A stretch of 64,000 bases of DNA from Achromobacter pestifer (GTDB taxonomy: Bacteria; Pseudomonadota; Gammaproteobacteria; Burkholderiales; Burkholderiaceae_B). Made by a program: the position numbers and the translations under genes. Numbering within the stretch: the stretch's first letter is position 1; every line of letters starts with the position of its first letter. The notes under the pieces are model-generated. The model saw nothing but the letters and a program-made list of their open reading frames with translations, was not told the DNA's origin and did not search any database. The DNA lies in NCBI RefSeq assembly GCF_013267355.1, contig NZ_CP053985.1, positions 3,410,001 through 3,474,000 on the forward strand. The letters run 5' to 3'. Below are positions 1-64,000 of this stretch, in pieces.

Positions 1-972
1 GGGCAGGCGCTGGTGCGGCAGCTGGCGCAGCAATGCGATGTGCTGATCGAGAACTTCAAGACCGGCGGCCTGACGCAGTACGGCCTGGACTATGCCTCGT
101 TGAGCAAGCTGAATCCGCGGCTGGTGTATTGCTCGGTCACCGGCTTTGGCCAGGATGGTCCGTATGCGCATCGCGCCGGCTACGACTTCCTGATCCAGGG
201 CATGGGCGGCCTGATGAGCATCACGGGGCATCCCGACGGCGCGCCCGGCGGCGGTCCCATGAAGGTGGGCGTGGCGCTGACCGACATCCTCACGGGGCTG
301 TACGCCAGCACCGCCATCCTGGCGGCGCTGCAGGCGCGCCAGCACACCGGACGCGGCCAGCATATCGACCTGGCCCTGCTCGACGTCGGCGTGGCCTGCC
401 TGGGCAACCAGGCGATGAACTATCTGTATGGCCAGCAAGCGCCGCGCCGCATGGGCAATGCCCATCCCAATACGCTGCCGTATCAGGACTTTCCGACGTC
501 GGACGGGCACATGATCCTGGCGGTAGGCAACGATGGGCAGTTCGCGCGCCTGTGCACAGCCATCGAACGGCCGCAATGGGCCGAAGATCAGCGTTTCGCA
601 CGCAACGCGGCGCGGATTGCGCATCGCGACGAACTGATCGAGGGCTTGCGCGCCATCACCGTCACCCGCAGCACGCGCGAATGGATCGCCCTGCTGGAGC
701 AACACGGCGTGCCCTGCGGGCCTATCAATAGCGTCGCGGACGTGTTCGAGGACCCGCAGGTCCAGGCGCGGGGCCTGCGCATGAGCATGCCGCATCCGCA
801 GGCGGGCGAAGTGCCGCTGGTCGCCAGCCCCATCCGCCTGTCGGATACGCCAGTGAGCTACCGCCACGCGCCGCCGCAGCTGGGCCAGCATACCGACGCC
901 GTCCTGGCCCGCCTTCTGGGCCTGAGCGTCGAGACCCTGCATACGCATCGAATCAATGGAGTCCTGGGATGA
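1..972 (+). CDS. CaiB/BaiF family CoA-transferase, 5' end missing
   Basis: Family III CoA-transferase, which moves CoA between an acyl-CoA donor and a carboxylic acid and so activates a substrate for beta-oxidation. The frame is open from base 1 and reads straight into the family sequence (VLIENFKTGGL, NPRLVYCSVTGFGQ, GRGQHIDLALLD), so roughly the first 80 residues lie outside the window. Family members are about 380-400 aa; 323 codons are visible. The stop overlaps the next start as ATGA, so it is translationally coupled to the acyl-CoA dehydrogenase gene. The substrate cannot be read from the sequence. Confidence 0.93.
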   Translation, partial: GQALVRQLAQQCDVLIENFKTGGLTQYGLDYASLSKLNPRLVYCSVTGFGQDGPYAHRAGYDFLIQGMGGLMSITGHPDGAPGGGPMKVGVALTDILTGLYASTAILAALQARQHTGRGQHIDLALLDVGVACLGNQAMNYLYGQQAPRRMGNAHPNTLPYQDFPTSDGHMILAVGNDGQFARLCTAIERPQWAEDQRFARNAARIAHRDELIEGLRAITVTRSTREWIALLEQHGVPCGPINSVADVFEDPQVQARGLRMSMPHPQAGEVPLVASPIRLSDTPVSYRHAPPQLGQHTDAVLARLLGLSVETLHTHRINGVLG

Positions 973-2132
973 GCAGTCTGAATTCACTTGCGTTGCCGCT
1001 GACTCGCATTCCACCTGAAGACGAGGCCCTGCGCCCCGCCGTCCGCGCCTTCCTGCAGGAGGCCGTGCGCGACATGCCGGCGCATATCCGGGCGCGGTCC
1101 TGGGGCGGCTACGACACCGCATTCAGCCGGCGTGTGGGCGAGCGCGGCTGGATCGGCCTGACCCTGCCGCGCGAGTATGGCGGCGGTGGACGCAGTGCAT
1201 TTGCGCGCTATGTGCTGGTGGAAGAGTTCCTCAATGCCGGCGCGCCTGTCGGGTCGCACTGGATCGCGGATCGGCAAAGCGCGCCGCTCATCCTCAAGTA
1301 CGGCACCGAGGCGCAGAAGCGCTTCCACGTGCCCCGCATCTGCCGGGGCGAGTCCTTCTTCTGCATAGGCATGAGCGAACCTAACTCGGGGTCTGACCTG
1401 GCCAGCGTGCGCACGCGCGCCGTGCCCAACGACCGCGGCTGGCTGCTCAATGGCCAGAAGATCTGGACCACCAATGCCCATCACTGCCAATACATGATCG
1501 CCCTGGTGCGCACCTCGGGCGGACCGGAGGACCGGCACAAGGGACTATCCCAGGTCATCGTCGACCTGTCCCTGCCCGGGGTGACGGTTCGGCCGATCGA
1601 GGATCTGTCGGGCGACAGCCACTTCTGCGAAGTGTTCTTTGACAACGTGCAGCTGGACGCGGACGCGCTGGTCGGCGACGAAGGACAGGGCTGGGAGCAA
1701 GTGACGGCCGAACTGGCGTTCGAGCGCAGCGGTCCGGAACGCTTGTACTCCAGCATCGTGCTGTTCGATCAATGGCTGGACTATGCGCGCCTGCCGCCCA
1801 ATCGCACGCCCTCGGCGCAGCGGCTGGCGGGCAAGGTGCTGGGCCAGCTGACGCCGCTGCGGGCCATGTCGGTATCGGTGCAGGAGAAACTGACGCGCGG
1901 CGCCAGTCCCATCGTGGAGGCGGCGTTGGTCAAGGAGTTGGGCACCACGTTGGAACAGATGATCCCGGCCTGGATTGCGGAAGACCTGTACTCGCGCGAG
2001 GCCGAGGACATTCCGGTGGAATTGCTGATGACCTTGAAATACGTGACGGAGGCTTCGCCCTCGTTTTCCCTGCGAGGCGGCACCCGCGAGATCCTGCGCG
2101 GCATGATCGCGCGCGGCCTGGGCCTGCGCTGA
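969..2132 (+). CDS. Acyl-CoA dehydrogenase, long subunit of a probable pair
   Basis: FAD-dependent acyl-CoA dehydrogenase of 387 aa, introducing the first double bond of a beta-oxidation cycle. The N-terminal helical domain, the FAD-binding segment (CIGMSEPNSGSDLASVRT, near residue 135, then KIWTTNAH) and the C-terminal end GGTREILRGMIARGLGLR are all present. It starts with ATG inside the ATGA overlap with the CoA-transferase gene. It is followed 11 bp later by a second, shorter dehydrogenase gene. Adjacent unlike dehydrogenases are typical of heteromeric enzymes that act on bulky or cyclic CoA esters, as in steroid degradation; that assignment here is inference. Confidence 0.93.
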   Translation: MSSLNSLALPLTRIPPEDEALRPAVRAFLQEAVRDMPAHIRARSWGGYDTAFSRRVGERGWIGLTLPREYGGGGRSAFARYVLVEEFLNAGAPVGSHWIADRQSAPLILKYGTEAQKRFHVPRICRGESFFCIGMSEPNSGSDLASVRTRAVPNDRGWLLNGQKIWTTNAHHCQYMIALVRTSGGPEDRHKGLSQVIVDLSLPGVTVRPIEDLSGDSHFCEVFFDNVQLDADALVGDEGQGWEQVTAELAFERSGPERLYSSIVLFDQWLDYARLPPNRTPSAQRLAGKVLGQLTPLRAMSVSVQEKLTRGASPIVEAALVKELGTTLEQMIPAWIAEDLYSREAEDIPVELLMTLKYVTEASPSFSLRGGTREILRGMIARGLGLR

Positions 2133-2143
2133 AGGAGCATGAC

Positions 2144-3151
2144 ATGAGCGATAACGATCTTTACGCCGATGCCGCGCGCCAGGTGCTGGCGGACCATTGC
2201 ACGCCGCAGGCGGTACGCGACAGCGAGGCGGGCGGCGACGCTGTCCGCAGGATCTGGCAACAGCTGGAGGCGGCGGGCCTGGCCGATGCGCTGGTCGGCG
2301 AAGACGAGGGCGGCTCCGGGCTGAGCCTGGAGCAGGTGTTCGGCGTGCTGGAGCAATGCGGTGCCCACGCGCTGCCCTTGCTGCTGGGAGAGACCATGAT
2401 TGCGCGCGCGCTGCTCCCGGCCACGCAGCGGCCGGCAGGCAGCATCGCCTTGGCGCGCGGCGAGCAACGGGTGGATGGCGCCTGGCATTGCGCGTTGGTG
2501 CGTGGCGGCACGGTGGCTGACAGCGTGCTGGTGCAGGCCGGCGGGGCCTGGCGCTTGCTGGACGCCGCGCAGGCGCGCCGCACGCCGCATGCGTTGGCTC
2601 TGGACGCCGCCATGAGCTGGGACCCGGCCGAGGTCGCGGCCGCGCCGCTCGCCCCGATCGATGCGTCGATGGATATCCGGACCTTGCAGGCTTGCGTGGT
2701 CGCGCCGCAGATGGCGGGCGCGCTGGGCAGCGTGCTGGAGCGCACCCTGCAATACGCCAATGAACGTCAGCAATTCGGCCGGCCCATCGGCAAGTTCCAG
2801 GCCATCCAGCATCAGTTGGCCGTCATGAGCGAACATGTCTGCGCCGCGCGCATGGCGGCGCAGCTGGGTTGCCACGCCGAAGGCGTGACGCCGGACCGGC
2901 TGCGGGTCGCGGTTGCCAAGGCGCGCTGCAGCGAGGCGGCGCTGGTGGTGGCCGAGCTTGCGCACGCAGTGCACGGCGCCATCGGCTTTACGGAAGAATA
3001 CGATCTGCAGCTCTACACGCGCCGTCTGCATGCCTGGCGCCAGACCGCGGGCAGCGAGGCCTACTGGCAGGACGTGGCCGGCGCAGCACTGTTCGCGCAC
3101 GCAGGGCCGACCCTGGACCTGGTGCGCACGATTACCGACGTCCCGGCGTAA
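2144..3151 (+). CDS. Acyl-CoA dehydrogenase, short partner subunit
   Basis: Second acyl-CoA dehydrogenase of 335 aa, clearly shorter than the usual 380. An open frame extends upstream to 1772, but the gene starts at ATG 2144: GAAGGAG lies just ahead and the upstream part lies over the previous gene. The C-terminal domain shows the family core (ERQQFGRPIGKFQAIQHQLA and VHGAIGFTEEYDLQLY). The N-terminal FAD-binding part is weakly conserved and short. The expected IGGT/YEGT-type end is missing and the protein ends in LVRTITDVPA. It probably forms a complex with the preceding dehydrogenase (inference). Confidence 0.88.
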   Translation: MSDNDLYADAARQVLADHCTPQAVRDSEAGGDAVRRIWQQLEAAGLADALVGEDEGGSGLSLEQVFGVLEQCGAHALPLLLGETMIARALLPATQRPAGSIALARGEQRVDGAWHCALVRGGTVADSVLVQAGGAWRLLDAAQARRTPHALALDAAMSWDPAEVAAAPLAPIDASMDIRTLQACVVAPQMAGALGSVLERTLQYANERQQFGRPIGKFQAIQHQLAVMSEHVCAARMAAQLGCHAEGVTPDRLRVAVAKARCSEAALVVAELAHAVHGAIGFTEEYDLQLYTRRLHAWRQTAGSEAYWQDVAGAALFAHAGPTLDLVRTITDVPA

Positions 3152-3175
3152 GCCCGGCTTTCAGGAGATTCTTGC

Positions 3176-3961
3176 ATGGCCTTTCTTCAGATAGAACGCG
3201 AGGGCGGCATTGTCGTCGCCACCATGAACCAGCCGGAAACACGCAATGCGCTGACCGGCAACACCGCCATCGAAGAGATCGTGCAGCTGTGCGCGGACAT
3301 ACGCCAGGACGCGGGCGTGAAGGTGCTGATCCTGACCGCCGCCGGGCCGATCTTCAGCTCGGGCGGAAACGTCAAGGACATGCGCCGCTACTTCGACGAT
3401 GCCCTGACCCCGGAGCGCATCTGCGAGGAGTACCGCCAGGGCATCCAGCGCATTCCGCTGGCGCTGCATGGCTTGGACGTGCCCGTCATCTGCGCCGTCA
3501 ACGGCCCGGCCATCGGCGCCGGCCTGGACATCGCCTGCATGTGCGACATCCGCATCGCCGCCGACACGGCCACGTTCGCCGAAAGCTTCGTGCGTGTCGG
3601 CATCGTGCCGGGCGATGGCGGCGCCTGGCTGCTGCCGCGCGCGGTGGGCATGGCCCGTGCCAGCGAAATGGCCTACACCGGCGAGGCCATCAGCGCGCAG
3701 GATGCGCTGGCTTGGGGCCTGGTCAGCCGGGTGGTTCCGGCGGCGGAGCTGCTGTCGACCGCCAAGACGTTGGCCGCGAAGATCGCCGCCAATCCGGGCG
3801 GCGTCATGCGCATGACCAAGCGCCTGTTGCGCGAAGGCCAGCAAAGCAGCCTGGCGTCCTTGCTGGAGTTGTCGGCTAGCTATCAGGCGCTGGCTCACAA
3901 GACCGCCGAACACCATGAGGCCGTTACCGCGTTCATTGAAAAGCGCGCGCCGAGGTTTTGA
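3176..3961 (+). CDS. Enoyl-CoA hydratase/isomerase (crotonase) family protein
   Basis: Crotonase-fold protein of 261 aa. The oxyanion-hole segments are visible: FSSGGNVKDMRRY near residue 62 and GPAIGAGLDIACMCDIRIAA near residue 108. At the two positions where true hydratases have glutamate, this protein appears to have Asp (GAGLDIA) and Phe (FAESFVRVG). The following VPGDGG resembles isomerase-type members. It is therefore called only as a crotonase, perhaps an isomerase or hydrolase. AGGAG lies 8 nt before the ATG. It is the last gene of this plus-strand run, 24 bp after the dehydrogenase gene. Confidence 0.9.
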   Translation: MAFLQIEREGGIVVATMNQPETRNALTGNTAIEEIVQLCADIRQDAGVKVLILTAAGPIFSSGGNVKDMRRYFDDALTPERICEEYRQGIQRIPLALHGLDVPVICAVNGPAIGAGLDIACMCDIRIAADTATFAESFVRVGIVPGDGGAWLLPRAVGMARASEMAYTGEAISAQDALAWGLVSRVVPAAELLSTAKTLAAKIAANPGGVMRMTKRLLREGQQSSLASLLELSASYQALAHKTAEHHEAVTAFIEKRAPRF

Positions 3962-3966
3962 AGGGC

Positions 3967-4000
3967 GGCGTTGCCGATGCCAGGTTGCATCGGCAACGCC
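3967..4000. terminator. Bidirectional hairpin between convergent genes
   Basis: Perfect 14-bp stem (GGCGTTGCCGATGC paired with GCATCGGCAACGCC) around a 6-nt loop. It sits in the 47-bp gap between the stops of the crotonase and the SDR genes. No long T tract follows on either strand, so it may work as a hairpin barrier or mRNA 3' end rather than a classical intrinsic terminator. Confidence 0.75.
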
Positions 4001-4008
4001 GGATGGCG

Positions 4009-4821
4009 TCAGTGCGTGACCATCATGTGCAGGCCGCTGCCCAGGTGCGCGGCGCCGTCGATCTGCAGCAGCTGGCCCGTCATCAGGTGGCCGGCCGGCG
4101 TGGCCAGGAAGGCAACCAGTTCCGCGACTTCTTCGATCGATGTGGCCCGGCCCATCGGCGTGGCGGCGACCAGGCGGTCCAGCATGGCCTGCGCGGCCTC
4201 GCCGGCCAGCCCTTCCGTGATCACTGCTCCGGGGCCGATGCAATTGAGCGCGATGTCGTCAGCGGCCCATTCCAGGGCCAGAGTCCGAGTCAGGCCCAGC
4301 ACGCCGGCGCGCGCGGCGATGGAGTGGGCGATTCCCATGGAGCCGCGGTCCACGCCCGATAGCGAGATATTCACCACCGCGCCCTGGCGAGCCTTGAGGA
4401 AGGGGTAGGCCGCCTTGGTCACGACGAAGACGGCGTTCAGATTGGTGTCTATCACCGCATCCCAGCCCTTGCGGCTGATCTGCGCGGCAGGCGCGAAGAA
4501 CTGGCCGCCGGCATTGTTCACCAGCAGGTCGATGCCCTGGCGTTCGCCCACTTCGGCGATCAGCGCCTCGATGGCGGCGGTATCGCGGATATTGGCGCAG
4601 GCATGGCTGAAGTCGCCGGTCAGTTTTTCGGCCATTGCGGCGGTTTCCGCCAAGGGCTCTTCGCGCCGCCCCACGCCGAACACGTCCATGCCCAGCGCCA
4701 GCAAGCGCAGGGCGATGCCGCGGCCGATGCCGGAGCCGGCGCCAGTAACCAGTGCGCTGCGGCCGACCAGAACGCCGGGCCGCATGACCTGGGTGGATTC
4801 CGTGCAAGTGTCAGATTTCAT
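4009..4821 (-). CDS. SDR family oxidoreductase, trans-2-enoyl-CoA reductase-like
   Basis: Short-chain dehydrogenase of 270 aa with the Rossmann motif TGAGSGIGRGIAL and the NNAGG motif. The usual YxxxK catalytic segment is replaced by AHSIAARAGVLGL. This is the arrangement seen in PECR/DECR-type enoyl- or dienoyl-CoA reductases (HSGAARAG in human PECR, from memory). It probably reduces an unsaturated acyl-CoA with NADPH (inference). ATG 4821 is chosen; a TTG at 4848 overlaps the upstream stop but is a weaker start. It is the last gene of the operon running from 13579, and a strong hairpin follows. Confidence 0.85.
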   Translation of the reverse strand: MKSDTCTESTQVMRPGVLVGRSALVTGAGSGIGRGIALRLLALGMDVFGVGRREEPLAETAAMAEKLTGDFSHACANIRDTAAIEALIAEVGERQGIDLLVNNAGGQFFAPAAQISRKGWDAVIDTNLNAVFVVTKAAYPFLKARQGAVVNISLSGVDRGSMGIAHSIAARAGVLGLTRTLALEWAADDIALNCIGPGAVITEGLAGEAAQAMLDRLVAATPMGRATSIEEVAELVAFLATPAGHLMTGQLLQIDGAAHLGSGLHMMVTH

Positions 4822-4844
4822 GAGGTTTACCTGAAAGTAGGAAT

Positions 4845-5930
4845 TCAAGAGACCTGCCGCCGCCCGCCGCCGATCGCCGGCGTGGGGCTGCGGGGGATGC
4901 GTTGTCCGTCGAACAGGGCGGGAAAGGCCGGCACGTGTTCACCGTTGGCGAGTTCCTGTGATACGGCTCCCGGCCGCAGACCGCGGATGAGCGCCAGCGC
5001 TTCGGCTGGCGGTCGAACGTTCCCGGCCGGAATCTGCATTTCCCGCATCTGCTTGAGCACGGCCTCGCGGGTCTGCGGCAGGGTCCAGGCTTCCACCTGG
5101 GCATCGAAGTGCGCCGCGCGGCGTATGCGTTCCTTGATGGGGGCGTCAACGGCGCCGATCAGCGGACGCAGGCGCGCCCAATATCTGTCCAGCCCGCCCA
5201 GGATGTAGACGTGTCCGTCCGCGCAGCGGTAGATGCTGGAAGGCGCCGACGCGCGGTCGCGGTTGCCCATGGGCGGATCCAGTGTTTCGCCTTCGCTCAG
5301 CGCCAGCGCCGCCGGTCCGAGCAGCATCGCGGACGCCACCTCCATCATGGAGAGATCGATCAAGCGCGCGCGTCCTTCGAGCACCGCCATCGCGCAGGCC
5401 AGGCCCGCGTACAGGCCGCTGAACATGTCCACGGGCCAGCTTGTGGACAAGCGCGGCGAGCCGTCCTCGTCGCCGTTCAAGAGCGCGTAGCCCGATTCGC
5501 ATTGCGCGATGGTGTCCATGCAGATGCGGTCGTCCTGCTGCCCATAGCCGGAGATGAGCGCGATGGTCAGGCCGGGATGGCGTTCGCGTAGGGCCGGACC
5601 CTGCAGATCGAGGCGGGCGAGCGATCCCGGCGCCAGATTGCAGATGAAGGCGTCGGCCTGCGCCAGCAGCCTCTCCAGCGCCTCGCGTCCATCCGGCGCG
5701 CCCAGGTCCAGCACCTGGCTGCGCTTGCCGGTGTTGAAGCTGCGGGCGTAGAAGCTGCCGAAGCCATTGCCCGGCAAGGTACGCACGCCATCGCCGCGCG
5801 GCGGCTCGATCTTGACCACGTCGGCGCCGAAATCCGCCAGGTACTGCGCGGCGGTAGGGCCGGCGATGAACTGCGACAGTTCGATGACGCGCTTGCCGGC
5901 GAGTGGACGGGGTGTGTCGGCCTCAGGCAT
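4845..5930 (-). CDS. CaiB/BaiF family CoA-transferase
   Basis: Family III CoA-transferase of 361 aa. It opens with the family N-terminus (KRVIELSQFIAGPTAAQYL, then DFGADVVKIEPPRGD), followed by SFNTGKRSQVLDLG and the central ARLIDLSMMEVA segment. It overlaps the upstream CoA ligase gene by 8 bp and lies 23 bp ahead of the SDR start. It is slightly short for the family. It belongs to the minus-strand operon, where it may activate an intermediate by transfer while the ligase does so with ATP. Confidence 0.93.
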   Translation of the reverse strand: MPEADTPRPLAGKRVIELSQFIAGPTAAQYLADFGADVVKIEPPRGDGVRTLPGNGFGSFYARSFNTGKRSQVLDLGAPDGREALERLLAQADAFICNLAPGSLARLDLQGPALRERHPGLTIALISGYGQQDDRICMDTIAQCESGYALLNGDEDGSPRLSTSWPVDMFSGLYAGLACAMAVLEGRARLIDLSMMEVASAMLLGPAALALSEGETLDPPMGNRDRASAPSSIYRCADGHVYILGGLDRYWARLRPLIGAVDAPIKERIRRAAHFDAQVEAWTLPQTREAVLKQMREMQIPAGNVRPPAEALALIRGLRPGAVSQELANGEHVPAFPALFDGQRIPRSPTPAIGGGRRQVS

Positions 5931-7260
5931 GGATCACCCGCTTGGCTTTGTGGACGGTGCGCGGCAGGGTGCCGTTTTCCACCACTTCCACGTGAAAGCG
6001 CACCTGCAGGCGATCGCGCAGCAGCTGCGACAGCTTTTCGCCCAGGTCGGCGCTGGCGCCGGGTTCGCGTTCGACGCGCAGCTTCACGCCAGTCAGAAAG
6101 CCGGTGCTCGGGTCCTTCACGCTGTCGTCGATGATGATCACGTACTCATTGCTGACGCCGGCAAAGCCCCGGACCACGTCCTCGATGGCGGAGGGGAAAA
6201 GATTCACGCCGCGCACAATCAGCATATCGTCGGCTCGGCCAAGCACGCCGCCTGGCAGGCGGGCATGGGTGCGGCCATCGGGGCCCGGGCGGCTGTCGCG
6301 GACCACGATGTCGCCAGTCCACCAGCGCACCAACGGGCAGGCTTGCTTGTCCAAGTGGGTGAGCACCAGCACGCCGCGTTCGCCATCGGCCACCGGCTCA
6401 TGCGTGTCGGGGTGCAGGATCTCGACGTAGATGAAATCCTCGGCCAGGGTGGGGCCGAGCTGTGCGGCGGTATCCCAGCCTATGGGTTGGCATTCCAGGG
6501 CGCCGTAACAGTCGAACATCTTGGCGCCCCACAGGCGCTCGATGCGTTCGCGCGTGCCGGTCACGCTGGCGCCGGGCTCGCCGCCGACGCAGACCATGCG
6601 CACGCGAGACTCGCGCAGGTCCCGTCCCATGGATTGGGCGGTCTCGGCCATGTGGGCCATGAAGGACGGGGTGCCGATGACGCAGTCCGTGCCGTACTGG
6701 AAGATCGTTTCCACCTGGCGTTGAGTGTCGCCGGACGAGCCCGGAATCACCAGCGCGCCGACCCGTTGCGCGGCCAGGGTGGCGCCCAGGCCGCCGACGA
6801 ACCAGGCGTAATTGAACATGCATTGGAAGACGTCGCCGCGGCGCAGACCCTGGCCGTAGAGATAGCGGGCGTACAGCTCGGCCCAGCGGTCGACGTCGTG
6901 CTGGGTCCAAAGCACAGGGGCGGGCTGCGCCGTGGTGCCGGAGGAAAAGTGCACCCGCACGGCCTCGCCGGGCTGGACCGCGGCCAGCGTGCCGAAGGGC
7001 GGGGCGGCGCGCAGGCCTTCGAGATAGTCGCGCTTGTGGGTGAAGGGTAGGCGTCTCAGGTCCGCCAGGGTCTTGAGATCCTCGGGGACGAAACCCGCAT
7101 CCGCGAAGACCTTCCCGTAATGCACGCTGGTGTCCGCGACGCGCCGCAGCTGCCGGCGCAAGGCGTCGATCTGGAAACTCTCGATGCGGTCGCGCGACCA
7201 GGTTTCGACCTCACTCCAGATGGTACTGGAATAGGGGAGTTGCTCTTGCTGCTTCATCAT
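5923..7260 (-). CDS. PaaK-like AMP-forming CoA ligase
   Basis: Adenylate-forming ligase of 445 aa, of the phenylacetate-CoA ligase type. The ATP/AMP loop is HFSSGTTAQPAPV near residue 103. PaaK-like blocks include YGALECQPIGWD and LVRWWTGDIVVRDSRP, and the C-terminal subdomain holds LGRADDMLIVRGVNLFPS. It probably makes the CoA ester of the imported aromatic or cyclic acid; the substrate is not readable. AAGGA lies just before the tandem ATGATG start. The start lies inside the end of the tetR gene, overlapping it by 50 bp. Confidence 0.93.
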   Translation of the reverse strand: MMKQQEQLPYSSTIWSEVETWSRDRIESFQIDALRRQLRRVADTSVHYGKVFADAGFVPEDLKTLADLRRLPFTHKRDYLEGLRAAPPFGTLAAVQPGEAVRVHFSSGTTAQPAPVLWTQHDVDRWAELYARYLYGQGLRRGDVFQCMFNYAWFVGGLGATLAAQRVGALVIPGSSGDTQRQVETIFQYGTDCVIGTPSFMAHMAETAQSMGRDLRESRVRMVCVGGEPGASVTGTRERIERLWGAKMFDCYGALECQPIGWDTAAQLGPTLAEDFIYVEILHPDTHEPVADGERGVLVLTHLDKQACPLVRWWTGDIVVRDSRPGPDGRTHARLPGGVLGRADDMLIVRGVNLFPSAIEDVVRGFAGVSNEYVIIIDDSVKDPSTGFLTGVKLRVEREPGASADLGEKLSQLLRDRLQVRFHVEVVENGTLPRTVHKAKRVIHA

Positions 7261-7894
7261 TGGAGTCCTTGAGTAGACCCCGCAGCGCGTAGGCCGCGAG
7301 GGTATGCGCGATATCGTCGATCGCCGCTTCGCTCTGCAGACGCCGCTGGCTGTACCACACGGTGGCCCAGTTCAGCGCGCCAAAGAAGGGTTTGCTCAAC
7401 AGCTTGGCGGGAAGGTCGACGAAGGCGCGCTCGCGGATGCCGTCGTCGATCACCTCGACGAACATCTGCTCGTAGTCATCGCGCATCTTCACCACGGACC
7501 GCAGCCGCTTGGCGGCCGCCGAGGCTTCGAGCAGATGGCGCTCCAGCCCCTGTACCGCGACCTTTTGCATCGGCAGTTCCTTCAACAGAATCTGGGTATG
7601 CCGCAGCGCCATGGCCGACAGGCGTTCGACCGCGTTGCCGCTGCCACGGGCGATGGGATCGATTTCGTCGGTCAGCCTGGTCATTGCCGCCACCTGGACG
7701 TCGAAGAACAGGTCCGCCTTGCTCCGGTAGTGGTGGTAGATGCGGCCCTTGGTGGCGCCTAAACGTTGGGCGACCGCGTCGATGGAAGTGGCCGCATAGC
7801 CGAACTCCATGAAGAGTTCCGCGGCCGCCAGCAGGATTTCTTCGCGCGACTCGCCGCCGCCCACTTCTGCCGGGTTCTGTTGTGCACTCACCAT
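7211..7894 (-). CDS. TetR family transcriptional regulator
   Basis: TetR-type repressor of 227 aa. The N-terminal helix-turn-helix spans about residues 20-65 (EILLAAAELFMEFGYAATSI, then AQRLGATKGRIYHHYRSK). The ligand domain resembles regulators of acyl-CoA metabolism. ATG 7894 is preceded by GAGG at 5 nt; an upstream TTG at 7921 is rejected. The gene sits inside the catabolic operon, 23 bp after the dehydrogenase gene and overlapping the ligase gene. It is the best candidate to bind the four ATACC-N4-GGTAT-type palindromes at 13.7-13.9 and 21.1-21.2 kb (inference), with an acyl-CoA as the likely inducer. Confidence 0.93.
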   Translation of the reverse strand: MVSAQQNPAEVGGGESREEILLAAAELFMEFGYAATSIDAVAQRLGATKGRIYHHYRSKADLFFDVQVAAMTRLTDEIDPIARGSGNAVERLSAMALRHTQILLKELPMQKVAVQGLERHLLEASAAAKRLRSVVKMRDDYEQMFVEVIDDGIRERAFVDLPAKLLSKPFFGALNWATVWYSQRRLQSEAAIDDIAHTLAAYALRGLLKDSNDEAARATPLFQYHLE

Positions 7895-7917
7895 TGCTAC
7901 CTCTTTTCGGAATCGGG

Positions 7918-9081
7918 TCAAATAGCCAGCTCTTCCGCCTCCTTGCGAACCGCGCGCGACAAGACCAGCCGCTGGATTTCGGAAGAGCCCTCATAGATCT
8001 CAAGTATGCGCTGGTCGCGGTACAGCCGCTCGGCCACCGTAGGCTTGCAATAGCCCAGCCCGCCCCAGATCTGAACGGTATTGTCCACTACCCGGTGCGA
8101 AACCTCCGAGGCGAACAGCTTGGCCATGGCGCCCAGGTTGGAGACATCTTCCTGGCGGTCGTAGGCTTGGGCGGCCTGGTACAGCATCATGCGGGCAGCT
8201 GAGATCTCCGTGGCCATGTCGGCCAGGCGAAAGCCGATGGCCTGGTTGTCCCCGATGGGTTGGCCGAATGTCCGGCGCGACACGGCGCGGACCGCGGCCT
8301 CGCGGTAGCCCGCCAGCGCCACGCCCAGGGATTGGGCGGCGACCATGATGCGGCCGACGTTCAGCGTCTGCAGCGCCAGGCGCAGTGCGCGGTTGAGCTC
8401 GCCGACCTGGGCGCTGTCGGGAACGACCAGGTCAAGTTTCAGGTTCGAGGTCTGGGTGCCGCGGATGCCCATCTTGTCGGAGAGTTCGTCGATGACCGCG
8501 CCCGGCTGCTCCTTATCGACCATGAAGGCGCTGATGCCGCGTCCTCCTGCCGTGGGGTCGGTTTTGGCAAAGACCACGTAGTAGCGCGAAGCCCCGCCAT
8601 TGCCGATCCAGTATTTCTCCCCGCGCAGGCGCCAGCCGCCGCCTTCGCGCACGGCCGTGGCCTCGATGGCAGCGGCGTCCGAACCGGCGATGCGCTCGGA
8701 AAGTGCAAAGCTGGTGGCGCGGCCCTCGGCCATTTCGCGCAGATAGAAGGATTTCTGCTCGTCCGTGCCGGCCAGCAGCAGGGGAAACGCGCCCAGCTGA
8801 TAGGCGCACATGATGGCGGCGGTCGAAGCGCAGTGCGTGCCCAAGGCTTCGACTACCGCCACGGTGGCGACCAGGTTGGCGCCTTGGCCGCCCCATTGCG
8901 TGGGCAGGAACAGGCCGGTGAATTTGTGTTCGACCAGGGCGGAAATTGTCTCCCAGGGATAGCGTTGTTCACGGTCCAGCTCGGGGGCGAGCGGCGCGAA
9001 GCGCTCGGAGCCCAGCTTGTGGGCCAGAGCCTGCCAGCGGGCAGCGTTGTCGTCCAGCGTCGGATTCCAGATAACGGTCAC
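7918..9081 (-). CDS. Acyl-CoA dehydrogenase
   Basis: Acyl-CoA dehydrogenase of 387 aa with a full set of motifs. These include FALSERIAGSDAAAIEATA near residue 130, the RRTFGQPIGDNQAIGFRLAD segment near 270, and YEGSSEIQRLVLSRAVR at the end. The Glu of YEGS is the expected catalytic base in MCAD-type enzymes. The start is GTG 9081, inside a GTGA overlap with the livM stop, with GGAG 8 nt upstream. Coupling to the importer genes suggests the imported acid is the dehydrogenase's substrate after CoA activation. Confidence 0.95.
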   Translation of the reverse strand: MTVIWNPTLDDNAARWQALAHKLGSERFAPLAPELDREQRYPWETISALVEHKFTGLFLPTQWGGQGANLVATVAVVEALGTHCASTAAIMCAYQLGAFPLLLAGTDEQKSFYLREMAEGRATSFALSERIAGSDAAAIEATAVREGGGWRLRGEKYWIGNGGASRYYVVFAKTDPTAGGRGISAFMVDKEQPGAVIDELSDKMGIRGTQTSNLKLDLVVPDSAQVGELNRALRLALQTLNVGRIMVAAQSLGVALAGYREAAVRAVSRRTFGQPIGDNQAIGFRLADMATEISAARMMLYQAAQAYDRQEDVSNLGAMAKLFASEVSHRVVDNTVQIWGGLGYCKPTVAERLYRDQRILEIYEGSSEIQRLVLSRAVRKEAEELAI

Positions 9082-10061
9082 TTCGAGTTCTCCAGTGTGG
9101 TCGCCATGGCCTTGGGACGCTTGCGACGTGTCGCCAGCAGGCCCATCAGCCCTTGCGGAAAGAAAGCCAGAACAAGGATCAGCAGGCTACCGAGCACGAT
9201 CTTGTCGATGTAGCCGCCGAATGAGAAGAATTTTTCTTGAATCAGGACCAGCGCCGTGGCCAGCAGCGGCCCCAGCAGTTGGCGGCGGCCGATCAGCACG
9301 ACGGCAGTCAACATCAGGATGAGAAAGTAGGTTTCCAGGATGTCGGCGCTGACGTAGGCGCGCTGATAGGCATAGAGCCAGCCCGCGCAGGCGGTGATGG
9401 GCGCCGAAAAGAGGAAGACCTGCAAGCGCACTCTGAGCGGATCGATGCCGTTCATGGTGGCCAGGCGCGGGTTCAGGTGCACCATCAACGCCGCTTGCCC
9501 CAGGCGCGAGTGGCGGAAGCGGTCCACCAGGTAGAGGGTGATCGCCAGGAGCGCGAATGCGTAGGGCCAAAGCGTCTGGTCATTGCCGGCATTGAGCGGC
9601 CATCCGCCGATGGACAGGTCCAGCGTCGGTAGGCCGCGGATGCCATCCGATCCTCCCAGGAATGTCCAGTTCGCGGCCAAGGTCATGGCGACCACGGCCA
9701 CGGCGTATGTCACCAGCGAGAAGACGAATTCGCGCAAGCGCAGGGTGATCAGGCCGATCACGGCCGCCAGGGCCAGTGCGACGGCGATGGACGCGGCCAG
9801 CGTCAGCCAGGCGCCCGCGCCGGCGCGGGTGGCCAGCAATGCCGTCACGTAGGCGCCGGCGGCAAAGAACACCGTATGGCCCAGGCTGACCTCGCCCAGA
9901 TCGGAGACGATCACGTCCAGGCCATAGGCCATGACGGCCATGATGGCGATCAGCACGGCGGCGCTGTAGAGGGCCTGGCTGCCGCCCAGCCAGGCAGGTA
10001 GGAAGAACACCACGACGGCGCCGGGCAGCAGCGCGAGGCGGGAGGCGGAAAGCGTGGTCAT
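9078..10061 (-). CDS. livM: Branched-chain amino acid-type ABC permease, LivM
   Basis: Inner-membrane permease of 327 aa, LivM type. Several hydrophobic segments are visible (LALLPGAVVVFFLPAWLGGS, YSAAVLIAIMAVMAYGLDVI, then the conserved GEVSLGHTVFFAAGAYVTALL). The open frame runs further upstream, but ATG 10061 shares a base with the livH stop (TGATG), as expected for a coupled start. It is part of a complete five-gene Liv system. Despite the family name, the neighbours indicate uptake of a carboxylic acid rather than an amino acid (inference). Confidence 0.93.
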   Translation of the reverse strand: MTTLSASRLALLPGAVVVFFLPAWLGGSQALYSAAVLIAIMAVMAYGLDVIVSDLGEVSLGHTVFFAAGAYVTALLATRAGAGAWLTLAASIAVALALAAVIGLITLRLREFVFSLVTYAVAVVAMTLAANWTFLGGSDGIRGLPTLDLSIGGWPLNAGNDQTLWPYAFALLAITLYLVDRFRHSRLGQAALMVHLNPRLATMNGIDPLRVRLQVFLFSAPITACAGWLYAYQRAYVSADILETYFLILMLTAVVLIGRRQLLGPLLATALVLIQEKFFSFGGYIDKIVLGSLLILVLAFFPQGLMGLLATRRKRPKAMATTLENSK

Positions 10062-10933
10062 CAATGGACTCCCTTCATGGCGCCGGCGCTCAGGCCGCCG
10101 GGGCGCAGCACCAGGAGGGCAATCAGCACGGCGAAGGCCGCGGCCGTCGCGTAAGCGGGCGAGACCAGGGCGCTGAACAGCGCGGTGAAGACGCCGAGCG
10201 CCACGCCGGCGACGTAGCTGCCGGTCACGCTGCCGATGCCGCCCAGCACGACCACTACGAAAGTGATGATGACCTCTTCGAAGCCCATGGAGGTCAGTAT
10301 CGGCGTGCGCGGCGCCACCAGCCCGGCCGCCAGGGCGACTGCCGCGCCTTCGAAAGCGAACACGCCGTAATAGACGCGCCGCACGTTGATGCCCGCCAGC
10401 TGCGCCAGCTTGGGATCCTCGGCCACCATGCGCACCAGCCGGCCGGCGCGGCTGCCGTCGAGCACGCGCTTGAGCAGCAGGAACAGCAGGATGGCGGCCG
10501 CCACGATGGCGGCGTCCTGCCAGGTGAGCCATAGGTCGCCGATCTCGATGTCGCGCTGCGACCAGGCGGTATCCAGGATCTGCCCGGTCGAGCCGAAGGC
10601 CAGCGATGCCGCGCCGTGCATGACATAGCCGAAGCCCAAGGTCATTATCATGATCGACACCAGGTTCTGTTCGAAGGTGGCCCGCAGCATGATGCGCTGC
10701 ATGGCGACCCCGATCAGTGCGCCGGCCGCCATGGCCAGCGGCAGGGCCAGCAGATAGGGCAGGCCGGCGGTGGTGGTCGCCCACCAGGTGACGAAGGCGC
10801 CCAGCATGTACATCTGGCCATGGCCGAAGTTGACCAGCCGGGCCACGCCCAGCAGCAAGGTCCAGCCTATGGCGATGAGCGCATAGGCGTGGCCGAGCAC
10901 CAGGCCGTTGATCAATTGTTGCAGCAGGCTCAT
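10061..10933 (-). CDS. livH: Branched-chain amino acid-type ABC permease, LivH
   Basis: LivH-type permease of 290 aa with the characteristic N-terminus LLQQLINGLVLGHAYALIAI and NFGHGQMYMLGAFVTW. The LivH block FEEVIITFVVVVLGGIGSV lies near residue 225. There are about eight hydrophobic spans. It overlaps the livF stop as ATGA and shares one base with the livM start. It forms the translocation channel with LivM. Confidence 0.94.
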   Translation of the reverse strand: MSLLQQLINGLVLGHAYALIAIGWTLLLGVARLVNFGHGQMYMLGAFVTWWATTTAGLPYLLALPLAMAAGALIGVAMQRIMLRATFEQNLVSIMIMTLGFGYVMHGAASLAFGSTGQILDTAWSQRDIEIGDLWLTWQDAAIVAAAILLFLLLKRVLDGSRAGRLVRMVAEDPKLAQLAGINVRRVYYGVFAFEGAAVALAAGLVAPRTPILTSMGFEEVIITFVVVVLGGIGSVTGSYVAGVALGVFTALFSALVSPAYATAAAFAVLIALLVLRPGGLSAGAMKGVH

Positions 10934-11670
10934 GTCGTATGTGCTCCCAGATAGGCTTGCGCGATGCGCGGGTCGGCGCCTACCTCGGCGGCTGGACCCT
11001 GCAGCACCAGCCGGCCGCGTTCGAGCAGCAGCAGGCGGTCGACCACCTGCAAGGCGGCGCGCACGTTCTGTTCGACCAGCAGAATCGCCAGGCCGGCGCT
11101 GGCCAGCGAGCGCAGGCTTTGCAGCACCTGCGTCACCAGCATGGGCGCCAGTCCGATGGAGGGCTCATCCAGCAGCAAGGCGCGGGGGCCCATCATGAGC
11201 GAGCGGCCGATGCCCAGCATTTGCCGTTCGCCGCCCGACAGCTGGCCGCCCAGGTGATGGCGGCGCTCGCGCAGGCGCGGGAACAGATCGTAGATGTCGT
11301 CGCGCCGGTAATAGCGGCGTGAGGACTCGCCGGACGGCGTGATCGCGGGGGCGAGGTTTTCTTCCACCGTCATGCGCGAAAACACCAGACGCGACTCGGG
11401 CACCAGCAGCAGGCCGGCGCGCACGCGTTCGTGCGTAGGCAGGTCGCTTATGGGCCGTTGCGACAGCATGACCTCGCCGTTGACGGCAGGCTGGCCGCGC
11501 GACCAGCCCAGCAAGGCGTTGACCAGGGTCGACTTGCCGGCGCCGTTGGCGCCTATGACCCCGACGATCTCTCCCGCCTGCAGATCCAGCTGATCGAGCT
11601 GCAGCACGCGGTTGCCGGCATAGGCGACTTCGAGGCGGCGTGCGCTCAGCACGGGTGGAGCGGACGTCAT
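10930..11670 (-). CDS. livF: ABC transporter ATP-binding protein, LivF type
   Basis: ATPase subunit of 246 aa. Walker A is GANGAGKSTLVNALL near residue 42, the signature is LSGGERQMLGIGRSL, and Walker B is ALLLDEPSIGLAP. The C-terminus (RAALQVVDRLLLLERGRLVL) is typical of LivF. The start is ATG 11670 in an ATGA overlap with the livG stop; the frame stays open further upstream over livG but has no better start. It energises the Liv importer of this operon. Confidence 0.94.
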   Translation of the reverse strand: MTSAPPVLSARRLEVAYAGNRVLQLDQLDLQAGEIVGVIGANGAGKSTLVNALLGWSRGQPAVNGEVMLSQRPISDLPTHERVRAGLLLVPESRLVFSRMTVEENLAPAITPSGESSRRYYRRDDIYDLFPRLRERRHHLGGQLSGGERQMLGIGRSLMMGPRALLLDEPSIGLAPMLVTQVLQSLRSLASAGLAILLVEQNVRAALQVVDRLLLLERGRLVLQGPAAEVGADPRIAQAYLGAHTT

Positions 11671-12425
11671 GATTCGCCTCCGAGATAGGCCTGCAGCACG
11701 CGCGGATCGCGCTGGATCTGCACCGGCGTCCCGCAGGCCAGGGTTCTGCCGAGGTTGAGGACGCAAATGCTGTCGGCGACGGACATGATGAGGTCCATGT
11801 GGTGCTCGATCACCACCAGCGCCACTCCCTCGGCCTTGAGCGAACGCAAGAGCGCGGTCAAGGCCGTCATGTCGGCGCCGCCCAGTCCGGCGGCCGGCTC
11901 GTCCAGCAGCAGCACGTCGGCGCCGGAGCCATAGGCAAGCGCGATCGACAGCATGCGCTGCATGCCATAGGAGATTTCGTGGGGCTTCAGGGCGTGGCAT
12001 TCCGGCGGCAGGCCGAAGCGCTCCAGCCGTTCGCCCGCCTGGTCGCGCAGGGCCTGCGCCTGCCGGCGCGCCGTCAGCGGGCGCAGAATGCAGGTGCCGA
12101 GGCCGGCGGTGCCGCCCAGCGCCGCCACCATGTTGTCGCGCACGCTCAGCTGGTCAAAGAAGGAGTTCTGCTGGAAGGCGCGCTTGATGCCCAGCCGCGC
12201 CAGCCCATGGGCCGGCACGGCGCTGATGTTGCGCCCGCGCAGGTGCACGCTGCCGCTGCGAGGTATCAGCGCAGAAACGGCGTCGTAGCAGGAACTCTTG
12301 CCGGCGCCGTTCGGGCCGATGATGCCCAGCAGATCGCCGGAGCTGACTTCCCAGCTGACGTCTTCCAGGGCGACCAGGGCGCCGTAGCGCACGGCCAGGC
12401 TTTCCACGCGCAGGGCGGCAGTCAT
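11667..12425 (-). CDS. livG: ABC transporter ATP-binding protein, LivG type
   Basis: ATPase subunit of 252 aa. Walker A is GPNGAGKSSCYDAVSAL near residue 40, followed by the LivG insert with GIKRAFQQNSFFDQLSV. The signature region is unusual (ISYGMQRMLSIALA instead of LSYGQQRRLEIARAL). Walker B is VLLLDEPAAGLGGAD. ATG 12425 overlaps the binding-protein stop as ATGA. It is one of two ATPases in this operon's importer. Confidence 0.93.
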   Translation of the reverse strand: MTAALRVESLAVRYGALVALEDVSWEVSSGDLLGIIGPNGAGKSSCYDAVSALIPRSGSVHLRGRNISAVPAHGLARLGIKRAFQQNSFFDQLSVRDNMVAALGGTAGLGTCILRPLTARRQAQALRDQAGERLERFGLPPECHALKPHEISYGMQRMLSIALAYGSGADVLLLDEPAAGLGGADMTALTALLRSLKAEGVALVVIEHHMDLIMSVADSICVLNLGRTLACGTPVQIQRDPRVLQAYLGGES

Positions 12426-13579
12426 GGCCGGACCACGATCTTGCGGTCCTTGACCGTGAACAGGTAGTAGTGCGATTGCAGCTGGCCATTGGGCTCGAAG
12501 GTGATGTCGCCCATGAGCGTGCCCTGGAAACTGCCGCCGCGTATGCGTTTGGCCACGGGTTCGCGATCGAGCGTCTTGAGCTCGTTGACCGCCTGGGCCC
12601 ATACCTGCAGCGACGTCGCGCCTAGCGCCATGAATTTGTCCGGCGTGTACTTGAACATCTCCTGCGTCTTGGCAACAAAGCGCTTGTTGGCGCTGTTCGA
12701 AGCGAAGGGCTCGACATCGGGGAAGTAGATGTCCGCGCCTATCAGGCCGTCCGAGGCGTCGCCGGCCACGTTGATGACGCTGGGCGCGACGGTGCCGACT
12801 GCGCTGACCAGTTGGCCCGGCAAGCGTGACTGGCGGGCCTGCCGGATGATGGCGGGCATGCCCAGACCCTCGTTGGCATTGATGGCGACGGTGACGTCTG
12901 GCTTGGCCGCGCGCACATTGGTCATCGCGACCCGGAAGTCGGCCTGGGTGAACGGGAATTTTTCCTCGGCCACCTTCTCATAGGGATGCCCGAGGGCTTT
13001 CAAGGCCTTCTCGATGGACTCCTGTGCGCCATTGCCATAGGCGTCGTTCTCGGTAAGAAACGCGACGCGCTTGGCACCGGCGGTCTTGGCGATGTATTCG
13101 GCGATGACCGTGCCGTCCTGGGCATTGGAGCTGTTCAGCCGGATCGCCAGCGGATTGCCTTCGCCGGAAAGAATCGGGTCGGCCTTGGAGATCGCGGTGA
13201 TGTCCAACACGCCGGCGCGGGCGATAACGGGCTGCATCGCCAGCGTCACCGGGCTGTTCCAGCCTTCGATGATGACTGCCACGCCAGCGCTGACGAGTTC
13301 GGTGGCGCGCGATACGCCGACCGCCGGCGTGGATTCGTCATCGCGCGACACGATCTCGATCGGACGGCCGAGCACGCCGCCGTCTTCATTGATCACCGCG
13401 GCCATGGCCTGAATCGCCTGCGTGACGTGCTGGCCTTGCGGGCCCGCGCCGCCCGACAGCGGGAAGATGACGCCTACCTTGATGGGCGCCGGCGCTGCCC
13501 CGGCGGGCGCGCACAAGGCCATCGAGGCCGCTAGCGCCAGGGGCGGCGCCATGCGCAACAACTGTTGTATCCGCTTCAT
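12422..13579 (-). CDS. ABC transporter substrate-binding protein, Liv type
   Basis: Periplasmic binding protein of 385 aa (peripla_BP_6 type). It has a signal peptide of about 28 residues (MKRIQQLLRMAPPLALAAS, then ALCAPAGAAPA). The mature part begins KVGVIFPLSGGAGPQGQHV, the Leu/Ile/Val-binding fold. The start is ATG 13579, with AGGAG 7 nt upstream. It is the first gene of the ten-gene minus-strand operon and lies next to operators O1 and O2. It determines what the importer takes up; the ligand is probably a carboxylic acid (inference from context). Confidence 0.93.
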   Translation of the reverse strand: MKRIQQLLRMAPPLALAASMALCAPAGAAPAPIKVGVIFPLSGGAGPQGQHVTQAIQAMAAVINEDGGVLGRPIEIVSRDDESTPAVGVSRATELVSAGVAVIIEGWNSPVTLAMQPVIARAGVLDITAISKADPILSGEGNPLAIRLNSSNAQDGTVIAEYIAKTAGAKRVAFLTENDAYGNGAQESIEKALKALGHPYEKVAEEKFPFTQADFRVAMTNVRAAKPDVTVAINANEGLGMPAIIRQARQSRLPGQLVSAVGTVAPSVINVAGDASDGLIGADIYFPDVEPFASNSANKRFVAKTQEMFKYTPDKFMALGATSLQVWAQAVNELKTLDREPVAKRIRGGSFQGTLMGDITFEPNGQLQSHYYLFTVKDRKIVVRP

Positions 13580-13728
13580 GCCTGTCTCCTGATTTTTGTG
13601 GCGCCAGTCTGCGCCGGCGCTGCGGTGGACTAGGCCACCGTGCTGCATAAATGGGGACTGCGAGGTGCAACGGTTGACGGAGGCCGCGGACCGGGGCGTT
13701 CCCCGGACCCAAAATCGGCTGTCGATGC

Positions 13729-13750
13729 AAACATACCATTCGGTATTTTT
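13729..13750. promoter_or_regulatory. Putative TetR operator O1
   Basis: Inverted repeat AAACATACC-N4-GGTATTTTT, the same as O3 except that the right arm has one T in place of G. It lies 150 bp upstream of the importer operon start. The core ATACCATTCGGTAT is identical to that in O3. Confidence 0.72.
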
Positions 13751-13831
13751 GATGGTCAACTTAAGATTTGAAATTTCATTCTAGGCATTTTCCCTAGGTA
13801 AAAATCAGGTTGGTTTGTTTTTATTGAGTGG

Positions 13832-13845
13832 ATACTGGTCGGTAT
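13832..13845. promoter_or_regulatory. Putative TetR operator O2
   Basis: Core ATACTGGTCGGTAT, a 14-bp variant of the O1/O3 core with one base off in the left arm. It lies 41 bp upstream of the SDR start, in a position to repress the 13887-18937 operon. Confidence 0.6.
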
Positions 13846-13886
13846 GTATGATGGGGTTTTCTTTTTTCGGCACTGAGGGCTATGGC

Positions 13887-14648
13887 ATGAAGACAGAAGG
13901 CAGCAGCGCGCTGGTGACTGGCGGCGCTTCCGGGCTGGGCTTGGCGACGGCGCAACGCCTGGTCGCCCTGGGCATGAAGGTGGTGATCGCGGATCTGCCA
14001 GGCTCTGCCGGCGCGGCCGCCGCCGGCGAGATCGGGGCGCGGTTCTCGCCGGCCGACGTCACCCTCGAGACTGACGTGCAGGCCGCCTGCGAACTGGCCG
14101 CGGCGCTCGGTCCCTTGCGGGTGCTGGTGCATTGCGCCGGCCGCGGCGGACCGGTGCGCCTCATCGACAAGGAGGGAAATCCAGGGTCGCTGGAGACCTA
14201 CACGGACATTGTCCGCATCAATCTGATCGGAACTTTCAATACCCTGCGCGTGGCGGCGGCGCATATGGCGCGCAACCCGGTGGACGATGAAGGCGAGCGG
14301 GGCGTTTGCATCCTGACGGCTTCGGTGGCTGCCTACGAAGGCCAGATCGGCCAGATCGGCTACGCCTCATCCAAGGCAGGCGTCGTGGGCATGACCCTCG
14401 TAGCGGCGCGCGACCTGGCCAGCAAGGCCATCCGTGTCTGCACCATTGCACCCGGAATTTTCGATACGCCCATGTTGGCACGCGTATCCGACGAGGCCCG
14501 CAAGACCCTGTCCGCGTCGGTGCCGCACCCGGCGCGTCTGGGCACGCCGGCAGAGTACGCCTTGCTGGCCGAACACATCATTGCCAACCCCATGCTCAAT
14601 GGCGAAACCATCCGTCTGGACGGCGCCCTGCGGATGGCCTCGCGCTGA
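13887..14648 (+). CDS. SDR family 3-hydroxyacyl-CoA dehydrogenase-like protein
   Basis: SDR of 253 aa. The NAD-binding motif is TGGASGLGLATAQRL near residue 11, followed by the HCAGRGGP segment. The catalytic segment is YASSKAGVVGMTL, near residue 160. The layout, including ASVAAYEGQIGQIGYASSK, then IAPGIFDTPML and the ending GETIRLDGALRMA, matches HSD10-like 3-hydroxyacyl-CoA dehydrogenases, which oxidise 3-hydroxyacyl-CoA with NAD. ATG 13887 has GAGGG 7 nt upstream; the frame extends upstream to 13815 without support. It is the first gene of the six-gene plus operon. Confidence 0.92.
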   Translation: MKTEGSSALVTGGASGLGLATAQRLVALGMKVVIADLPGSAGAAAAGEIGARFSPADVTLETDVQAACELAAALGPLRVLVHCAGRGGPVRLIDKEGNPGSLETYTDIVRINLIGTFNTLRVAAAHMARNPVDDEGERGVCILTASVAAYEGQIGQIGYASSKAGVVGMTLVAARDLASKAIRVCTIAPGIFDTPMLARVSDEARKTLSASVPHPARLGTPAEYALLAEHIIANPMLNGETIRLDGALRMASR

Positions 14649-14666
14649 TACCAAGAGGAGATACCG

Positions 14667-15449
14667 ATGACCGAAGCGAAGACAGAAAACGATGAGGTAC
14701 TGCTGGAGAGCAGCGAAGGAATCCTGACGATCACCCTCAACCGTCCGCAGGCGCGCAATGCAGTGACACTGGCCGTGGCGCGCGCCATTGCCGCGGCCGT
14801 GGATGAGCTGGACCGCCGCGACGATCTGCGCATCGGCATCCTGACGGGCGCCGGCGGCTCCTTTTGCGCCGGGATGGACTTGAAAGGCTTTCTGCGCGGC
14901 GAACGGCCCAGCATCGACGGGCGCGGATTCGGCGGCCTGACCATGCGGCCGCCAAAAAAACCGCTCATCGCGGCCGTCGAAGGGTATGCCCTGGCGGGCG
15001 GATTCGAGCTGGTGCTGGCCTGCGATATGGTGGTCGCGGCGGAAAACGCGCAGTTCGGCGTTCCCGAAGTCAAACGCGGACTCGCCGCCACGGCGGGTGG
15101 GCTGGTGCGCCTGCCGCGCCAACTGCCTTACCGGGTGGCCATGGAACTGGCCTTGACTGGCGACATGTTTCCCGCGACGCGGGCCCTGGGCTACGGTCTG
15201 ATCAATCAGGTGAGCGCGCCTGGTGAAGCGCTGGAACGCGCGCGGGAGCTGGCGCGCCGCATCGTCGCCAACGGGCCGCAGGCCGTGGCCGCCAGCAAGC
15301 GCGTCATCGTGGCGTCGCAAGGCTGGCCGGCGGACGAGGTCTGGAGCCGTCAGGCCGAGCTGACCGAGCATGTCTTCACGTCTGCCGATGCGCGCGAAGG
15401 CTCCGCCGCCTTTGCCGAAAAGCGCGCGCCTGTCTGGCAGGGGAGGTGA
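14667..15449 (+). CDS. Enoyl-CoA hydratase
   Basis: Crotonase of 260 aa. Unlike most other crotonases in this window it keeps both catalytic glutamates: GGFELVLACDMV near residue 112, and FGVPEVKRGL near 132. The oxyanion-hole segment is SFCAGMDLKGFLRGE. It is therefore the best candidate for a true enoyl-CoA hydratase in region 1. An AGGAG site precedes the ATG. It lies 18 bp after the SDR gene and 3 bp before the DUF35 gene, clearly in one operon. Confidence 0.93.
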   Translation: MTEAKTENDEVLLESSEGILTITLNRPQARNAVTLAVARAIAAAVDELDRRDDLRIGILTGAGGSFCAGMDLKGFLRGERPSIDGRGFGGLTMRPPKKPLIAAVEGYALAGGFELVLACDMVVAAENAQFGVPEVKRGLAATAGGLVRLPRQLPYRVAMELALTGDMFPATRALGYGLINQVSAPGEALERARELARRIVANGPQAVAASKRVIVASQGWPADEVWSRQAELTEHVFTSADAREGSAAFAEKRAPVWQGR

Positions 15450-15452
15450 GAC

Positions 15453-15836
15453 ATGGCAGCCGACGCGCGTTTTGACGGGCCTGGGCCCGACGTCCGCCAT
15501 CAGGCCGGTCTGCAGGAAGGCCGCATCCTGTTGCAGCACTGCGACGACTGCGCCAGCGTGCGCTTTCCGCCCGCGTTGGTATGCCGCGCCTGCGGCAGTC
15601 CACGTCTGACGTGGCGTGAGTCGCCGGGCGCTGGCGTGGTGTATTCGACCACCAAGGTGCGCGACCGCGGCGGCGACTACAACGTCTCGCTGGTCGAAGT
15701 GGAAGGCGGGGCGCGGATGATGAGTCGCGTCGAGGGCGTGGACGCCCCAGTCATCGGTTCGCGGGTGCGCGCACGCATCGTCGCGGGGGATGACGGGCAC
15801 TACATTGTGTTCGACGCTCAGGGAGCACGCTCATGA
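15453..15836 (+). CDS. DUF35 OB-fold/zinc-ribbon protein, thiolase partner
   Basis: Small protein of 127 aa with an N-terminal rubredoxin-like zinc ribbon (CDDCASVRFPPALVCRACG, four Cys) and a C-terminal OB-fold with the typical GVVYSTTKVRDRGGDYNV and VGSRVRARI-type ends. DUF35 proteins are partners of thiolase-fold enzymes; in steroid side-chain degradation the pair ChsH2-Ltp2 is an aldolase. The stop overlaps the thiolase-fold gene as ATGA, which supports a stoichiometric complex. Confidence 0.93.
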   Translation: MAADARFDGPGPDVRHQAGLQEGRILLQHCDDCASVRFPPALVCRACGSPRLTWRESPGAGVVYSTTKVRDRGGDYNVSLVEVEGGARMMSRVEGVDAPVIGSRVRARIVAGDDGHYIVFDAQGARS

Positions 15837-16984
15837 ACGCCCGCTTGCGGGGCCGCTGCGCGATTGCCGGCATAGGCAATACGCGGCGCTGGAATGCGCC
15901 CGGCCGTTCCCCCTTTGATCAGTTGCAGGAGGCGGCGATCCTGGCGCTGGAAGACTGCGGCCTGGGCGTGAAGGACGTGGATGGCCTGTACTGCGCCATG
16001 TCCACGTCCGGCCTGCCGGTGCTGAACGTGGCGGAGCGGCTGGGTATCCAGCCGCGCCAGGCGGATGGCACGATGGTGGGCGGCGCGTCCTTCCTGTTCC
16101 ACCTGCAATCGGCGATGGCCGCGTTGGAAACCGGGCTGTGCGATGTCGCCCTGATCTGCTATGGCTCGAATCAGCTGACCGCGGGCGGCAAGCTGGCTTC
16201 CATGCCGGATCCGCAGCCTTACGAGGCGCCCTTCGCGCCGCGTTATCCGATCTCCAGTTATGCGCTAGCCGCCGCGCGGCACATGCACCAGTACGGGACC
16301 ACGCGCGAGCAACTGGCGGACGTGGCCGTGGCGGCGCGCCTGTGGGCGCAGCGCAACCCCGATGCTTACGTGCGCGGCCCGTTGACCCGCGCGGATGTGC
16401 TGGCCTCGCGCATGGTCAGCGACCCGCTCAGCAAGGCGGATTGCTGCCTGGTGACCGATGGCGGCGCCGCCGTGGCGCTGGTGCGCGCGGAGCGCGCGCG
16501 CGACCTGCGCCGGCCGCCGGTCTATGTGCTGGGAACCGGCGTGGCGACCAGTCACAGGCAGATTTCCGCCATGCCGGATCTGGCCGCCACCTGCGCGGTC
16601 GAGTCGGGGCGGCGCGTCTATGCGATGGCCGGACTGTCGCCGCGCGACATCGGCCATCTCATGGTCTATGACGCATTCACCATCAACACGATCCTGTTCC
16701 TGGAGGATCTGGGCTTTTGCGCCAAGGGGGAGGGCGGCGCCTTCGTCGCCAGCGGCGCCATTGCGCCGGGCGGCTCGCTGGCGGTCAACACCAACGGCGG
16801 CGGGTTGTCCTGCAACCATCCCGGCATGTACGGCCTGTACACCTTGCTGGAATCGGTGCAGCAGTTGCGCGGCGAGGCGGGCGAGCGGCAGGTGCCGGAT
16901 GTGCAGGTGTCGCTGGCGCATGCCAACGGCGGCGTGCTGTCCAGTCAGGCCACGGCCATACTCGGCACCGCCGACGCATTGTGA
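15833..16984 (+). CDS. Thiolase-fold protein (SCP2/Ltp type), catalytic cysteines absent
   Basis: Thiolase-superfamily protein of 383 aa. At the position of the nucleophilic Cys (CxSG in thiolases) it has MVGGASFLFHL, and the C-terminal CxGG motif is replaced by HANGGVLSS. The middle NTNGGGLSCNHPG segment keeps a His. A normal thiolytic reaction is therefore unlikely. With a DUF35 partner just upstream, an Ltp2-like retro-aldol cleavage of a hydroxyacyl-CoA is a reasonable inference. It is coupled to DUF35 by ATGA and followed 7 bp later by a MaoC gene. Confidence 0.9.
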   Translation: MNARLRGRCAIAGIGNTRRWNAPGRSPFDQLQEAAILALEDCGLGVKDVDGLYCAMSTSGLPVLNVAERLGIQPRQADGTMVGGASFLFHLQSAMAALETGLCDVALICYGSNQLTAGGKLASMPDPQPYEAPFAPRYPISSYALAAARHMHQYGTTREQLADVAVAARLWAQRNPDAYVRGPLTRADVLASRMVSDPLSKADCCLVTDGGAAVALVRAERARDLRRPPVYVLGTGVATSHRQISAMPDLAATCAVESGRRVYAMAGLSPRDIGHLMVYDAFTINTILFLEDLGFCAKGEGGAFVASGAIAPGGSLAVNTNGGGLSCNHPGMYGLYTLLESVQQLRGEAGERQVPDVQVSLAHANGGVLSSQATAILGTADAL

Positions 16985-16991
16985 GGTTTTC

Positions 16992-17858
16992 ATGCCCATC
17001 GACCCTGCAGCATTGCTGGCCGCGCGCATCCCTGAGTGCAGCCAGGATTACAACTGGCGCGATTGCGCGCTGTACGCCCTGGCGCTAGGCGCCGGTATGA
17101 ATCCCGTCGGCGAGGAGGAGCTGGCCTACCTCGACGAAACCCGCCTGCGGGTCCAGCCGACCCAGGTCAATGTGCTGGCGGACCCAGGCTTCTGGCTGCG
17201 CGACCTGCCGCTGGGGCTGGACTGGCGGCGGGCGGTGCATGGCGAGCAGTCCATACGTCTGCACCGGCCTCTTGCCGCCCAGGGGCGGGTAACGAGCGTC
17301 ACCCGTATCGTCGATCTGGCGGACAAGGGGATGGGCAAGGGCGCCTTGCTGTACGTGGAGCGCGATCTGTTCGATGCTGGCGATGGGGCCCTGCTGGCGA
17401 CCCTGCAGCAGACGGTGTTCTGCCGCGCCGATGGCGGTTTCGGCGGCCTGGCATCGGTGCGACCGGCGCCGCGGGCGCTGCCGGATCGCGAGCCCGACGC
17501 CCGCGTCGACTGCCCCACTTCGCCGCAGGCCGCTCTCATCTACCGACTGTCGGCAGACCTGAATCCCCTGCATATCGATCCCGCGACCGCGCGGCAGGCG
17601 GGCTTCGACCGGCCGATCCTGCATGGCATGGCGAGTTTTGGCGTGGCAGGACTGGGCCTGGTGCGCCATTGCTGCCCTGGCGCGCCGCAACGGGTTTGTG
17701 CCATGAGTGGACGGTTCCGCGCGCCGGTCTATCCCGGCGAGCTGTTGCGAATCGATGTCTGGCTAGAGCGGCCGGGGCTGGCGCGTTTCCGTGTCGTGGC
17801 AGCGCGGCGCGATGAGGTCGCCATCGACAACGGCACGTTCGAATTCGGAGAGTCGTGA
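16992..17858 (+). CDS. MaoC-type double hotdog enoyl-CoA hydratase
   Basis: Hydratase of 288 aa made of two hotdog domains. The C-terminal half carries the hydratase-2 motif: YRLSADLNPLHIDPATARQA followed by PILHGMASFGVAG, with the Asp/Asn-His arrangement of R-specific hydratases. The start is ATG 16992, with GAGG 5 nt upstream; the frame is open further upstream over the thiolase gene but that part is not coding. It probably hydrates a 2-enoyl-CoA made by the dehydrogenases, producing the 3-hydroxyacyl-CoA that an aldolase or dehydrogenase would use. Confidence 0.92.
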   Translation: MPIDPAALLAARIPECSQDYNWRDCALYALALGAGMNPVGEEELAYLDETRLRVQPTQVNVLADPGFWLRDLPLGLDWRRAVHGEQSIRLHRPLAAQGRVTSVTRIVDLADKGMGKGALLYVERDLFDAGDGALLATLQQTVFCRADGGFGGLASVRPAPRALPDREPDARVDCPTSPQAALIYRLSADLNPLHIDPATARQAGFDRPILHGMASFGVAGLGLVRHCCPGAPQRVCAMSGRFRAPVYPGELLRIDVWLERPGLARFRVVAARRDEVAIDNGTFEFGES

Positions 17859-18937
17859 TGACAAAAAAGAAAGTGCTGGTGGTGGGCGCACTGGGTGTGG
17901 TGGGGCGGGCGGTGATGGAGCATCTGCATGGCCGGCCAGAAGTCCTGTGCGCGGGGCTGTCGCGGCGGGCGGCCGACTTTGCCGCGGACGCGGTCTGGAT
18001 CGCGGCCGATCTGCGCGACGAGCAAGCGACGCGGCATGCTTTGGCGGGCCACGGAGATGTGACCCACCTGGTCTATGCCGCCCTGAACGAGCAGCCAGAT
18101 CTGCTCAAGGGATGGCGGGATCCGGAGAACGTCACGATCAATACGCGGATGCTGGTCAATACGCTGGCCGCACTGGACCGCGCGCCGCTGGCACATGTGA
18201 CCCTGATGCAGGGCACCAAGGCTTACGGCGTGCATACCGGTCGGGCCATGCGCATACCCGCGCGCGAGCAGGATGCCGTGCGCGACCATGCCAATTTCTA
18301 CTTCGATCAACAGGACCTGCTGGAGCGTCAGGCGCGGCGGCAAGGCTTCGGATGGACGATATTCCGCCCGCAGATCGTGCTCGGCGTGGCTCTGGGCAGC
18401 GCCATGAACCCGGTGGCGACGCTGGGCGCCTATGCCACGTTATTGAGAGAGTCGGGCCAGGCGCTGGCCTATCCCGGGCATCCGGAGCTGCTGACGGAGT
18501 GCACCGACGCGCGCCTGATCGCCCGCGCGGTCGAATGGGCCTGGGAGGCGCCGCAGGCATGGGGCGAGGTGTTCAATATCGCCAACGGCGATGTGATGGC
18601 CTGGCGTCATCTGTTCGAGCGTCTCGCGGAATTCTTTGGCATGCCTGGCGGAGCCTTGGTGCAGACCCGCATGCGCCAGGCCATGCCGGCCGAGGCCCAG
18701 GTATGGCGCGACATGGCGCGGCGCGAAGGGTTGCGGGTGGGCGAACTGTCGGACCTGATCGGGCTGTCATGGCAATACGCGGACGCGACCTGGTCGGCCC
18801 AGCACCCCTTGCCATTCCCGCCGCTGGTGTCCACCATCAAGTTGCGTCAGGCGGGCTTTGGCGACTGCATCGACAGCGAGGTTTCGGTGCTGGAACATCT
18901 GCGCAAGATGCAGGCGCTCGGCTACTTGCCGCATTGA
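17858..18937 (+). CDS. PRISE-like SDR family reductase
   Basis: Extended SDR of 359 aa with the N-terminal Rossmann motif VVGALGVVGRAVMEHL. The segment ANFYFDQQDLLERQ (near residue 145) matches the NFYY-type catalytic motif of PRISE enzymes (progesterone 5-beta-reductase/iridoid synthase family), which reduce the double bond of enones. GWTIFRPQIVLG also fits that family. ATG 17858 shares a base with the previous stop (TGATG); a GTG one codon earlier is possible. It is the last gene of the operon. Its substrate is unknown; an enone made during ring or side-chain breakdown would fit. Confidence 0.85.
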   Translation: MTKKKVLVVGALGVVGRAVMEHLHGRPEVLCAGLSRRAADFAADAVWIAADLRDEQATRHALAGHGDVTHLVYAALNEQPDLLKGWRDPENVTINTRMLVNTLAALDRAPLAHVTLMQGTKAYGVHTGRAMRIPAREQDAVRDHANFYFDQQDLLERQARRQGFGWTIFRPQIVLGVALGSAMNPVATLGAYATLLRESGQALAYPGHPELLTECTDARLIARAVEWAWEAPQAWGEVFNIANGDVMAWRHLFERLAEFFGMPGGALVQTRMRQAMPAEAQVWRDMARREGLRVGELSDLIGLSWQYADATWSAQHPLPFPPLVSTIKLRQAGFGDCIDSEVSVLEHLRKMQALGYLPH

Positions 18938-18961
18938 GCAGGGCGCCCGCGATTCCGCCGC

Positions 18962-19933
18962 CTACTGCACGGGCGGGATCTTCAACTTCTCGATCAGTGC
19001 GCCCCAGCGCTGGCTTTCGCGCTGGGTGATGTCGCGCAGCTCCGCCGGACTGCTGCTGCGCGGCTGGTTGCCGATCTGCTGCATGGTGCGCACGAACTGC
19101 TCCGAAGCCGTGATCTTGCGCAGGGCCGCATTGAGCCGCTCGATCACGGGCGCCGGCGTGCCCGCCGGAGCGAACACCGCATACCAAGTTTCGCCCACCA
19201 CGTCCGGATACCCCAGTTCGGCGAACGTGGGTACGTCCGGCAGCAGCGGCTGGCGCTGCGCGCTCAACACGGCGAGCGCACGATACTGCCCGGCGCGCAC
19301 GTTGGGAACGGCGCTGGTGAGCGCTTCCACGTTGGAGTCGACCACGCCGCCTATCATGTCCACGGTGGCCGGGGCCGCGCCCTTGTAGTGCACTTGAGTC
19401 ACTTCCACGCCCATGCCGGTGGCGGCCAGTTCGCCAAGCAGATGCACCATGCTGCCCAGGCCGTTGGTGGCGTTGTTGACCTTGCCCGGATGGGCTTTGG
19501 CGTAAGCTGCATACTCGGCCACGGTCTGCGCGGCGAAGTCCTTCTTCACCACGAAGGCGAAGGGCACCGTGGCGACGGCCGAGACGGGCGCAAAATCGTC
19601 CAGCGTGTAGGAGATCTTGGTCATCAAGTGCGGCGTGACTGTAAAGGTGCTGCCCGAAGAGAGCAGCAAGGTGTATCCGTCCTTGGGGGCGCGCGCAACG
19701 AAGGTGGCTCCGATCGTGCTGGATGCGCCAGCCTTGTTGTTGACGACGAAGGTTCCTCCCAGTTCCTCGCCCAGCTGCATGGCAAGTTGACGGCCCACCA
19801 CGTCGCTGGTGCCGCCGGGCGGGAAGGGGATCACGAGGGTGACGGGTTTGTCGGGGTAGCTTGGGGCGGCCTGCGCCAGCGGGGCGAGGCTGGCCAGGGC
19901 AAGGACGGCCCAGGCCGGAATGCGATTCAGCAT
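18962..19933 (-). CDS. Bug/TctC-type periplasmic binding protein
   Basis: Tripartite tricarboxylate transporter receptor of 323 aa. It has a clear signal peptide (MLNRIPAWAVLALASLAPL ending in AQAAPS) and the family start YPDKPVTLVIPFPPGGTSDV. GAGD-like segments and FAELGYPDVVGETWYAVF follow. GGAG lies 6 nt before the ATG. It binds a carboxylate in the periplasm. No TctA/TctB membrane genes are present in the window. It lies 55 bp downstream of the cyclase gene, in one unit with it, and converges on the PRISE gene. Confidence 0.94.
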   Translation of the reverse strand: MLNRIPAWAVLALASLAPLAQAAPSYPDKPVTLVIPFPPGGTSDVVGRQLAMQLGEELGGTFVVNNKAGASSTIGATFVARAPKDGYTLLLSSGSTFTVTPHLMTKISYTLDDFAPVSAVATVPFAFVVKKDFAAQTVAEYAAYAKAHPGKVNNATNGLGSMVHLLGELAATGMGVEVTQVHYKGAAPATVDMIGGVVDSNVEALTSAVPNVRAGQYRALAVLSAQRQPLLPDVPTFAELGYPDVVGETWYAVFAPAGTPAPVIERLNAALRKITASEQFVRTMQQIGNQPRSSSPAELRDITQRESQRWGALIEKLKIPPVQ

Positions 19934-19988
19934 TGCGGTCTCCGGAAAAAGGGGGGTGAGAGCCGGGGCGTCGCGCCCGCGGCCGGCT

Positions 19989-21026
19989 TCAGACGGTGGC
20001 GACGGGCGTGACGGGCGAGCCCACCGCGCCGGGCAGGCGCAGGGGCGGCGCGGTCAGCAGGAATGTGCTGCGTCCATGCTCGCGCAGCCATTGCGCCAGT
20101 TCCGCGAAGTACCAGAGTTCGCCCAGATGCAATCCGAGTTTGAACAGGCAATGCGCGTGCAGGGGCAGGCCGGGATAATGTTCGCCTTTTCCGGGCGCGG
20201 CGGGATAGGCCTCCACCGCGAAGTTGTCGGCGCAGATCGCCACGATGCCAGAGTCGGTGATCCACTGCAGCAGGCGCTCGTCGCGACCGTCCAGCACGGC
20301 GCATGAGCGCGCCAGGACCTCTCCGTCCGGCTGCTTGTTCATTTCCATGATCAGGTCGGCAAAGCCGGTATATAGGCAGAGGAAATCGCCCGGCAGCACT
20401 TCGGTGCCGTCCAGGGCCGCCATCAGCTCGTCATAGCCGATCAGCGCGCGCTCGCGCCCGTAGCGACGTTCCAGGTCGACCAGCACGCCGCGTCCCTGGA
20501 TGCCGGCGGTGGCCATGCGTTCGATGCCGATGGCTTTGGCTCCCAACCCGGTTTTCGCGTCATCGGGTCCGATGACGTCCAGGCCCGCGCGATAGCCGTT
20601 GTAATAGACCTTTTCTGGAAGACCGTCGCCGTTCGCGTCGAACATCTGTCCGACGTGGCCGAGCCCGTCCCATTGGGTCGAGTACTGCAGGAACATGAGG
20701 ACGGCATCGTCCGACACGATATCGTTGAAGCAGGGGCAGACGTGTGACAGTCGGTAGTTGTAATTGTGACCTTCGCCGCGCTTGTCGTAAGAGAATTGCG
20801 GTTCCCGGCGGTGCTGGAACAAGGTGTTCCCGCCAGGATAGTCCAGCGGCAGGCTGAGGCAAAACGCCTGGCCTTCCTGCACCTCGCGGAACGCGCGCAA
20901 ACGCGTTTTCGGAGTGAGCAGATTCATGCGTCCGATCTGATCGTCAGGGCCGAAATCTCCCCAATTCGATCCCTCCGGACGCTGCTTCCAACGTGGGGTA
21001 TCCATATTCTTAGACATCCTTGCCAT
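19989..21026 (-). CDS. Cyclase family protein (kynurenine formamidase-like fold)
   Basis: Putative metal-dependent hydrolase of 345 aa. It carries the family start RWKQRPEGSNWGDFGPDDQI, the metal-site region STQWDGLGHVGQM near residue 115, and the ending PPLRLPGAVGSPVTPVATV. Members hydrolyse amides or lactones, so ring opening of a lactone or cyclic amide is possible. The start is uncertain: ATG 21026, 21017 or 21005, none with an ideal ribosome site. Operators O3 and O4 lie 66-203 bp upstream, so it is probably in the same TetR regulon as the 4-19 kb genes. Confidence 0.88.
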   Translation of the reverse strand: MARMSKNMDTPRWKQRPEGSNWGDFGPDDQIGRMNLLTPKTRLRAFREVQEGQAFCLSLPLDYPGGNTLFQHRREPQFSYDKRGEGHNYNYRLSHVCPCFNDIVSDDAVLMFLQYSTQWDGLGHVGQMFDANGDGLPEKVYYNGYRAGLDVIGPDDAKTGLGAKAIGIERMATAGIQGRGVLVDLERRYGRERALIGYDELMAALDGTEVLPGDFLCLYTGFADLIMEMNKQPDGEVLARSCAVLDGRDERLLQWITDSGIVAICADNFAVEAYPAAPGKGEHYPGLPLHAHCLFKLGLHLGELWYFAELAQWLREHGRSTFLLTAPPLRLPGAVGSPVTPVATV

Positions 21027-21091
21027 GGGTTGGTGAGCCTGCGTGCCGACCGTCAGCCGATTGTCTCCTTCGGTTCGGTGGCATTTTTTTC

Positions 21092-21113
21092 AAACATACC
21101 ATTCGGTATGTTT
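21092..21113. promoter_or_regulatory. Putative TetR operator O3
   Basis: Perfect inverted repeat AAACATACC-N4-GGTATGTTT with 9-bp arms and spacer ATTC. It is the best copy of the four. It lies 66 bp upstream of the cyclase start. Confidence 0.8.
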
Positions 21114-21193
21114 TAGTGTCAACCATGGCTTTGCCATTTAGAATAAAGGCAATTTACTGCGGAAAAATTCCATTTAATGTTGATTTTATGAAA

Positions 21194-21207
21194 ATACCTA
21201 TTGGTAT
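21194..21207. promoter_or_regulatory. Putative TetR operator O4
   Basis: Inverted repeat ATACC-TATT-GGTAT, with arms identical to the O3 core and a different spacer. It lies about 95 bp from O3, on the promoter-distal side of the cyclase gene. Confidence 0.6.
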
Positions 21208-21369
21208 CTTCATGGGCGGGGCAGCGATGCCGGCGGCTGATGGTGATTTCGGAGCAGGCAAGGATGAGCCCCCATCGGGCGCGGCGTCGCGCTCATGGGC
21301 GGGCGAGGCATGCGGGGAAAACAGCCGGGAATCGCGAGGGAGTGCGCGGCGCGATCGGGCGCTGGATGA

Positions 21370-21393
21370 GCGCGGCAGTAAACGCTGCCGCGC
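21370..21393. terminator. Hairpin downstream of hyuB
   Basis: Perfect 9-bp stem GCGCGGCAG/CTGCCGCGC with a 6-nt loop, 9 bp beyond the hyuB stop. No T tract follows on the minus strand, so the terminator role is only likely. Confidence 0.5.
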
Positions 21394-21401
21394 AGGTCGC
21401 G

Positions 21402-23042
21402 TCAGCCCGGGTAGTAGCCCTGCCGCATATCGTTCTCGCGGGCGCGCGCCGAGCGCCGCGCGGGATCGCCATAGCCGCCGCCGCCAGGCGTATAGACCTC
21501 GATCACGTCGCCGGCCTGCATGACGATCCCCTGATCCTTGGAGACATGCGCGGGCACATAGGCCGCGCCGTCGCGATAGACCGTGACGCGGGTGCGGCCG
21601 CCTTCCTTGCCGCCCGCCGCGCCGGGCGGGCCGAATTTTCCGTGGTCCATGACCATGGAGGCGCGCGCCGAACCCGCTCGCAGGCGGATGCGGTAATGGA
21701 TGCCCATGCCGCCGCGAAACTCGCCCAGTCCGCCGGATCCTTCGTGTATGGCGTAGCGTTCGAAGAGCACCGGGTACAGCTGCTCCTGGACCTCGACTGG
21801 CGCCGCCTTGGATATGCCGATGGTGGAGCAGCCGTTGGTCAGCCCATCGCCTGCGGGATGGCCGCCGTAGCCGCCGCCCGAGATGACGTACATGACGTAG
21901 GAGCGCCCGTGCATGGGATCATCCCCGCCGATCGCAAGGTTGGCGGTGGTGCCGGCAGGCGCGGCGAACAGACGTTCAGGGATCGCTTTCTGCAAGGCGT
22001 CAAACACGGCTTCGGCGATGCGCTGGCTGACTTCCGCGGCGCAGCCCGACACCGGCCGGGGATACTTCGCATAGAGGAAGGTGCCTTCGGGATCCTCGAT
22101 GCGCAGCGGTTCGAACAGGCCCGCATTGATGGGAAGTTCGGGGAAAACGTGCTTGATCGCCAGGTAGATGGACGAGCGCGTCGTGGCAATGACGCTGTTC
22201 ATGGGGCCGGCGCAGGGCGGGCTGGATTCGCTCAGATCGAAGTGCATGAGTTCGCCTTCCTTGCGGATGCGCACCGACACTTTCAGCGGTTGATCCTGGA
22301 CGCCATCGGAGTCCAGAAAGGCCTGTCCAATGTATTCGCCGTCAGGAATGGCGGCGATCACGGCGCGCGTCTGGACGGACGCCTGACGCTTGAGTTCTTC
22401 GACAGCCGCGTCGACGGTGTCCTGGCCGTACCGGTCCAGCAGCTGTGTCAGCCGGCGTTCGCCGATGGCCAGCGCGGCGGCCTGGGCCTTGATATCGCCG
22501 ATGCGCTGCTCGGAGATGCGGATATTGGACATGAGGATGGAAAGGATCTCCGGATCCAGCTCCCCCTTCTTGTAGAGCTTGACCGGCGGCAGGCGCAGTC
22601 CTTCCTGCTCGATCTCGGTGGCGTGGGCGGAGAATCCGCCGGGTACCATGCCGCCCATGTCGGGCCAGTGGCCGGTGTTGGCGAGCCAGGCGTAGAGCTT
22701 GCCGCGATAGAAGTAGGGTTTGACGAAACGCACGTCCATCAGGTGAGTCCCACCCAGGTAGGGATCGTTGACCATGAAGATGTCGCCGGGGGCGATATTC
22801 TTGGCCCGCGCGATCACGGCCTGGGTGGAAAACTGCATGGTGCCCACGAAGATGGGCAGGCCCAGCTCTCCTTGGGCGATCAGGTCGCCGCTGTCGCGGT
22901 GGTAGATGCCGTTGGATCGGTCCTGAGATTCCGAAATGATGGGCGAGAAGGCTGCGCGGCAATGCGCCAGGTCCATTTCATTGCATACCTGGTGCAGCCC
23001 GCTCTGGATGACGGTCAGCGTGACGGGGTCGAGGTGGGTCAT
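21402..23042 (-). CDS. hyuB: Hydantoinase B/oxoprolinase family protein (HyuB)
   Basis: HyuB-type subunit of 546 aa. The family core is visible: DPVTLTVIQSGLHQVCNEMD at the start, then NDPYLGGTHLMDVRFVKPYF, GHWPDMGGMVPGGF and the C-terminal YTPGGGGYGDP. With HyuA it forms ATP-dependent hydantoinase, oxoprolinase or acetone carboxylase-like enzymes. The gene lies 15 bp after hyuA. The substrate is not readable, but a cyclic amide such as a hydantoin or lactam would fit the family. It is the last gene of the operon running from 30908. Confidence 0.93.
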   Translation of the reverse strand: MTHLDPVTLTVIQSGLHQVCNEMDLAHCRAAFSPIISESQDRSNGIYHRDSGDLIAQGELGLPIFVGTMQFSTQAVIARAKNIAPGDIFMVNDPYLGGTHLMDVRFVKPYFYRGKLYAWLANTGHWPDMGGMVPGGFSAHATEIEQEGLRLPPVKLYKKGELDPEILSILMSNIRISEQRIGDIKAQAAALAIGERRLTQLLDRYGQDTVDAAVEELKRQASVQTRAVIAAIPDGEYIGQAFLDSDGVQDQPLKVSVRIRKEGELMHFDLSESSPPCAGPMNSVIATTRSSIYLAIKHVFPELPINAGLFEPLRIEDPEGTFLYAKYPRPVSGCAAEVSQRIAEAVFDALQKAIPERLFAAPAGTTANLAIGGDDPMHGRSYVMYVISGGGYGGHPAGDGLTNGCSTIGISKAAPVEVQEQLYPVLFERYAIHEGSGGLGEFRGGMGIHYRIRLRAGSARASMVMDHGKFGPPGAAGGKEGGRTRVTVYRDGAAYVPAHVSKDQGIVMQAGDVIEVYTPGGGGYGDPARRSARARENDMRQGYYPG

Positions 23043-23057
23043 GGGAAGGCATCCGCC

Positions 23058-25076
23058 CTAGAGAGTGATGATGAGGTTGCCGTAGCCGTCGCCGCGGGCA
23101 TGCGCGCCGGGGTCGATGACGGTGGTGGCGTCCAGCTGTTCGATGATGGCGGGCCCGCTGAGACCTTCGGCGGGGATGTGCTCGCGTGCGTAGATGGGCG
23201 TGTCGGTCCAGCCGGTCTCGGCGAACCACACCGGACGGCGCCGTGGCGCAGTGGCCTGCGTTCCCTTGCTGCGCAGCGAGTCCAGCGATATGGCATGGCG
23301 CTTGCCGACGAGGCTGGTGTCCAGCGTCACCAGCACCGGTCGCAATTCGGAAAGTTCGACCTGGAACCGTTGCCAGTAGGCGCGGGCGAACGCCTCCTGC
23401 AGTTGCGCGACCGTGGCGGCGCCGGTTTCCACGGGCACCGTCAGCAGATGGCTTTGGCCCTGGAACTGCATCTGCGCGTGATGGAAGATCTCGATGCCGG
23501 AGACGGCGATGCCGTCGCGCTCGATGGCGGCATGCCCCAAGGCGATCTGGTCGTGCAGGCAGGTTTGCAGATCGGCGTCCGTCAGATCCTTGAGCGGCCG
23601 GTTGAATGACTTGACGAAGTCATGCCGCACGTCGGCCACCAGGCAACCCAGGGCGTTGGTCAGGCCCGGCCGCACGGGAATGAGCACGGTCGGTACGGCG
23701 AGTTCGCGCGCCAGCGCGACGGCGTGCAGCGGTCCGGCGCCGCCGAAGGCGAAGAGCGCGAAGTCGCGGGGGTCATAGCCGCGGGCGAGGCTGACCAGGC
23801 GCACGGCGCCGGCCATGTTGTTGTTGCCGATCTGCAGGATGGCCGCCGCGGCCTGCACGGCGTCCAGTCCAAGGGGGCGGCCGATGCTCTCCTCGATGCG
23901 CGCGGCCACTTCGTCCACGGTGACCGCGCGGTCGACGGCGAGCAGCCGCTCGGGGTCGAGGCGGCCGAGCACCAGATTGGCGTCGGTCAACGTCGGCAGT
24001 TCGCCGCCGCGTCCATAGCAGATGGGGCCGGGGCGGGCGCCCGCGCTGTCGGGCCCGACGCGCAACAGGCCCCCGGCCTGCACGCGGGCAATGGAGCCGC
24101 CGCCCGCGCCGACGGTATGGACATCGACCATTGGCACGTGCAGAGGCATGCCGTACTCCAGCTCCAGCTCGCTGGATACCTTGGGTACGCTGTTTTCGAT
24201 GAGTGCGACGTCAGAGGACGTGCCGCCCATGTCGTAGGTGATCAGGTTCGGGTAGCCCGACATCCGGCCGGAATACGCCGCGGCCATGACGCCCGAAGCG
24301 GGCCCGGACATGACGGTGTTGATGGCCGCGCGCGAGATGGTGCGCGCCGATACGGTCCCGCCATTGCCCTGCATCACCAGCAGGTCGTTGCGAAAGCCGG
24401 CTGCGGTGAGGCTGCTCTGCAAGCGGTCGATGTAGCGGTCCAGGATCGGTTGGACCGAGGCGTTGACGGCGGCAGCGGTGCCGCGCTCGAACTCGCGGAA
24501 CTCGGAAATGATGGTGTGGCCGGCGGTGATGTAGTCGTTCGGCCAGTGCTGGCGCGCCAGTTCCAGGGCGCGCAGCTCGTGGGCGGGATTGGCGTAGCTG
24601 TGCAGGAAATGTATGACCAGGGCTTCCGCGCCGGTCTGCGCCAGTTCCTGTACCCGGGCCACGAATGCGCTTTCGTCCAGCGGCGTCAGCACATTGCCTT
24701 GGGCGTCCATGCGTTCGGCCACCTCGCGTCGCAGCTCGCGGGGAATCAGCGGCACGAAGCTGCCCGTCAGCCCGTAAGCGTGCGGCCGAGTGCGCCGGCC
24801 CAGTTCGAGCACGTCGCGGAATCCGTCGGTGGTGATCAAGCCGACCTTGGCGAGCTTGCGTTCCAGCACGGCGTTGGTGGTGGTGGTAGTGCCGTGGACG
24901 ATGCTGTCCACCCGTTCCAGGGGGATCTCGGTGCGGCGCAGCGCCTCCAGCACGCCAAAGGCCTGGTTCTCCAGCGTGCTGGGAACCTTGGAGATGCGCA
25001 CCGCGCCGGATTCGTCATCCACCAGGATGAGGTCGGTGAAGGTGCCGCCTACGTCTATGCCTACGGTGACAGTCAT
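23058..25076 (-). CDS. hyuA: Hydantoinase A/oxoprolinase family protein (HyuA)
   Basis: HyuA-type subunit of 672 aa with the actin-like ATPase start TVGIDVGGTFTDLILVDD and the segments VHGTTTTTNAVLERK and ITYDMGGTSSDVALIENS. The C-terminal domain includes RPVLVTLDTSLVGKRHA. It uses ATP to activate the ring amide of the substrate for cleavage with HyuB. Its ATG lies in an ATGA overlap with the aminotransferase stop, so the three enzymes are co-translated. Confidence 0.94.
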   Translation of the reverse strand: MTVTVGIDVGGTFTDLILVDDESGAVRISKVPSTLENQAFGVLEALRRTEIPLERVDSIVHGTTTTTNAVLERKLAKVGLITTDGFRDVLELGRRTRPHAYGLTGSFVPLIPRELRREVAERMDAQGNVLTPLDESAFVARVQELAQTGAEALVIHFLHSYANPAHELRALELARQHWPNDYITAGHTIISEFREFERGTAAAVNASVQPILDRYIDRLQSSLTAAGFRNDLLVMQGNGGTVSARTISRAAINTVMSGPASGVMAAAYSGRMSGYPNLITYDMGGTSSDVALIENSVPKVSSELELEYGMPLHVPMVDVHTVGAGGGSIARVQAGGLLRVGPDSAGARPGPICYGRGGELPTLTDANLVLGRLDPERLLAVDRAVTVDEVAARIEESIGRPLGLDAVQAAAAILQIGNNNMAGAVRLVSLARGYDPRDFALFAFGGAGPLHAVALARELAVPTVLIPVRPGLTNALGCLVADVRHDFVKSFNRPLKDLTDADLQTCLHDQIALGHAAIERDGIAVSGIEIFHHAQMQFQGQSHLLTVPVETGAATVAQLQEAFARAYWQRFQVELSELRPVLVTLDTSLVGKRHAISLDSLRSKGTQATAPRRRPVWFAETGWTDTPIYAREHIPAEGLSGPAIIEQLDATTVIDPGAHARGDGYGNLIITL

Positions 25077-26401
25077 GCCAGCACCTCCTCGCGGCGCAGA
25101 ACATTGAGCGCATCATGCGCGGTTTCGATGATCTGGGCGATGTCCTGGTCCCGCATGGGCGTGGACAGGGCGATGAGCCCATAGCTGGCCATCAGCACGC
25201 CGCGGTTGAGCATTTCGCGGTTGAAACGCGCCATGGCCCGGGCCTGTTCCGGGTTGGGGTAGGCGTCGCGGTAGCTGGTCAGCGTCTCCGCTTTCAAATG
25301 CAGTTTGACCAGCGATCCCAGTCCGGTGGCCTGGCCTGCGATGCCGGCGTCGGCAAAGGCCTGGTTCAGTCCCCGCCGCAACATGTCGCCGTGGCGGTCG
25401 AGCTGAGCATAGGCAGCCTCATCCAGCAATTGCATGGCGGCAAGCCCGCTCACCATGCTGACCGGATTGGCCGAGAAGGTGCCGCCGTGGGGCACCGCCG
25501 GACGTCCGGCGCTGGGATCGAAGACCGCCATCACGTCCGCGCGTCCGGCCACGCCTCCGACGGGGAAGCCGCCGCCCATGATTTTTCCCACCGTGGTGAG
25601 ATCGGGAGTGACGCCCAGCCGCGATTGCGCGCCGCCGGGCCCCAGGCGCAGCGTGATGACTTCGTCGACGATCAGCAATATGCCCAGTTCCGTCGTCACC
25701 CGGCGCAGCATGCGCAGGTATTCGGCGCTGGCGGGAATCAGGCCGACCCGATTGGGCAGCAGGTCTATCAGCACGCCCGCCAGATTGGCTCCGTGCGCGC
25801 GCAGCAGGGCCTCGGTCGCCTGGCAGTCGTTGAAGGGTAGAACCACGACGTCGGCCGTCACGCCTTGGGGAGTGCCTTGGGAGTGCGCGACGGAGGCCGG
25901 CGCGGATGCGTCGCCCCAGTTCGCGGGGCTCGCATCCAGACTGGTTTCGGCATGATCATAGGAGCCGTGATAAGCCCCCTCGACCTTGGCGATCTTGGGC
26001 CGTCCGGTATAGGCGCGGGCGGCCTTCAGCGCCATCATCACGGCTTCGGTGCCGGAGTTGGTGAAGCGGATGTGTTCGATGCCCGGCACGCGCTCGGCCA
26101 GCAGTTCGGCCAGCGCGATTTCGCTTTCGGTCGGCATGCCGAAGGCGGTGCCCAGGTCGATCTGGCGGTGCGCTGCCGCGGCCAGCGCCGGGTGCGCATG
26201 GCCGTGGACAAGCGCGGTGAAATTGTTGATGCAGTCGATCAACTCATTGCCGTCGACGTCATGGACGCGGCAGCCGGCGCCGTGCGCGGCGTAGACGGGG
26301 TAGGGCGACAGATAGACGGTCGTGCGGGTATTGCCGCCGGGCAGGGTGTGCTTGGCGCGCGTGTGCAACGCCTGTGAACGGGAGGAAGGATCGGGATACA
26401 T
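25073..26401 (-). CDS. Class III aminotransferase, glutamate-1-semialdehyde aminomutase-like
   Basis: PLP enzyme of 442 aa. It shows YVDGNELIDCINNF-type early sequence, FTNSGTEAVMMALKAARAYTG, the PLP Asp in LLIVDEVITLR, and the Schiff-base Lys in LTTVGKIMGGGFPVGG. It resembles HemL-type aminomutases, but its place between hyuA and Liv genes argues for catabolism rather than tetrapyrrole synthesis. It may isomerise or transaminate an amino acid released by HyuAB. ATG 26401 is chosen over an upstream TTG at 26413. Confidence 0.9.
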   Translation of the reverse strand: MYPDPSSRSQALHTRAKHTLPGGNTRTTVYLSPYPVYAAHGAGCRVHDVDGNELIDCINNFTALVHGHAHPALAAAAHRQIDLGTAFGMPTESEIALAELLAERVPGIEHIRFTNSGTEAVMMALKAARAYTGRPKIAKVEGAYHGSYDHAETSLDASPANWGDASAPASVAHSQGTPQGVTADVVVLPFNDCQATEALLRAHGANLAGVLIDLLPNRVGLIPASAEYLRMLRRVTTELGILLIVDEVITLRLGPGGAQSRLGVTPDLTTVGKIMGGGFPVGGVAGRADVMAVFDPSAGRPAVPHGGTFSANPVSMVSGLAAMQLLDEAAYAQLDRHGDMLRRGLNQAFADAGIAGQATGLGSLVKLHLKAETLTSYRDAYPNPEQARAMARFNREMLNRGVLMASYGLIALSTPMRDQDIAQIIETAHDALNVLRREEVLA

Positions 26402-26420
26402 GGTTTCTCTCAAGCAGGAA

Positions 26421-27116
26421 TTAGCGGCCCAGGTAGGCGTCCCGGACCCGCGGGTGTAGACGCAATGTCTCGGCGCTGTCGGTCAGTACGATGCTGCCGT
26501 TTTCGAGGACATAGCCGCGGTTGGCCACGCCGAGCGCGAGCACGGTGTTTTGCTCGACCAGCAGGACGGTCATGCCGCCCTCGTTGATGCGGGCGATGCG
26601 GGCATAGACTTCTTCGGCCAGGCGTGGGGCCAGGCCGAGGGAAGGTTCATCCAGCAGGAGCAGGCGGGGGCGGGCCATCAGGGCGCGGCCGATGGCCAGC
26701 ATCTGTTGTTCGCCGCCGGACAGGGACCAGCCCAGTTGGCTGGCCCGCTCCTTCAGGCGCGGAAAGAGGTCGTAAATGCGGTCGAAGTCGTCGCTCGTTC
26801 CGCCGCCGCGCACCGAACCTCCGACTTCCAGGTTTTCCTTCACGGTCAGGCCTGGAAAAATCCGCCGGCCTTCCGGAACATGCGCAATGCCCGCTTTGAC
26901 GCGGCGCTGGATCGGCACGGTGTCCAGGGAGCGGCCGTCGAAATTCAGTTCGCCCGTGGTGGGAAGCAATCCGGAGATCGCGCGCAGCAGCGTGGTTTTT
27001 CCGGCGCCGTTGACGCCGATCAGCGCCACCGCCTCGCCGGCGCGCACATCCAGATCGATGCCGCGCAACGCGACGATGTCGCCGTAGGCGGCGCCCAGGT
27101 TTCTACACTGCAACAT
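26421..27116 (-). CDS. livF: ABC transporter ATP-binding protein, LivF type
   Basis: ATPase of 231 aa. Walker A is GVNGAGKTTLLRAISG near residue 38, the signature is LSGGEQQMLAIGRALM, and Walker B is LLLLDEPSLGLAPRL. ATG 27116 is supported by a strong GGAGGAGG 7 nt upstream, so the gene starts 14 bp inside livG; a TTG at 27134 is rejected. It is part of the second Liv system, dedicated to the HyuAB pathway. Confidence 0.94.
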   Translation of the reverse strand: MLQCRNLGAAYGDIVALRGIDLDVRAGEAVALIGVNGAGKTTLLRAISGLLPTTGELNFDGRSLDTVPIQRRVKAGIAHVPEGRRIFPGLTVKENLEVGGSVRGGGTSDDFDRIYDLFPRLKERASQLGWSLSGGEQQMLAIGRALMARPRLLLLDEPSLGLAPRLAEEVYARIARINEGGMTVLLVEQNTVLALGVANRGYVLENGSIVLTDSAETLRLHPRVRDAYLGR

Positions 27117-27882
27117 GCTGGTAGCCTCCTCCAAGATAGGCTTCGAGCACCGCGGGATCCGATTGCACCTCGGCGGGCGTGCCCTCGGCCAGCTTGGCGC
27201 CGAAGTTGAGCACTGCCACGTTCTCGGCCAGCCGCATCACCATGCCCATGTTGTGCTCGATCAGCACGACGGAAAGCCGGTGCTGCTCGCGCAGGCGCCG
27301 CAACAAATCCATCAGTTGCTCGACTTCGCCGGAATTCAGGCCGGCCGCCGGCTCGTCCAGCAGCAATAGCCGTGGCCGCGCCACCATGACCCTGGCCATT
27401 TCGACCAGGCGGCGGTTGCCGTAGGAAAGCGAACCTATGCTGCGGTCGGCTAGCGTGTGCAAGTCGAACTGGCGCAAGGTGTCGTAGGCGGCTTCACGGG
27501 CGGCGCGTTCGCGCTCCCGGGTGGACCTGGGTCGCAGCAACAGCGCGCTGAGCGAGCGCGGGTCGCGCATCGCCGCGCCGAGCATGACGTTTTCCAGCAC
27601 GCTGAGGCGTGTGAACAACCGGCCGCTTTGAAAGATCCGGCCTATGCCCGCGTGGATGATGGCGTGCGTGGGTAATCCCGTCAGCACCTTGCCGTCGAAG
27701 CTGACCTGGCCAGACGTGGGCGGCACCAGGCCCGTCATGACATTGAGCAAGGTACTCTTGCCGGCGCCGTTCGGGCCAATGATGGCGTAGAACTGGTTGG
27801 CGCCTATCTCCAGGCTGACGTTCGTGAGCGCCTGCACGCCGCCATAGTGCTTGCTGATGTTCTCTACTCGCATGAGGGTCAT
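27103..27882 (-). CDS. livG: ABC transporter ATP-binding protein, LivG type
   Basis: ATPase of 259 aa. Walker A is GPNGAGKSTLLNVMTG, the LivG-type signature is LSYGNRRLVEMARVM, and Walker B is LLLLDEPAAGLNSGE. The C-terminus ends in the usual LNFGAKLAEGTP and LEAYLGG. The start is ATG 27882 in an ATGA overlap with livM; an alternative ATG lies three codons later at 27873. Confidence 0.94.
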   Translation of the reverse strand: MTLMRVENISKHYGGVQALTNVSLEIGANQFYAIIGPNGAGKSTLLNVMTGLVPPTSGQVSFDGKVLTGLPTHAIIHAGIGRIFQSGRLFTRLSVLENVMLGAAMRDPRSLSALLLRPRSTRERERAAREAAYDTLRQFDLHTLADRSIGSLSYGNRRLVEMARVMVARPRLLLLDEPAAGLNSGEVEQLMDLLRRLREQHRLSVVLIEHNMGMVMRLAENVAVLNFGAKLAEGTPAEVQSDPAVLEAYLGGGYQHVAV

Positions 27883-28859
27883 GACAGGCTGCCTCCGTGG
27901 ACGACTGCGCGACGGCCGCGGCGCTTGCCGCGCCGGCGGTAGGTGGCAGGATCGATGAGGCTGATCAGGCCACGGGGCAACACGATCAGAATGACCAGTA
28001 CCAGGACGCCGAAAACCAGCAGATAGGCGTTGCCGACGCCACGCAGCAGTTCTGGCAGCAGGGTCACGCTCACCGCGCCCAGAATCGCTCCGACGATGCT
28101 GCCTTCTCCACCCACGACCAGCATGGCGAGGTAGATGATGGAGTGCGAGAAGTTGAAGTCCTCGGGCGAAACAAAACGGATGTGGAAGGCGAACAGGCAG
28201 CCGGCCACCGCCGCGTAGGCGGCGCCCAGCGTGAAGGCAGCGACCTTGACCTCGGTGACCGGCAGGCCGGTCATGGCCGAGGCCAGTTCGTCGTCGCGCA
28301 CCGCCATCAGCGTACGGCCTGCGTGGGAGTGGCGGATACGGGCGGCCAGCAAGGCCAGCAAGGTCAGTACCGCCAGCGAGAACAGGTAGAAGCTGGGTTC
28401 GTCGTCGAGCTTGATGGCGCCCAGCGTGAGCGGTGCAATGCCGGATATGCCGTTGGTGCCCCCTGTGATGTCGATCCAGTTGGAAACGACGATGGTGAAG
28501 CTCACGTTCAGCCCCAAGGTCGCCAGCGCCAGGTAATGCCCTTTCAGGCGTAGCAGGATGCGGCCGGTGATGTAGGAGACCAGGCAGGTGGCGGCGATGG
28601 CGAGCAGCGCGGCCAGCCAGGGATTCCAGCCGTGCGTCGTGGTCAGGACGGCCACCAGGTACGCCGCCACGCCCATGAAGGCGGCGTGCGCGAGCGAGAT
28701 GAGGCCGGCATAGCCGAACACGAAGTTCAAGCCGATGACGGCAATGGCCGAGATGACGGCGGTGTTGGCAAGGCGGTTGCCATAGCCCTGCGTGTAGAGG
28801 GGCAGGGCGGCGGCCAACGCCAGGACAGCCAGGCCGCAGAGCAGATGGGATCGTTTCAT
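27879..28859 (-). CDS. livM: ABC permease, LivM type
   Basis: Permease of 326 aa with a hydrophobic start (LLCGLAVLALAAALPLYTQG) and the LivM core GYAGLISLAHAAFMGVAAYL. Near residue 240 it has the segment LMAVRDDELASAMTGLPVTE, typical of LivM. The frame extends far upstream, but ATG 28859 lies 2 bp after the livH stop. The end is rich in Arg (RRRGKRRGRRA). Confidence 0.93.
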   Translation of the reverse strand: MKRSHLLCGLAVLALAAALPLYTQGYGNRLANTAVISAIAVIGLNFVFGYAGLISLAHAAFMGVAAYLVAVLTTTHGWNPWLAALLAIAATCLVSYITGRILLRLKGHYLALATLGLNVSFTIVVSNWIDITGGTNGISGIAPLTLGAIKLDDEPSFYLFSLAVLTLLALLAARIRHSHAGRTLMAVRDDELASAMTGLPVTEVKVAAFTLGAAYAAVAGCLFAFHIRFVSPEDFNFSHSIIYLAMLVVGGEGSIVGAILGAVSVTLLPELLRGVGNAYLLVFGVLVLVILIVLPRGLISLIDPATYRRRGKRRGRRAVVHGGSLS

Positions 28860-28861
28860 GG

Positions 28862-29737
28862 TCAGCCCCGATCGGCGATGCGTTCGCCGAAGATGCCCTG
28901 CGGCCGCAGCAGCAGGAAGAGAATCATGATTCCAAAGGCCAGCAAGTCCTTGTAGGTGGACGACAGGTACGCCGCGCCCAGGATTTCGATCAGGCCCACC
29001 ACCAGCCCGCCCGCGATCGCGCCGGGCACGCTGCCGAATCCGCCGATGATGGTGGCGGCGAAGGCCTTGAGCGCCACGGCATCGCCCATGTTGACGTCGG
29101 CGAACCACATGGGGCCCACCAGCAGGCCGGCAAAACCCGCGAAGACGGCAGCCAGCAGCCAGGCGAAGCCCAGCAGCAGGCGCACCGGCAAGCCCATCAG
29201 CCTCGCGGTTTCGACGTCCTGCGCCACCGCCCGCATCGAACGTCCGATGGAGGTGCGGTGCAGGAGCGCGTAGAGTCCGGCGATCAGCAGCAGCGTGATG
29301 ACGATGGTGGCCAGGGCGTGTACCGTGATGACGCCGCCGGCCAGGCTGATCGTGCCGTCGCCGAAAGGCGAAGGCATGCGGAAGGGCCAGGCGTCCCAGA
29401 CCAGCAGCGCGCCGTTCTGCATGGCGATGCCGGCGGCGACCGTGCCGATGATGACCGTCACGACAGGACGGTTCTGCAACGGCAGGTGCACCAGGGCATA
29501 GAACAGCAGGCCGAAGACCGCCATCATCGCGATCGCTGCCGGATAGGCGAGGGCGGCGGGCCACTGCGCCTGGATGATGGTGCTGACCCCGAAGAAAGTG
29601 CCCAGCATGACGAACTGGCCGGCGGCGAAGTTCACCACGCCGGTGGCCGAATACACGATGACGAAGCCCAGCGCGGCCAGGGCGTAGACGCTGCCGAGCG
29701 CGACGCCGTTGACCAGCAGTTGGATCATTTCCTGCAT
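28862..29737 (-). CDS. livH: ABC permease, LivH type
   Basis: Permease of 291 aa with MIQLLVNGVALGSVYALAAL at the N-terminus, NFAAGQFVMLGTFFGV, and the LivH block ALKAFAATIIGGFGSVPGAI near residue 220. Around eight membrane spans are expected. It lies 28 bp downstream of the binding-protein gene and 2 bp ahead of livM. Confidence 0.94.
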   Translation of the reverse strand: MQEMIQLLVNGVALGSVYALAALGFVIVYSATGVVNFAAGQFVMLGTFFGVSTIIQAQWPAALAYPAAIAMMAVFGLLFYALVHLPLQNRPVVTVIIGTVAAGIAMQNGALLVWDAWPFRMPSPFGDGTISLAGGVITVHALATIVITLLLIAGLYALLHRTSIGRSMRAVAQDVETARLMGLPVRLLLGFAWLLAAVFAGFAGLLVGPMWFADVNMGDAVALKAFAATIIGGFGSVPGAIAGGLVVGLIEILGAAYLSSTYKDLLAFGIMILFLLLRPQGIFGERIADRG

Positions 29738-29765
29738 GGAATTCCCCTTGTGGCGCAGGTCATGC

Positions 29766-30908
29766 TCAGTCGACCTTGATGGTGCTGATGAACTGCATGT
29801 CCTTGCTTCCCTTGGCGAACTTCACGATCGCGACATCGTGCACGCCGTTGCCTTTGGCATCGAAGCTGTAGACGTGCGAAACGCCCTGGTAGCCCTTGAG
29901 GTCCCTGAGGTAGGCCTGGAGCTTTTGCGGATCGGCGCCGACGGCGTTGATGGCTTGGGCCATCAGCATGGCGCCGTCGTAGTACGCGGCGCCGTAGGGG
30001 TCGGCGTCCATGGAGAAGCGCTGCTTGAAGCGTTCCGCATAGTTCTTGCCTTTGTCGGTGGCAGGCAGGTAGGTGTCGATCACGCCCCAGACGTTCTCCA
30101 GATCGGCGGGCGACAGCAGTTGCATCGCGGCCGGGACAAAGGCGGCCGACGAGGCCACCACGGGCTGCTTGAGGCCGAGCATCTTGATCTGGCGCAGCAC
30201 CATCGCGCCGTCCTGCGGGTAGACGAAGGCCAGGATGACGTCGGCGCCCTTGTTCTTCAGGCTGAGGATCTGCGCCGACATGTCTTTGTCGTTCTGGCCA
30301 TAGGCTTCCGTGCCGATGGGGGTGATGCCCTGGTCCTTCAGGAAAGCGGCCGCGGCATTGGCGCCGCCCTGGCCGAAATCGTTCTGGATGTAGAGGATGC
30401 CGGGCTTGGACAGCTTGAGTTCGTCTTTGACGAATCGCGCCATGGCGACGGCCGCCGTGCTGTCCTGCGGGCGGATGCGGAACAGCCAGGGATTGCGCAG
30501 ATCCGCGACCGCGTCGGCGCCGCCGGCGTACATCGCGGGAATGCCGGCCTTCGCCACCTCCGGCGCGACGGCCATGTTCTGGGTGCTGTAGCTGGTGAGA
30601 AAGGTGAAGGCGGGTTTGTTCTCCTGCGCCAGCTTCACATAGGCGTTCACCGCCGTGCCGTTGGACGCCTGGGCGTCCTCGAACACGAATTTCACTGGCT
30701 TGCCCTGCAGGCCGCCCGCCTTGTTGATGTCGTCCTCGGCCAGCTTGAGGGAATTGAAGTACTGCTTGCCGGTCAGCGACAAGGGGCCGGTGAGGGGCAC
30801 GGTGGCGCCCACCACCACATTCTGGGCGCCGGCCGCGGTGGCCAGGCCTGCCAGGGCGATTGCCGGTAAAACGCGGCGGGCGAGGGTGAGGATGTTCTTG
30901 ACGGACAT
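29766..30908 (-). CDS. ABC transporter substrate-binding protein, Liv type
   Basis: Binding protein of 380 aa with a signal peptide ending in ATAAGAQN and the Liv-type mature start VVVGATVPLTGPLSLTGKQY. It is the first gene of the operon that encodes the second Liv importer, the aminotransferase and HyuAB. AGGAG lies 9 nt before ATG 30908. A likely promoter (TTGTAC-N16-GATTAA on the minus strand, 31002 to 30975) is overlapped by IclR-type boxes, so expression is probably controlled by the divergent IclR regulator. Confidence 0.93.
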   Translation of the reverse strand: MSVKNILTLARRVLPAIALAGLATAAGAQNVVVGATVPLTGPLSLTGKQYFNSLKLAEDDINKAGGLQGKPVKFVFEDAQASNGTAVNAYVKLAQENKPAFTFLTSYSTQNMAVAPEVAKAGIPAMYAGGADAVADLRNPWLFRIRPQDSTAAVAMARFVKDELKLSKPGILYIQNDFGQGGANAAAAFLKDQGITPIGTEAYGQNDKDMSAQILSLKNKGADVILAFVYPQDGAMVLRQIKMLGLKQPVVASSAAFVPAAMQLLSPADLENVWGVIDTYLPATDKGKNYAERFKQRFSMDADPYGAAYYDGAMLMAQAINAVGADPQKLQAYLRDLKGYQGVSHVYSFDAKGNGVHDVAIVKFAKGSKDMQFISTIKVD

Positions 30909-30983
30909 GATGCTGCGCTCCTGTAACGATCAACGTTGAAGGCGGGGCGGCTTTCCCCAGGGTTTTTTGACGGCTTAATCGTC

Positions 30984-31000
30984 GTTCCGAAAATCGGTAC
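30984..31000. promoter_or_regulatory. Putative IclR operator box 1
   Basis: Inverted repeat GTTCCGA-AAA-TCGGTAC with one mismatch in 7-bp arms. The outline resembles the GTTCCG/CGGAAC palindromes bound by IclR-family proteins. It lies between the likely -35 and -10 of the minus-strand operon. Confidence 0.62.
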
Positions 31001-31002
31001 AA

Positions 31003-31019
31003 CGTTCCTTTTTTCGGTA
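31003..31019. promoter_or_regulatory. Putative IclR operator box 2
   Basis: Repeats the outer parts of box 1 (CGTTCC-N6-CGGTA) exactly 20 bp further on, two helical turns. Its right end overlaps a perfect TATAAT at 31018-31023, the likely -10 of the iclR gene. Confidence 0.55.
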
Positions 31020-31108
31020 TAATAAAAAACAGCCGGCATGGACAGCAAGACCGGGTTTTCCCGGCATGGGCGTTCGGCCGCCCTACAATGCGCCTCCAAG
31101 GAACGCCT

Positions 31109-31894
31109 ATGAGCCAAGATTCCAAACTCCCCCCGCTAGAGCGCTACACCCGCATCCTCGAACTGCTCGCCTCCTTTCCCGACGGCCTGGCCCTCACGGA
31201 AATCGCGCGCATGCTGGCGCTGCCCAAGACCAGCGCGCATCGCCTTCTGGGCACCATGCAGGACTCGCAATTGGTGGATCTGGCCGCAAGCACCTATGTG
31301 CTGGGCGCGAGGGTGAAGCGGCTGGCCTATGCCAGCGCGGACACGGAGTGGATCGGCGCGGTCGTGCGCCCGCACCTGGCAGACCTGGCGGCCGAAACCG
31401 ACGAAACCTGCTACCTGGCGAAGCTGCATAGCGGCCACCAGGTTTCTTCCGTGCTGATGGAAGCTCCCGACACGCCCTGGCGCGGGTTCGTGCTGCCGGG
31501 CAAGGGCATGGCGCCGCATGCCGCTGCATCGGCCAAAGCCATTCTTGCGTTTCAAGCGCCCAAGGTCATTGATGCCGCGCTGGCGGAACCGCTACCGCGC
31601 CTGACCGCGCATACCTGCGTAGATAGCCGCCGCATCAGGGACGAGTACGCACAGGTCCGTCAGCAGGGCTACGCGACTTGCATCGGCGAAATCGATGAGG
31701 GCCTGGCAGCGTTGGGCGTGCCGGTGCATCTGCCGCATCTGGGCGTGATCTACAGCCTCGGCGTAACCGGGCCGCTGCAGCGCCTGAAGTCCAAGAATCT
31801 CGAGGTGTTGGCGGCCATCATGCAGCGTTACGCCGAACGGGTCGAGCATGCGTTGGCCGCGGGGTATGCGCGGCGGCCAACGGACCAGGGCTAG
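31109..31894 (+). CDS. IclR family transcriptional regulator
   Basis: Regulator of 261 aa. The N-terminal winged helix spans about residues 8-60 (YTRILELLASFPDGLALTEI, then LALPKTSAHRLLGTM). The C-terminal effector domain has the family segments ETDETCYLAKLHSGHQV and LPGKGMAPHAAASAKAILAF. ATG 31109 has AAGGA 6 nt upstream; a frame start at 31088 lacks a site. Divergent from the Liv/HyuAB operon, it is the likely regulator of that operon and of itself. Its 3' end overlaps the convergent thioesterase gene by 4 bp. Confidence 0.93.
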   Translation: MSQDSKLPPLERYTRILELLASFPDGLALTEIARMLALPKTSAHRLLGTMQDSQLVDLAASTYVLGARVKRLAYASADTEWIGAVVRPHLADLAAETDETCYLAKLHSGHQVSSVLMEAPDTPWRGFVLPGKGMAPHAAASAKAILAFQAPKVIDAALAEPLPRLTAHTCVDSRRIRDEYAQVRQQGYATCIGEIDEGLAALGVPVHLPHLGVIYSLGVTGPLQRLKSKNLEVLAAIMQRYAERVEHALAAGYARRPTDQG

Positions 31895-32343
31895 GGACAG
31901 ACGGGCTGGTCGCGGCGGGTGCCAACACCCCAGTCCACATCAAGCGTGGAGATCGGCGAAACCTTGCGCGTCGCGTTGTCGATGCACACGAGTCCGGCCT
32001 TCCCCGTGGCGACCGCACGCCCGCTCTGCTTTTCCGTCAGGTGGAACTCCAGATCGAAGCCGTACTTGTTGAAGTTGGCGGGGGCGATTTCGATACGCAG
32101 TACTTCTCCGCGGTGGCTTTCGGACTTGTATTGAAGGGCAAGGTCCGCCACGACGAAATGATGCCCCTCGATGTCTTGTTCGTGATAGCCCAACGAGTTG
32201 ATGTACCTGACCCTGGCCTCCGAGACCAGGGTGATCAGCTGGGCATGGTCGAGGTGCCCCCCGTAGTTGATGTGGCCGGCATAGATCTGGACCTCGGTGG
32301 CGTAGGGGTAGTGGCTTCTGGGTTCGAACAGGAGGCGTGGCAC
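31891..32343 (-). CDS. Hotdog-fold acyl-CoA thioesterase
   Basis: Thioesterase of 150 aa of the 4-hydroxybenzoyl-CoA thioesterase/YbgC type. It has the hotdog pattern with VQIYAGHINYGGHLDHAQLI near the start, where the family has a YxDxDxxGHV-like active-site segment, and later YKSESHRGEVLRIEI. It probably hydrolyses a CoA ester to release CoA or a dead-end product. The start is GTG 32343 without a good ribosome site, so the N-terminus is uncertain. It is the last gene of the region 3 run. Confidence 0.85.
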   Translation of the reverse strand: MPRLLFEPRSHYPYATEVQIYAGHINYGGHLDHAQLITLVSEARVRYINSLGYHEQDIEGHHFVVADLALQYKSESHRGEVLRIEIAPANFNKYGFDLEFHLTEKQSGRAVATGKAGLVCIDNATRKVSPISTLDVDWGVGTRRDQPVCP

Positions 32344-32393
32344 GAGAGAGAGGCTAAAGGAGTGTGTATTGAGCGATGAATCCTGCGCGCCGC

Positions 32394-34019
32394 CTATTGG
32401 GGCTCGCAGGGGCTGCTGTCAGCGGCGGAGTCGAGCCGCGCGATCAGGGCGGGCAGGTCTCGTTTGAGCACCTTGCCCATGGGGTTGCGTGGCAGTGATT
32501 CCAGGATAAACCAGTGCCTGGGGACTGCGTAGTCAGCCAGCCATTGGACGCAGTGCGCCTCCAGGCGTTCGGCATCCAGCGCCGCGCCGGGCCGGAAGAC
32601 GATGCAGGCCGCCGCTTCCTCGCCCAGCTTGGGATGGGGGAACGGGATCACCGCGACTTCCTGTATTTGCGGCAAGCGCTGCAACGCGTTTTCGATGGCG
32701 GCGGATGATACCTTCAGGCCGCCGCGATTGATCACGTCCTTGCTGCGGTCGACGAAGCGGAACAGCCCGTCCTCGTCCTGGACCACGATGTCGCCGGTGT
32801 GCAGCCAGCCGTCGCGAAAGGTGTTTGCGCTTTCCTGCGGGTTCTCGAAGTAGCCCTGGGCCATGCTGGGGCCGCGAAAGCAAAGTTCGCCTGGCTCGCC
32901 CGCCGGGACGGGTTGATCGTTCTCGTCCACCGCGCGCAACTCGCAGTTGGGCATGGCGGCTCCGATCATTCCCGCCTTGGCGGGCAGCCAGTGAGGCGGC
33001 AGGCTCGCGCCCGCAGGTCCGCTTTCGGTCATGCCCCAGATCTGCATCTGGTCCGCCCAGGGCCAGGTCTGGGCTATGCGTTCGATGGCGGCCACGGGCA
33101 TGGGCGCGCCGCCATAGGCGATCCGCCGCAGGCGTCCCAGGGCGTATGTTCCGCGTTCGCATTCGTCCAGCATGTACTGGATCACGGCGGGCACGCCATG
33201 GTAGACGGTGGATTGCTCGGATTCCGCCAGGCGCAACCGGTCAGCGTTGCCGGGCAGATGCTCCAGGACGAAACCCGCGCCGTGCACCCAGGAGGCCATG
33301 CATCCAAGATTCAGGCAGGAACTGGTGAAGAACGGAAAGGCGCCCTGGTAGAGGTCGCTGGCGCCCAGCCCGACCGCCTGGCCGACGGCGAATCCGGCGG
33401 CGATCATGCTCTGATGGCTGTGGACGACCGCCTTGGAGCGGGAGGTCGTGCCCGAAGTGAAGAGCAGGCATGCGGGCGAGTCCGGATCCAGGCCGACGGC
33501 TGCGGATAGACCGGCGTCCGTGCCGTGCAAAGGGTCTTGCCATGCGGTCGCGGCATGCGCGGGTGCGTCGACCTGCGCCTGCCTGGTGCGCGTCAGGCGC
33601 TGCAAACGGGCGGCCGACGCCGTGCCGCAGACCAACAGAGCGGGGTTCACCAAGTCCAGCGCGTGGACCAGATCATCGTCGGCGGCGCGTGTGTTCATGG
33701 GCACGGCGACCGCGCCTATGGCGAAACAGCCCAGCGCTGTCAGGACGGCTTCCCGCCCGGCGTCGTTCGCCAGGTAAATGGCAACCCGGTCGCCGGATCC
33801 GATGCCGGTGGCGCGCAGCCAAACGCCCATCCGGCGCGAAAACAACGCCAACTGCGCGTAGGTCAGACGATCGCGGAAGCCCTGGATCGATTGCGCCGAC
33901 AAGGCGACCCGATGGGGCTGTTGCCTGGCCCGCAGTTCAAGCAGCTGTCCCAGGGTCTTGCCGGAAACAGCATCCCACGAAAGCGGGAGCGGATTATCGT
34001 GTGGCGCTTCGGATTCCAT
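32394..34019 (-). CDS. AMP-dependent acyl-CoA synthetase/ligase
   Basis: Adenylate-forming ligase of 541 aa. The ATP-binding loop is LLFTSGTTSRSKAVVHSHQS near residue 190; the more common form is SGTTGxPKGV. Other blocks are MQIWGMTESGPAG and WLHTGDIVVQDEDGLFRFVD, followed by RNPMGKVLKRDL with the catalytic Lys. It forms an acyl-AMP and then acyl-CoA. It lies 33 bp after a second synthetase gene, so two acids, or two forms of one acid, may be activated. Confidence 0.92.
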   Translation of the reverse strand: MESEAPHDNPLPLSWDAVSGKTLGQLLELRARQQPHRVALSAQSIQGFRDRLTYAQLALFSRRMGVWLRATGIGSGDRVAIYLANDAGREAVLTALGCFAIGAVAVPMNTRAADDDLVHALDLVNPALLVCGTASAARLQRLTRTRQAQVDAPAHAATAWQDPLHGTDAGLSAAVGLDPDSPACLLFTSGTTSRSKAVVHSHQSMIAAGFAVGQAVGLGASDLYQGAFPFFTSSCLNLGCMASWVHGAGFVLEHLPGNADRLRLAESEQSTVYHGVPAVIQYMLDECERGTYALGRLRRIAYGGAPMPVAAIERIAQTWPWADQMQIWGMTESGPAGASLPPHWLPAKAGMIGAAMPNCELRAVDENDQPVPAGEPGELCFRGPSMAQGYFENPQESANTFRDGWLHTGDIVVQDEDGLFRFVDRSKDVINRGGLKVSSAAIENALQRLPQIQEVAVIPFPHPKLGEEAAACIVFRPGAALDAERLEAHCVQWLADYAVPRHWFILESLPRNPMGKVLKRDLPALIARLDSAADSSPCEPQ

Positions 34020-34052
34020 GGATCTTGCCTCTGCCGCGGTTGGGCGATGGGA

Positions 34053-35714
34053 TCATGCCTGCACGAGCAGGCGGGGCGCATCGTGGATCTCCTCCGTGGC
34101 GGCCCGGGCCTTGAGGACGTGCTTGAGCACCTTGCCGGTGGCAGTGCGCGGCAGGTCGTCCACCACGAACATGCGCTCCGGAAATTTCTGGCGAGCCAGC
34201 CTGGCGCTTTCCAGATAGGCCAGCAGACCGGGGAAATCCAGTTCGCGTCCGGGCCGTAGGACCAGGTAGACGCAGGGTGTTTCGCCCATTCTCGCGTGGG
34301 GAAACGCGACCACCGCGGCCTCCTGGATGGCAGGATGCTGATGCAGGAGATCTTCGATTTCCTTGGGGCTGATATTCTCGCCGCCGCGGATGATCAGATC
34401 CTTCTTGCGGCCGGTTACGGTGATGTAGCCGTTCTCGTCGATGTAGCCCAGATCGCCGGTGTGGAAATAGCCGTCCGCGTCGAAGGCTTCTTCGGTATCG
34501 CTCGGATCGGTGTAGCCCAGCATCACTTCCGGTCCTCGGGCCGTGATTTCGCCGGCCAGGCCAGGCGCTAGCGGCGCGCCGCTCTCCGGGTCCACGATGC
34601 GGACCTCGTGGTTGAAGATCAGGCCGTCGGTCGTGGCGCCCCTTTCAGCCGGATCGCCTTGGGCGATACCGAGCGAAATGGTGGGCGCCTCGCTGCTTCC
34701 ATAGATGCGGAAGGTCTTGCAGTTCGGCAGTACGGCATTGGCGCGTTTGACGACCTCGGGCGGCACGGGGGCGCCACCGCTGCCATAGAGCCGCAAGGAG
34801 GGCAACTGGATGCCGCGCCGGTCGACTTCGGCCACCAGTTCGACCAGGAAGGGCGTCGCGCCTATGCTGAACGACGCCTGGTGCCGTTGGATCGCGTCCA
34901 GCGCGGCGCTCGCCTCCCAGCGCTCCATCAGCACCGCTTTGGTTCCCTGCAGGAAGGGCAACTCCAGCGCATACAGATAGCCCGTGATATGGGTAACCGG
35001 CGACGGCATGAGCAGCACATCGTCCCTGGACAATCCCCAGAAGTCGGTGACGGCCTGGACTTCGGCGCGGAGGGTGTTGTGGCTGTGCAGAACGCCCTTG
35101 GGGTTCCCGGTGGTGCCAGAGGTGTAGAGCAGAAGCTTGACGGCGTCGGGGTCGGTGCGGGCGAACGGCTCCAGGGGCACATCGCGGCCCGCCCAGGAAG
35201 CATAAGAGGCCAGCCCATCCGCTTCGGCTCGAACCAGAACCAGGTGCTCCAGGTGAGGCAGATCCGGGCGCAGCCGCTGGATCATTTCAAGGTAGTCGAT
35301 GCTGCGGAAGCGATCAGGAATGAACAGGACCCGGGTCTTCGAATTGGCAAGGATGAACTTGAGCTCCGCATCGCGATAGATGGGGACGATGGGATTGCAG
35401 ACGAACCCGCCGATGGCGCAGGCCAGATTGATGGCCAGTGTTTCGCGCCAGTTCGGCAGTTGGAAGCTGACGACGCTGCCGGGTTGCAGGCCACGGTCGC
35501 GCAGCGTCCCCGCGAGGCGTAGCGCCTGATCCCACAGCTGCTGAAACGTCAGTACGCCGGAGTCGTCCGCCACGGCGGCCTCGTTCGGGTAGTCGCGCGC
35601 GCATAGTCGCGCGCTCTCTGCCAGCGTGATGTTCCGCCACCGGCCGTCGCCCGCATAGCGGGCCGCCAAGTCTGGGTCGAGCCGCGTCTTCCAGCCACTC
35701 GCGTCTGTGTGCAT
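34053..35714 (-). CDS. AMP-dependent acyl-CoA synthetase/ligase
   Basis: Second adenylate-forming ligase, 553 aa. The loop is LLLYTSGTTGNPKGVLHSHN near residue 190, followed by FRIYGSSEAPTISLG, the TGDLGYIDENGYITVTGRKK block and TATGKVLKHVLKA. It most resembles medium-chain or cyclohexanecarboxylate-type CoA ligases. ATG 35714 is chosen because GGGAG lies 6 nt upstream; an ATG five codons earlier at 35729 has no site. The tetR gene lies 64 bp upstream on the same strand. Confidence 0.92.
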   Translation of the reverse strand: MHTDASGWKTRLDPDLAARYAGDGRWRNITLAESARLCARDYPNEAAVADDSGVLTFQQLWDQALRLAGTLRDRGLQPGSVVSFQLPNWRETLAINLACAIGGFVCNPIVPIYRDAELKFILANSKTRVLFIPDRFRSIDYLEMIQRLRPDLPHLEHLVLVRAEADGLASYASWAGRDVPLEPFARTDPDAVKLLLYTSGTTGNPKGVLHSHNTLRAEVQAVTDFWGLSRDDVLLMPSPVTHITGYLYALELPFLQGTKAVLMERWEASAALDAIQRHQASFSIGATPFLVELVAEVDRRGIQLPSLRLYGSGGAPVPPEVVKRANAVLPNCKTFRIYGSSEAPTISLGIAQGDPAERGATTDGLIFNHEVRIVDPESGAPLAPGLAGEITARGPEVMLGYTDPSDTEEAFDADGYFHTGDLGYIDENGYITVTGRKKDLIIRGGENISPKEIEDLLHQHPAIQEAAVVAFPHARMGETPCVYLVLRPGRELDFPGLLAYLESARLARQKFPERMFVVDDLPRTATGKVLKHVLKARAATEEIHDAPRLLVQA

Positions 35715-35778
35715 TCCTGTCTCCCGCATTGTGTTTCGCCGGCGCCCGCCTGCATGGACGGGGCCGTGCCGAGGGCGT

Positions 35779-36462
35779 TCAGCTCAAGCCGCCGCGCACC
35801 AGCTTCATATAGGTTTCGACCACCGACTCCGGCAGGGTCACGCCTGCGCCGCTTTCCGCTTCCGCGTCCTTGACGTAGCGCAGGTAGAGATAGCTGCGTG
35901 CCGCCATGAACATGTAGGCCAGGGTTTCCAGTTCCTGCTCCCGGTAGTTGATGATCTCTCCGGCCTTGACTCCTCTGGACAAGGCTTCGACGTAGTGTTG
36001 CGTGATCAGCTTGAAGTGCGCCAGGTACGCAACCGGCGCGGCGATTTCGGCTTCGTTGAGGATGCGGAAAAAGCCCGGATGGTCCTGCAGGTACTTGAAA
36101 AACGCGCGAAAGCCTCTTTCTTCCATGTCCAGCACGTTCGCCGCGCCTTTCACCTGGCTGCGGATGAAGACCAGCATGTCCTGGCCGACATGGGGCAGGA
36201 GTTCGTCGAACAGCGCTTGGCGCGATTCGAAGTAGAGATAGAACGTGCCTTGCGCGATCCCCGCGGCTTCGGTGATGCGGTTGATGGACGCATCGCCGTA
36301 GCCGTGCTTTCCGACGACCTGGGCCGCAGCGCGGAAGATGGCCGCCCTGGTCTCTCCGGCCCGTTCGTCGCGGGTTTGTTTTTTACGAGGACGGCCCTTG
36401 GGGCCGGCGGAAAGGGGCGCGGAAGGCGCCGGTGCCGGTTTATTCGGGTTGCGTGCAGTCAT
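35779..36462 (-). CDS. TetR family transcriptional regulator
   Basis: TetR-type regulator of 227 aa with a basic, Pro-rich tail of about 30 residues (PKGRPRKKQTRDE). The helix-turn-helix spans about residues 36-80 (IFRAAAQVVGKHGYGDASIN, then GIAQGTFYLYFESRQALF). It lies in the region 3 run, 25 bp after livF. A FadR-like palindrome at the head of this run (44067-44097) is its most likely target (inference), with an acyl-CoA as ligand. No strong ribosome site precedes ATG 36462. Confidence 0.92.
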   Translation of the reverse strand: MTARNPNKPAPAPSAPLSAGPKGRPRKKQTRDERAGETRAAIFRAAAQVVGKHGYGDASINRITEAAGIAQGTFYLYFESRQALFDELLPHVGQDMLVFIRSQVKGAANVLDMEERGFRAFFKYLQDHPGFFRILNEAEIAAPVAYLAHFKLITQHYVEALSRGVKAGEIINYREQELETLAYMFMAARSYLYLRYVKDAEAESGAGVTLPESVVETYMKLVRGGLS

Positions 36463-36487
36463 GGAGCGTCATCAGTGTGTGGCAAGT

Positions 36488-37189
36488 TCAGACCGCCAGA
36501 TAGCGGTCGGCAATTTCAGGGTGGGCGTCGAAGTGATTCCAATCGCCCTCGAACACGATTCTGCCAGTATCGATCACGAATACGTAATCGGTACACTGCC
36601 GCGAGAACCACAGGTTCTGTTCCGCCAGCAGCAGCGCGGCGCCTTGCTGCTGGCGCGCCTGATTGACCTGCCCGGCCATTTGCTGGACCAGCAAGGGGGC
36701 AACGCCCTCCGTCGGCTCGTCCAGCAGCATGCACTTCGGCCTGGACATCAAGGCCCGCGCGACCGCCAGGATCTGCTGTTGTCCGCCGCTGAGTTGGTTT
36801 CCCATGCGCATCCGGAGTTCGGCAAGCGCTGGAAAGAGTCCGTAGGCCTCTTGCAGAGGCAGGCAGCCCCGGGGGCCGCTGGCATGCCGCGCCAGCAGCA
36901 GATTTTCCTCCACGGTCAGGTGGCTGAATATCCTGCGGTCTTCCGGCACCAGCGCCAGCCCGGCACGCGCACGCGCATGCGTGCCGATCTGCCTGAGATC
37001 GCTGCCCATGAATCGCAGCGTGCCATCGACGGTGGGGCCGCCGCCCACGATGCTCTTGAGCAAGGTCGTCTTGCCCGCGCCGTTGCGGCCCAGCAGGGCG
37101 ACGCCCTGGCCGGCGCCGACCTCGATGCCGACGCCCTCGAGGATGAGGCTGTCGCCGTAGCGTGCGCGCAGGTTTTTCACTTCAAGCAC
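36488..37189 (-). CDS. livF: ABC transporter ATP-binding protein, LivF type
   Basis: ATPase of 233 aa. Walker A is GRNGAGKTTLLKSIVG near residue 37, the signature is LSGGQQQILAVARALM, and Walker B is CMLLDEPTEGVAPLL. The start is GTG 37189 with GAGG 6 nt upstream, overlapping the livG stop by 8 bp. It belongs to the third Liv system of the window, in region 3. Confidence 0.93.
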   Translation of the reverse strand: MLEVKNLRARYGDSLILEGVGIEVGAGQGVALLGRNGAGKTTLLKSIVGGGPTVDGTLRFMGSDLRQIGTHARARAGLALVPEDRRIFSHLTVEENLLLARHASGPRGCLPLQEAYGLFPALAELRMRMGNQLSGGQQQILAVARALMSRPKCMLLDEPTEGVAPLLVQQMAGQVNQARQQQGAALLLAEQNLWFSRQCTDYVFVIDTGRIVFEGDWNHFDAHPEIADRYLAV

Positions 37190-37955
37190 TTTGCACCTCG
37201 TGGCCCAGGTAGATTTCCCTGACTTCGGGGGAGGAACGCACGTCCTCGGGAGTTCCGCTGGCGATGATCTCGCCGTAGTTCAGCACGGTGATGCGGTCGG
37301 CCAGCGAAAAGACGACGTCCATGTCGTGCTCGGTCAGCAGCACCGAGATCCCGCGTTCCCGCACCACCGATTTGATGGTTTTCACGGCCGCCGCCCTGTC
37401 TGGTGGAGACATGCCGGCCATCGGCTCGTCGAGCATCAGGAGTTTGGGCCGCAACGCCAGGCTCATCGCGAGTTCCAGGCGCTTCCGGTCGCCGTAGGCC
37501 AGGACCCCCGAGACGTGATCCCGCTGCGAGGCCAGGCCCATTTTCTCCAGGGCGTCCAGCGCTTCGTCATAGACATCGGCGGCGGGCGCGATCCGCCAGC
37601 TGAAGCCGCCGCCTGCGCCCTGGTGGCGGCGGCTCGCCTCGACGGCGACCACCATGTTGTCCAGCACGGTGTCTTCGCCGAAGACGCGGGCGACCTGGAA
37701 GGTCCGTCCCACGCCCAGGCGCACGCGCTGGTATCCGTCGATGCCTTCGACCCTCTTTCCCGCGATCGAGATTTCGCCCGCATCCGGCAGGAGTTCGCCG
37801 CTCAAGGTTTTGAACAAAGTGGTCTTGCCCGCGCCATTGGGCCCGATGACGACGTGCGTTTCGCCTTGCTGCATGTGCAGTGTCACATCCTTCAGGACAG
37901 GAATGCTGCCGTACGCCTTGTAGAGTCCGCGCGCGTCAAGTATGTGCGTAGTCAC
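37182..37955 (-). CDS. livG: ABC transporter ATP-binding protein, LivG type
   Basis: ATPase of 257 aa. Walker A is GPNGAGKTTLFKTLSG near residue 39, the LivG signature is LAYGDRKRLELAMSL, and Walker B is LLMLDEPMAGMSPPD. The open frame runs upstream for another 300 codons over livM, but the gene starts at GTG 37955: it makes a GTGA overlap with the livM stop and has AGGGG 8 nt upstream. Confidence 0.93.
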   Translation of the reverse strand: MTTHILDARGLYKAYGSIPVLKDVTLHMQQGETHVVIGPNGAGKTTLFKTLSGELLPDAGEISIAGKRVEGIDGYQRVRLGVGRTFQVARVFGEDTVLDNMVVAVEASRRHQGAGGGFSWRIAPAADVYDEALDALEKMGLASQRDHVSGVLAYGDRKRLELAMSLALRPKLLMLDEPMAGMSPPDRAAAVKTIKSVVRERGISVLLTEHDMDVVFSLADRITVLNYGEIIASGTPEDVRSSPEVREIYLGHEVQSA

Positions 37956-38980
37956 GATGTCTGCCCCTGAATCTTCGAGCCGGAGCCGCCGTCGGCGGAT
38001 TTCCCGCGCCGGCTTGCCGCGAACAGGCGCTGCGCGCCGCCGATGACGCCGCCGGGGAACGCCAGCACCACGATCAACAGCACCGCGCCTATCAGGATCT
38101 CGGAAAGGCCGACGATGTTGCGGGTCATGTGTTCGAGCCCGATGAAGATCACCGCCCCGGCGACGGGCCCCCAGAAGTAGGCGACTCCGCCCACCAGGCA
38201 GAACAGGATGGGCAGGGCGGAATATCCCCAGTGCGCGATTTCCGGCGTGAGCAGCTGGGCCGCCGGCGCGTACAGGCCGCCGGCCAGGCCGGCGAACGCG
38301 CCGCTGGCTACAAAGGCCGAGAATCGCATGGCGTGGACATTGATGCCGAGAAAGCGCACCCGCTCGGCATCCTGGCGGATGGCCGCCAGCAGCCTGCCGT
38401 ACCGGTTGTGCCACAGGATGTACAGGATCAGGCCGAGGAGCGAGACGCAGACCAGCGTGACGTAGTAGAGATTGCTGCCCTTTGCCAGGTCGAGGCTGAA
38501 CAGGCCGAAGTCCACGACCGGCCGCTTGATGCCTGTCATGCCGTCCTCGCGGCCCAGGAGATCCGATTTCGAGATCAGGATGTGCACCAGTTCCGCCAAT
38601 GCGAGCGTCAGGATGGCGAAGTAGATGCCGCTGGCGCGACGCAGGGCGACGACGGCGACGGCCGCGGCGACCAGCCCTCCCGCAATGCCCGCGGCTAGCC
38701 AGGCAAGGGGGAAGGGCACCTGGGAGTAGCTCTGCAGTAGCAGGCCGGTGGTGTAGGCGCCCGCCGCGAAGTACGCCGCATGGCCGAAACTGACCAGGCC
38801 GGTCAGGCCGAACACGAGGTTGAAGCTCAAGGCGAAGGTCGCGTTGATCAACACCACCGACGCGAGAAACACCAATCCCTTGTCCGCCCACCACGGGACG
38901 CTGGCGAACAGCCCGATCACCACGCCCGCAACCGCGAGGTCGAACGAGCGCCGGCTTGTTGTACTGGCAAGCTGGTTCAT
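37952..38980 (-). CDS. livM: ABC permease, LivM type
   Basis: Permease of 342 aa with the LivM core GLTGLVSFGHAAYFAAGAYT near residue 65 and LLAAIRQDAERVRFLGINVH near residue 200. About nine hydrophobic spans are visible. ATG 38980 shares a base with the livH stop (TAATG). The frame extends 12 codons upstream to a non-ATG start that is not supported. Confidence 0.93.
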   Translation of the reverse strand: MNQLASTTSRRSFDLAVAGVVIGLFASVPWWADKGLVFLASVVLINATFALSFNLVFGLTGLVSFGHAAYFAAGAYTTGLLLQSYSQVPFPLAWLAAGIAGGLVAAAVAVVALRRASGIYFAILTLALAELVHILISKSDLLGREDGMTGIKRPVVDFGLFSLDLAKGSNLYYVTLVCVSLLGLILYILWHNRYGRLLAAIRQDAERVRFLGINVHAMRFSAFVASGAFAGLAGGLYAPAAQLLTPEIAHWGYSALPILFCLVGGVAYFWGPVAGAVIFIGLEHMTRNIVGLSEILIGAVLLIVVLAFPGGVIGGAQRLFAASRRGKSADGGSGSKIQGQTS

Positions 38981-39855
38981 TACCGTAGCCCCTTCAAAAG
39001 TCCTTGCGGACGCCACATCAATATCGAAATGAGGGCGACATAGAAGAATAGGCCGGGCACTTCCGCGAAGACGCGGTCGCCTATCGCCGTGATGATGCCC
39101 AGAAGAATGGCGGCCAGGAAGGCGCCGCGGATGTTCCCCATGCCGCCGACGATGATCACGCCGAAAGCCTGAATGATCAGGGCGCTGCCCATGTTCGGGG
39201 ACAGGCTTTGGTTGACGGACAGCAGCGCGCCGGCGACGCCAGCCAGCGCAATACCCACGACCACGGTGCCCGTCAACACCAGGCGCACGTTCACGCCGAG
39301 CAGCGAGGCCATCCAGGGATCGACCGCCACAGACTGCACGGTTTTTCCCAATTCAGTGCGATGCACGAGATAGTCGAGAAGGAGGAAGGCAAGCACGCCG
39401 CAGCCGATCACGAAAAGCACGAAGTTGGGGGCCAGCACGCCGGCAATCTCGGTCGCGCCGCGCAATACCGGTGGAGGCGGCACGCTGAGAAAGTCGATGC
39501 CCCAGATCACCTTGACCGCGCCCTGGCAGAGCAGCAGCAGCGCGTAGGTGGCAATCAACGAATAGGATTCGCTGACGCCCCTGAGCCGCTGGAATACCAG
39601 CCTGTCCACGGCGGCGCCCAGCACGCCCAGCGCCACCGCGCACACCACGGTGGCGAGCATGAAAGCCCAGAAGGAGGGCTCTCCAAGCCTGGCCAGCAGG
39701 CTGTATGCCAGATAGGCCCCCAGCATCACGAAGCCGCCATGTGCGAAGTTCAGGACGTGCAGGATGCCAAAGACCAGCGTGAGGCCGGCGGCGGTCAGGA
39801 AGACCGTCATGCCCCACGACAGGCCGTTGAGCGTCATCAAACCGTATTGGTCCAT
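38980..39855 (-). CDS. livH: ABC permease, LivH type
   Basis: Permease of 291 aa with LMTLNGLSWGMTVFLTAAGL and NFAHGGFVMLGAYLAY near the start, and SALIIQAFGVIIVGGMGNIR near residue 220. ATG 39855 is chosen over an upstream TTG at 39873. The gene follows the binding-protein stop by 14 bp. Confidence 0.93.
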   Translation of the reverse strand: MDQYGLMTLNGLSWGMTVFLTAAGLTLVFGILHVLNFAHGGFVMLGAYLAYSLLARLGEPSFWAFMLATVVCAVALGVLGAAVDRLVFQRLRGVSESYSLIATYALLLLCQGAVKVIWGIDFLSVPPPPVLRGATEIAGVLAPNFVLFVIGCGVLAFLLLDYLVHRTELGKTVQSVAVDPWMASLLGVNVRLVLTGTVVVGIALAGVAGALLSVNQSLSPNMGSALIIQAFGVIIVGGMGNIRGAFLAAILLGIITAIGDRVFAEVPGLFFYVALISILMWRPQGLLKGLR

Positions 39856-39869
39856 GGTTCTCAGCCCTT

Positions 39870-41138
39870 TCAAGCAGCCCGCAAGCTCAAGGCCTTTCCG
39901 GGAGTGGCCGGGTCGATCACGTCCTCGCCGGGGATGCGGATGACGTCCACGATCTCGAAGCCTTCCGCCGCCTTGGCCGATCCGCGCAGGCGGTACATGA
40001 CAACGGGCTTGATGGCCTGATGGTCTTCCTTGCGGAAGCGGCGCGGTCCGGTGGCGGTCTCGAACGTGACCGATTCAAGCGCATTCAGAACCGCCCCGGT
40101 ATCGGCAGAGCCAGCCGCCTGCAGCGCGCGGGCGTAGGCCATCACCGCGGCATGCCCTTCGGAAATGAAGCCCAGCGTGAGCGGATCCTTGGCCCGGCGC
40201 ACGGCTTCCGCCTGGAGTTCGCGGCTGACGGCGATGTCCTCGAACGCACCCGCGTACCAGTGCGTGCCCACCCACATGTCCGGCAGATCTTGTTTCATGG
40301 CCTTGGCCACGATCATTTCGTTGGCCGAATCCACGATCAGCTTGGCCTTCTTGAAGAAGCCAAATGGTTCGGCCTGTTTGTACAGCGTCACGGCATCGCC
40401 GCCATACACGGAGATCATGAAGCCCTCGGCCGGGGTGGACATGGTGGCGGTAATGGCGTTGCGATAGTCCGCGGCGCCGTACTGCGTCTTCACCGGCGGC
40501 GCGATCACCGGTTGCTTCTGGGTAAGGGCCGGATAGAACTCGCGCAGGCCGTCTTCGAAGCAGCCCCAGGTGGTGCGGCCGTACTCGTGGTCGGGAATGA
40601 CGCCAGCCCAGCGATTGACGTCCGGATAGCGTTGCGCGGCCATCTTGGCGAGGGCGCGCTGGCGCATGTAGGGATTGTCCGTGACTCGGAAGTAGTTGCG
40701 GACAAAGTTCTCCTTGGTGAGCTTTTCGGAGTGCGCGGCGCAGGTGATCAGCAGCGTCTTCTCCTGTTCCAGGATCGCGGCGATCGCCAGGGCCACGGCG
40801 CTGGACACCACGCCGAACAGCATGTTCACGCCGGAACCCGCCAACTCGCGCGCCGCGACGGTCGCGTCCGCGGGTTTGGCCTTGTCGTCCCGGATGACCA
40901 GCTCCAGTTTCCGGCCGAGGACGCCGCCCGCCTGGTTGACCTGGTCAATGGCGATCTGCGCGCCCAGCAGCATCGGCTGTCCCAGCGGCGCCTGGGCGCC
41001 GGAGAGCGATGAAATGAAGCCCAGCTTGATGGACGGATTGGCTTGCGCGAATGCGGCGCGGCTCCACAGGCTGCCGGCGGCCGTTGCGCTTGCGCCGCCC
41101 AGGGCGCCCAGCATCTTGAGGACGTTTCTGCGATCCAT
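39870..41138 (-). CDS. ABC transporter substrate-binding protein, Liv type, probable Tat substrate
   Basis: Binding protein of 422 aa. The N-terminus MDRRNVLKMLGALGGASATA has a twin-arginine pattern, with cleavage likely after SRAAFAQA. The mature part starts IKLGFISSLSGAQAPLGQPM, the Liv-binding fold. ATG 41138 is 8 nt from AAGGAG; the ATG at 41144 is too close to that site. It delivers substrate to the third Liv importer. It lies 77 bp after the SDR gene, so it may have an extra promoter of its own. Confidence 0.92.
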   Translation of the reverse strand: MDRRNVLKMLGALGGASATAAGSLWSRAAFAQANPSIKLGFISSLSGAQAPLGQPMLLGAQIAIDQVNQAGGVLGRKLELVIRDDKAKPADATVAARELAGSGVNMLFGVVSSAVALAIAAILEQEKTLLITCAAHSEKLTKENFVRNYFRVTDNPYMRQRALAKMAAQRYPDVNRWAGVIPDHEYGRTTWGCFEDGLREFYPALTQKQPVIAPPVKTQYGAADYRNAITATMSTPAEGFMISVYGGDAVTLYKQAEPFGFFKKAKLIVDSANEMIVAKAMKQDLPDMWVGTHWYAGAFEDIAVSRELQAEAVRRAKDPLTLGFISEGHAAVMAYARALQAAGSADTGAVLNALESVTFETATGPRRFRKEDHQAIKPVVMYRLRGSAKAAEGFEIVDVIRIPGEDVIDPATPGKALSLRAA

Positions 41139-41215
41139 GTTCATGTCTCCTTAGCTTTGTTCTGCATTGTTGTGCGGGGCTCGCCCCAGGGAACTTCAGA
41201 TCAACCAGGCCTATG

Positions 41216-41992
41216 TCATGCGATGCCGATGTCGCCCGCGCCTCCAAACGCGGACCAACCGCCATCCACCGGCAGGGTTGCCCCCGTGATGAAGGAGGCC
41301 CATTCCGAGGACAGGTACGCCGCGGCATGCGCGATCTCCCTGGGATGACCGAGGCGGGCCAGCGGCGTTCGCCGTTCTATCTGTCCGGTGTCCACCTTGT
41401 TTTCGCGTATCAAGGTTTCGACCAAGGGCGTGCGGATATAGCCGGGCGCGATGCAGTTCACGCGGATGCCCAGGCTGCCCCACTCGCTGGCCAGCGATTT
41501 GGTCAGCATGATCACGCCAGCCTTGGACGCGCCATAGGCGTTGCGGCGGGGAAAGCCGCCCAGGCCGACGATGGACGAAATGTTGATCATCGATCCGGAG
41601 CGGCGCTGCGCCATGTGTGCGCCCACGGCCTTGCACATGAGGTAGGTGCCGGTCAGGTCCACATCCACGATCCGCTGCCAGGATTGCGTGCTTTGCTCCA
41701 GGGTCGGGGTGTAGGTGTCGGGTATGCCGGCGCAATTCACGAGCACGTCGATGGCGCCCATGGCGTCTATGGCTCCCGCCGTGGCGCGCAGGCAGTCTTG
41801 TTCCACGCAGACGTCCGCCTGGAATCGGATAACGGTGTCCGGTTCCATGGCGCCGTGCGGCTGGAGGTCAGCCGAGCTCACTTGCGCGCCGAGTTCCAGG
41901 AACAGATCGACCACCGCCGCTCCGATGCCGCTAGCGCCGCCGGTGACCAGCACTTTCTTCCCGGCCAGGTCGATTGAGGGCATGTCAGGCAT
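41216..41992 (-). CDS. SDR family oxidoreductase
   Basis: Classical SDR of 258 aa. The cofactor motif is VTGGASGIGAAVVDLF near residue 15, followed by NCAGIPDTYT. The catalytic Ser-Tyr-Lys set lies in MINISSIVGLGG and AYGASKAGVIM. The acidic residue after the second strand (SSADLQPHG) suggests NAD. It is probably a 3-hydroxyacyl-CoA dehydrogenase in a beta-oxidation cycle. The start ATG 41992 overlaps the dehydrogenase stop by 8 bp; ATG 41983 is an alternative. Confidence 0.92.
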   Translation of the reverse strand: MPDMPSIDLAGKKVLVTGGASGIGAAVVDLFLELGAQVSSADLQPHGAMEPDTVIRFQADVCVEQDCLRATAGAIDAMGAIDVLVNCAGIPDTYTPTLEQSTQSWQRIVDVDLTGTYLMCKAVGAHMAQRRSGSMINISSIVGLGGFPRRNAYGASKAGVIMLTKSLASEWGSLGIRVNCIAPGYIRTPLVETLIRENKVDTGQIERRTPLARLGHPREIAHAAAYLSSEWASFITGATLPVDGGWSAFGGAGDIGIA

Positions 41993-43145
41993 AGGCTCCG
42001 GACCACTTGTAGATGTTGTTGCGCTGGACCGCGGAGGAGCCGCCGATGATGGGCAGCAGCAGGGCGTCCCGGACGTAGCGCTCCGCGTCGAAATCCTTGA
42101 CGTAGCCATAGGCGCCGAAGATGGTCTGGCATTCCAGCGCGACCGAGCGGGCGGTCTCGGTGGCAAAGAGTTTCGCCATGGATGTTTCGACCCCGCAGCG
42201 CTGGTGTTCGTTGGCCATCCAGGCGGCGTGGTAGAGCACGAGGCGCGCGGCATGCAGTTGCGTCTTCATGTCGGCCAGCTTGTGCTGAATGGACTGGTAG
42301 TGGTTGATGGTCTTGCCGAATTGCTGGCGTTCGCCCGCGTAGGCCCAGGCATCGTCGAGCGCGGCGCGGGCGATGCCGATGCCGATGGCGGCGACTTCGA
42401 GCTTTTCCACGTCCAGGCCCGAGCCCACGATCATCTGCCAGCCGTTGTTCCAGCCGGCCTCGCCGCCCATGACGTTGTCGAATGGCACTTCCACGTCGTC
42501 AAATATCACGTCCGTGGTTGCGGCTCCTTTCATACCCAGCCCTTCGATGGGCGTGATCGTCACGCCTTTGGTGTGAGGCGGGATCATGATCATGGACAGA
42601 TTCTTGTAGCGGTCGCCCTCGCCGCCTGAGCGGACCAGCGCGTAGATGTAGTCCGATATCGCCGCGCCCGAGCAGAAGCGCTTGGCGCCATTGATCCGCA
42701 CGGAGTCACCTACACGTTCGGCGCGGGTCTTGACGCTGGCCAGGTCGGCGCCGGCGTCCGGTTCCGTCCAGCCGTAGGCAAAGACGAGCGAACCGTCCAC
42801 GACCTTGGGCAACAGTTCGGCTTTCTGCGCTTCCGTGGCGCATTCGACCAGATTCATGCCCGCATAGCAGGCGCTCATGATGTAGGGGACCGATACCGCC
42901 AGGCTGCGCCTGGACAGCTCTTCGATGACGACCATGGTGGCGAGGATGTCGCGGCCCGCGCCGCCATACGATTCGGGTACGGTGAGCCCCATGACGCCGA
43001 GGCGTGCCAGTTTGTCGAAGACCTCGCGCGGGAAGTGGTTGTGCTTGTCCCAGTCGGCGGCGGCGCCGCGCGGCATTTCCTTTTCAACGAACCGCTCGAG
43101 CGTGTCGCGCAGCTGCCGGATGTGGTCGGGTTCCGTGAAGTTCAT
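41985..43145 (-). CDS. Acyl-CoA dehydrogenase
   Basis: Acyl-CoA dehydrogenase of 386 aa. It has FAYGWTEPDAGADLASVKTR near residue 122, the ERQQFGKTINHYQSIQHKLA block near 265, and PIIGGSSAVQRNNIYKW at the end. Because the end has IGGS rather than YEGT, the base is probably the Glu in LDVEKLEVAAIG, as in isovaleryl-type enzymes. It lies 10 bp after the crotonase gene and overlaps the SDR start. Confidence 0.94.
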   Translation of the reverse strand: MNFTEPDHIRQLRDTLERFVEKEMPRGAAADWDKHNHFPREVFDKLARLGVMGLTVPESYGGAGRDILATMVVIEELSRRSLAVSVPYIMSACYAGMNLVECATEAQKAELLPKVVDGSLVFAYGWTEPDAGADLASVKTRAERVGDSVRINGAKRFCSGAAISDYIYALVRSGGEGDRYKNLSMIMIPPHTKGVTITPIEGLGMKGAATTDVIFDDVEVPFDNVMGGEAGWNNGWQMIVGSGLDVEKLEVAAIGIGIARAALDDAWAYAGERQQFGKTINHYQSIQHKLADMKTQLHAARLVLYHAAWMANEHQRCGVETSMAKLFATETARSVALECQTIFGAYGYVKDFDAERYVRDALLLPIIGGSSAVQRNNIYKWSGAYA

Positions 43146-43155
43146 CAGTGGCTCT

Positions 43156-43950
43156 CTACTTTCCAGAGAAGACCGGGCTGCGCTTTTCGCGGAAGGCGTT
43201 CACAGCTTCTTGATGGTCCTGGGTGGAATTGGAGAGCGCCTCGTAGGCCAGGGAGGCGTCCATGATCGAGTGCGCCAGCTGCTTCAGGCCGATGTTTGCG
43301 GACATCTTGGTCCACCGGATGGCCTTGGTCGCGCCCGCGGCCAACTTGTCCGCGAACTGCCCGACGCGTTGCTCCAGGTCCGCCGCGGGGACCACATGAT
43401 TGATCAGGCCGATGCGTTCCGCTTCCGTCGCCATCATCAGGTCACCGGTCATCAGGTATTCCTTGGCGCGCGCATAGCCGATCAGTTGTGGCCAGATGAC
43501 GGCGCCGCCGTCGCCAGCCACGTAGCCGACACTGACGTGCGGATCGCCGATCTTCGCGGCGTCCGAGGCAAAGATCACGTCGCAGAACAGTGCGAGCGTC
43601 GCTCCCAGTCCCGTCGCGTGCCCATTCACTTTGGCGATCACGGGCTTTTCGCAATCCAGCAACGAAAACACGATCTGCTTGCCTTCGCGGGCCGTCTTCT
43701 CGAACGCGCCGGGCTGGTCGATCATTTTTTGCATCCAGGCTATGTCGCCGCCGGACGAAAAGGCCCGGCCGGCTCCCGTCAGGATCACGACGTCGCATTC
43801 CGGGTCGGCCGAAACGTCGACAAAAACCCGGGCCAGTTCCTCGTGCATGGCTTCATCGACGGCATTGAGCTTCTCGGGCCGGTTCATCGTGATTTCCAGG
43901 ACGCGCTTGCGGCGTTCGAACGTCAGGCTCTTGTACTCAGCAAAGTTCAT
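43156..43950 (-). CDS. Enoyl-CoA hydratase/isomerase (crotonase) family protein
   Basis: Crotonase-fold protein of 264 aa with AFSSGGDIAWMQKM near residue 64 and GHATGLGATLALFCDVIFAS near 105. The two hydratase glutamates are replaced (GLGATLA; IGDPHVSVG), while GYVAGDGGAVIW keeps an Asp seen in isomerase-like members. The exact reaction is open. It is the first gene of the long minus-strand run down to 31891, with the FadR-like palindrome 117-147 bp upstream. Confidence 0.9.
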   Translation of the reverse strand: MNFAEYKSLTFERRKRVLEITMNRPEKLNAVDEAMHEELARVFVDVSADPECDVVILTGAGRAFSSGGDIAWMQKMIDQPGAFEKTAREGKQIVFSLLDCEKPVIAKVNGHATGLGATLALFCDVIFASDAAKIGDPHVSVGYVAGDGGAVIWPQLIGYARAKEYLMTGDLMMATEAERIGLINHVVPAADLEQRVGQFADKLAAGATKAIRWTKMSANIGLKQLAHSIMDASLAYEALSNSTQDHQEAVNAFREKRSPVFSGK

Positions 43951-44066
43951 CTAGACCTCGTGTGGAGAGCAGGAGACGCCAGGAGTCTCTTGCGTGGAGT
44001 TCGCCTGGAAGAGCCGGCGCGCGTGCCGCGTCATGGCAAGTCGTCAGGCGTTGCCGCATTCTGGCA

Positions 44067-44097
44067 AAAAATGAACAATGAGTCATCATTCATTTTT
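44067..44097. promoter_or_regulatory. FadR-like palindrome at the head of region 3
   Basis: On the minus strand the core reads TGAATGA-N4-TCATTGT, close to the Bacillus FadR box TGAATGA-N4-TCATTCA. It is nested in AAAAATGAA/TTCATTTTT arms. The AT-rich block interrupts GC-rich DNA 117 bp from the crotonase start and is the likely site of the TetR regulator at 35779-36462. Confidence 0.65.
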
Positions 44098-44201
44098 GTT
44101 TTTTTGATGGGTGTTTTCCCTAGGGGAAGAGCTGGCGCCGGGCAGGCTCATTACTGCCGGTGCTGTACGTCCGGGCCTGGCGCGGTTCGCCCCTGATTCG
44201 C

Positions 44202-45788
44202 TTATTCGGTGATTTCCGCGGCCGACCAGGCCGCAACCCGGTTCCGCCCGGAATTCTTCGCCCGGTACAAAGCCTGATCGGCCTTGCCCAAGACCTTCTC
44301 GATGTCGGGATCATCGGACGGCCATAGCGCAATGCCGATGGAAACCGTGACATGCCCCACTGCCTGCGGCATGACGTGGCTTGCCGTTGCCGTCCGGATG
44401 CGTTCGGCGGCTATCTCCGCTGTGTCGCGCGAGGCGTGGGGCATCAGGATCAGAAACTCCTCGCCGCCGACGCGGCACGGCGCGTCTTCCGCCCGGATGC
44501 AGGCTCTGAGGATGTTGGCCAGCGCGATCAATACCTGATCGCCGGCCGCATGCCCGAAGGTGTCGTTCACGCGCTTGAAGTGATCCAGGTCCAGCGCCAG
44601 CGCAGCGAACGGCTGTTGCGTCTGCCGCAGCGTGGCCACCTGTAGCGCCAGGCCCCTGCGGTTGATGAGACCGGTCATCGGGTCGGTGATGGTGTCGGTG
44701 TTCAGCTTGTCTATGCGCCGGGTCTGGGAGCTCTGGCTCATCGTTACGGCGTTCCTGAGCCGGGCGGCTTCGTAGTACCAGCCCTTGATCTGGTCGAGCT
44801 CGCCGATCGAAGCGCCAGGCTGATCGCGTTCGATGACCTGCGCCAGTTCCTCGAGCGGCCTGGAGATCCAGCGGCCCAACAGGTAGATCACCAGGAACAT
44901 GATCAGTCCCACCGGCAGCGCGTAGAGCACGATCCTGCCGGTCAGGCTCTGCAGCGGATAGAGCGTTTCGTCCAGGGGACGCTGCGCCACCACGCCCCAG
45001 CCGCCGTGCTTGAGCGCGGCGTACCCAGCCAGCAGGTGAGTGCCCTTGGTGTTGACCACGGGCATCGCGCCGGTCTCGCCCCGCAGCACCGCCTCGACCA
45101 CCGCGTTGTTCCGTTCGCTGGTGCCGATGCGCTCCTTGTCCTTGTGATAGATGATGTTGCCGTCGCCGTCGACCACATACAGATAGGAGCCGTCGCGGTA
45201 GAAGTGATCTCCCACCAGCTTGTCGAACTCGTTACCTTGCCTGAGATGGATGGCCGTGACGATCGTGCCGCCATGCGCGCCCCGGGCGTCGTTGAACGGT
45301 TCGGAAAACGCCAGTATCAGCTGGCCCTCCATGCCGACGTATGGTGTCGATATCTGGCCCTTCAGCCGTTGCGCGCCTGTCGCCAATGGCTGGCGCACCA
45401 GCGTCCTGCCGTCGAAGCCCGCGTCGGCCGGGGCGGTGGCCAGGATGGTGCCGTTCTTGTCGGCGATGGCGGCGGTCATGATGCCGTCGGTCTGATGGAC
45501 CAGGCGCGCGAGTTCGTCTTCCATGGCCGGCTTGGAGCCCAGCAGGCGGGGCGCCCGTTCGGCGGCAAGGATCAGCTGGCGCTGTATGGACTCGATGTAC
45601 AGGTCGGTGACCTCGGCCTGCTTGATCGCGTACGCCCTGTTGGCTTCCAGGGTATTGGCGATAAGCTGTTCGCGCTGGACCAGGTAGGCCGCGTATAGCG
45701 TATTGACGAAAGCAATGATTCCGCTCGCCAGCGCCAGCACGGTGACGAGCCGGCGCAACTTCAGTCTGGGCATCGCTGCGTTGGTCAA
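44202..45788 (-). CDS. Membrane-bound diguanylate cyclase with extracellular sensor domain
   Basis: Protein of 528 aa. It has an N-terminal membrane segment (VTVLALASGIIAFVNTLYAA), a periplasmic Cache-like sensor domain to about residue 285, and a second membrane segment (IVLYALPVGLIMFLVIYLLG). The C-terminal GGDEF domain has the active site RVGGEEFLI and an intact inhibitory RxxD (RAEDAPC) just before it. It should make cyclic di-GMP in response to an outside ligand. The start is TTG 45788, since AAGGAG lies 7 nt upstream; ATG 45773 is the alternative. It appears to be a single-gene unit. Confidence 0.92.
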   Translation of the reverse strand: MTNAAMPRLKLRRLVTVLALASGIIAFVNTLYAAYLVQREQLIANTLEANRAYAIKQAEVTDLYIESIQRQLILAAERAPRLLGSKPAMEDELARLVHQTDGIMTAAIADKNGTILATAPADAGFDGRTLVRQPLATGAQRLKGQISTPYVGMEGQLILAFSEPFNDARGAHGGTIVTAIHLRQGNEFDKLVGDHFYRDGSYLYVVDGDGNIIYHKDKERIGTSERNNAVVEAVLRGETGAMPVVNTKGTHLLAGYAALKHGGWGVVAQRPLDETLYPLQSLTGRIVLYALPVGLIMFLVIYLLGRWISRPLEELAQVIERDQPGASIGELDQIKGWYYEAARLRNAVTMSQSSQTRRIDKLNTDTITDPMTGLINRRGLALQVATLRQTQQPFAALALDLDHFKRVNDTFGHAAGDQVLIALANILRACIRAEDAPCRVGGEEFLILMPHASRDTAEIAAERIRTATASHVMPQAVGHVTVSIGIALWPSDDPDIEKVLGKADQALYRAKNSGRNRVAAWSAAEITE

Positions 45789-46132
45789 TGCGAGGCTCCT
45801 TCAATACTCGCTCGGTCCATTGAATCGACGCCTTCCGCAACGCTGGGGACTCAGGACTAAGAAAGGCGGCTCTGGCGCACAGAGCGATCAGTGTTGCGGC
45901 AAGCCCCTGCCAAGTCAAGCGTATCTGGGACTGCCTCGTCGCCTGGGCCGCCATCCGTTGTCCGCTGCGCATCCACGGGTGTTCGTTCCGTGGGCACAGG
46001 CAGGGAGCAGGGCGGGATCTTGCCCTGGGCAGCCGCATGCTGGCGCGGTTCTTGCTTATGCACGGGGATGCGGCGCGATCCAGCCCGAGGGGCGGGGCGC
46101 AGGCGTAGATACCAAACCACCTGGAGGAAAAA
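45789..46132. promoter_or_regulatory. Divergent gap with sigma-54 promoter
   Basis: A 344-bp gap between the diguanylate cyclase and the acyl-CoA dehydrogenase genes. The only clear signal is the sigma-54 promoter at 46041-46056. A GGGTGTTCG element about 65 bp upstream of it is a possible activator site. No gene or RNA is recognised. Confidence 0.7.
46041..46056 (+). promoter_or_regulatory. Sigma-54 promoter P1
   Basis: TGGCGCG-N4-TTGCT, with exact GG-N10-GC spacing. It lies 77 bp before the start of the acyl-CoA dehydrogenase gene and on the same strand. Confidence 0.82.
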
Positions 46133-47275
46133 GTGAACTTTACCCAGACCGAAGAGCAGGTCATGTTGCGTTCCGCGGTTGAACGGCTCGTACAGTCCTT
46201 GTGCACGCCCGAAAAGGTGCGGCAATGGGACCGCGACGGCACATATCCGGAGGAAGTCTACGCAGCCATGGTGGACGCGGGCTTTGTCTCCATGGTGGTC
46301 CCGGCCGAGTACGGCGGGATGGGCAGCCCGATGTCTGATTGCATCATTCTCTACGAAGAGGTCGCCAAGCCCAGCGTGGACTTTGCCACGCGCATTGCGC
46401 TGCAGGCCTGGGGTTGCTCGATCCTGGCGGATGTGGCGCCAGATGAGTTGAAGCGCGAAATCCTGCCGCGCGTGGCGCAGGGCGAGGCCAAGCTGTCGTT
46501 CAGCCTCACTGAGCCGAGCTCCGGGTCGGATGCGGCGTCGTTGACCACGAGCGCGCGGCGCGACGGCGACGATTGGCTGATCAACGGCCAGAAGGTGTTC
46601 TCCAGCGGCGCGGACGCGCCCGACAACCACATCGTGCTGGCCGTCAGGACCGCGAAGAGCGACAAGCGGCACGATGGCATTTCCCTGTTCCTGGTGCCCA
46701 ACGATCTCAAGGGCATCACCATCCGGCGTCTGGACGTCATCGGCCGCCGCGTGCTGGGCCTGTCGGAAATCTACTTCGACGACGTGCGCGTGCCATCCCG
46801 CTATCTGTTGGGAGAGGAAGGCAAGGGCTGGGGGTATATCGGACGCCATCTGGAACGCGAGCGCATCACGCTCGCGGCGAACTACCTGGGCTGCGCCAGC
46901 AGCGCCTTGAACGACGCCACGATCTACGCCCAGGAAAGAAAGCAGTTCGGGCGTCCCATCGGCCAGTTCCAGGCCATCGCGCACATGCTGGCCGACATGG
47001 CGACCGAGGTGGAGTGCGGCCGCTGGCTGACCGCGATGGCCGCCTGGCGCTATGACAATGGCTTGTCGTGCCGCAAGGAAGCCAGCATGGCCAAGCTCTA
47101 CGTTTCCGAGATGCTTCAGCGGGTCACCGCCTCGGGCATGCAGATTCTGGGCGGACACGCCTACACCACGGATCATGCGATGCAACGGCATTGGCGCGAC
47201 GCCCGCAACGCGACCGTCGGCGGCGGCACCTCGCAGATTCAGCGCGAACTGATCGCGCGGGAATTGGGACTGTAA
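46133..47275 (+). CDS. Acyl-CoA dehydrogenase
   Basis: Acyl-CoA dehydrogenase of 380 aa. Motifs are FSLTEPSSGSDAASLTTSAR near residue 122, QERKQFGRPIGQFQAIAHML near 265, and VGGGTSQIQRELIARELGL at the end. The Glu in RHLERERITLAA is the likely base. The start is GTG 46133 with GGAGG 5 nt upstream. Preceded by sigma-54 promoter P1, it is a single-gene unit of the sigma-54 set and a hairpin follows it. Confidence 0.94.
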   Translation: MNFTQTEEQVMLRSAVERLVQSLCTPEKVRQWDRDGTYPEEVYAAMVDAGFVSMVVPAEYGGMGSPMSDCIILYEEVAKPSVDFATRIALQAWGCSILADVAPDELKREILPRVAQGEAKLSFSLTEPSSGSDAASLTTSARRDGDDWLINGQKVFSSGADAPDNHIVLAVRTAKSDKRHDGISLFLVPNDLKGITIRRLDVIGRRVLGLSEIYFDDVRVPSRYLLGEEGKGWGYIGRHLERERITLAANYLGCASSALNDATIYAQERKQFGRPIGQFQAIAHMLADMATEVECGRWLTAMAAWRYDNGLSCRKEASMAKLYVSEMLQRVTASGMQILGGHAYTTDHAMQRHWRDARNATVGGGTSQIQRELIARELGL

Positions 47276-47288
47276 GCGCTTGACGGCA

Positions 47289-47312
47289 GGGCGGCCCGGT
47301 AGCGGGCCGCCC
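47289..47312. terminator. Bidirectional hairpin terminator
   Basis: Perfect 10-bp stem GGGCGGCCCG/CGGGCCGCCC with a 4-nt loop, between the convergent stops of the dehydrogenase and a Bug gene. Only two T residues follow on the plus strand. Confidence 0.7.
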
Positions 47313-47334
47313 TTGGGGGCGATGAGCCGGCCGC

Positions 47335-48315
47335 CTAGTCGGCGGTGATGCCCACCTTCTTGATGATGGCGCCCCAACGTTCCGTTTCATCGCGGATCAC
47401 CCGGGTCGTTTCTTCCGGCGAGCTGCCCACGGCCTCCATGCCGCGCACGCGCATGGCTTCGCGGAACTTCTCGCTCTTGCCTATATCCATCAACGCCTTG
47501 CTCAGGCGGTCGGTCACCTCCGGCGGCACGTTGGCTGGAGCGAGGATGGCATACCAGCCGAACACGTTGAAGTCCTTCACGCCGGATTCCTCGACCGTGG
47601 GCACGTCGGGCATCAAGGCGCTGCGCGCGCTGTCGGCCACGGCGATGGGGCGGACCTTGCCGGACTGGATAAGCGGCAGCGCGCCTCCCACCGTGGCGAA
47701 TGTCGCGTCGATCCGGCCGCCCAGCAGTTCGGTAAACGCCAGGGACTCGCCCTTGTACGGGATGTGCATGATGGGCATGCCGGTGCGGTCCTTCAGCATT
47801 TCCATCGTCAGATGCGCGGTCGAGGCATTCCCCGCGGATCCATAGTTGAGCGCACTGGGATTCTTCTTCGCCCGGTCGACGAGGTCGGCGACGGTCTTGA
47901 TCGGCTGAGCGGGGTTCGTCACCAGCACCAGCGAGAACTTTGCGATCAAGGATATCGGCGTGAAGTCCTTGAGCGTGTTGTAGGGCAGGTTCGGATACAG
48001 CGTGGTGTTGACGCTGGCCAGGCCTTGGCTGGCCAGCGCCAGGGTGTAGCCGTCGGGGCGTGACTTGGCGACGAAGTCCGTGCCGATGATGCCGCCCGCG
48101 CCGGTGCGGTTTTCGACGATGACGGATTGGCCCAGGCGTTCCGACAGATCCTGGGCCAGCGTGCGGGCCAGGATGTCGGAAAGACCGCCGGCGGCGTAGG
48201 GGGTGATCAGGCGTATGGGCTTGTCCGGATAGCTGCCGGCCGCCGCTTGTCCTTGCAGAGTCAGGCTGGCCAGCAGGACCGCCGCGGCCAGTAGCGGTTT
48301 TCTAAAAATGGGCAT
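47335..48315 (-). CDS. Bug/TctC-type periplasmic binding protein
   Basis: Tripartite tricarboxylate receptor of 326 aa. It has a signal peptide (PLLAAAVLLASLTLQGQAAA), the family start YPDKPIRLITPYAAGGLSDI, and GSAGNASTAHLTMEMLKDRT in the middle. ATG 48315 has GGAG 6 nt upstream; a TTG at 48327 is rejected. Promoter P2 lies 113 bp upstream, so sigma-54 should drive it. No TctA or TctB genes occur nearby, so it must work with a transporter elsewhere or as a sensor component. Confidence 0.94.
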   Translation of the reverse strand: MPIFRKPLLAAAVLLASLTLQGQAAAGSYPDKPIRLITPYAAGGLSDILARTLAQDLSERLGQSVIVENRTGAGGIIGTDFVAKSRPDGYTLALASQGLASVNTTLYPNLPYNTLKDFTPISLIAKFSLVLVTNPAQPIKTVADLVDRAKKNPSALNYGSAGNASTAHLTMEMLKDRTGMPIMHIPYKGESLAFTELLGGRIDATFATVGGALPLIQSGKVRPIAVADSARSALMPDVPTVEESGVKDFNVFGWYAILAPANVPPEVTDRLSKALMDIGKSEKFREAMRVRGMEAVGSSPEETTRVIRDETERWGAIIKKVGITAD

Positions 48316-48427
48316 TCTTATCTCCAATTCCGCTTTTCACCAGCGGAAAACACATATGTAGTTATTGTTCAACCTGCCTCTGCGGGCGGGCTGGCAACAT
48401 GAACGCGAGGCGCGTCGGGGATAACCT

Positions 48428-48443
48428 CGCAACATCCGTGCCA
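48428..48443 (-). promoter_or_regulatory. Sigma-54 promoter P2
   Basis: On the minus strand TGGCACG-N4-TTGCG, with exact GG-N10-GC spacing. It sits in the 232-bp gap upstream of the Bug gene at 47335-48315. Confidence 0.82.
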
Positions 48444-48547
48444 GGGGCTGGCGCCGCCTGCCTGCCCGGCTGGGGAGCTGTCCGCATGCGCGCTGGTGTT
48501 CATGGTCCGATCAGCAGTGTATGGGCCGCGCACAGCAGATGCTCCGT

Positions 48548-49507
48548 CTACTTCCTGCCGAGCCCGTGTTCCTTGACGACTTGCAGCGACAGCGCAAGCT
48601 GCTCCTTCACATAGGCGGAGAATTCGTCGGGGCCGGACGTCGAGATCGAAATGTGGTGAACGGCGAGCGCGCGCGCCACGTCCGGCTGGGCAAGGACGGC
48701 ATTGATCTCCGCGCTCAGCTTCCTGCGCAGTTCCGGCTGCATTCCGGATGGGCCGAAGAATCCGCCCCACGGCACCAGCGGCATGTTGGTGTAGCCGGAA
48801 TCGGTCATCGTGGGCACGTCGGGAAACTGCTCCAGGCGTGTCCGGGTGGTGGTCATGAGCGCGCGCACCTTCCCTTCCTTGATGAAGCCCATGGTCGTGG
48901 TGGGCGTCGCGAACATGACGTCGATCCTGCCGCCCACCAGATCCACCACGGCAGGCGGTTCGCTGTTGTAAGGGATGTGATGCAGCTCCAGGCCGGCCAT
49001 GCCCATCAGCTGCGCCATCGCCACGATGGAGGACGAACTGCCGGACGCATAGGTCAGCTTCTTGGGGTTGGCCCGAGCGTATTCCACGAACGCGCGGGCG
49101 GTCGTGAATGGCAGGCCGGTGTTCACGACCAGCAGGAAGGGGAACTCGCCGACCCGGCCGATGGGAGACAGCTCGGTCAGCGGGTCGTAGATCGGTTTGG
49201 CATTGAAGGTGTTGATGCCGGTGATGGCCGTGTTGGTCGAGAACAGCAGCACGTCGCCCGAGGGATCCGCCTTCATGACCTCCTTGACCGCGATGTATCC
49301 TTCGGCGCCGGGCTTGTTGTCTATCACCACCGCGCGGGACAAGGAGCGGCTCAGGTTTTCTCCGATGATGCGCGCCGCGGTGTCGGTGGCCGAGCCCGAT
49401 TGGAAGGGAACCACGATTCTCAAGGGCCTGTCGGCCGCCTGGGCGCGGCCGGCCAGGAGGGGGGCGGCCAGCATGGCGCCCAGAATGTGTCTTCTGCGAG
49501 GGTTCAC
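48548..49507 (-). CDS. Bug/TctC-type periplasmic binding protein
   Basis: Bug-type receptor of 319 aa with a short, possibly Tat-type signal (NPRRRHILGAMLAAPLLAG, cleaved after AQA). The mature start is RPLRIVVPFQSGSATDTAAR; the usual YPxKP opening is absent. The start is GTG 49507 in a GTGA overlap with the MaoC stop, with GGAG 6 nt upstream. The frame is open further upstream but not coding. It is the last gene of the sigma-54 operon from 52436. Confidence 0.91.
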   Translation of the reverse strand: MNPRRRHILGAMLAAPLLAGRAQAADRPLRIVVPFQSGSATDTAARIIGENLSRSLSRAVVIDNKPGAEGYIAVKEVMKADPSGDVLLFSTNTAITGINTFNAKPIYDPLTELSPIGRVGEFPFLLVVNTGLPFTTARAFVEYARANPKKLTYASGSSSSIVAMAQLMGMAGLELHHIPYNSEPPAVVDLVGGRIDVMFATPTTTMGFIKEGKVRALMTTTRTRLEQFPDVPTMTDSGYTNMPLVPWGGFFGPSGMQPELRRKLSAEINAVLAQPDVARALAVHHISISTSGPDEFSAYVKEQLALSLQVVKEHGLGRK

Positions 49508-49971
49508 GATGTTCTCCGGCGGTACAGCAGGGTGGCCGTCATTTCCTGGGCTACCGTGCCGTCGTGCTTGACGCACTGCCGCTGGAACGTGACGACGCCG
49601 CGATCGGGCTTGCTGCTGGCCTTCTTGTCGACGACCCGTGAATGCAGCCTGATGGTGTCGCCATGCTTGACGGGGTCCATCAGTTTCCAGCCATCGATCT
49701 GCAGCAGGGCCAGCAAAGTGCCGTCGTTCAGGCCGCTGGCGTACTGCAGGCCGCCCATGATGGCGTACACCAGCGGTCCGTGCGCGATGGGTTCGCCGAA
49801 TGGCGTGGTCTTGCAGTATTCGAAATTGGTATGGACTTCGTTGAAGTCGCCCGACAGGCAAGCGAAATTGACGATGTCCGTCTGCGTGATGGTGCGGGCC
49901 GGGCTGACGAATTCCTGGCCGATCTCGAAGTCATCGAAGTACCGGCCGCGTGCGGAGGGAGTCGTGGTCAT
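49504..49971 (-). CDS. MaoC-like hydratase
   Basis: Single hotdog MaoC-type protein of 155 aa. It has FDDFEIGQEFVSPARTITQT at the start and the hydratase-2 motif NFACLSGDFNEVHTNFEYCK followed by PIAHGPLVYAIMGG. Such proteins hydrate 2-enoyl-CoA. ATG 49971 has AAGGA about 10 nt upstream. It is coupled to the Bug gene by GTGA and lies 52 bp after the thiolase-fold gene. Confidence 0.92.
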   Translation of the reverse strand: MTTTPSARGRYFDDFEIGQEFVSPARTITQTDIVNFACLSGDFNEVHTNFEYCKTTPFGEPIAHGPLVYAIMGGLQYASGLNDGTLLALLQIDGWKLMDPVKHGDTIRLHSRVVDKKASSKPDRGVVTFQRQCVKHDGTVAQEMTATLLYRRRTS

Positions 49972-50023
49972 GATTGCGTTGTCCTTGTAATGGTTGCCGG
50001 ATGCGGGCGCAGCCGCGTTGAAT

Positions 50024-51208
50024 TCAGCCTTTCTCGTTGGCCAGGATGGCGGTGCCGTGCGAGGACAGGATGCCGCCCTCGTTGTGCACGAGCGCGACCT
50101 CCGCGCCTTCGACCTGGCGGTCGCCCAGGCCGCCGCGCAATTGGCGCACCGCTTCGACGATGCCGAACAGGCCGCCTGCGGCGCCGGCGTGCGCATGCGA
50201 GAGCATGCCGCCGTGGGTATTGATGGGCAGCTTGCCGCCGATGCGCGCATGTCCCTGCTCGAAGAACGCGCCGCCTTCTCCTGGCTGGCAGAAGCCGAGT
50301 TCCTCGGCCTCCAGGATGGGGACGATGGAGAAGCAGTCGTAGAGCTCGGCCACGTCGATATCGCCGGGCGCGAGTCCCGCCATCTCGTAGGCGATACGCC
50401 CGGATTCGGCCGCGCCGAACTCGGTCAGGCTGGGGGCGCACATCAGATGCTCATGCGTGTGGTATTCGCCTATGCCCTGCAGGTAGGCGGGCTTGCATTT
50501 AAGATCACGCGCGCGCTCGGCGGACGTCACGATGAAGGCGCCGCCGGCATCCGATATCAGGCAGCAATCCAGCATGCCCAGCGGATCGGCGATGGGCTTG
50601 GCCGAGATCACCTGGTCCAACGTCAACGGGGCTTTCATGTGCGCGTTGGGATGCAGCAGGGCGTGCGTGCGCGTGTTCACCGCGACGTGCGCGAGCTGTT
50701 CCCGCGTGGTGCCGTACTTGTGCATGTGGCGCAACGCGATCATGGCGTAGAAGCCGGGTATGGAGGTGCCGTAGGGCTGTTCGAAATAGGGGTGCCCCAC
50801 CGCGGTGAGCGCTGCCACGGCTGCGTCCCGGCTTTGGCCAGTGGCCCGGTTTTCGCCCGCGCAGACCAGGATGGTTTCCGCCTGGCCGCTGACGATGGCC
50901 TGCGCCGCATGCTTGAGCATGACGACCGGGCTGGCGCCGCCCACGATCATCGATGCGTTGAGCCTGGGCTTGATGCCGAGGTACTCGCAGATGACCGATC
51001 CCAGCATGAAGTACGGTTCCGTGAAGGAATAGGCCGTCAGCAGGCCGTCGATGTCGGAAACCTGCAATCCGGCGTCGTCCAGCGCGCGCTTGGCGGCCTG
51101 GGCGTTGAGGCCCAGGCCTGTCATGTGGGGAACCTTGCCGATGTCCGATTCGCCCACGCCGACGATGGCGACTTTGTTCTTTAGCGATGCGCGTTCTTTC
51201 ATAACCAT
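50024..51208 (-). CDS. Thiolase-fold protein (SCP2/Ltp type), catalytic cysteines absent
   Basis: Thiolase-superfamily protein of 394 aa. As in the copy at 15833-16984, the nucleophile position reads MIVGGASPVVML instead of CxSG, and the C-terminal CxGG is replaced by VHNEGGILSS. Paired with DUF35 directly upstream, it is more likely an Ltp2-like aldolase than a thiolase (inference). ATG 51208 is chosen; ATG 51202 is possible. It lies 5 bp after DUF35 in the P3 operon. Confidence 0.9.
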   Translation of the reverse strand: MVMKERASLKNKVAIVGVGESDIGKVPHMTGLGLNAQAAKRALDDAGLQVSDIDGLLTAYSFTEPYFMLGSVICEYLGIKPRLNASMIVGGASPVVMLKHAAQAIVSGQAETILVCAGENRATGQSRDAAVAALTAVGHPYFEQPYGTSIPGFYAMIALRHMHKYGTTREQLAHVAVNTRTHALLHPNAHMKAPLTLDQVISAKPIADPLGMLDCCLISDAGGAFIVTSAERARDLKCKPAYLQGIGEYHTHEHLMCAPSLTEFGAAESGRIAYEMAGLAPGDIDVAELYDCFSIVPILEAEELGFCQPGEGGAFFEQGHARIGGKLPINTHGGMLSHAHAGAAGGLFGIVEAVRQLRGGLGDRQVEGAEVALVHNEGGILSSHGTAILANEKG

Positions 51209-51213
51209 CCCAG

Positions 51214-51624
51214 TCAGGCCTCGGTTCTTTTGAATTGGGGAATCAGGGCGCCATCGCCGCGGTCTTCGAAAACCACGCCGACCTTGTCCCCTATCTGTAC
51301 CGAGAGGGCGTCGCCGCCCACGATGTTGGCGACCATGCGCGGGCCTTCGTCGAGTTCGATCAGCGCCGTGACATAGGGCGTCTTGGACGCAAACGCCGGT
51401 AGCGGCGCGCGGCGGATGATGGAAAAGCTGTAGACGCTGCCCGTGCCCTTGCTTTGGACCCATTCGAGCTGATCCGACCAGCATTCGGGGCAGAGATGGC
51501 GGGGCATGAAATGCAGCGCTCCGCATGCCTTGCATTTCCGGATCAGCAGTTTGCGTTCGCGGGCCCCGTCCCAATAGGGCTGGGAGTCGGCATTGGCGAT
51601 GGGTTGCGGCAGATCCTGGCTCAT
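51214..51624 (-). CDS. DUF35 OB-fold/zinc-ribbon protein, thiolase partner
   Basis: Protein of 136 aa with the zinc ribbon CKACGALHFMPRHLCPECW and an OB-fold (GSVYSFSIIRRAPLPAF, then IGDKVGVVFED). It has an N-terminal helix (PYWDGARERKLLIRK) usual in longer DUF35 members. It is translated by an ATGA overlap with the crotonase gene, and the thiolase-fold gene follows. It is a likely structural partner of that protein. Confidence 0.93.
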   Translation of the reverse strand: MSQDLPQPIANADSQPYWDGARERKLLIRKCKACGALHFMPRHLCPECWSDQLEWVQSKGTGSVYSFSIIRRAPLPAFASKTPYVTALIELDEGPRMVANIVGGDALSVQIGDKVGVVFEDRGDGALIPQFKRTEA

Positions 51625-52436
51625 GCTTGGTCTCCCTGGTTCGCGACCGCCGCGGCGCCCGCGAAATCGGGGCGGCGGCGTTCCAGGGCGGCGTTCAATC
51701 CTTCGCGGAACTCAGGGTTGGACATGGCCAGCACCTGACCGAAGCCTTCGAATGCCAGCATGTCGTGCAGCGAGGTCTCGAAGCTGCGCGCCATGACGGC
51801 TTTGGCCAGCCCCATGACCTCGGCGGGCCCCTCGGCCAGGCGCCTGGCTTCCGCGAGGCCGGCGTCGTACAGGTCCGCATCGGCGACGACCTTGGATACC
51901 AGGCCCAGATCGGCCGCTTCCTGCGCGGAGAACGTGCCGCCGCTGAACAGGAAGTTCTTGGCGCGCGCCATGCCGATCAGGCGCGGCAAGTGGTACATGA
52001 CCGCGATGTCGGGCACCACGCCCAGCCTGAAGAATCCGGACATGAACTTCGCGCTCTCGCCGGCAATGACCACGTCGCCGGTCAGCGCGAGGCCCATGCC
52101 GCCGCCCACCGCATGGCCGTTCACGCCGACGACGACCGGCTTGTCCAGCGTGATCAGCGGCGTGAGCCAACGGCTCAGATTGCGGAAGCGCCGGTGCACG
52201 GTCCACGGATCGCACGCCGTGCGCAGATGATTCAGGTCGCCGCCGGAGCAGAAAGTGGGGCCGTCGCCCGTCAGGAAGACCGCGCGGATGCCGGGCTCGC
52301 GCTCGGCCAGGGCTATCGCCGCGCCGAGCTGCTCGCGCATGTCCATGGTCATCGAGTTCCGGCTTTCCGGGTTCGCCAGGCGGATGATGAGTACGTCTCC
52401 GTCTCTTTGTGTTGCTACCAGCTCCTGTGCTGCCAT
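51621..52436 (-). CDS. Enoyl-CoA hydratase/isomerase (crotonase) family protein
   Basis: Crotonase-fold protein of 271 aa, with TFCSGGDLNHLRTA near residue 65 and GHAVGGGMGLALTGDVVIAG near 107. Both hydratase glutamates appear to be missing (GGGMGLA; MSGFFRLGVVPD). It is the first gene of a five-gene operon with DUF35, thiolase-fold, MaoC and Bug genes. ATG 52436 has GGAG 8 nt upstream. The promoter is P3, an exact sigma-54 consensus. Confidence 0.9.
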   Translation of the reverse strand: MAAQELVATQRDGDVLIIRLANPESRNSMTMDMREQLGAAIALAEREPGIRAVFLTGDGPTFCSGGDLNHLRTACDPWTVHRRFRNLSRWLTPLITLDKPVVVGVNGHAVGGGMGLALTGDVVIAGESAKFMSGFFRLGVVPDIAVMYHLPRLIGMARAKNFLFSGGTFSAQEAADLGLVSKVVADADLYDAGLAEARRLAEGPAEVMGLAKAVMARSFETSLHDMLAFEGFGQVLAMSNPEFREGLNAALERRRPDFAGAAAVANQGDQA

Positions 52437-52475
52437 GTAGGACGCTCCAATGGGTAAAGGGGGTGTTTGCTTAAA

Positions 52476-52491
52476 AGCAAAGTTCGTGCCA
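52476..52491 (-). promoter_or_regulatory. Sigma-54 promoter P3
   Basis: On the minus strand TGGCACG-N4-TTGCT, a perfect match to the -24/-12 consensus. It lies 40 bp upstream of the crotonase start. A GGGTGTACTC element lies about 75 bp further upstream (52566-52575). Confidence 0.9.
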
Positions 52492-52673
52492 GATACGCGT
52501 GACGCGCCGCCGTCCGCGGACCGGAGCCTAGCGGCAGGCGCGCGGGCATCCGGATCGCCTTCCGGGGTGTACTCGCGGCATACATGCGGATGCGGGACTG
52601 TGTTTGCGTGTCTGCGGCGGCGGAACCGCAACGGCCCGCCGGACTGGCTATCGGGGCGGGGAAGCGGGGCTGG

Positions 52674-53456
52674 CTATTTGCGCGCCTGCGCCGCTGCCAG
52701 CGCGCGTTGATGTCCTGGCATGGCCGTGGCCAGCGCGAACGCATCGGCCTCATGGGCCATGGCGCTGTCCATGGGCTGGCTCCAGCTCTGGCGGCTGACT
52801 GATTTGGTCAGCATCAGCGCTTCATGGGGCAGCGCCAGCAGCTCGGCTGCCAAGGCGCGGCTGGCCTCGGCCAGGGTTTCGCGCGGCACCACGCGGCGGG
52901 TCAGGCCGCGCTGGCGGGCCTCTTCGGCATCCATGGCGCCGCCCGTGAGCATCAGGTCCAGGGCGGCGGGCACGCCTAGTTTCGACTGCAGCAGATAGGA
53001 GCAGCCGCCGTCCGGGATCAGGCCCAGGCGCACGAAGGGGAACCGCAGGGTCGCGTCATCCGCCATGACCAGCAGGTCGGCGGCAAGCGCCAGCGAAGCG
53101 CCGCCGCCGGCCGCCGCGCCCTGGACCGACGCGATGACGATCTTGTTCATCCTGATCAGCGCCATGTGGTGTTGCTGCGCAGTCAGGATGCGGTCGCGCC
53201 AGGCCAGTGGGGTCGCCGGCAGATCGCCGGTATCGGCGCCGACGCAGAAGGCGCGGCCCAGCCCTTGCAGCAGCACCACATGGATGTCGGGGTCAGCGGC
53301 GATGTCCTGCAAGTGGACGCCAAACTCGGCGCGCATCGCCGTCGACAGGGCATTGAGTTTTTCGGGGCGGTTCAGCGTCAAGACCGCAAGGCCGCCTGCT
53401 TTTTCCAGCAGGACCGTGGGTTGGGCGTTGGCGTTTTCCTGGTGATGCGCGGGCAT
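52674..53456 (-). CDS. Enoyl-CoA hydratase/isomerase (crotonase) family protein, isomerase-like
   Basis: Crotonase-fold protein of 260 aa. It has AFCVGADTGDLPATPL near residue 66 and GAAAGGGASLALAADLLVMA near 105. The catalytic area reads FPFVRLGLIPDGGCSYLL, where an Asp follows Pro as in PaaG-type isomerases, and both hydratase glutamates are absent. ATG 53456 is 7 nt from AAGGAG; ATG 53459 is the alternative. It is a single-gene unit under P4. Confidence 0.9.
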   Translation of the reverse strand: MPAHHQENANAQPTVLLEKAGGLAVLTLNRPEKLNALSTAMRAEFGVHLQDIAADPDIHVVLLQGLGRAFCVGADTGDLPATPLAWRDRILTAQQHHMALIRMNKIVIASVQGAAAGGGASLALAADLLVMADDATLRFPFVRLGLIPDGGCSYLLQSKLGVPAALDLMLTGGAMDAEEARQRGLTRRVVPRETLAEASRALAAELLALPHEALMLTKSVSRQSWSQPMDSAMAHEADAFALATAMPGHQRALAAAQARK

Positions 53457-53494
53457 CATGCTTCTCCTTGAAGGGGGGGGGTGGTGAGCCTTCA

Positions 53495-53510
53495 AGCAAA
53501 ATGGATGCCA
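53495..53510 (-). promoter_or_regulatory. Sigma-54 promoter P4
   Basis: On the minus strand TGGCATC-N4-TTGCT, with exact GG-N10-GC spacing, 39 bp upstream of the crotonase start. Confidence 0.78.
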
Positions 53511-53618
53511 GCGTTCAACCGCAGCGGCGGGGGGCGGCGAAACTGCGGACCGTGTCCGCGGCGCACGCAGTTCGCACCGCCGGAAGACACGCACTGTGCG
53601 CCGGGGGCGCGGCCCCGT

Positions 53619-54194
53619 TCAGGCTTGGCCTGACGGCCGGTACCACTGCGGGTAATGCTCCTTGACCAGCGGGCCGTCCTCTCTCAACGCGTGGCACGCG
53701 CCGATCTTCAAGGGGCGTTTGGCGGGGTCGGCCTCGTCTTGCGGGGAGATCTTGCCCTGCAGGATCGTCTGCACGGCCAGGGTCGGCAGCAGCGTCGCCA
53801 GCTCGGACAAGTGCGAGCAGCGTTCAGGGGCCGGGATCCGCTTGGCGATTTCCTGGCGGAAGCCCTTGAGCAGGTTCGCGCCGATCAAGCGCTCCAGCCG
53901 CACCTGGGCTTCGGGACAGACGGAGGGAAAGGGCATGCGGTGCATGCCGGCCTCGGCGCCCAGCACGTCCAGGGCTTCGTTGATGGTCACGCGGATCGCC
54001 ATCAGATGTATGGGCACGCCGCAGTCGAAATGCCGCATCTGTGTGGTGAAGGGTTGGGGCTTGACGTCCTCGATCAAGGCCTCCAGGTCCCACAGGCCGT
54101 CCTCGCGCTCGTAGGCCTGCAACTGGATGGTGCGCGAGTGGGAGGATTTTCTGGCGCTGGCAGGGGGGGGAAGAAAATGCGAAGGCGACACCAT
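53619..54194 (-). CDS. DUF2889 domain protein
   Basis: Protein of 191 aa that resembles the DUF2889 family. The N-terminal part has IQLQAYEREDGLWDLEALIE and HFDCGVPIHLMAIRVTINEA. The C-terminal part has a conserved CSHLSELATLLPTLAVQTI segment. No catalytic function is established for the family. ATG 54194 has GGAG 8 nt upstream. It lies 72 bp after the CoA-transferase gene and is probably transcribed from P5. Its repeated company with CoA-ester genes suggests a role tied to the substrate, but this is only inference. Confidence 0.85.
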   Translation of the reverse strand: MVSPSHFLPPPASARKSSHSRTIQLQAYEREDGLWDLEALIEDVKPQPFTTQMRHFDCGVPIHLMAIRVTINEALDVLGAEAGMHRMPFPSVCPEAQVRLERLIGANLLKGFRQEIAKRIPAPERCSHLSELATLLPTLAVQTILQGKISPQDEADPAKRPLKIGACHALREDGPLVKEHYPQWYRPSGQA

Positions 54195-54219
54195 GGGGTG
54201 GTCTCCGTGTCTGGTTCGA

Positions 54220-54246
54220 GGGACCGGGAAGCAGGCTCCCGGTCCC
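54220..54246. terminator. Hairpin between CoA-transferase and DUF2889 genes
   Basis: Perfect 10-bp stem GGGACCGGGA/TCCCGGTCCC with a 7-nt loop, 21 bp after the CoA-transferase stop and within the likely operon. No T tract follows, so it may be an attenuating or mRNA-stabilising hairpin rather than a full terminator. Confidence 0.6.
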
Positions 54247-54266
54247 GCCAAAAGGGAAGGAGGGGC

Positions 54267-55454
54267 CTAGCGGGTGGCGCCGCTCTCGGCGAGCGCGCTG
54301 ATCTCGCTGTCGGACAGTCCGGCCGCGGCAAGAATTTCGCGGCTGTGCTCGCCCAGGCGTGGCGCAAGGCGCTTGACCTCGCTCGGAGTCTTGCCAAACT
54401 TGACGGGCGGCCTGACGTGAGTCAGCACGCCTTCGCTAGGATGTTCCTGTTGCACGAACATGCCGACCGCCGCCAGATGGGGGTCCGTGAACAAGTCCTC
54501 CAGGCTGTTGACCGGCGCGACAGGAATGCTCAGCGGCCGGAGCTGGCTCAGCCATTGCGCGGAGGTCCGTTCGGTCATGATTTCCCCGAGTATCTTGTAC
54601 AGGGTTTCGTAGTTCTGGCTGCGGTGGTTCGGCGTGTCGTAGCGAGGATCCTTCGCCAGGTCATCGCGGCCGACCAGTTGGAAGAAGTCCTTCCAGTTCT
54701 TGTCGGTGTAGGGCAGCACGCACAGATAGCCGTCTCGGGTTCGGTGCGGCTTGCGCAATTGGCTGAGCACTCGCGGATAGCCTGCCTTGCCGTTCTCCGG
54801 GTCGAAAGCCCGTTCCCATTGATGCTCTATCAGCATGAACGAGGCCAGAGACTCGAACATCGGCACTTCGATGCTTTGCCCTTCGCCGGTGCGCAGCTTG
54901 TGGAACAGCGCGGCCAGAATGCTGTAGGCGATGGTCAGGCCGGCGACCTTGTCGCCGATGATGGTGGGCGTGAAACGCGGTTCTCCCGCCAGATGGGCAT
55001 TGACGGAGCACAGGCCGGACACGCCCTGGATCATGTCGTCGTAGGCCGGATCGTCGGCATAGGGGCCGCCTTCGCCAAAGCCATAGGCGCCACAGTAGAC
55101 GATGCCGGGGTTGATCTCCTTGATCTGCGCATAACCCAGGCCTAGCCGTTCGATGGCCGCCGGGCGCATGGCATGGACGAAGACATCGGCCGTCGCCACC
55201 ACGCGCAACAGCGCTGCGCGCGCTTCGGGGGTGCGCAGGTCCAGCATCAGGCTTTTCTTGTTCCGGTTGACCGACAGGTGTATCGGTCCCATCGCCCGGC
55301 TACGGCCCGCGCCCATGTGGCGCATGATGTCGCCGTCGGGACTTTCCACCTTGATGACGTCCGCGCCCATGTCGCCGAAGATCTGGGTGGCATAAGGCCC
55401 CATTACCACTGACGTCAGGTCGACGATCTTGATTTGAGACAAAGGACCAGGCAT
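54267..55454 (-). CDS. CaiB/BaiF family CoA-transferase
   Basis: Family III CoA-transferase of 395 aa, full length. It starts LSQIKIVDLTSVVMGPYATQ and continues with VIKVESPDGDIMRHMG, NRNKKSLMLDL and the GEGQSIEVPMFESLASFML centre. It ends with LGEHSREILAAAGLSD. Promoter P5 lies 135 bp upstream, and the gene is divergent from the sigma-54 activator. It probably activates the growth substrate by CoA transfer at the head of the pathway. Confidence 0.94.
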   Translation of the reverse strand: MPGPLSQIKIVDLTSVVMGPYATQIFGDMGADVIKVESPDGDIMRHMGAGRSRAMGPIHLSVNRNKKSLMLDLRTPEARAALLRVVATADVFVHAMRPAAIERLGLGYAQIKEINPGIVYCGAYGFGEGGPYADDPAYDDMIQGVSGLCSVNAHLAGEPRFTPTIIGDKVAGLTIAYSILAALFHKLRTGEGQSIEVPMFESLASFMLIEHQWERAFDPENGKAGYPRVLSQLRKPHRTRDGYLCVLPYTDKNWKDFFQLVGRDDLAKDPRYDTPNHRSQNYETLYKILGEIMTERTSAQWLSQLRPLSIPVAPVNSLEDLFTDPHLAAVGMFVQQEHPSEGVLTHVRPPVKFGKTPSEVKRLAPRLGEHSREILAAAGLSDSEISALAESGATR

Positions 55455-55725
55455 GACACTCCTCTACGCTTCTTGATGGTTCGTTGGTTTTTTCGTTACA
55501 CAGAAATCGGCTGGTGCGCCCGCAGCCCCGATTGAGGGACAGGCTTCTGCTGCATGGCATCAAATACATTCCTGATGGGTTTCTTTCAAGCAATTTCCAT
55601 GCCATTGCGGACCACGGCGCCGCAGGGGCGGCGGAGCGCCTTGCGTGGCGGGGCATCGGCCGTAAGATGTAGCGCTGGCGCGGCCTGCGGCGCTGCAGCC
55701 GTGGAGTACACTCGTCGCCACCAAC
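55455..55725. promoter_or_regulatory. Divergent gap between CoA-transferase and activator genes
   Basis: A 271-bp gap. It holds sigma-54 promoter P5 (minus strand) and, about 100 bp upstream of it, a GAGTACACTC element (55704-55713) whose reverse complement resembles elements near P3 and P7. No sigma-54 promoter was seen for the activator gene itself. Confidence 0.7.
55589..55604 (-). promoter_or_regulatory. Sigma-54 promoter P5
   Basis: On the minus strand TGGCATG-N4-TTGCT, with exact GG-N10-GC spacing, reading toward the CoA-transferase gene. Confidence 0.85.
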
Positions 55726-57444
55726 ATGCCGCCACGAAAGACACGGAAGGCAGATGCAGAGCGAGAGGATATGGTAAGAGACACCGAAGGGATACTTGTC
55801 CTGGACGAGGGCGCCCAGATTAAATTTTCTTCGGGTTTGGGTACGGAGGAAGTGATTGCGCGGATGCTCTCACGCCTGTGGGCCGATCGTTCCAGCACCC
55901 CGGTCAAACGCCTGTTCGCCCTGCCCGGCATCGAGCCCGCTCACAGTGTCGCTGCGCTGGTTTGCGAGCAAGGCGTGTGTTTCCTGATCTTCTCCGCGGG
56001 CGGGGATGAGCTGACGGAGTTCATCTCCAGCGTCGATTGCGCCGCGGATATCTTCCGTTACTTCATCACCAATCCCTATGAGGCCATGAACGTCGTCGAC
56101 GCGGCGGGCAATCTGCTCTACATGAGCCCGATCCACGAACGTTCGATCGGCTTGAAGCGCGGCGACGCGATCGGCCGGCCGGTCAGCGATGTGATCGAGA
56201 ACACTCGTTTGCAGGAAGTGGTCGTTACGGGCAAGCCGCAGATCGGCGAGGCTCATGAGGCCAAGGGCGTTACCCGTATCGTTTCGCGCATCCCGATCTT
56301 CGACCGCGACAAGAAGCTGGTGGCGGCGATCGGCCAGGTCATGTTCAAGGGTCCGCAGGCGATTCCGCAAGCGATCCAGGACATTTCCAACGAACTCGCC
56401 CGCGTGCGGCAGGAGCGCGATTTCTATAAGCGTGAACTCTCCGGCATACGCAACCGTTCCTACGGGCTGGACCAGATCGTGGGCAGCAGCAAGGCCATCC
56501 GGCAGCTCAAGGAAGATATTCTGCGGGTCGCGCCGCTGGACGTGCCGGTGTTGCTGGTGGGGGAAAGCGGGACGGGCAAGGAGCTGGTGGCGCACGCGCT
56601 GCACATGCTCAGCCCGCGTGGCGACAAGCCGCTGACCCTGATCAATGCGGCCGCGATGCCCATCAGCCTGGTGGAAAGCGAGCTGTTCGGCTATGAAGGC
56701 GGCGCGTTCACCGGCGCCGACAAGCGCGGCCGCAAGGGCAAGTTCGAGCTTTCCGATACCAGCAGCCTGTTCCTCGATGAGATCGGCGATATGCCGATGG
56801 AAATGCAGGTGAAATTGCTGCGCGTATTGCAGGACGGCACGTTCCAGCGCGTGGGCGGCGAACGCCTGCTGCACTCGGATTTCCGCCTGATCTCGGCCAG
56901 CCATCGGGACTTCCAGAAGATGGTTGCGGACAATACGTTCCGCCTGGACCTGTTCTACCGTATCAGCGCCGTGACGCTCTACCTGCCCTCGCTACGGGAC
57001 CGGCCCGAGGATATTCCCGAGCTGGCCGATACCTTCCTGACCGCCTTTGCCAAGCGCCAAGGCGTGGCCAAGAAGTCCATCGACGACCATGTCATCCAGT
57101 ACCTGCAATCGCGCAGCTGGCCGGGCAATGTGCGTCAGCTGCAGCACGCGGTGGAGCGGGCGGCGATATTCAGCGACGGCAGCCGCCTGACGCTGGAGAG
57201 CTTCGGCGGTCTGGAGCATCCGGGTGGCATCGGGGCCGAGAAGGAGTACCGCCCCTTGCAGGCCACCGCGGGCTCGGGCCGCTTCGACATGTGGGAAGCG
57301 AAGCAGCGCGTCGAGATGGAGCTGATCGCGGACGCCATGGAGCGCACCGGCGGCAACAAGAAGCGGGTCGCCGAGGAGCTGGGAATTTCCCGCTCCTATC
57401 TGTATAAGCAGCTGCGCCTGATGGAAGGCGGCAAGGAGAGCTGA
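55726..57444 (+). CDS. Sigma-54-dependent transcriptional activator (PAS, AAA+, Fis-type HTH)
   Basis: Enhancer-binding protein of 572 aa. A sensory N-terminal part includes a PAS-like domain at about residues 115-210 (NVVDAAGNLLYMSP). The AAA+ domain has Walker A GESGTGKELVAHALH near residue 279, the sigma-54 contact loop GAFTGA near 326, and Walker B SLFLDEIGDMP near 347. A Fis-type helix-turn-helix ends the protein (GGNKKRVAEELGISRSYLYK). The start is uncertain (ATG 55726 or ATG 55771, neither with ideal ribosome-site spacing). No receiver domain is present, so it probably senses a ligand. It is the natural activator for P1-P7. Confidence 0.95.
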   Translation: MPPRKTRKADAEREDMVRDTEGILVLDEGAQIKFSSGLGTEEVIARMLSRLWADRSSTPVKRLFALPGIEPAHSVAALVCEQGVCFLIFSAGGDELTEFISSVDCAADIFRYFITNPYEAMNVVDAAGNLLYMSPIHERSIGLKRGDAIGRPVSDVIENTRLQEVVVTGKPQIGEAHEAKGVTRIVSRIPIFDRDKKLVAAIGQVMFKGPQAIPQAIQDISNELARVRQERDFYKRELSGIRNRSYGLDQIVGSSKAIRQLKEDILRVAPLDVPVLLVGESGTGKELVAHALHMLSPRGDKPLTLINAAAMPISLVESELFGYEGGAFTGADKRGRKGKFELSDTSSLFLDEIGDMPMEMQVKLLRVLQDGTFQRVGGERLLHSDFRLISASHRDFQKMVADNTFRLDLFYRISAVTLYLPSLRDRPEDIPELADTFLTAFAKRQGVAKKSIDDHVIQYLQSRSWPGNVRQLQHAVERAAIFSDGSRLTLESFGGLEHPGGIGAEKEYRPLQATAGSGRFDMWEAKQRVEMELIADAMERTGGNKKRVAEELGISRSYLYKQLRLMEGGKES

Positions 57445-57461
57445 GTCCCAGCCCCGGGGTG

Positions 57462-58640
57462 TCAGGACTGCACAACCCCGGCGTTGAACAGCTCCTGCTG
57501 CCGCGCGGCATCCAAACCGAGTTCGTCCAGGATTTGCCGGGTGTGCTCGCCGCGGCGCGGCGAGCGCTTTTCCTGGCTGCCGGGTGCCTCCGTGCCCGGC
57601 AGCCGGGCGATCGGCACGCGGCATGGGCCGCCTTGCTCGCTCATCGCGAATATCCGCTGTTGTTCAACCTGTGCGTCGGCCAGGAAGCCCGCGTAGTCGG
57701 AGACTTTCCCGCAGACCACGCCATGCCGGTTCAGGCACTCGACCCAATGCGCCGTCGGCTTGGCGCGGAAGATCCGTATCAGCGTTGAATTGATCTCCTC
57801 GCCGTGGGCGTGACGTCCGGTCGCCGTGCTCAGCCGCGGGTCGGCGAGCCAGTCGTCCTGTCCTATGGCCTGGCACAGGCCGGCGAACATCCGGTCGTGC
57901 AGCGAGGTGACGTTGACATGCCCGTCCTCGGTCTCGAAGGTGCCAGCCGGCACGCTCAGCGCCTGCACGGCGCGTCCGGCATTGAGGGCTTCGTCGATGA
58001 TCGCGCCGCTTTGCACCGCGGCCGCGGCTTCCAGCAGGGAGACCTGCACCCTTGAGCCCTGGCCCCGCGCGGCGCGGCGGTATAGCGCCGCGCCCGTGGC
58101 CTGCGCCGCATAGATGCCCGTCGCCACGTCGATCAGCAGGATGCCGACCTTGCGCGGCGCGCCGCGCGCGTCGCGGTTGACCACCATCATGCCGCTCATG
58201 GCCTGCAGCGTCGAATCCGATCCCGGCCGTTCGGCATAGGGGCCGTCCGGACCGAAGGCGGACACCGAGACATACACCTGATCGGGCCTGGCTTTCGAGA
58301 GTTCGGCGTATGACAGGCCCAGGCGCTCCATGACGCCAGGGCGGAAGCTCTCTATGACGACGTCGGCCCGCAACGCAAGCTGGCGCAAGAGGCCGCGGCC
58401 GGCCTCGGTCTGGGCGTCGACGCAGATCGAACGCTTGCCCAGGTTGTAGGCAATGGCAAGCGCGCTCATGCCTTCGGTCTGATGGCCTATGGCGCGGCTC
58501 CAGTCGCCGGCAGGCGATTCCGCTTTGATGACCTCGGCGCCTTGCTCCAACAGGAGCATGGCGCAGTAAGGTCCGGCGACTCCCTGGCTGAGATCCAGGA
58601 CGTGCAATCCGGCGTAGGGCTTATCGGGCGAGGCGGGCAT
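57462..58640 (-). CDS. CaiB/BaiF family CoA-transferase
   Basis: Family III CoA-transferase of 392 aa. It starts YAGLHVLDLSQGVAGPYCAM, then EVIKAESPAGDWSRAIG, NLGKRSICVDAQ and a GQGSRVQVSLLEAAAAVQ centre. ATG 58640 has AGGAG 9 nt upstream; the open frame continues about 180 codons further upstream but those are not coding. Promoter P6 lies 62 bp upstream. It is convergent with the activator gene, with only 17 bp between the stops. Confidence 0.94.
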   Translation of the reverse strand: MPASPDKPYAGLHVLDLSQGVAGPYCAMLLLEQGAEVIKAESPAGDWSRAIGHQTEGMSALAIAYNLGKRSICVDAQTEAGRGLLRQLALRADVVIESFRPGVMERLGLSYAELSKARPDQVYVSVSAFGPDGPYAERPGSDSTLQAMSGMMVVNRDARGAPRKVGILLIDVATGIYAAQATGAALYRRAARGQGSRVQVSLLEAAAAVQSGAIIDEALNAGRAVQALSVPAGTFETEDGHVNVTSLHDRMFAGLCQAIGQDDWLADPRLSTATGRHAHGEEINSTLIRIFRAKPTAHWVECLNRHGVVCGKVSDYAGFLADAQVEQQRIFAMSEQGGPCRVPIARLPGTEAPGSQEKRSPRRGEHTRQILDELGLDAARQQELFNAGVVQS

Positions 58641-58701
58641 GGGGTGGGGCTCCTGAGCAAGTCTGGCGTGTCCGGGCTTTCCCGGATGTGTTTGGGTATG
58701 A

Positions 58702-58717
58702 AGCAAAACCCGTACCA
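58702..58717 (-). promoter_or_regulatory. Sigma-54 promoter P6
   Basis: On the minus strand TGGTACG-N4-TTGCT, one change from consensus in the -24 element, with exact GG-N10-GC spacing. It reads toward the CoA-transferase gene at 57462-58640. Confidence 0.8.
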
Positions 58718-58862
58718 CGGGGGTAAGCGCCGCGGATGCTTGTCCTGCCGCGCCGCGAGTGTCCTCATAGTACGCATATGTGTTCACCCAGGAGGCAGGG
58801 GCTGGCGGCGGGCTGGCGGTCGCAGTGCTGCGTTGTCGGAGGGTGCGCTGCGAGACCGGGCC

Positions 58863-58878
58863 TGGCATGGAATTTGCG
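58863..58878 (+). promoter_or_regulatory. Sigma-54 promoter P7
   Basis: TGGCATG-N4-TTGCG, with exact GG-N10-GC spacing, 55 bp before the Bug gene start. A GAGTGTCCTC element lies about 100 bp upstream (58757-58766), between P6 and P7. Confidence 0.8.
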
Positions 58879-58932
58879 TTTGCCCATGAAGGATGCAGAC
58901 GTGGATTTTCAACCAGGAAGTCAGGAGCAGAC

Positions 58933-59916
58933 ATGAACCATGCAATCAACAAGATGGCCACCCGAGTGGCCGCGATAACGTTGGCAGCGCTTACCGCGAC
59001 CAGCGCTTGGGCCGCCGAATATCCGAGCAAGCCGATCAGGATGATCGTGCCGTTCGCGGCGGGCGGGCCGACCGACACGCTGGCGCGCAGCCTGGCCGAG
59101 GCGATGACGGAACAGCTAGGCCAGAAAGTGATCGTGGAAAACAAGCCAGGCGTGGGCGGGAACGTAGGCACGGCCCAGTTTGCGCGCATGGCCCCCGACG
59201 GCTACGCGGTGCTGCTGGTCACCAACGGTCCGCTGGTGGCCAATCAGCTGATGTTCAAGAACCTGGGCTTCGATCCGAAGAAGGACCTGGATCCTGTCTC
59301 CTTCGTGGCCTATCTGCCCAATATGGTCGCCGTGCATCCCAGCGTGCCGGCAAAGACCATCAAGGAGCTGATCGCGCTGCTGAAGGCGAACCCCGACAAG
59401 TACAGCTTCGCATCGGGCGGGGACGGCACCAGCACCCACTTTGCCGGCGAATTGATGAAGTCCATGGCGGGCGTGCAGATGACGCACATTCCCTACAAGG
59501 GGGATGGCGCTTCGATGCCGGACGTCGTCGGCGGACAGGTGCCCATCGTGTTCGGCAGCATCTTTGCCGCCAAGCGCTTCGTCGACGGCGGCATGCTCAG
59601 GGGATTGGCGGTGACGTCCCTGGACCGGGTCCCGTCCATGCCGGACATGCCGACGGTGGCTGAATCCGGCTTGCCCGGCTACGACCTGACCGCCTGGTAC
59701 GGCGTGGTGGTCCCCGCGGGTACGCCCAAGCCCATCGTCAACAAGCTGAGCCAGACCATCGCCCGGGTCGTGGCGTCGCCGGATTTCCGTGTGCGGGTCG
59801 AGGGGATGAGCGGCATACCGAAAAGCACCACCCCAGAAGAGTTCGCCGCCTTCATGGAGTCGGAGCGTCCCAAGTGGAAGAAGCTCATCGAGGATTCGGG
59901 AATCAAGATCAACTAG
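58933..59916 (+). CDS. Bug/TctC-type periplasmic binding protein
   Basis: Bug-type receptor of 327 aa with a signal peptide ending TATSAWAAE and the family start YPSKPIRMIVPFAAGGPTDT. Later blocks are FASGGDGTSTHFAGELMKSM and VAESGLPGYDLTAWYGVVVP. ATG 58933 has AGGAG 5 nt upstream; the frame is open upstream but unsupported. It is the first gene of the P7 unit, followed by an SDR gene after 40 bp. It is the third Bug protein in the sigma-54 set. Confidence 0.94.
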   Translation: MNHAINKMATRVAAITLAALTATSAWAAEYPSKPIRMIVPFAAGGPTDTLARSLAEAMTEQLGQKVIVENKPGVGGNVGTAQFARMAPDGYAVLLVTNGPLVANQLMFKNLGFDPKKDLDPVSFVAYLPNMVAVHPSVPAKTIKELIALLKANPDKYSFASGGDGTSTHFAGELMKSMAGVQMTHIPYKGDGASMPDVVGGQVPIVFGSIFAAKRFVDGGMLRGLAVTSLDRVPSMPDMPTVAESGLPGYDLTAWYGVVVPAGTPKPIVNKLSQTIARVVASPDFRVRVEGMSGIPKSTTPEEFAAFMESERPKWKKLIEDSGIKIN

Positions 59917-59956
59917 GCCGTTCGCGCCGGGAATACAAGTGAAACAGGAGAAAGCG

Positions 59957-60736
59957 ATGTTTGCTGCAGATGTGCTGAAAGGAAAGGTGGCGTTGATAAC
60001 GGGAGGCGGGGGCGGGATAGGGCTGGAGATCGCCACGGCTTATGCGCGCCTGGGCGCCAAGGTGGTGGTGGCGAGCCGCAACCAGGAACGGCTGGACGGC
60101 GCCGTGGCGTCGCTGGCGGCGCAGGGCTTGGAGATCCTGGCCGTGCAAACCGACGTCAGAGTCTACGAGCAGATCCAGGGCGCCGTAGAAACCGCGGTCG
60201 AGCGCTACGGCGCACTGGACATCCTGGTGAACAACGCCGCCGGGAACTTCCATTGCCCGACCGCCGAACTCTCGCCCAATGGCTGGAAGACGGTCATAGA
60301 CATCGATCTGAATGGCACGTTCTATGGCTGTCACGCCGCCTACAAGCATCTGAAGGCTGCCCGCGACGGCGGCTGCATCATCAGCATCGCCACCATGCTC
60401 GGCCTGAGCGGCTGGCCGGGCGCCGCGCACGCCGGCGCGGCCAAGGCCGGGATCATTTCCTTGTCGCGCGCACTGGCGGTGGAGTGGGGCGGCGACAACA
60501 TCCGCGTCAACACGATTTCGCCTGGGCCCATCGGCGACACGGAAGGGGTGCGCCGCCTGTATCAGGAGACCGGCCGCGAAGAACTGGAGCGCAAGAAGAC
60601 AGCCCTGGGCCGGTTCGGCAATAAGTCCGATATCGCCAATGCCGCCGTCTATCTGGCGTCGGACCTGGGCGCCTACATCACCGGCGAGAACATGGTGGTG
60701 GATGGCGGCCGCTGGCTCAAGTACGTGGCGGCTTGA
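59957..60736 (+). CDS. SDR family protein, 2,4-dienoyl-CoA reductase-like
   Basis: SDR of 259 aa with cofactor motif ITGGGGGIGLEIATAY near residue 14 and NNAAGNFHCPTAELSPNGW. The catalytic Tyr position reads AAHAGAAKAGIISL, keeping the Lys but not the Tyr. SPGPIGDTEGVRRLY follows. Both features match DECR-type dienoyl-CoA reductases, which reduce 2,4-dienoyl-CoA with NADPH. ATG 59957 has AGGAG 6 nt upstream; a GTG at 59939 is rejected. A strong hairpin follows the gene. Confidence 0.9.
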   Translation: MFAADVLKGKVALITGGGGGIGLEIATAYARLGAKVVVASRNQERLDGAVASLAAQGLEILAVQTDVRVYEQIQGAVETAVERYGALDILVNNAAGNFHCPTAELSPNGWKTVIDIDLNGTFYGCHAAYKHLKAARDGGCIISIATMLGLSGWPGAAHAGAAKAGIISLSRALAVEWGGDNIRVNTISPGPIGDTEGVRRLYQETGREELERKKTALGRFGNKSDIANAAVYLASDLGAYITGENMVVDGGRWLKYVAA

Positions 60737-60744
60737 GCAGGCGG

Positions 60745-60781
60745 GCAGCGGGCGGCGGGCCGGATGGCCGCCGCCCGCTGC
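60745..60781. terminator. Bidirectional hairpin terminator
   Basis: Perfect 14-bp stem (GCAGCGGGCGGCGG paired with CCGCCGCCCGCTGC) around a 9-nt loop, between the convergent stops of the SDR and an ABC binding-protein gene. A short TTGTT follows on the plus strand. Confidence 0.8.
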
Positions 60782-60785
60782 TTGT

Positions 60786-62000
60786 TCAGGCCGCTGGTTT
60801 GACCAGCGGGCACTCGCTTTGCGACAAGGGACGGTAGGCCTCGTCTCCCGGAATGGTGTCCAGGATCTTCAGCAGGTCCCACTCGCCCTTGGACTCCGCC
60901 GGTGTCTTCACCTGCGCCAGGTACATGTCGTAGACCATCCGGCCATCGGCGCGGATGCGGCCGTTCTTGGCGTAGAAATCATTGATCGGCATCTCCTTCA
61001 TCTTGGCTGCCACGGCATCGGCATCGTCGGTGCCGGCGGCCTGCACGGCCTGCAGGTAGTGCAGGGTGGCCGAGTAGGCGCCGGCCTGCACCATGGACGG
61101 CATGGATTTCTGGCGTTCGAAATAGCGCTGCGACCAGGCGCGGGTTTCCGCGTTGCGGTCCCAGTAGAAGCCGGTGGTGAACTGCAAGCCTTGCGCGGCC
61201 TGCAGGCCCAGACCCTTGATGTCATGCAGGAAGACCAGCAGGGTGGCCAGTTTCTGGCCGCTTTGCGTGATGCCGAATTCCGAGGCCTGGCGCACGGCGT
61301 TCTGGGTGTCCGTGCCGGCGTTGGCCAGGCCGATCACCTTGGCCTTGCTGGCCTGGGCCTGCAGCAGATAGGAAGCGAAATCGGGGCTGGAGAGCGGCGC
61401 GCGCACATTGCCCAGGATCTTGCCGCCGTTCGCCTTGATGACATTGCTGGTATCGCGCTCCAGCGAATGGCCGAAGGCATAGTCCGCGGTGATGAAGAAC
61501 CAGCTGTCGCCGCCGGCGCGGGTCACTGCGCGGCCCGTGCCGTTGGCCAGGACGTAGGTGTCGTAGACATAGTGCACGCCATAGGGCGAGCACGCCGCGT
61601 TGGTCAGGTTGGACGAGGCCGAGCCGGCGAACAGCGTGATGCGCTTCTTTTCCTTGCCCAGGGTTTGCAGGGCCAGGGCCGATGCGGAGTCGGTGGATTC
61701 GATGATGGCGCTGACGCCGTCGCGGTCGTACCACTGGCGCGCGCGCGTGGCTGCGATGTCGACCTTGTTCTGGTAGTCCGCGGACAGGACTTCGATGGGA
61801 CGGTCCAGCACCTTGCCGCCGAAGTCCTCGGCTGCCATCTTGACCGCCGTGACCATGCCGGGGCCGCCGTGCGCCGAATACACGCCGGTCATGTCGACGA
61901 TGGCGCCAAGGCGAAATGGAGCGACGCCCTGTGCATGGCCAGGGAATGCGTACAGCGAACCGCCCAGCAGCGCGGCCATGACTACGGTTTTCTGTTTCAT
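60786..62000 (-). CDS. ABC transporter substrate-binding protein, Liv type (orphan)
   Basis: Binding protein of 404 aa with a signal peptide (TVVMAALLGGSLYAFPGHAQ) and a Liv-type start RLGAIVDMTGVYSAHGGPGM. The later ADYAFGHSLERDTSNVIKAN is typical of this group. No permease or ATPase genes are next to it in the window; it may use one of the other Liv importers or one beyond the right edge. It lies 18 bp after the oxidoreductase gene and so closes that operon. Confidence 0.93.
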   Translation of the reverse strand: MKQKTVVMAALLGGSLYAFPGHAQGVAPFRLGAIVDMTGVYSAHGGPGMVTAVKMAAEDFGGKVLDRPIEVLSADYQNKVDIAATRARQWYDRDGVSAIIESTDSASALALQTLGKEKKRITLFAGSASSNLTNAACSPYGVHYVYDTYVLANGTGRAVTRAGGDSWFFITADYAFGHSLERDTSNVIKANGGKILGNVRAPLSSPDFASYLLQAQASKAKVIGLANAGTDTQNAVRQASEFGITQSGQKLATLLVFLHDIKGLGLQAAQGLQFTTGFYWDRNAETRAWSQRYFERQKSMPSMVQAGAYSATLHYLQAVQAAGTDDADAVAAKMKEMPINDFYAKNGRIRADGRMVYDMYLAQVKTPAESKGEWDLLKILDTIPGDEAYRPLSQSECPLVKPAA

Positions 62001-62018
62001 GGGATATGTCCTGCCTTC

Positions 62019-63029
62019 TCAGGTTGGGCGATGCCCGGGGGATTCCATATGGACGACGTACTTGCCGGTGGCGCGGCCTTGCTCCAGAGCCTGCAGGGCG
62101 ATGGCCACCTCTTCCAGCGGCAGGCTGGCGGCCAGCCGGGGGCGGATCAATCCTTGTTCGCGCATGCGCAGCAGCCGCGCCTGCGCCCGCGCGATCTTCT
62201 CGGGCTGGCGGTCGCGGTAATCGCTCCATTGCAGGCCGATGACGCTGATGTTCTTGAGCAGCAGATAGTTCGCCTTCAGCGTCGGGATCTGGCCTGCCGC
62301 GAAGCCGATCACCACCAGCCTGCCGCACCAGGCCAGGGCGCGCAGCGAAGCCGCGAAGACTTCATCGCCCAGGGGATCGAGCACGATGTCGGCGCCGCGG
62401 CCATCGGTTGCCGCCCAGACCTGATCGCGCAGGCTGTCGCGCAGGTTTTCCGCCGACAGATCGATCACGTGGTCAGCGCCCATCTCGCGGGCCGCCTGCG
62501 CCTGTTGCGGCGTGTTGACGCCGGCCAGGGCGATGCCCCCCAGCGCCTTGACCAGCTGCACCGCCGCGCCGCCGACGCCGCCGGCCGCGCCGTTGACCAG
62601 CACGGTTTCGCCGGCCCTGAAGCCGCCGCGTTCCAGCAGCGCCAGATAGGCGGTCTGGAATACCAACCCCATCGCGGCGGCGTCTTCGTGGCTGACGCCG
62701 TCAGGCAGCAGGTGGCAGTGGGCGGCTCGGGCGACGGCCTGGCTGGCGTAGGCGCCGTGTTCCATGTGCGCCACCACGCGATCGCCGGGCTTGAAACCGG
62801 TCACGCCCGGTCCGGTGCGCAGCACGGTGCCGCTGGCGTCCTTGCCCGGCACGAACGGCAAGGCCGGCAGGATCTGATACTTGCCAGAGACCACCAGCGT
62901 GTCCGGATAGTTCACGCCGGCCGCGGCGACCTGGATCAACACCTCGTCGGCGCCAGGCACGGGGTCGGCGACGGCTTCGACAAGGTGGTCGCCGGCGGGC
63001 GCGAAATTCCTGACCAACAGGGCTTTCAT
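62019..63029 (-). CDS. Quinone oxidoreductase-like MDR family enzyme
   Basis: Zinc-free medium-chain dehydrogenase of 336 aa. The N-terminal domain is AAAGVNYPDTLVVSGKYQIL near residue 35 with PFVPGKDASGTV. The nucleotide-binding motif is NGAAGGVGGAAVQLVKALGG near residue 145. It resembles NADPH:quinone reductases, which include acrylyl-CoA and enone reductases, so reduction of an enoyl intermediate is possible. ATG 63029 overlaps the CoA-transferase stop as ATGA; the frame continues upstream over that gene but is not coding. Confidence 0.93.
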   Translation of the reverse strand: MKALLVRNFAPAGDHLVEAVADPVPGADEVLIQVAAAGVNYPDTLVVSGKYQILPALPFVPGKDASGTVLRTGPGVTGFKPGDRVVAHMEHGAYASQAVARAAHCHLLPDGVSHEDAAAMGLVFQTAYLALLERGGFRAGETVLVNGAAGGVGGAAVQLVKALGGIALAGVNTPQQAQAAREMGADHVIDLSAENLRDSLRDQVWAATDGRGADIVLDPLGDEVFAASLRALAWCGRLVVIGFAAGQIPTLKANYLLLKNISVIGLQWSDYRDRQPEKIARAQARLLRMREQGLIRPRLAASLPLEEVAIALQALEQGRATGKYVVHMESPGHRPT

Positions 63030-64000
63030 TCTGTCGCCTCCTGCGCAGCCAAGATGCGCGCCGTGTGCTCTCCCAGGCCTGGAGCCTGGGTCCGCGACGC
63101 TGGGACGCGCAGGCCGGGATCGATGGGAACCGGCAAGGCGGGCATGGTCCGGCCCGCGCCGTCGGCGACTTCGCGCGAGAACAGGCCGCGCGCAATGAAG
63201 TGCGGGTCCTCGGCCGCCTCGCGCAGGCTGGCGACCAGGCTGACGCAGGTATCGCCGTCGCCGAACGCCTGCATCCATGCTTCGGCGCTGCGCTGGATCA
63301 GGACGGCCGCGACGCGCTGGCGCACGCCGGCGTCGTCGTCGGCCGCATCGGCCAGCTCCGGCAATCCGACGACCTCGACGAAGGCGCGCCAGAACTTGTC
63401 CTCCAGCGGCGCCACCGCCAGGTGGCGTCCGTCCGCGGTCTCGTACACCTGGTAGCGGCAGCTGCCGCCCGTGACCTTGTCGCTGGCAGGCTGAGGCCAC
63501 GTTCCCTGGCTCCAGCCGTTGCCCAGCCCCCAATACATGAGCGTGAAAAGGTTGTCCGCCATGGCTACATCGAGGTGGCGTCCCTTGCCGTCGCGGTCGC
63601 GCTGGCGCAGGGCCAGGAGGATGTTCATGAAGGCGGGGTAGGCGCCGCCGGCAAGATCCGCGGTCAGCGTCGGCGGCACCAGAGGCCGTCCTTGTGCATC
63701 CCCCGTCAGCGACAGCATGCCGGTCAGCGCCTGGTAGTTCAGGTCGTGGCCGGCCATGCCGGCCCTGGCGCCTTCCTGTCCATAGCCGGTGATGGAGCAA
63801 TACACCAGGCGCGGGTTGATGCGCGCCACGCTTTCGTAATCCAGGCCCAGGCGTTGCATCACGCCAGGGCGGAATTGCTCGATGAGTACGTCGGCCTGTT
63901 CGATGAGCTGGCGCAGGCGCGCGCGCTCGTCTTCATTCTTCAGGTCTACCGCCACCGAGGTCTTGCCGCGGTTGAGCAAGGTGAAGTTGACGCTGTCCTC
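63026..64000 (-). CDS. CaiB/BaiF family CoA-transferase, 5' end missing
   Basis: Family III CoA-transferase cut by the right edge. The visible 324 codons run from VNFTLLNRGKTSVAVDLKNE through RINPRLVYCSITGYGQEGAR, GKGRHLDVAMADNLFTL and the end LGEHTARILAAQEATE. The frame is open to base 64000, so about 50-60 N-terminal residues are missing. It is coupled by ATGA to the oxidoreductase gene. Confidence 0.93.
   Translation of the reverse strand, partial: EDSVNFTLLNRGKTSVAVDLKNEDERARLRQLIEQADVLIEQFRPGVMQRLGLDYESVARINPRLVYCSITGYGQEGARAGMAGHDLNYQALTGMLSLTGDAQGRPLVPPTLTADLAGGAYPAFMNILLALRQRDRDGKGRHLDVAMADNLFTLMYWGLGNGWSQGTWPQPASDKVTGGSCRYQVYETADGRHLAVAPLEDKFWRAFVEVVGLPELADAADDDAGVRQRVAAVLIQRSAEAWMQAFGDGDTCVSLVASLREAAEDPHFIARGLFSREVADGAGRTMPALPVPIDPGLRVPASRTQAPGLGEHTARILAAQEATE

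Follow-up and report, generated by a model that had tools for sequence, protein, structure and literature searches.

A 15-kb stretch of the window (the whole 64,000-nt stretch of DNA that was analysed), from an Achromobacter-type genome, contains 13 predicted genes for the breakdown of an organic acid, arranged in seven transcription units, and, amid these, the gene for a sigma-54 activator, or enhancer-binding protein (EBP), here designated EBP1:

46133–47275, plus strand: acyl-CoA dehydrogenase (ACAD; PF00441, PF02770, PF02771)
47335–48312, minus strand: Bug/TctC solute-binding protein 1 (Bug1; PF03401)
48548–49507, minus strand: Bug/TctC solute-binding protein 2 (Bug2; PF03401)
49504–49971, minus strand: MaoC-type hydratase (PF01575)
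50024–51202, minus strand: thiolase-fold protein with an aldolase-type active site (YDCF at 288; the position of the thiolase nucleophile Cys is occupied by Gly)
51214–51624, minus strand: Zn-ribbon OB-fold (DUF35) partner (OB; PF12172, PF01796; C-x2-C-x10-C-x2-C; best PDB match 6ok1_B)
51621–52436, minus strand: enoyl-CoA hydratase/isomerase family protein 1 (ECH1; PF00378)
52674–53459, minus strand: enoyl-CoA hydratase/isomerase family protein 2 (ECH2; PF00378)
53619–54194, minus strand: DUF2889 protein (PF11136; the longer ORF 53619–54251 was scanned)
54267–55454, minus strand: family III CoA-transferase 1 (CoAT1; PF02515)
55726–57444, plus strand: sigma-54 activator EBP1 (two N-terminal alpha/beta domains, AAA+ with GAFTGA, Fis-type HTH)
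57462–58640, minus strand: family III CoA-transferase 2 (CoAT2; PF02515)
58933–59916, plus strand: Bug/TctC solute-binding protein 3 (Bug3; PF03401)
59966–60736, plus strand: short-chain dehydrogenase (SDR; PF13561)

No transporter membrane part was found among the 16 proteins scanned with Pfam, and the literature passage on DUF2889 gave no function for it. The presence of a sigma-54 activator amid the units, claimed in the first-pass annotation, was borne out: EBP1, whose true start may be 55771, has an AAA+ sigma-54 interaction domain (Pfam Sigma54_activat, with GAFTGA at residues 326–331), the AAA+ lid and a Fis-type HTH. Its relatives are numerous (4688 found), with only generic names among the 120 listed, and its structure prediction had low overall confidence (pTM 0.38).

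The same annotation attributed seven -24/-12 elements to these units; all are present, with minus-strand coordinates there one base off:

46041–46055, plus strand: promoter of the ACAD unit, TGGCGCGGTTCTTGC
48429–48443, minus strand: promoter of Bug1, TGGCACGGATGTTGC
52477–52491, minus strand: promoter of the five-gene unit ECH1-OB-aldolase-MaoC-Bug2, TGGCACGAACTTTGC
53496–53510, minus strand: promoter of ECH2, TGGCATCCATTTTGC
55590–55604, minus strand: promoter of CoAT1-DUF2889, TGGCATGGAAATTGC
58703–58717, minus strand: promoter of CoAT2, TGGTACGGGTTTTGC
58863–58877, plus strand: promoter of Bug3-SDR, TGGCATGGAATTTGC

All seven are TGGCAC-N5-TTGC-like with GG-N10-GC spacing, are intergenic and face the expected start codon, 36–135 nt upstream of it. 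Scanning the window with the strict sigma-54 pattern TGGYRYN5TTGC retrieved eight matches (1.54 expected; maximum of five in 50 Markov shuffles), seven of which are the claimed sites; seven of the eight fall within 46.0–60.75 kb. The pattern TGGCACN5TTGC occurs without mismatches only twice in the window, both times at claimed sites, and with up to two mismatches it is not enriched (79 found versus 91.5 expected), that scan being uninformative.

Upstream of each claimed promoter there is also a dyad, TGY-N11-ACA, centred 51–98 bp before the -24 box, which is a putative enhancer site of the NifA/PrdR type and a predicted binding site:

45980–45996: dyad of the ACAD promoter (TGC-N11-ACA on the minus strand; the weakest of the set)
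48518–48534: dyad of Bug1 (TGT-N11-ACA)
52568–52584: dyad of the five-gene unit ECH1-OB-aldolase-MaoC-Bug2 (TGTA-N9-TACA)
53553–53569: dyad of ECH2 (not exact in A. insolitus L001)
55694–55710: dyad of CoAT1-DUF2889 (internal AGTGTACTCCA identical in all six aligned loci)
58760–58776: dyad common to the divergent CoAT2 and Bug3 promoters
58781–58797: second dyad of the CoAT2/Bug3 region, 21 bp from the first

In the window, the dyad accompanies 7/7 claimed promoters and 0/8 other promoter-like matches. All 13 upstream regions analysed, which come from three lineages, contain it (20 sites versus 2.1 expected), a test not fully independent, as the N11 dyad was first spotted by a motif search on the same regions. 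Among spacings N4–N18 in these regions N11 is the peak, with N14 as runner-up (seven sites). An unconstrained 20-bp motif search returned TGT...ACA with a score of 262, whereas controls reached at most 218; palindrome-constrained searches gave weaker, inconsistent motifs and were discarded. In 11 loci left out of motif discovery, the dyad is found at 20 of 28 strict promoters, versus 8% of random positions, with other spacings also raised at these promoters (N7, 10/28; N13, 9/28). Judged from the sequence, the dyad would be stronger evidence for a regulon than anything in the first-pass annotation, and the EBP subfamily thereby gains a predicted operator (AGTGT-N11-ACACT-like) and target set.

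Four of the seven promoters recur in every one of the six aligned loci, which include the window and extend to Verticiella and strain PBA: those of ECH2, CoAT2 and Bug3-SDR are each present in all six, and the CoAT1 element is weaker in PBA (CTGC for TTGC). The Bug1 and five-gene-unit promoters are kept in L001, L021 and L023. The ACAD promoter is present in L021, but its position is not conserved in A. insolitus or A. insuavis; in L001 and L023 a different element (TGGCCCGAATTTTGC) lies at a greater distance upstream. In PBA (L024), the gene that the Bug3 promoter faces encodes a Bug protein with only about 40% identity. Across lineages the genes stay together as a set, whereas the operon layout changes: ECH2, SDR, ECH1, OB, ACAD and aldolase lie behind one promoter in PBA, as do ECH2 to Bug1 in Verticiella (L022), and L084 has five promoters for 11 of the 13 genes. 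Four or five dyad promoters also occur beside relatives of EBP1 in L081 (which has two activators), L084 and L086 (where one of five is a loose match). Conversely, in six loci that have module genes and no EBP in the stretch, those genes are not preceded by a strict promoter with a dyad; two of these loci (L115 and L116) are in genomes with related EBPs elsewhere, and 14 of the 21 known aldolase copies were examined.

About 15 kb from EBP1, beside a second operon, lies the gene for a paralogous activator, EBP2, with the same operator type. The first-pass annotation placed the seven units at 46.1–60.7 kb, but the regulon probably continues past 60.7 kb: beyond it are both this activator and a promoter bearing the same dyad. 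EBP2 probably controls the adjoining ring-cleavage-like operon through this kind of site. It is conceivable, if doubtful, that the promoters are sigma-54 promoters under EBP2 or under both paralogues, in one regulon with two activators and at least eight promoters. The two proteins are 55% identical, with nearly identical recognition helices (SRSYLYKQL in EBP1 and SRSYLYKRL in EBP2), the promoter of cluster 2 (L004:9223, minus strand) has TGT-N11-ACA, as does the L001 copy, and both activators co-occur in 4/4 genus genomes having EBP1 and also in Verticiella. However, EBP1 lies within cluster 1, a location that it keeps in L021–L024, and paralogous EBPs may retain distinct flanking preferences. 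The genome contains two rpoN genes and 12 strong EBP domains, and EBP2 or another of the latter might bind the same sites.

That the unit degrades one defined carboxylic acid, taken up through Bug proteins, as previously proposed, is a fair guess. As for the chemistry, the "thiolase" resembles retro-aldolases of the Sal type: it contains the YDC(Y/F) Tyr and Cys and, where CtSal has Gly replacing the SCP-2 thiolase nucleophile, an aligned Gly, from which aldolase activity is predicted. An ordinary beta-oxidation route (e.g., benzylsuccinate-like), with a true OB-type thiolase and no retro-aldolase pathway, would agree with the CoA-transferases, ACAD, hydratases, SDR and thiolase/OB pair, presumably comparable to the bbs set, and with weak matches to the models for BbsB (156 bits) and BbsA (49 bits). 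We nevertheless consider such a route unlikely, as these scores are far under the cut-offs (750 and 250), which leaves the protein outside the BbsB thiolase family, and it has YDCF and a Gly aligned with that of CtSal, which a passage of PMC12329534 describes as incapable of thiolysis because of the Gly replacement. A steroid substrate, an idea prompted by the Sal match, was not adopted.

A genome scan for a strict promoter with a dyad (TGT-N11-RCA or TGC-N11-ACA) within 25–85 bp found 13 places in 7.18 Mb, seven of them inside 27 kb here, and none genome-wide with the patterns reversed. Six lie outside the island, at least one of them (L092) upstream of an open frame, and there may be further targets outside the island. 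That the -24/-12 elements are chance look-alikes, with the units really read from sigma-70 promoters, is extremely improbable: the strict pattern has 361 matches genome-wide (108 when reversed), many necessarily due to chance, and GG-N10-GC spacing alone is not enriched in the window (1524 found versus 1550 expected), but the seven matches have the right position and strand, most are conserved, and they carry a second element, the dyad.

The best explanation, and a highly probable one on this evidence, is that a single local activator, EBP1, controls a compact catabolic regulon. Each unit appears to have its own sigma-54 start site and matching activator site; the seven promoters most likely form one EBP regulon, and a single sensor, the activator encoded amid them, probably switches on the whole set. 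The earlier proposal of a single sigma-54 regulon centred on one activator thus has strong support from the common dyad, the footprints in other genera and the six EBP-free loci without such promoters. EBP1 would sense a pathway compound via its N-terminal domains, bind the dyads 51–98 bp upstream of each -24/-12 element and, through its GAFTGA AAA+ engine, open sigma-54 polymerase at the seven promoters, so that three Bug binding proteins would be induced together with ten enzyme or accessory genes. The acid would be activated by CoA-transferase, desaturated and hydrated, and its cleavage would be a Sal-like retro-aldol reaction, as the residues suggest.

More tentatively, a catabolic module that is free of sigma-54 control in other genera of the family may have been rewired: an EBP would have joined it, with cassettes of enhancer and -24/-12 element before every unit in lineage-specific operon layouts (one promoter for six genes in PBA, five in L084, seven in Achromobacter), and a paralogue of this EBP, with an operator of the same type, would couple it to the second, ring-cleavage-like operon, so that two sensors would govern one regulon with at least eight promoters for a retro-aldol route. 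Because these enzymes occur both with sigma-54 promoters (one, five or seven) and without any, they offer a comparative system in which to ask how a regulon is built up one promoter at a time; should the aldolase assignment be right, a protein of several genera annotated in the thiolase family does a different reaction.

No description of such a regulator or cluster was found in titles and abstracts of the open-access literature. Large EBP regulons have already been published, and in the nif cluster of diazotrophs several sigma-54 operons are packed around one EBP, NifA, with the UAS TGT-N10-ACA. Our locus likewise has several operons around one EBP, with a TGT/ACA dyad upstream of each, but its spacer is 11 rather than 10, its genes are catabolic and its sensor domains are different. 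Calling the seven-promoter layout unusual was only partly right, and overstated, because the architecture is known and multi-promoter versions recur beside EBP1 relatives. In the Clostridiales, as reported in a passage of PMC6615313, EBP regulons comprise a single operon for 170 of 263 EBPs, or else two to six, unlike the seven beside the activator gene here, and the promoter consensus for PrdR and other EBP groups is TTGGCATNNNNNTTGCT. PrdR (NF041552) is the best NCBIfam match of EBP1, but at 371 bits against a cut-off of 795, outside that family. The adjoining operon 2, and only this operon, resembles the Castellaniella defragrans monoterpene island and BadI-type ring cleavage (passage in PMC4109377) in having ligase, ACAD, ECH, SDR and a BadI/MenB-like protein; unlike in BadI-type ring cleavage, this last protein is under the NCBIfam cut-offs (BadI, 202 versus 468; MenB models slightly higher, 235 versus 380). 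With the steroid side-chain retro-aldolases Sal/Shy and Ltp2/ChsH2 (PDB 9myr and 6ok1; passage in PMC12329534) the island shares a thiolase-fold protein with a DUF35 partner, YDC(F/Y) and Gly at the nucleophile position, but it has a separate MaoC gene, a C4 zinc finger instead of the C3H1 of CtShy, and 4u4e as best PDB match of the thiolase-fold protein. The regulon adds another case to the known EBP architecture, with a good natural control in the activator-free loci.

All seven -24/-12 elements that the first-pass annotation had placed at 46041–58878 are present, although its minus-strand coordinates are shifted by one base. Across the 64-kb window, the strict pattern TGGYRYN5TTGC has eight matches against an expectation of 1.54 (no more than 5 in any of 50 Markov shuffles), and seven of these are the claimed sites; as had been proposed, each is intergenic and aimed at a gene, with a start codon in the correct direction 36–135 nt away. 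In the window, the GG-N10-GC rule alone is without power (1524 matches versus 1550 expected), and a consensus scan allowing up to two mismatches showed no enrichment (79 versus 91.5 expected). The seven units comprise thirteen genes:

ACAD, acyl-CoA dehydrogenase
Bug1, solute-binding protein
ECH1-OB-aldolase-MaoC-Bug2, with an enoyl-CoA hydratase/isomerase family protein (ECH1) and a DUF35 partner (OB)
ECH2
CoAT1-DUF2889, with a family III CoA-transferase (CoAT1)
CoAT2
Bug3-SDR

The DUF2889 protein (53619–54251) is present in the Achromobacter and PBA loci; at the identity threshold applied, the Verticiella locus yielded no counterpart.

Fifteen upstream regions were searched for motifs, which led to a dyad, TGY-N11-ACA (e.g., AGTGTCTGCGCCGAAGACACT and AGTGTACTTGATGAGTACACT). 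It occurs in all 13 upstream regions of the set used for counting (six from the window, three from Verticiella and four from strain PBA, divergent pairs counted once), with 20 sites versus 2.1 expected, and in 3% of 264 control tiles; spacing N11 stands out among N4 to N18, the next best being N14 with seven sites. A looser promoter pattern has 15 matches in the window, and a dyad lies within 200 bp upstream of 7/7 claimed promoters versus 0/8 of the others. Because the motif was derived from these same regions, we tested it in 11 unused loci around more distant activator relatives, where 20 of 28 strict promoters have a dyad at 35–150 bp, versus 8% of 3000 random positions; two of these loci lack any strict promoter, divergent pairs have upstream DNA in common, and other spacings were raised too (N7, 10/28; N13, 9/28). 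The dyad is the predicted enhancer, the missing half of the promoter architecture. Dyads are often paired (58760–58797 in the window; also in the Verticiella and PBA loci), with 19–33 bp between the two, and 21 bp in three cases.

The activator EBP1 (55726–57444) contains a sigma-54 interaction domain, a lid and a Fis-type HTH; in its GAFTGA motif (326–331), four residues are invariant and two are conserved at 90% or more in an alignment of 40 relatives. The consensus of these relatives starts at an internal ATG (55771; start of the ORF 55726), which may be the true start; a weaker dyad (55727–55743) and the CoAT1 dyad (55694–55710) would then lie just upstream, making autoregulation possible. 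No strict element was seen before the activator gene in the window; strain PBA has an element there (L024:9728–9742), with no dyad found upstream. The genome contains two rpoN genes (G000:C2:2496992–2497459 and 6170078–6170548; Sigma54_DBD).

The window occupies positions 3,410,001–3,474,000 of a 7.09-Mb contig (genome, 7.18 Mb). The activator or a paralogue occurs in 15/268 genomes of the family (E 1e-140 or better), and EBP1 proper in 4/43 of the genus, including the window's own; the nearest named relatives are Achromobacter, and EBP1 is 99% identical in A. xylosoxidans B_1. In A. insolitus, the cluster sits on a 369-kb plasmid together with the greater part of the neighbouring one; this is therefore accessory DNA. 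We aligned six loci: the window, three other Achromobacter, Verticiella (EBP 79% identical) and strain PBA (86%). The ECH2, CoAT1, CoAT2 and Bug3 promoters are present in all six, although the CoAT1 element of PBA fits less well, and the PBA element at the Bug3 site points at a Bug protein of only ~40% identity; the exact dyad was not found at the A. insolitus ECH2 promoter. The ECH1 and Bug1 promoters are shared by all four Achromobacter loci. The window's ACAD promoter recurs in only one of the others (L021); the remaining two instead have a more upstream element (TGGCCCGAATTTTGC), each accompanied by one dyad. The grouping of the genes into operons differs between lineages: in PBA one promoter precedes ECH2, SDR, ECH1, OB, ACAD and aldolase, and in Verticiella one precedes ECH2 to Bug1, ACAD and SDR orthologues not being found within the stretch examined. 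Locus L084, beside a relative of the activator, has 11 of the 13 genes in another order, served by five promoters with dyads; CoAT1 and DUF2889 were not found there.

A paralogue of EBP1, EBP2 (55%), lies ~15 kb to its right beside an operon for a CoA-transferase, AMP-ligase, ECH, BadI/MenB-like protein, SDR, ACAD and 3-hydroxyacyl-CoA dehydrogenases, with one strict promoter, likewise with TGT-N11-ACA. The 3′ end of this operon (60786–63800; periplasmic binding protein and quinone oxidoreductase-like gene) lies at the right end of the window, so the functional unit continues past it. Genome-wide, a promoter with a dyad at 25–85 bp, a range that leaves out the CoAT1 site, occurs at 13 places, seven of them within 27 kb here.

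The aldolase has 21 copies in 19/268 genomes of the family (E 1e-120 or better); we viewed the surroundings of 14, seven of which served as test loci. One (L114) has strict promoters and dyads directly before a MaoC-OB-aldolase unit and before the divergent unit, with an activator 3.7 kb outside the stretch. The other six stretches (two under 20 kb) contain no EBP, and no strict promoter with dyad was found before their module genes; two strict matches, one of them with a dyad, lie elsewhere in L117, and the host genomes of L115 and L116 have related EBPs at other places. Sigma-54 promoters thus track the nearby activator, not the enzymes.

The aldolase gene product (50024–51202), a 'thiolase', best matches 4u4e, an uncharacterised 'Thiolase', and then the Sal and Ltp2 aldolases (9myr, 6ok1). 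A YDCF motif stands at 288, and a Gly is aligned with the CtSal Gly that replaces the SCP-2 thiolase nucleophile; the equivalent Tyr and Cys of CtSal are described as catalytic, with thiolysis excluded (PMC12329534). The zinc finger of the OB partner is of the C4 type. From the enzyme set and these residues, we propose that the substrate is activated by CoA transfer, desaturated, hydrated and then split by a retro-aldol reaction. An alicyclic acid is suggested as substrate by the BadI/MenB-like neighbour, as a lead only, because MenB models score slightly above BadI and all fall below the cut-off.

The predicted organization of the island as one sigma-54 regulon is, at the level of sequence comparison, confirmed, and strengthened by the dyads and the activator-linked distribution of promoters. 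It had also been called unusual, which holds in that seven operons beside the regulator gene are at the large end, but the kind is already known: nif clusters have the same look. EBP regulons of 6, 9 and 12 operons are on record (PMC4641369), and those described in Clostridiales reach up to six (PMC6615313); seven operons beside the gene are thus large, but not outside experience.
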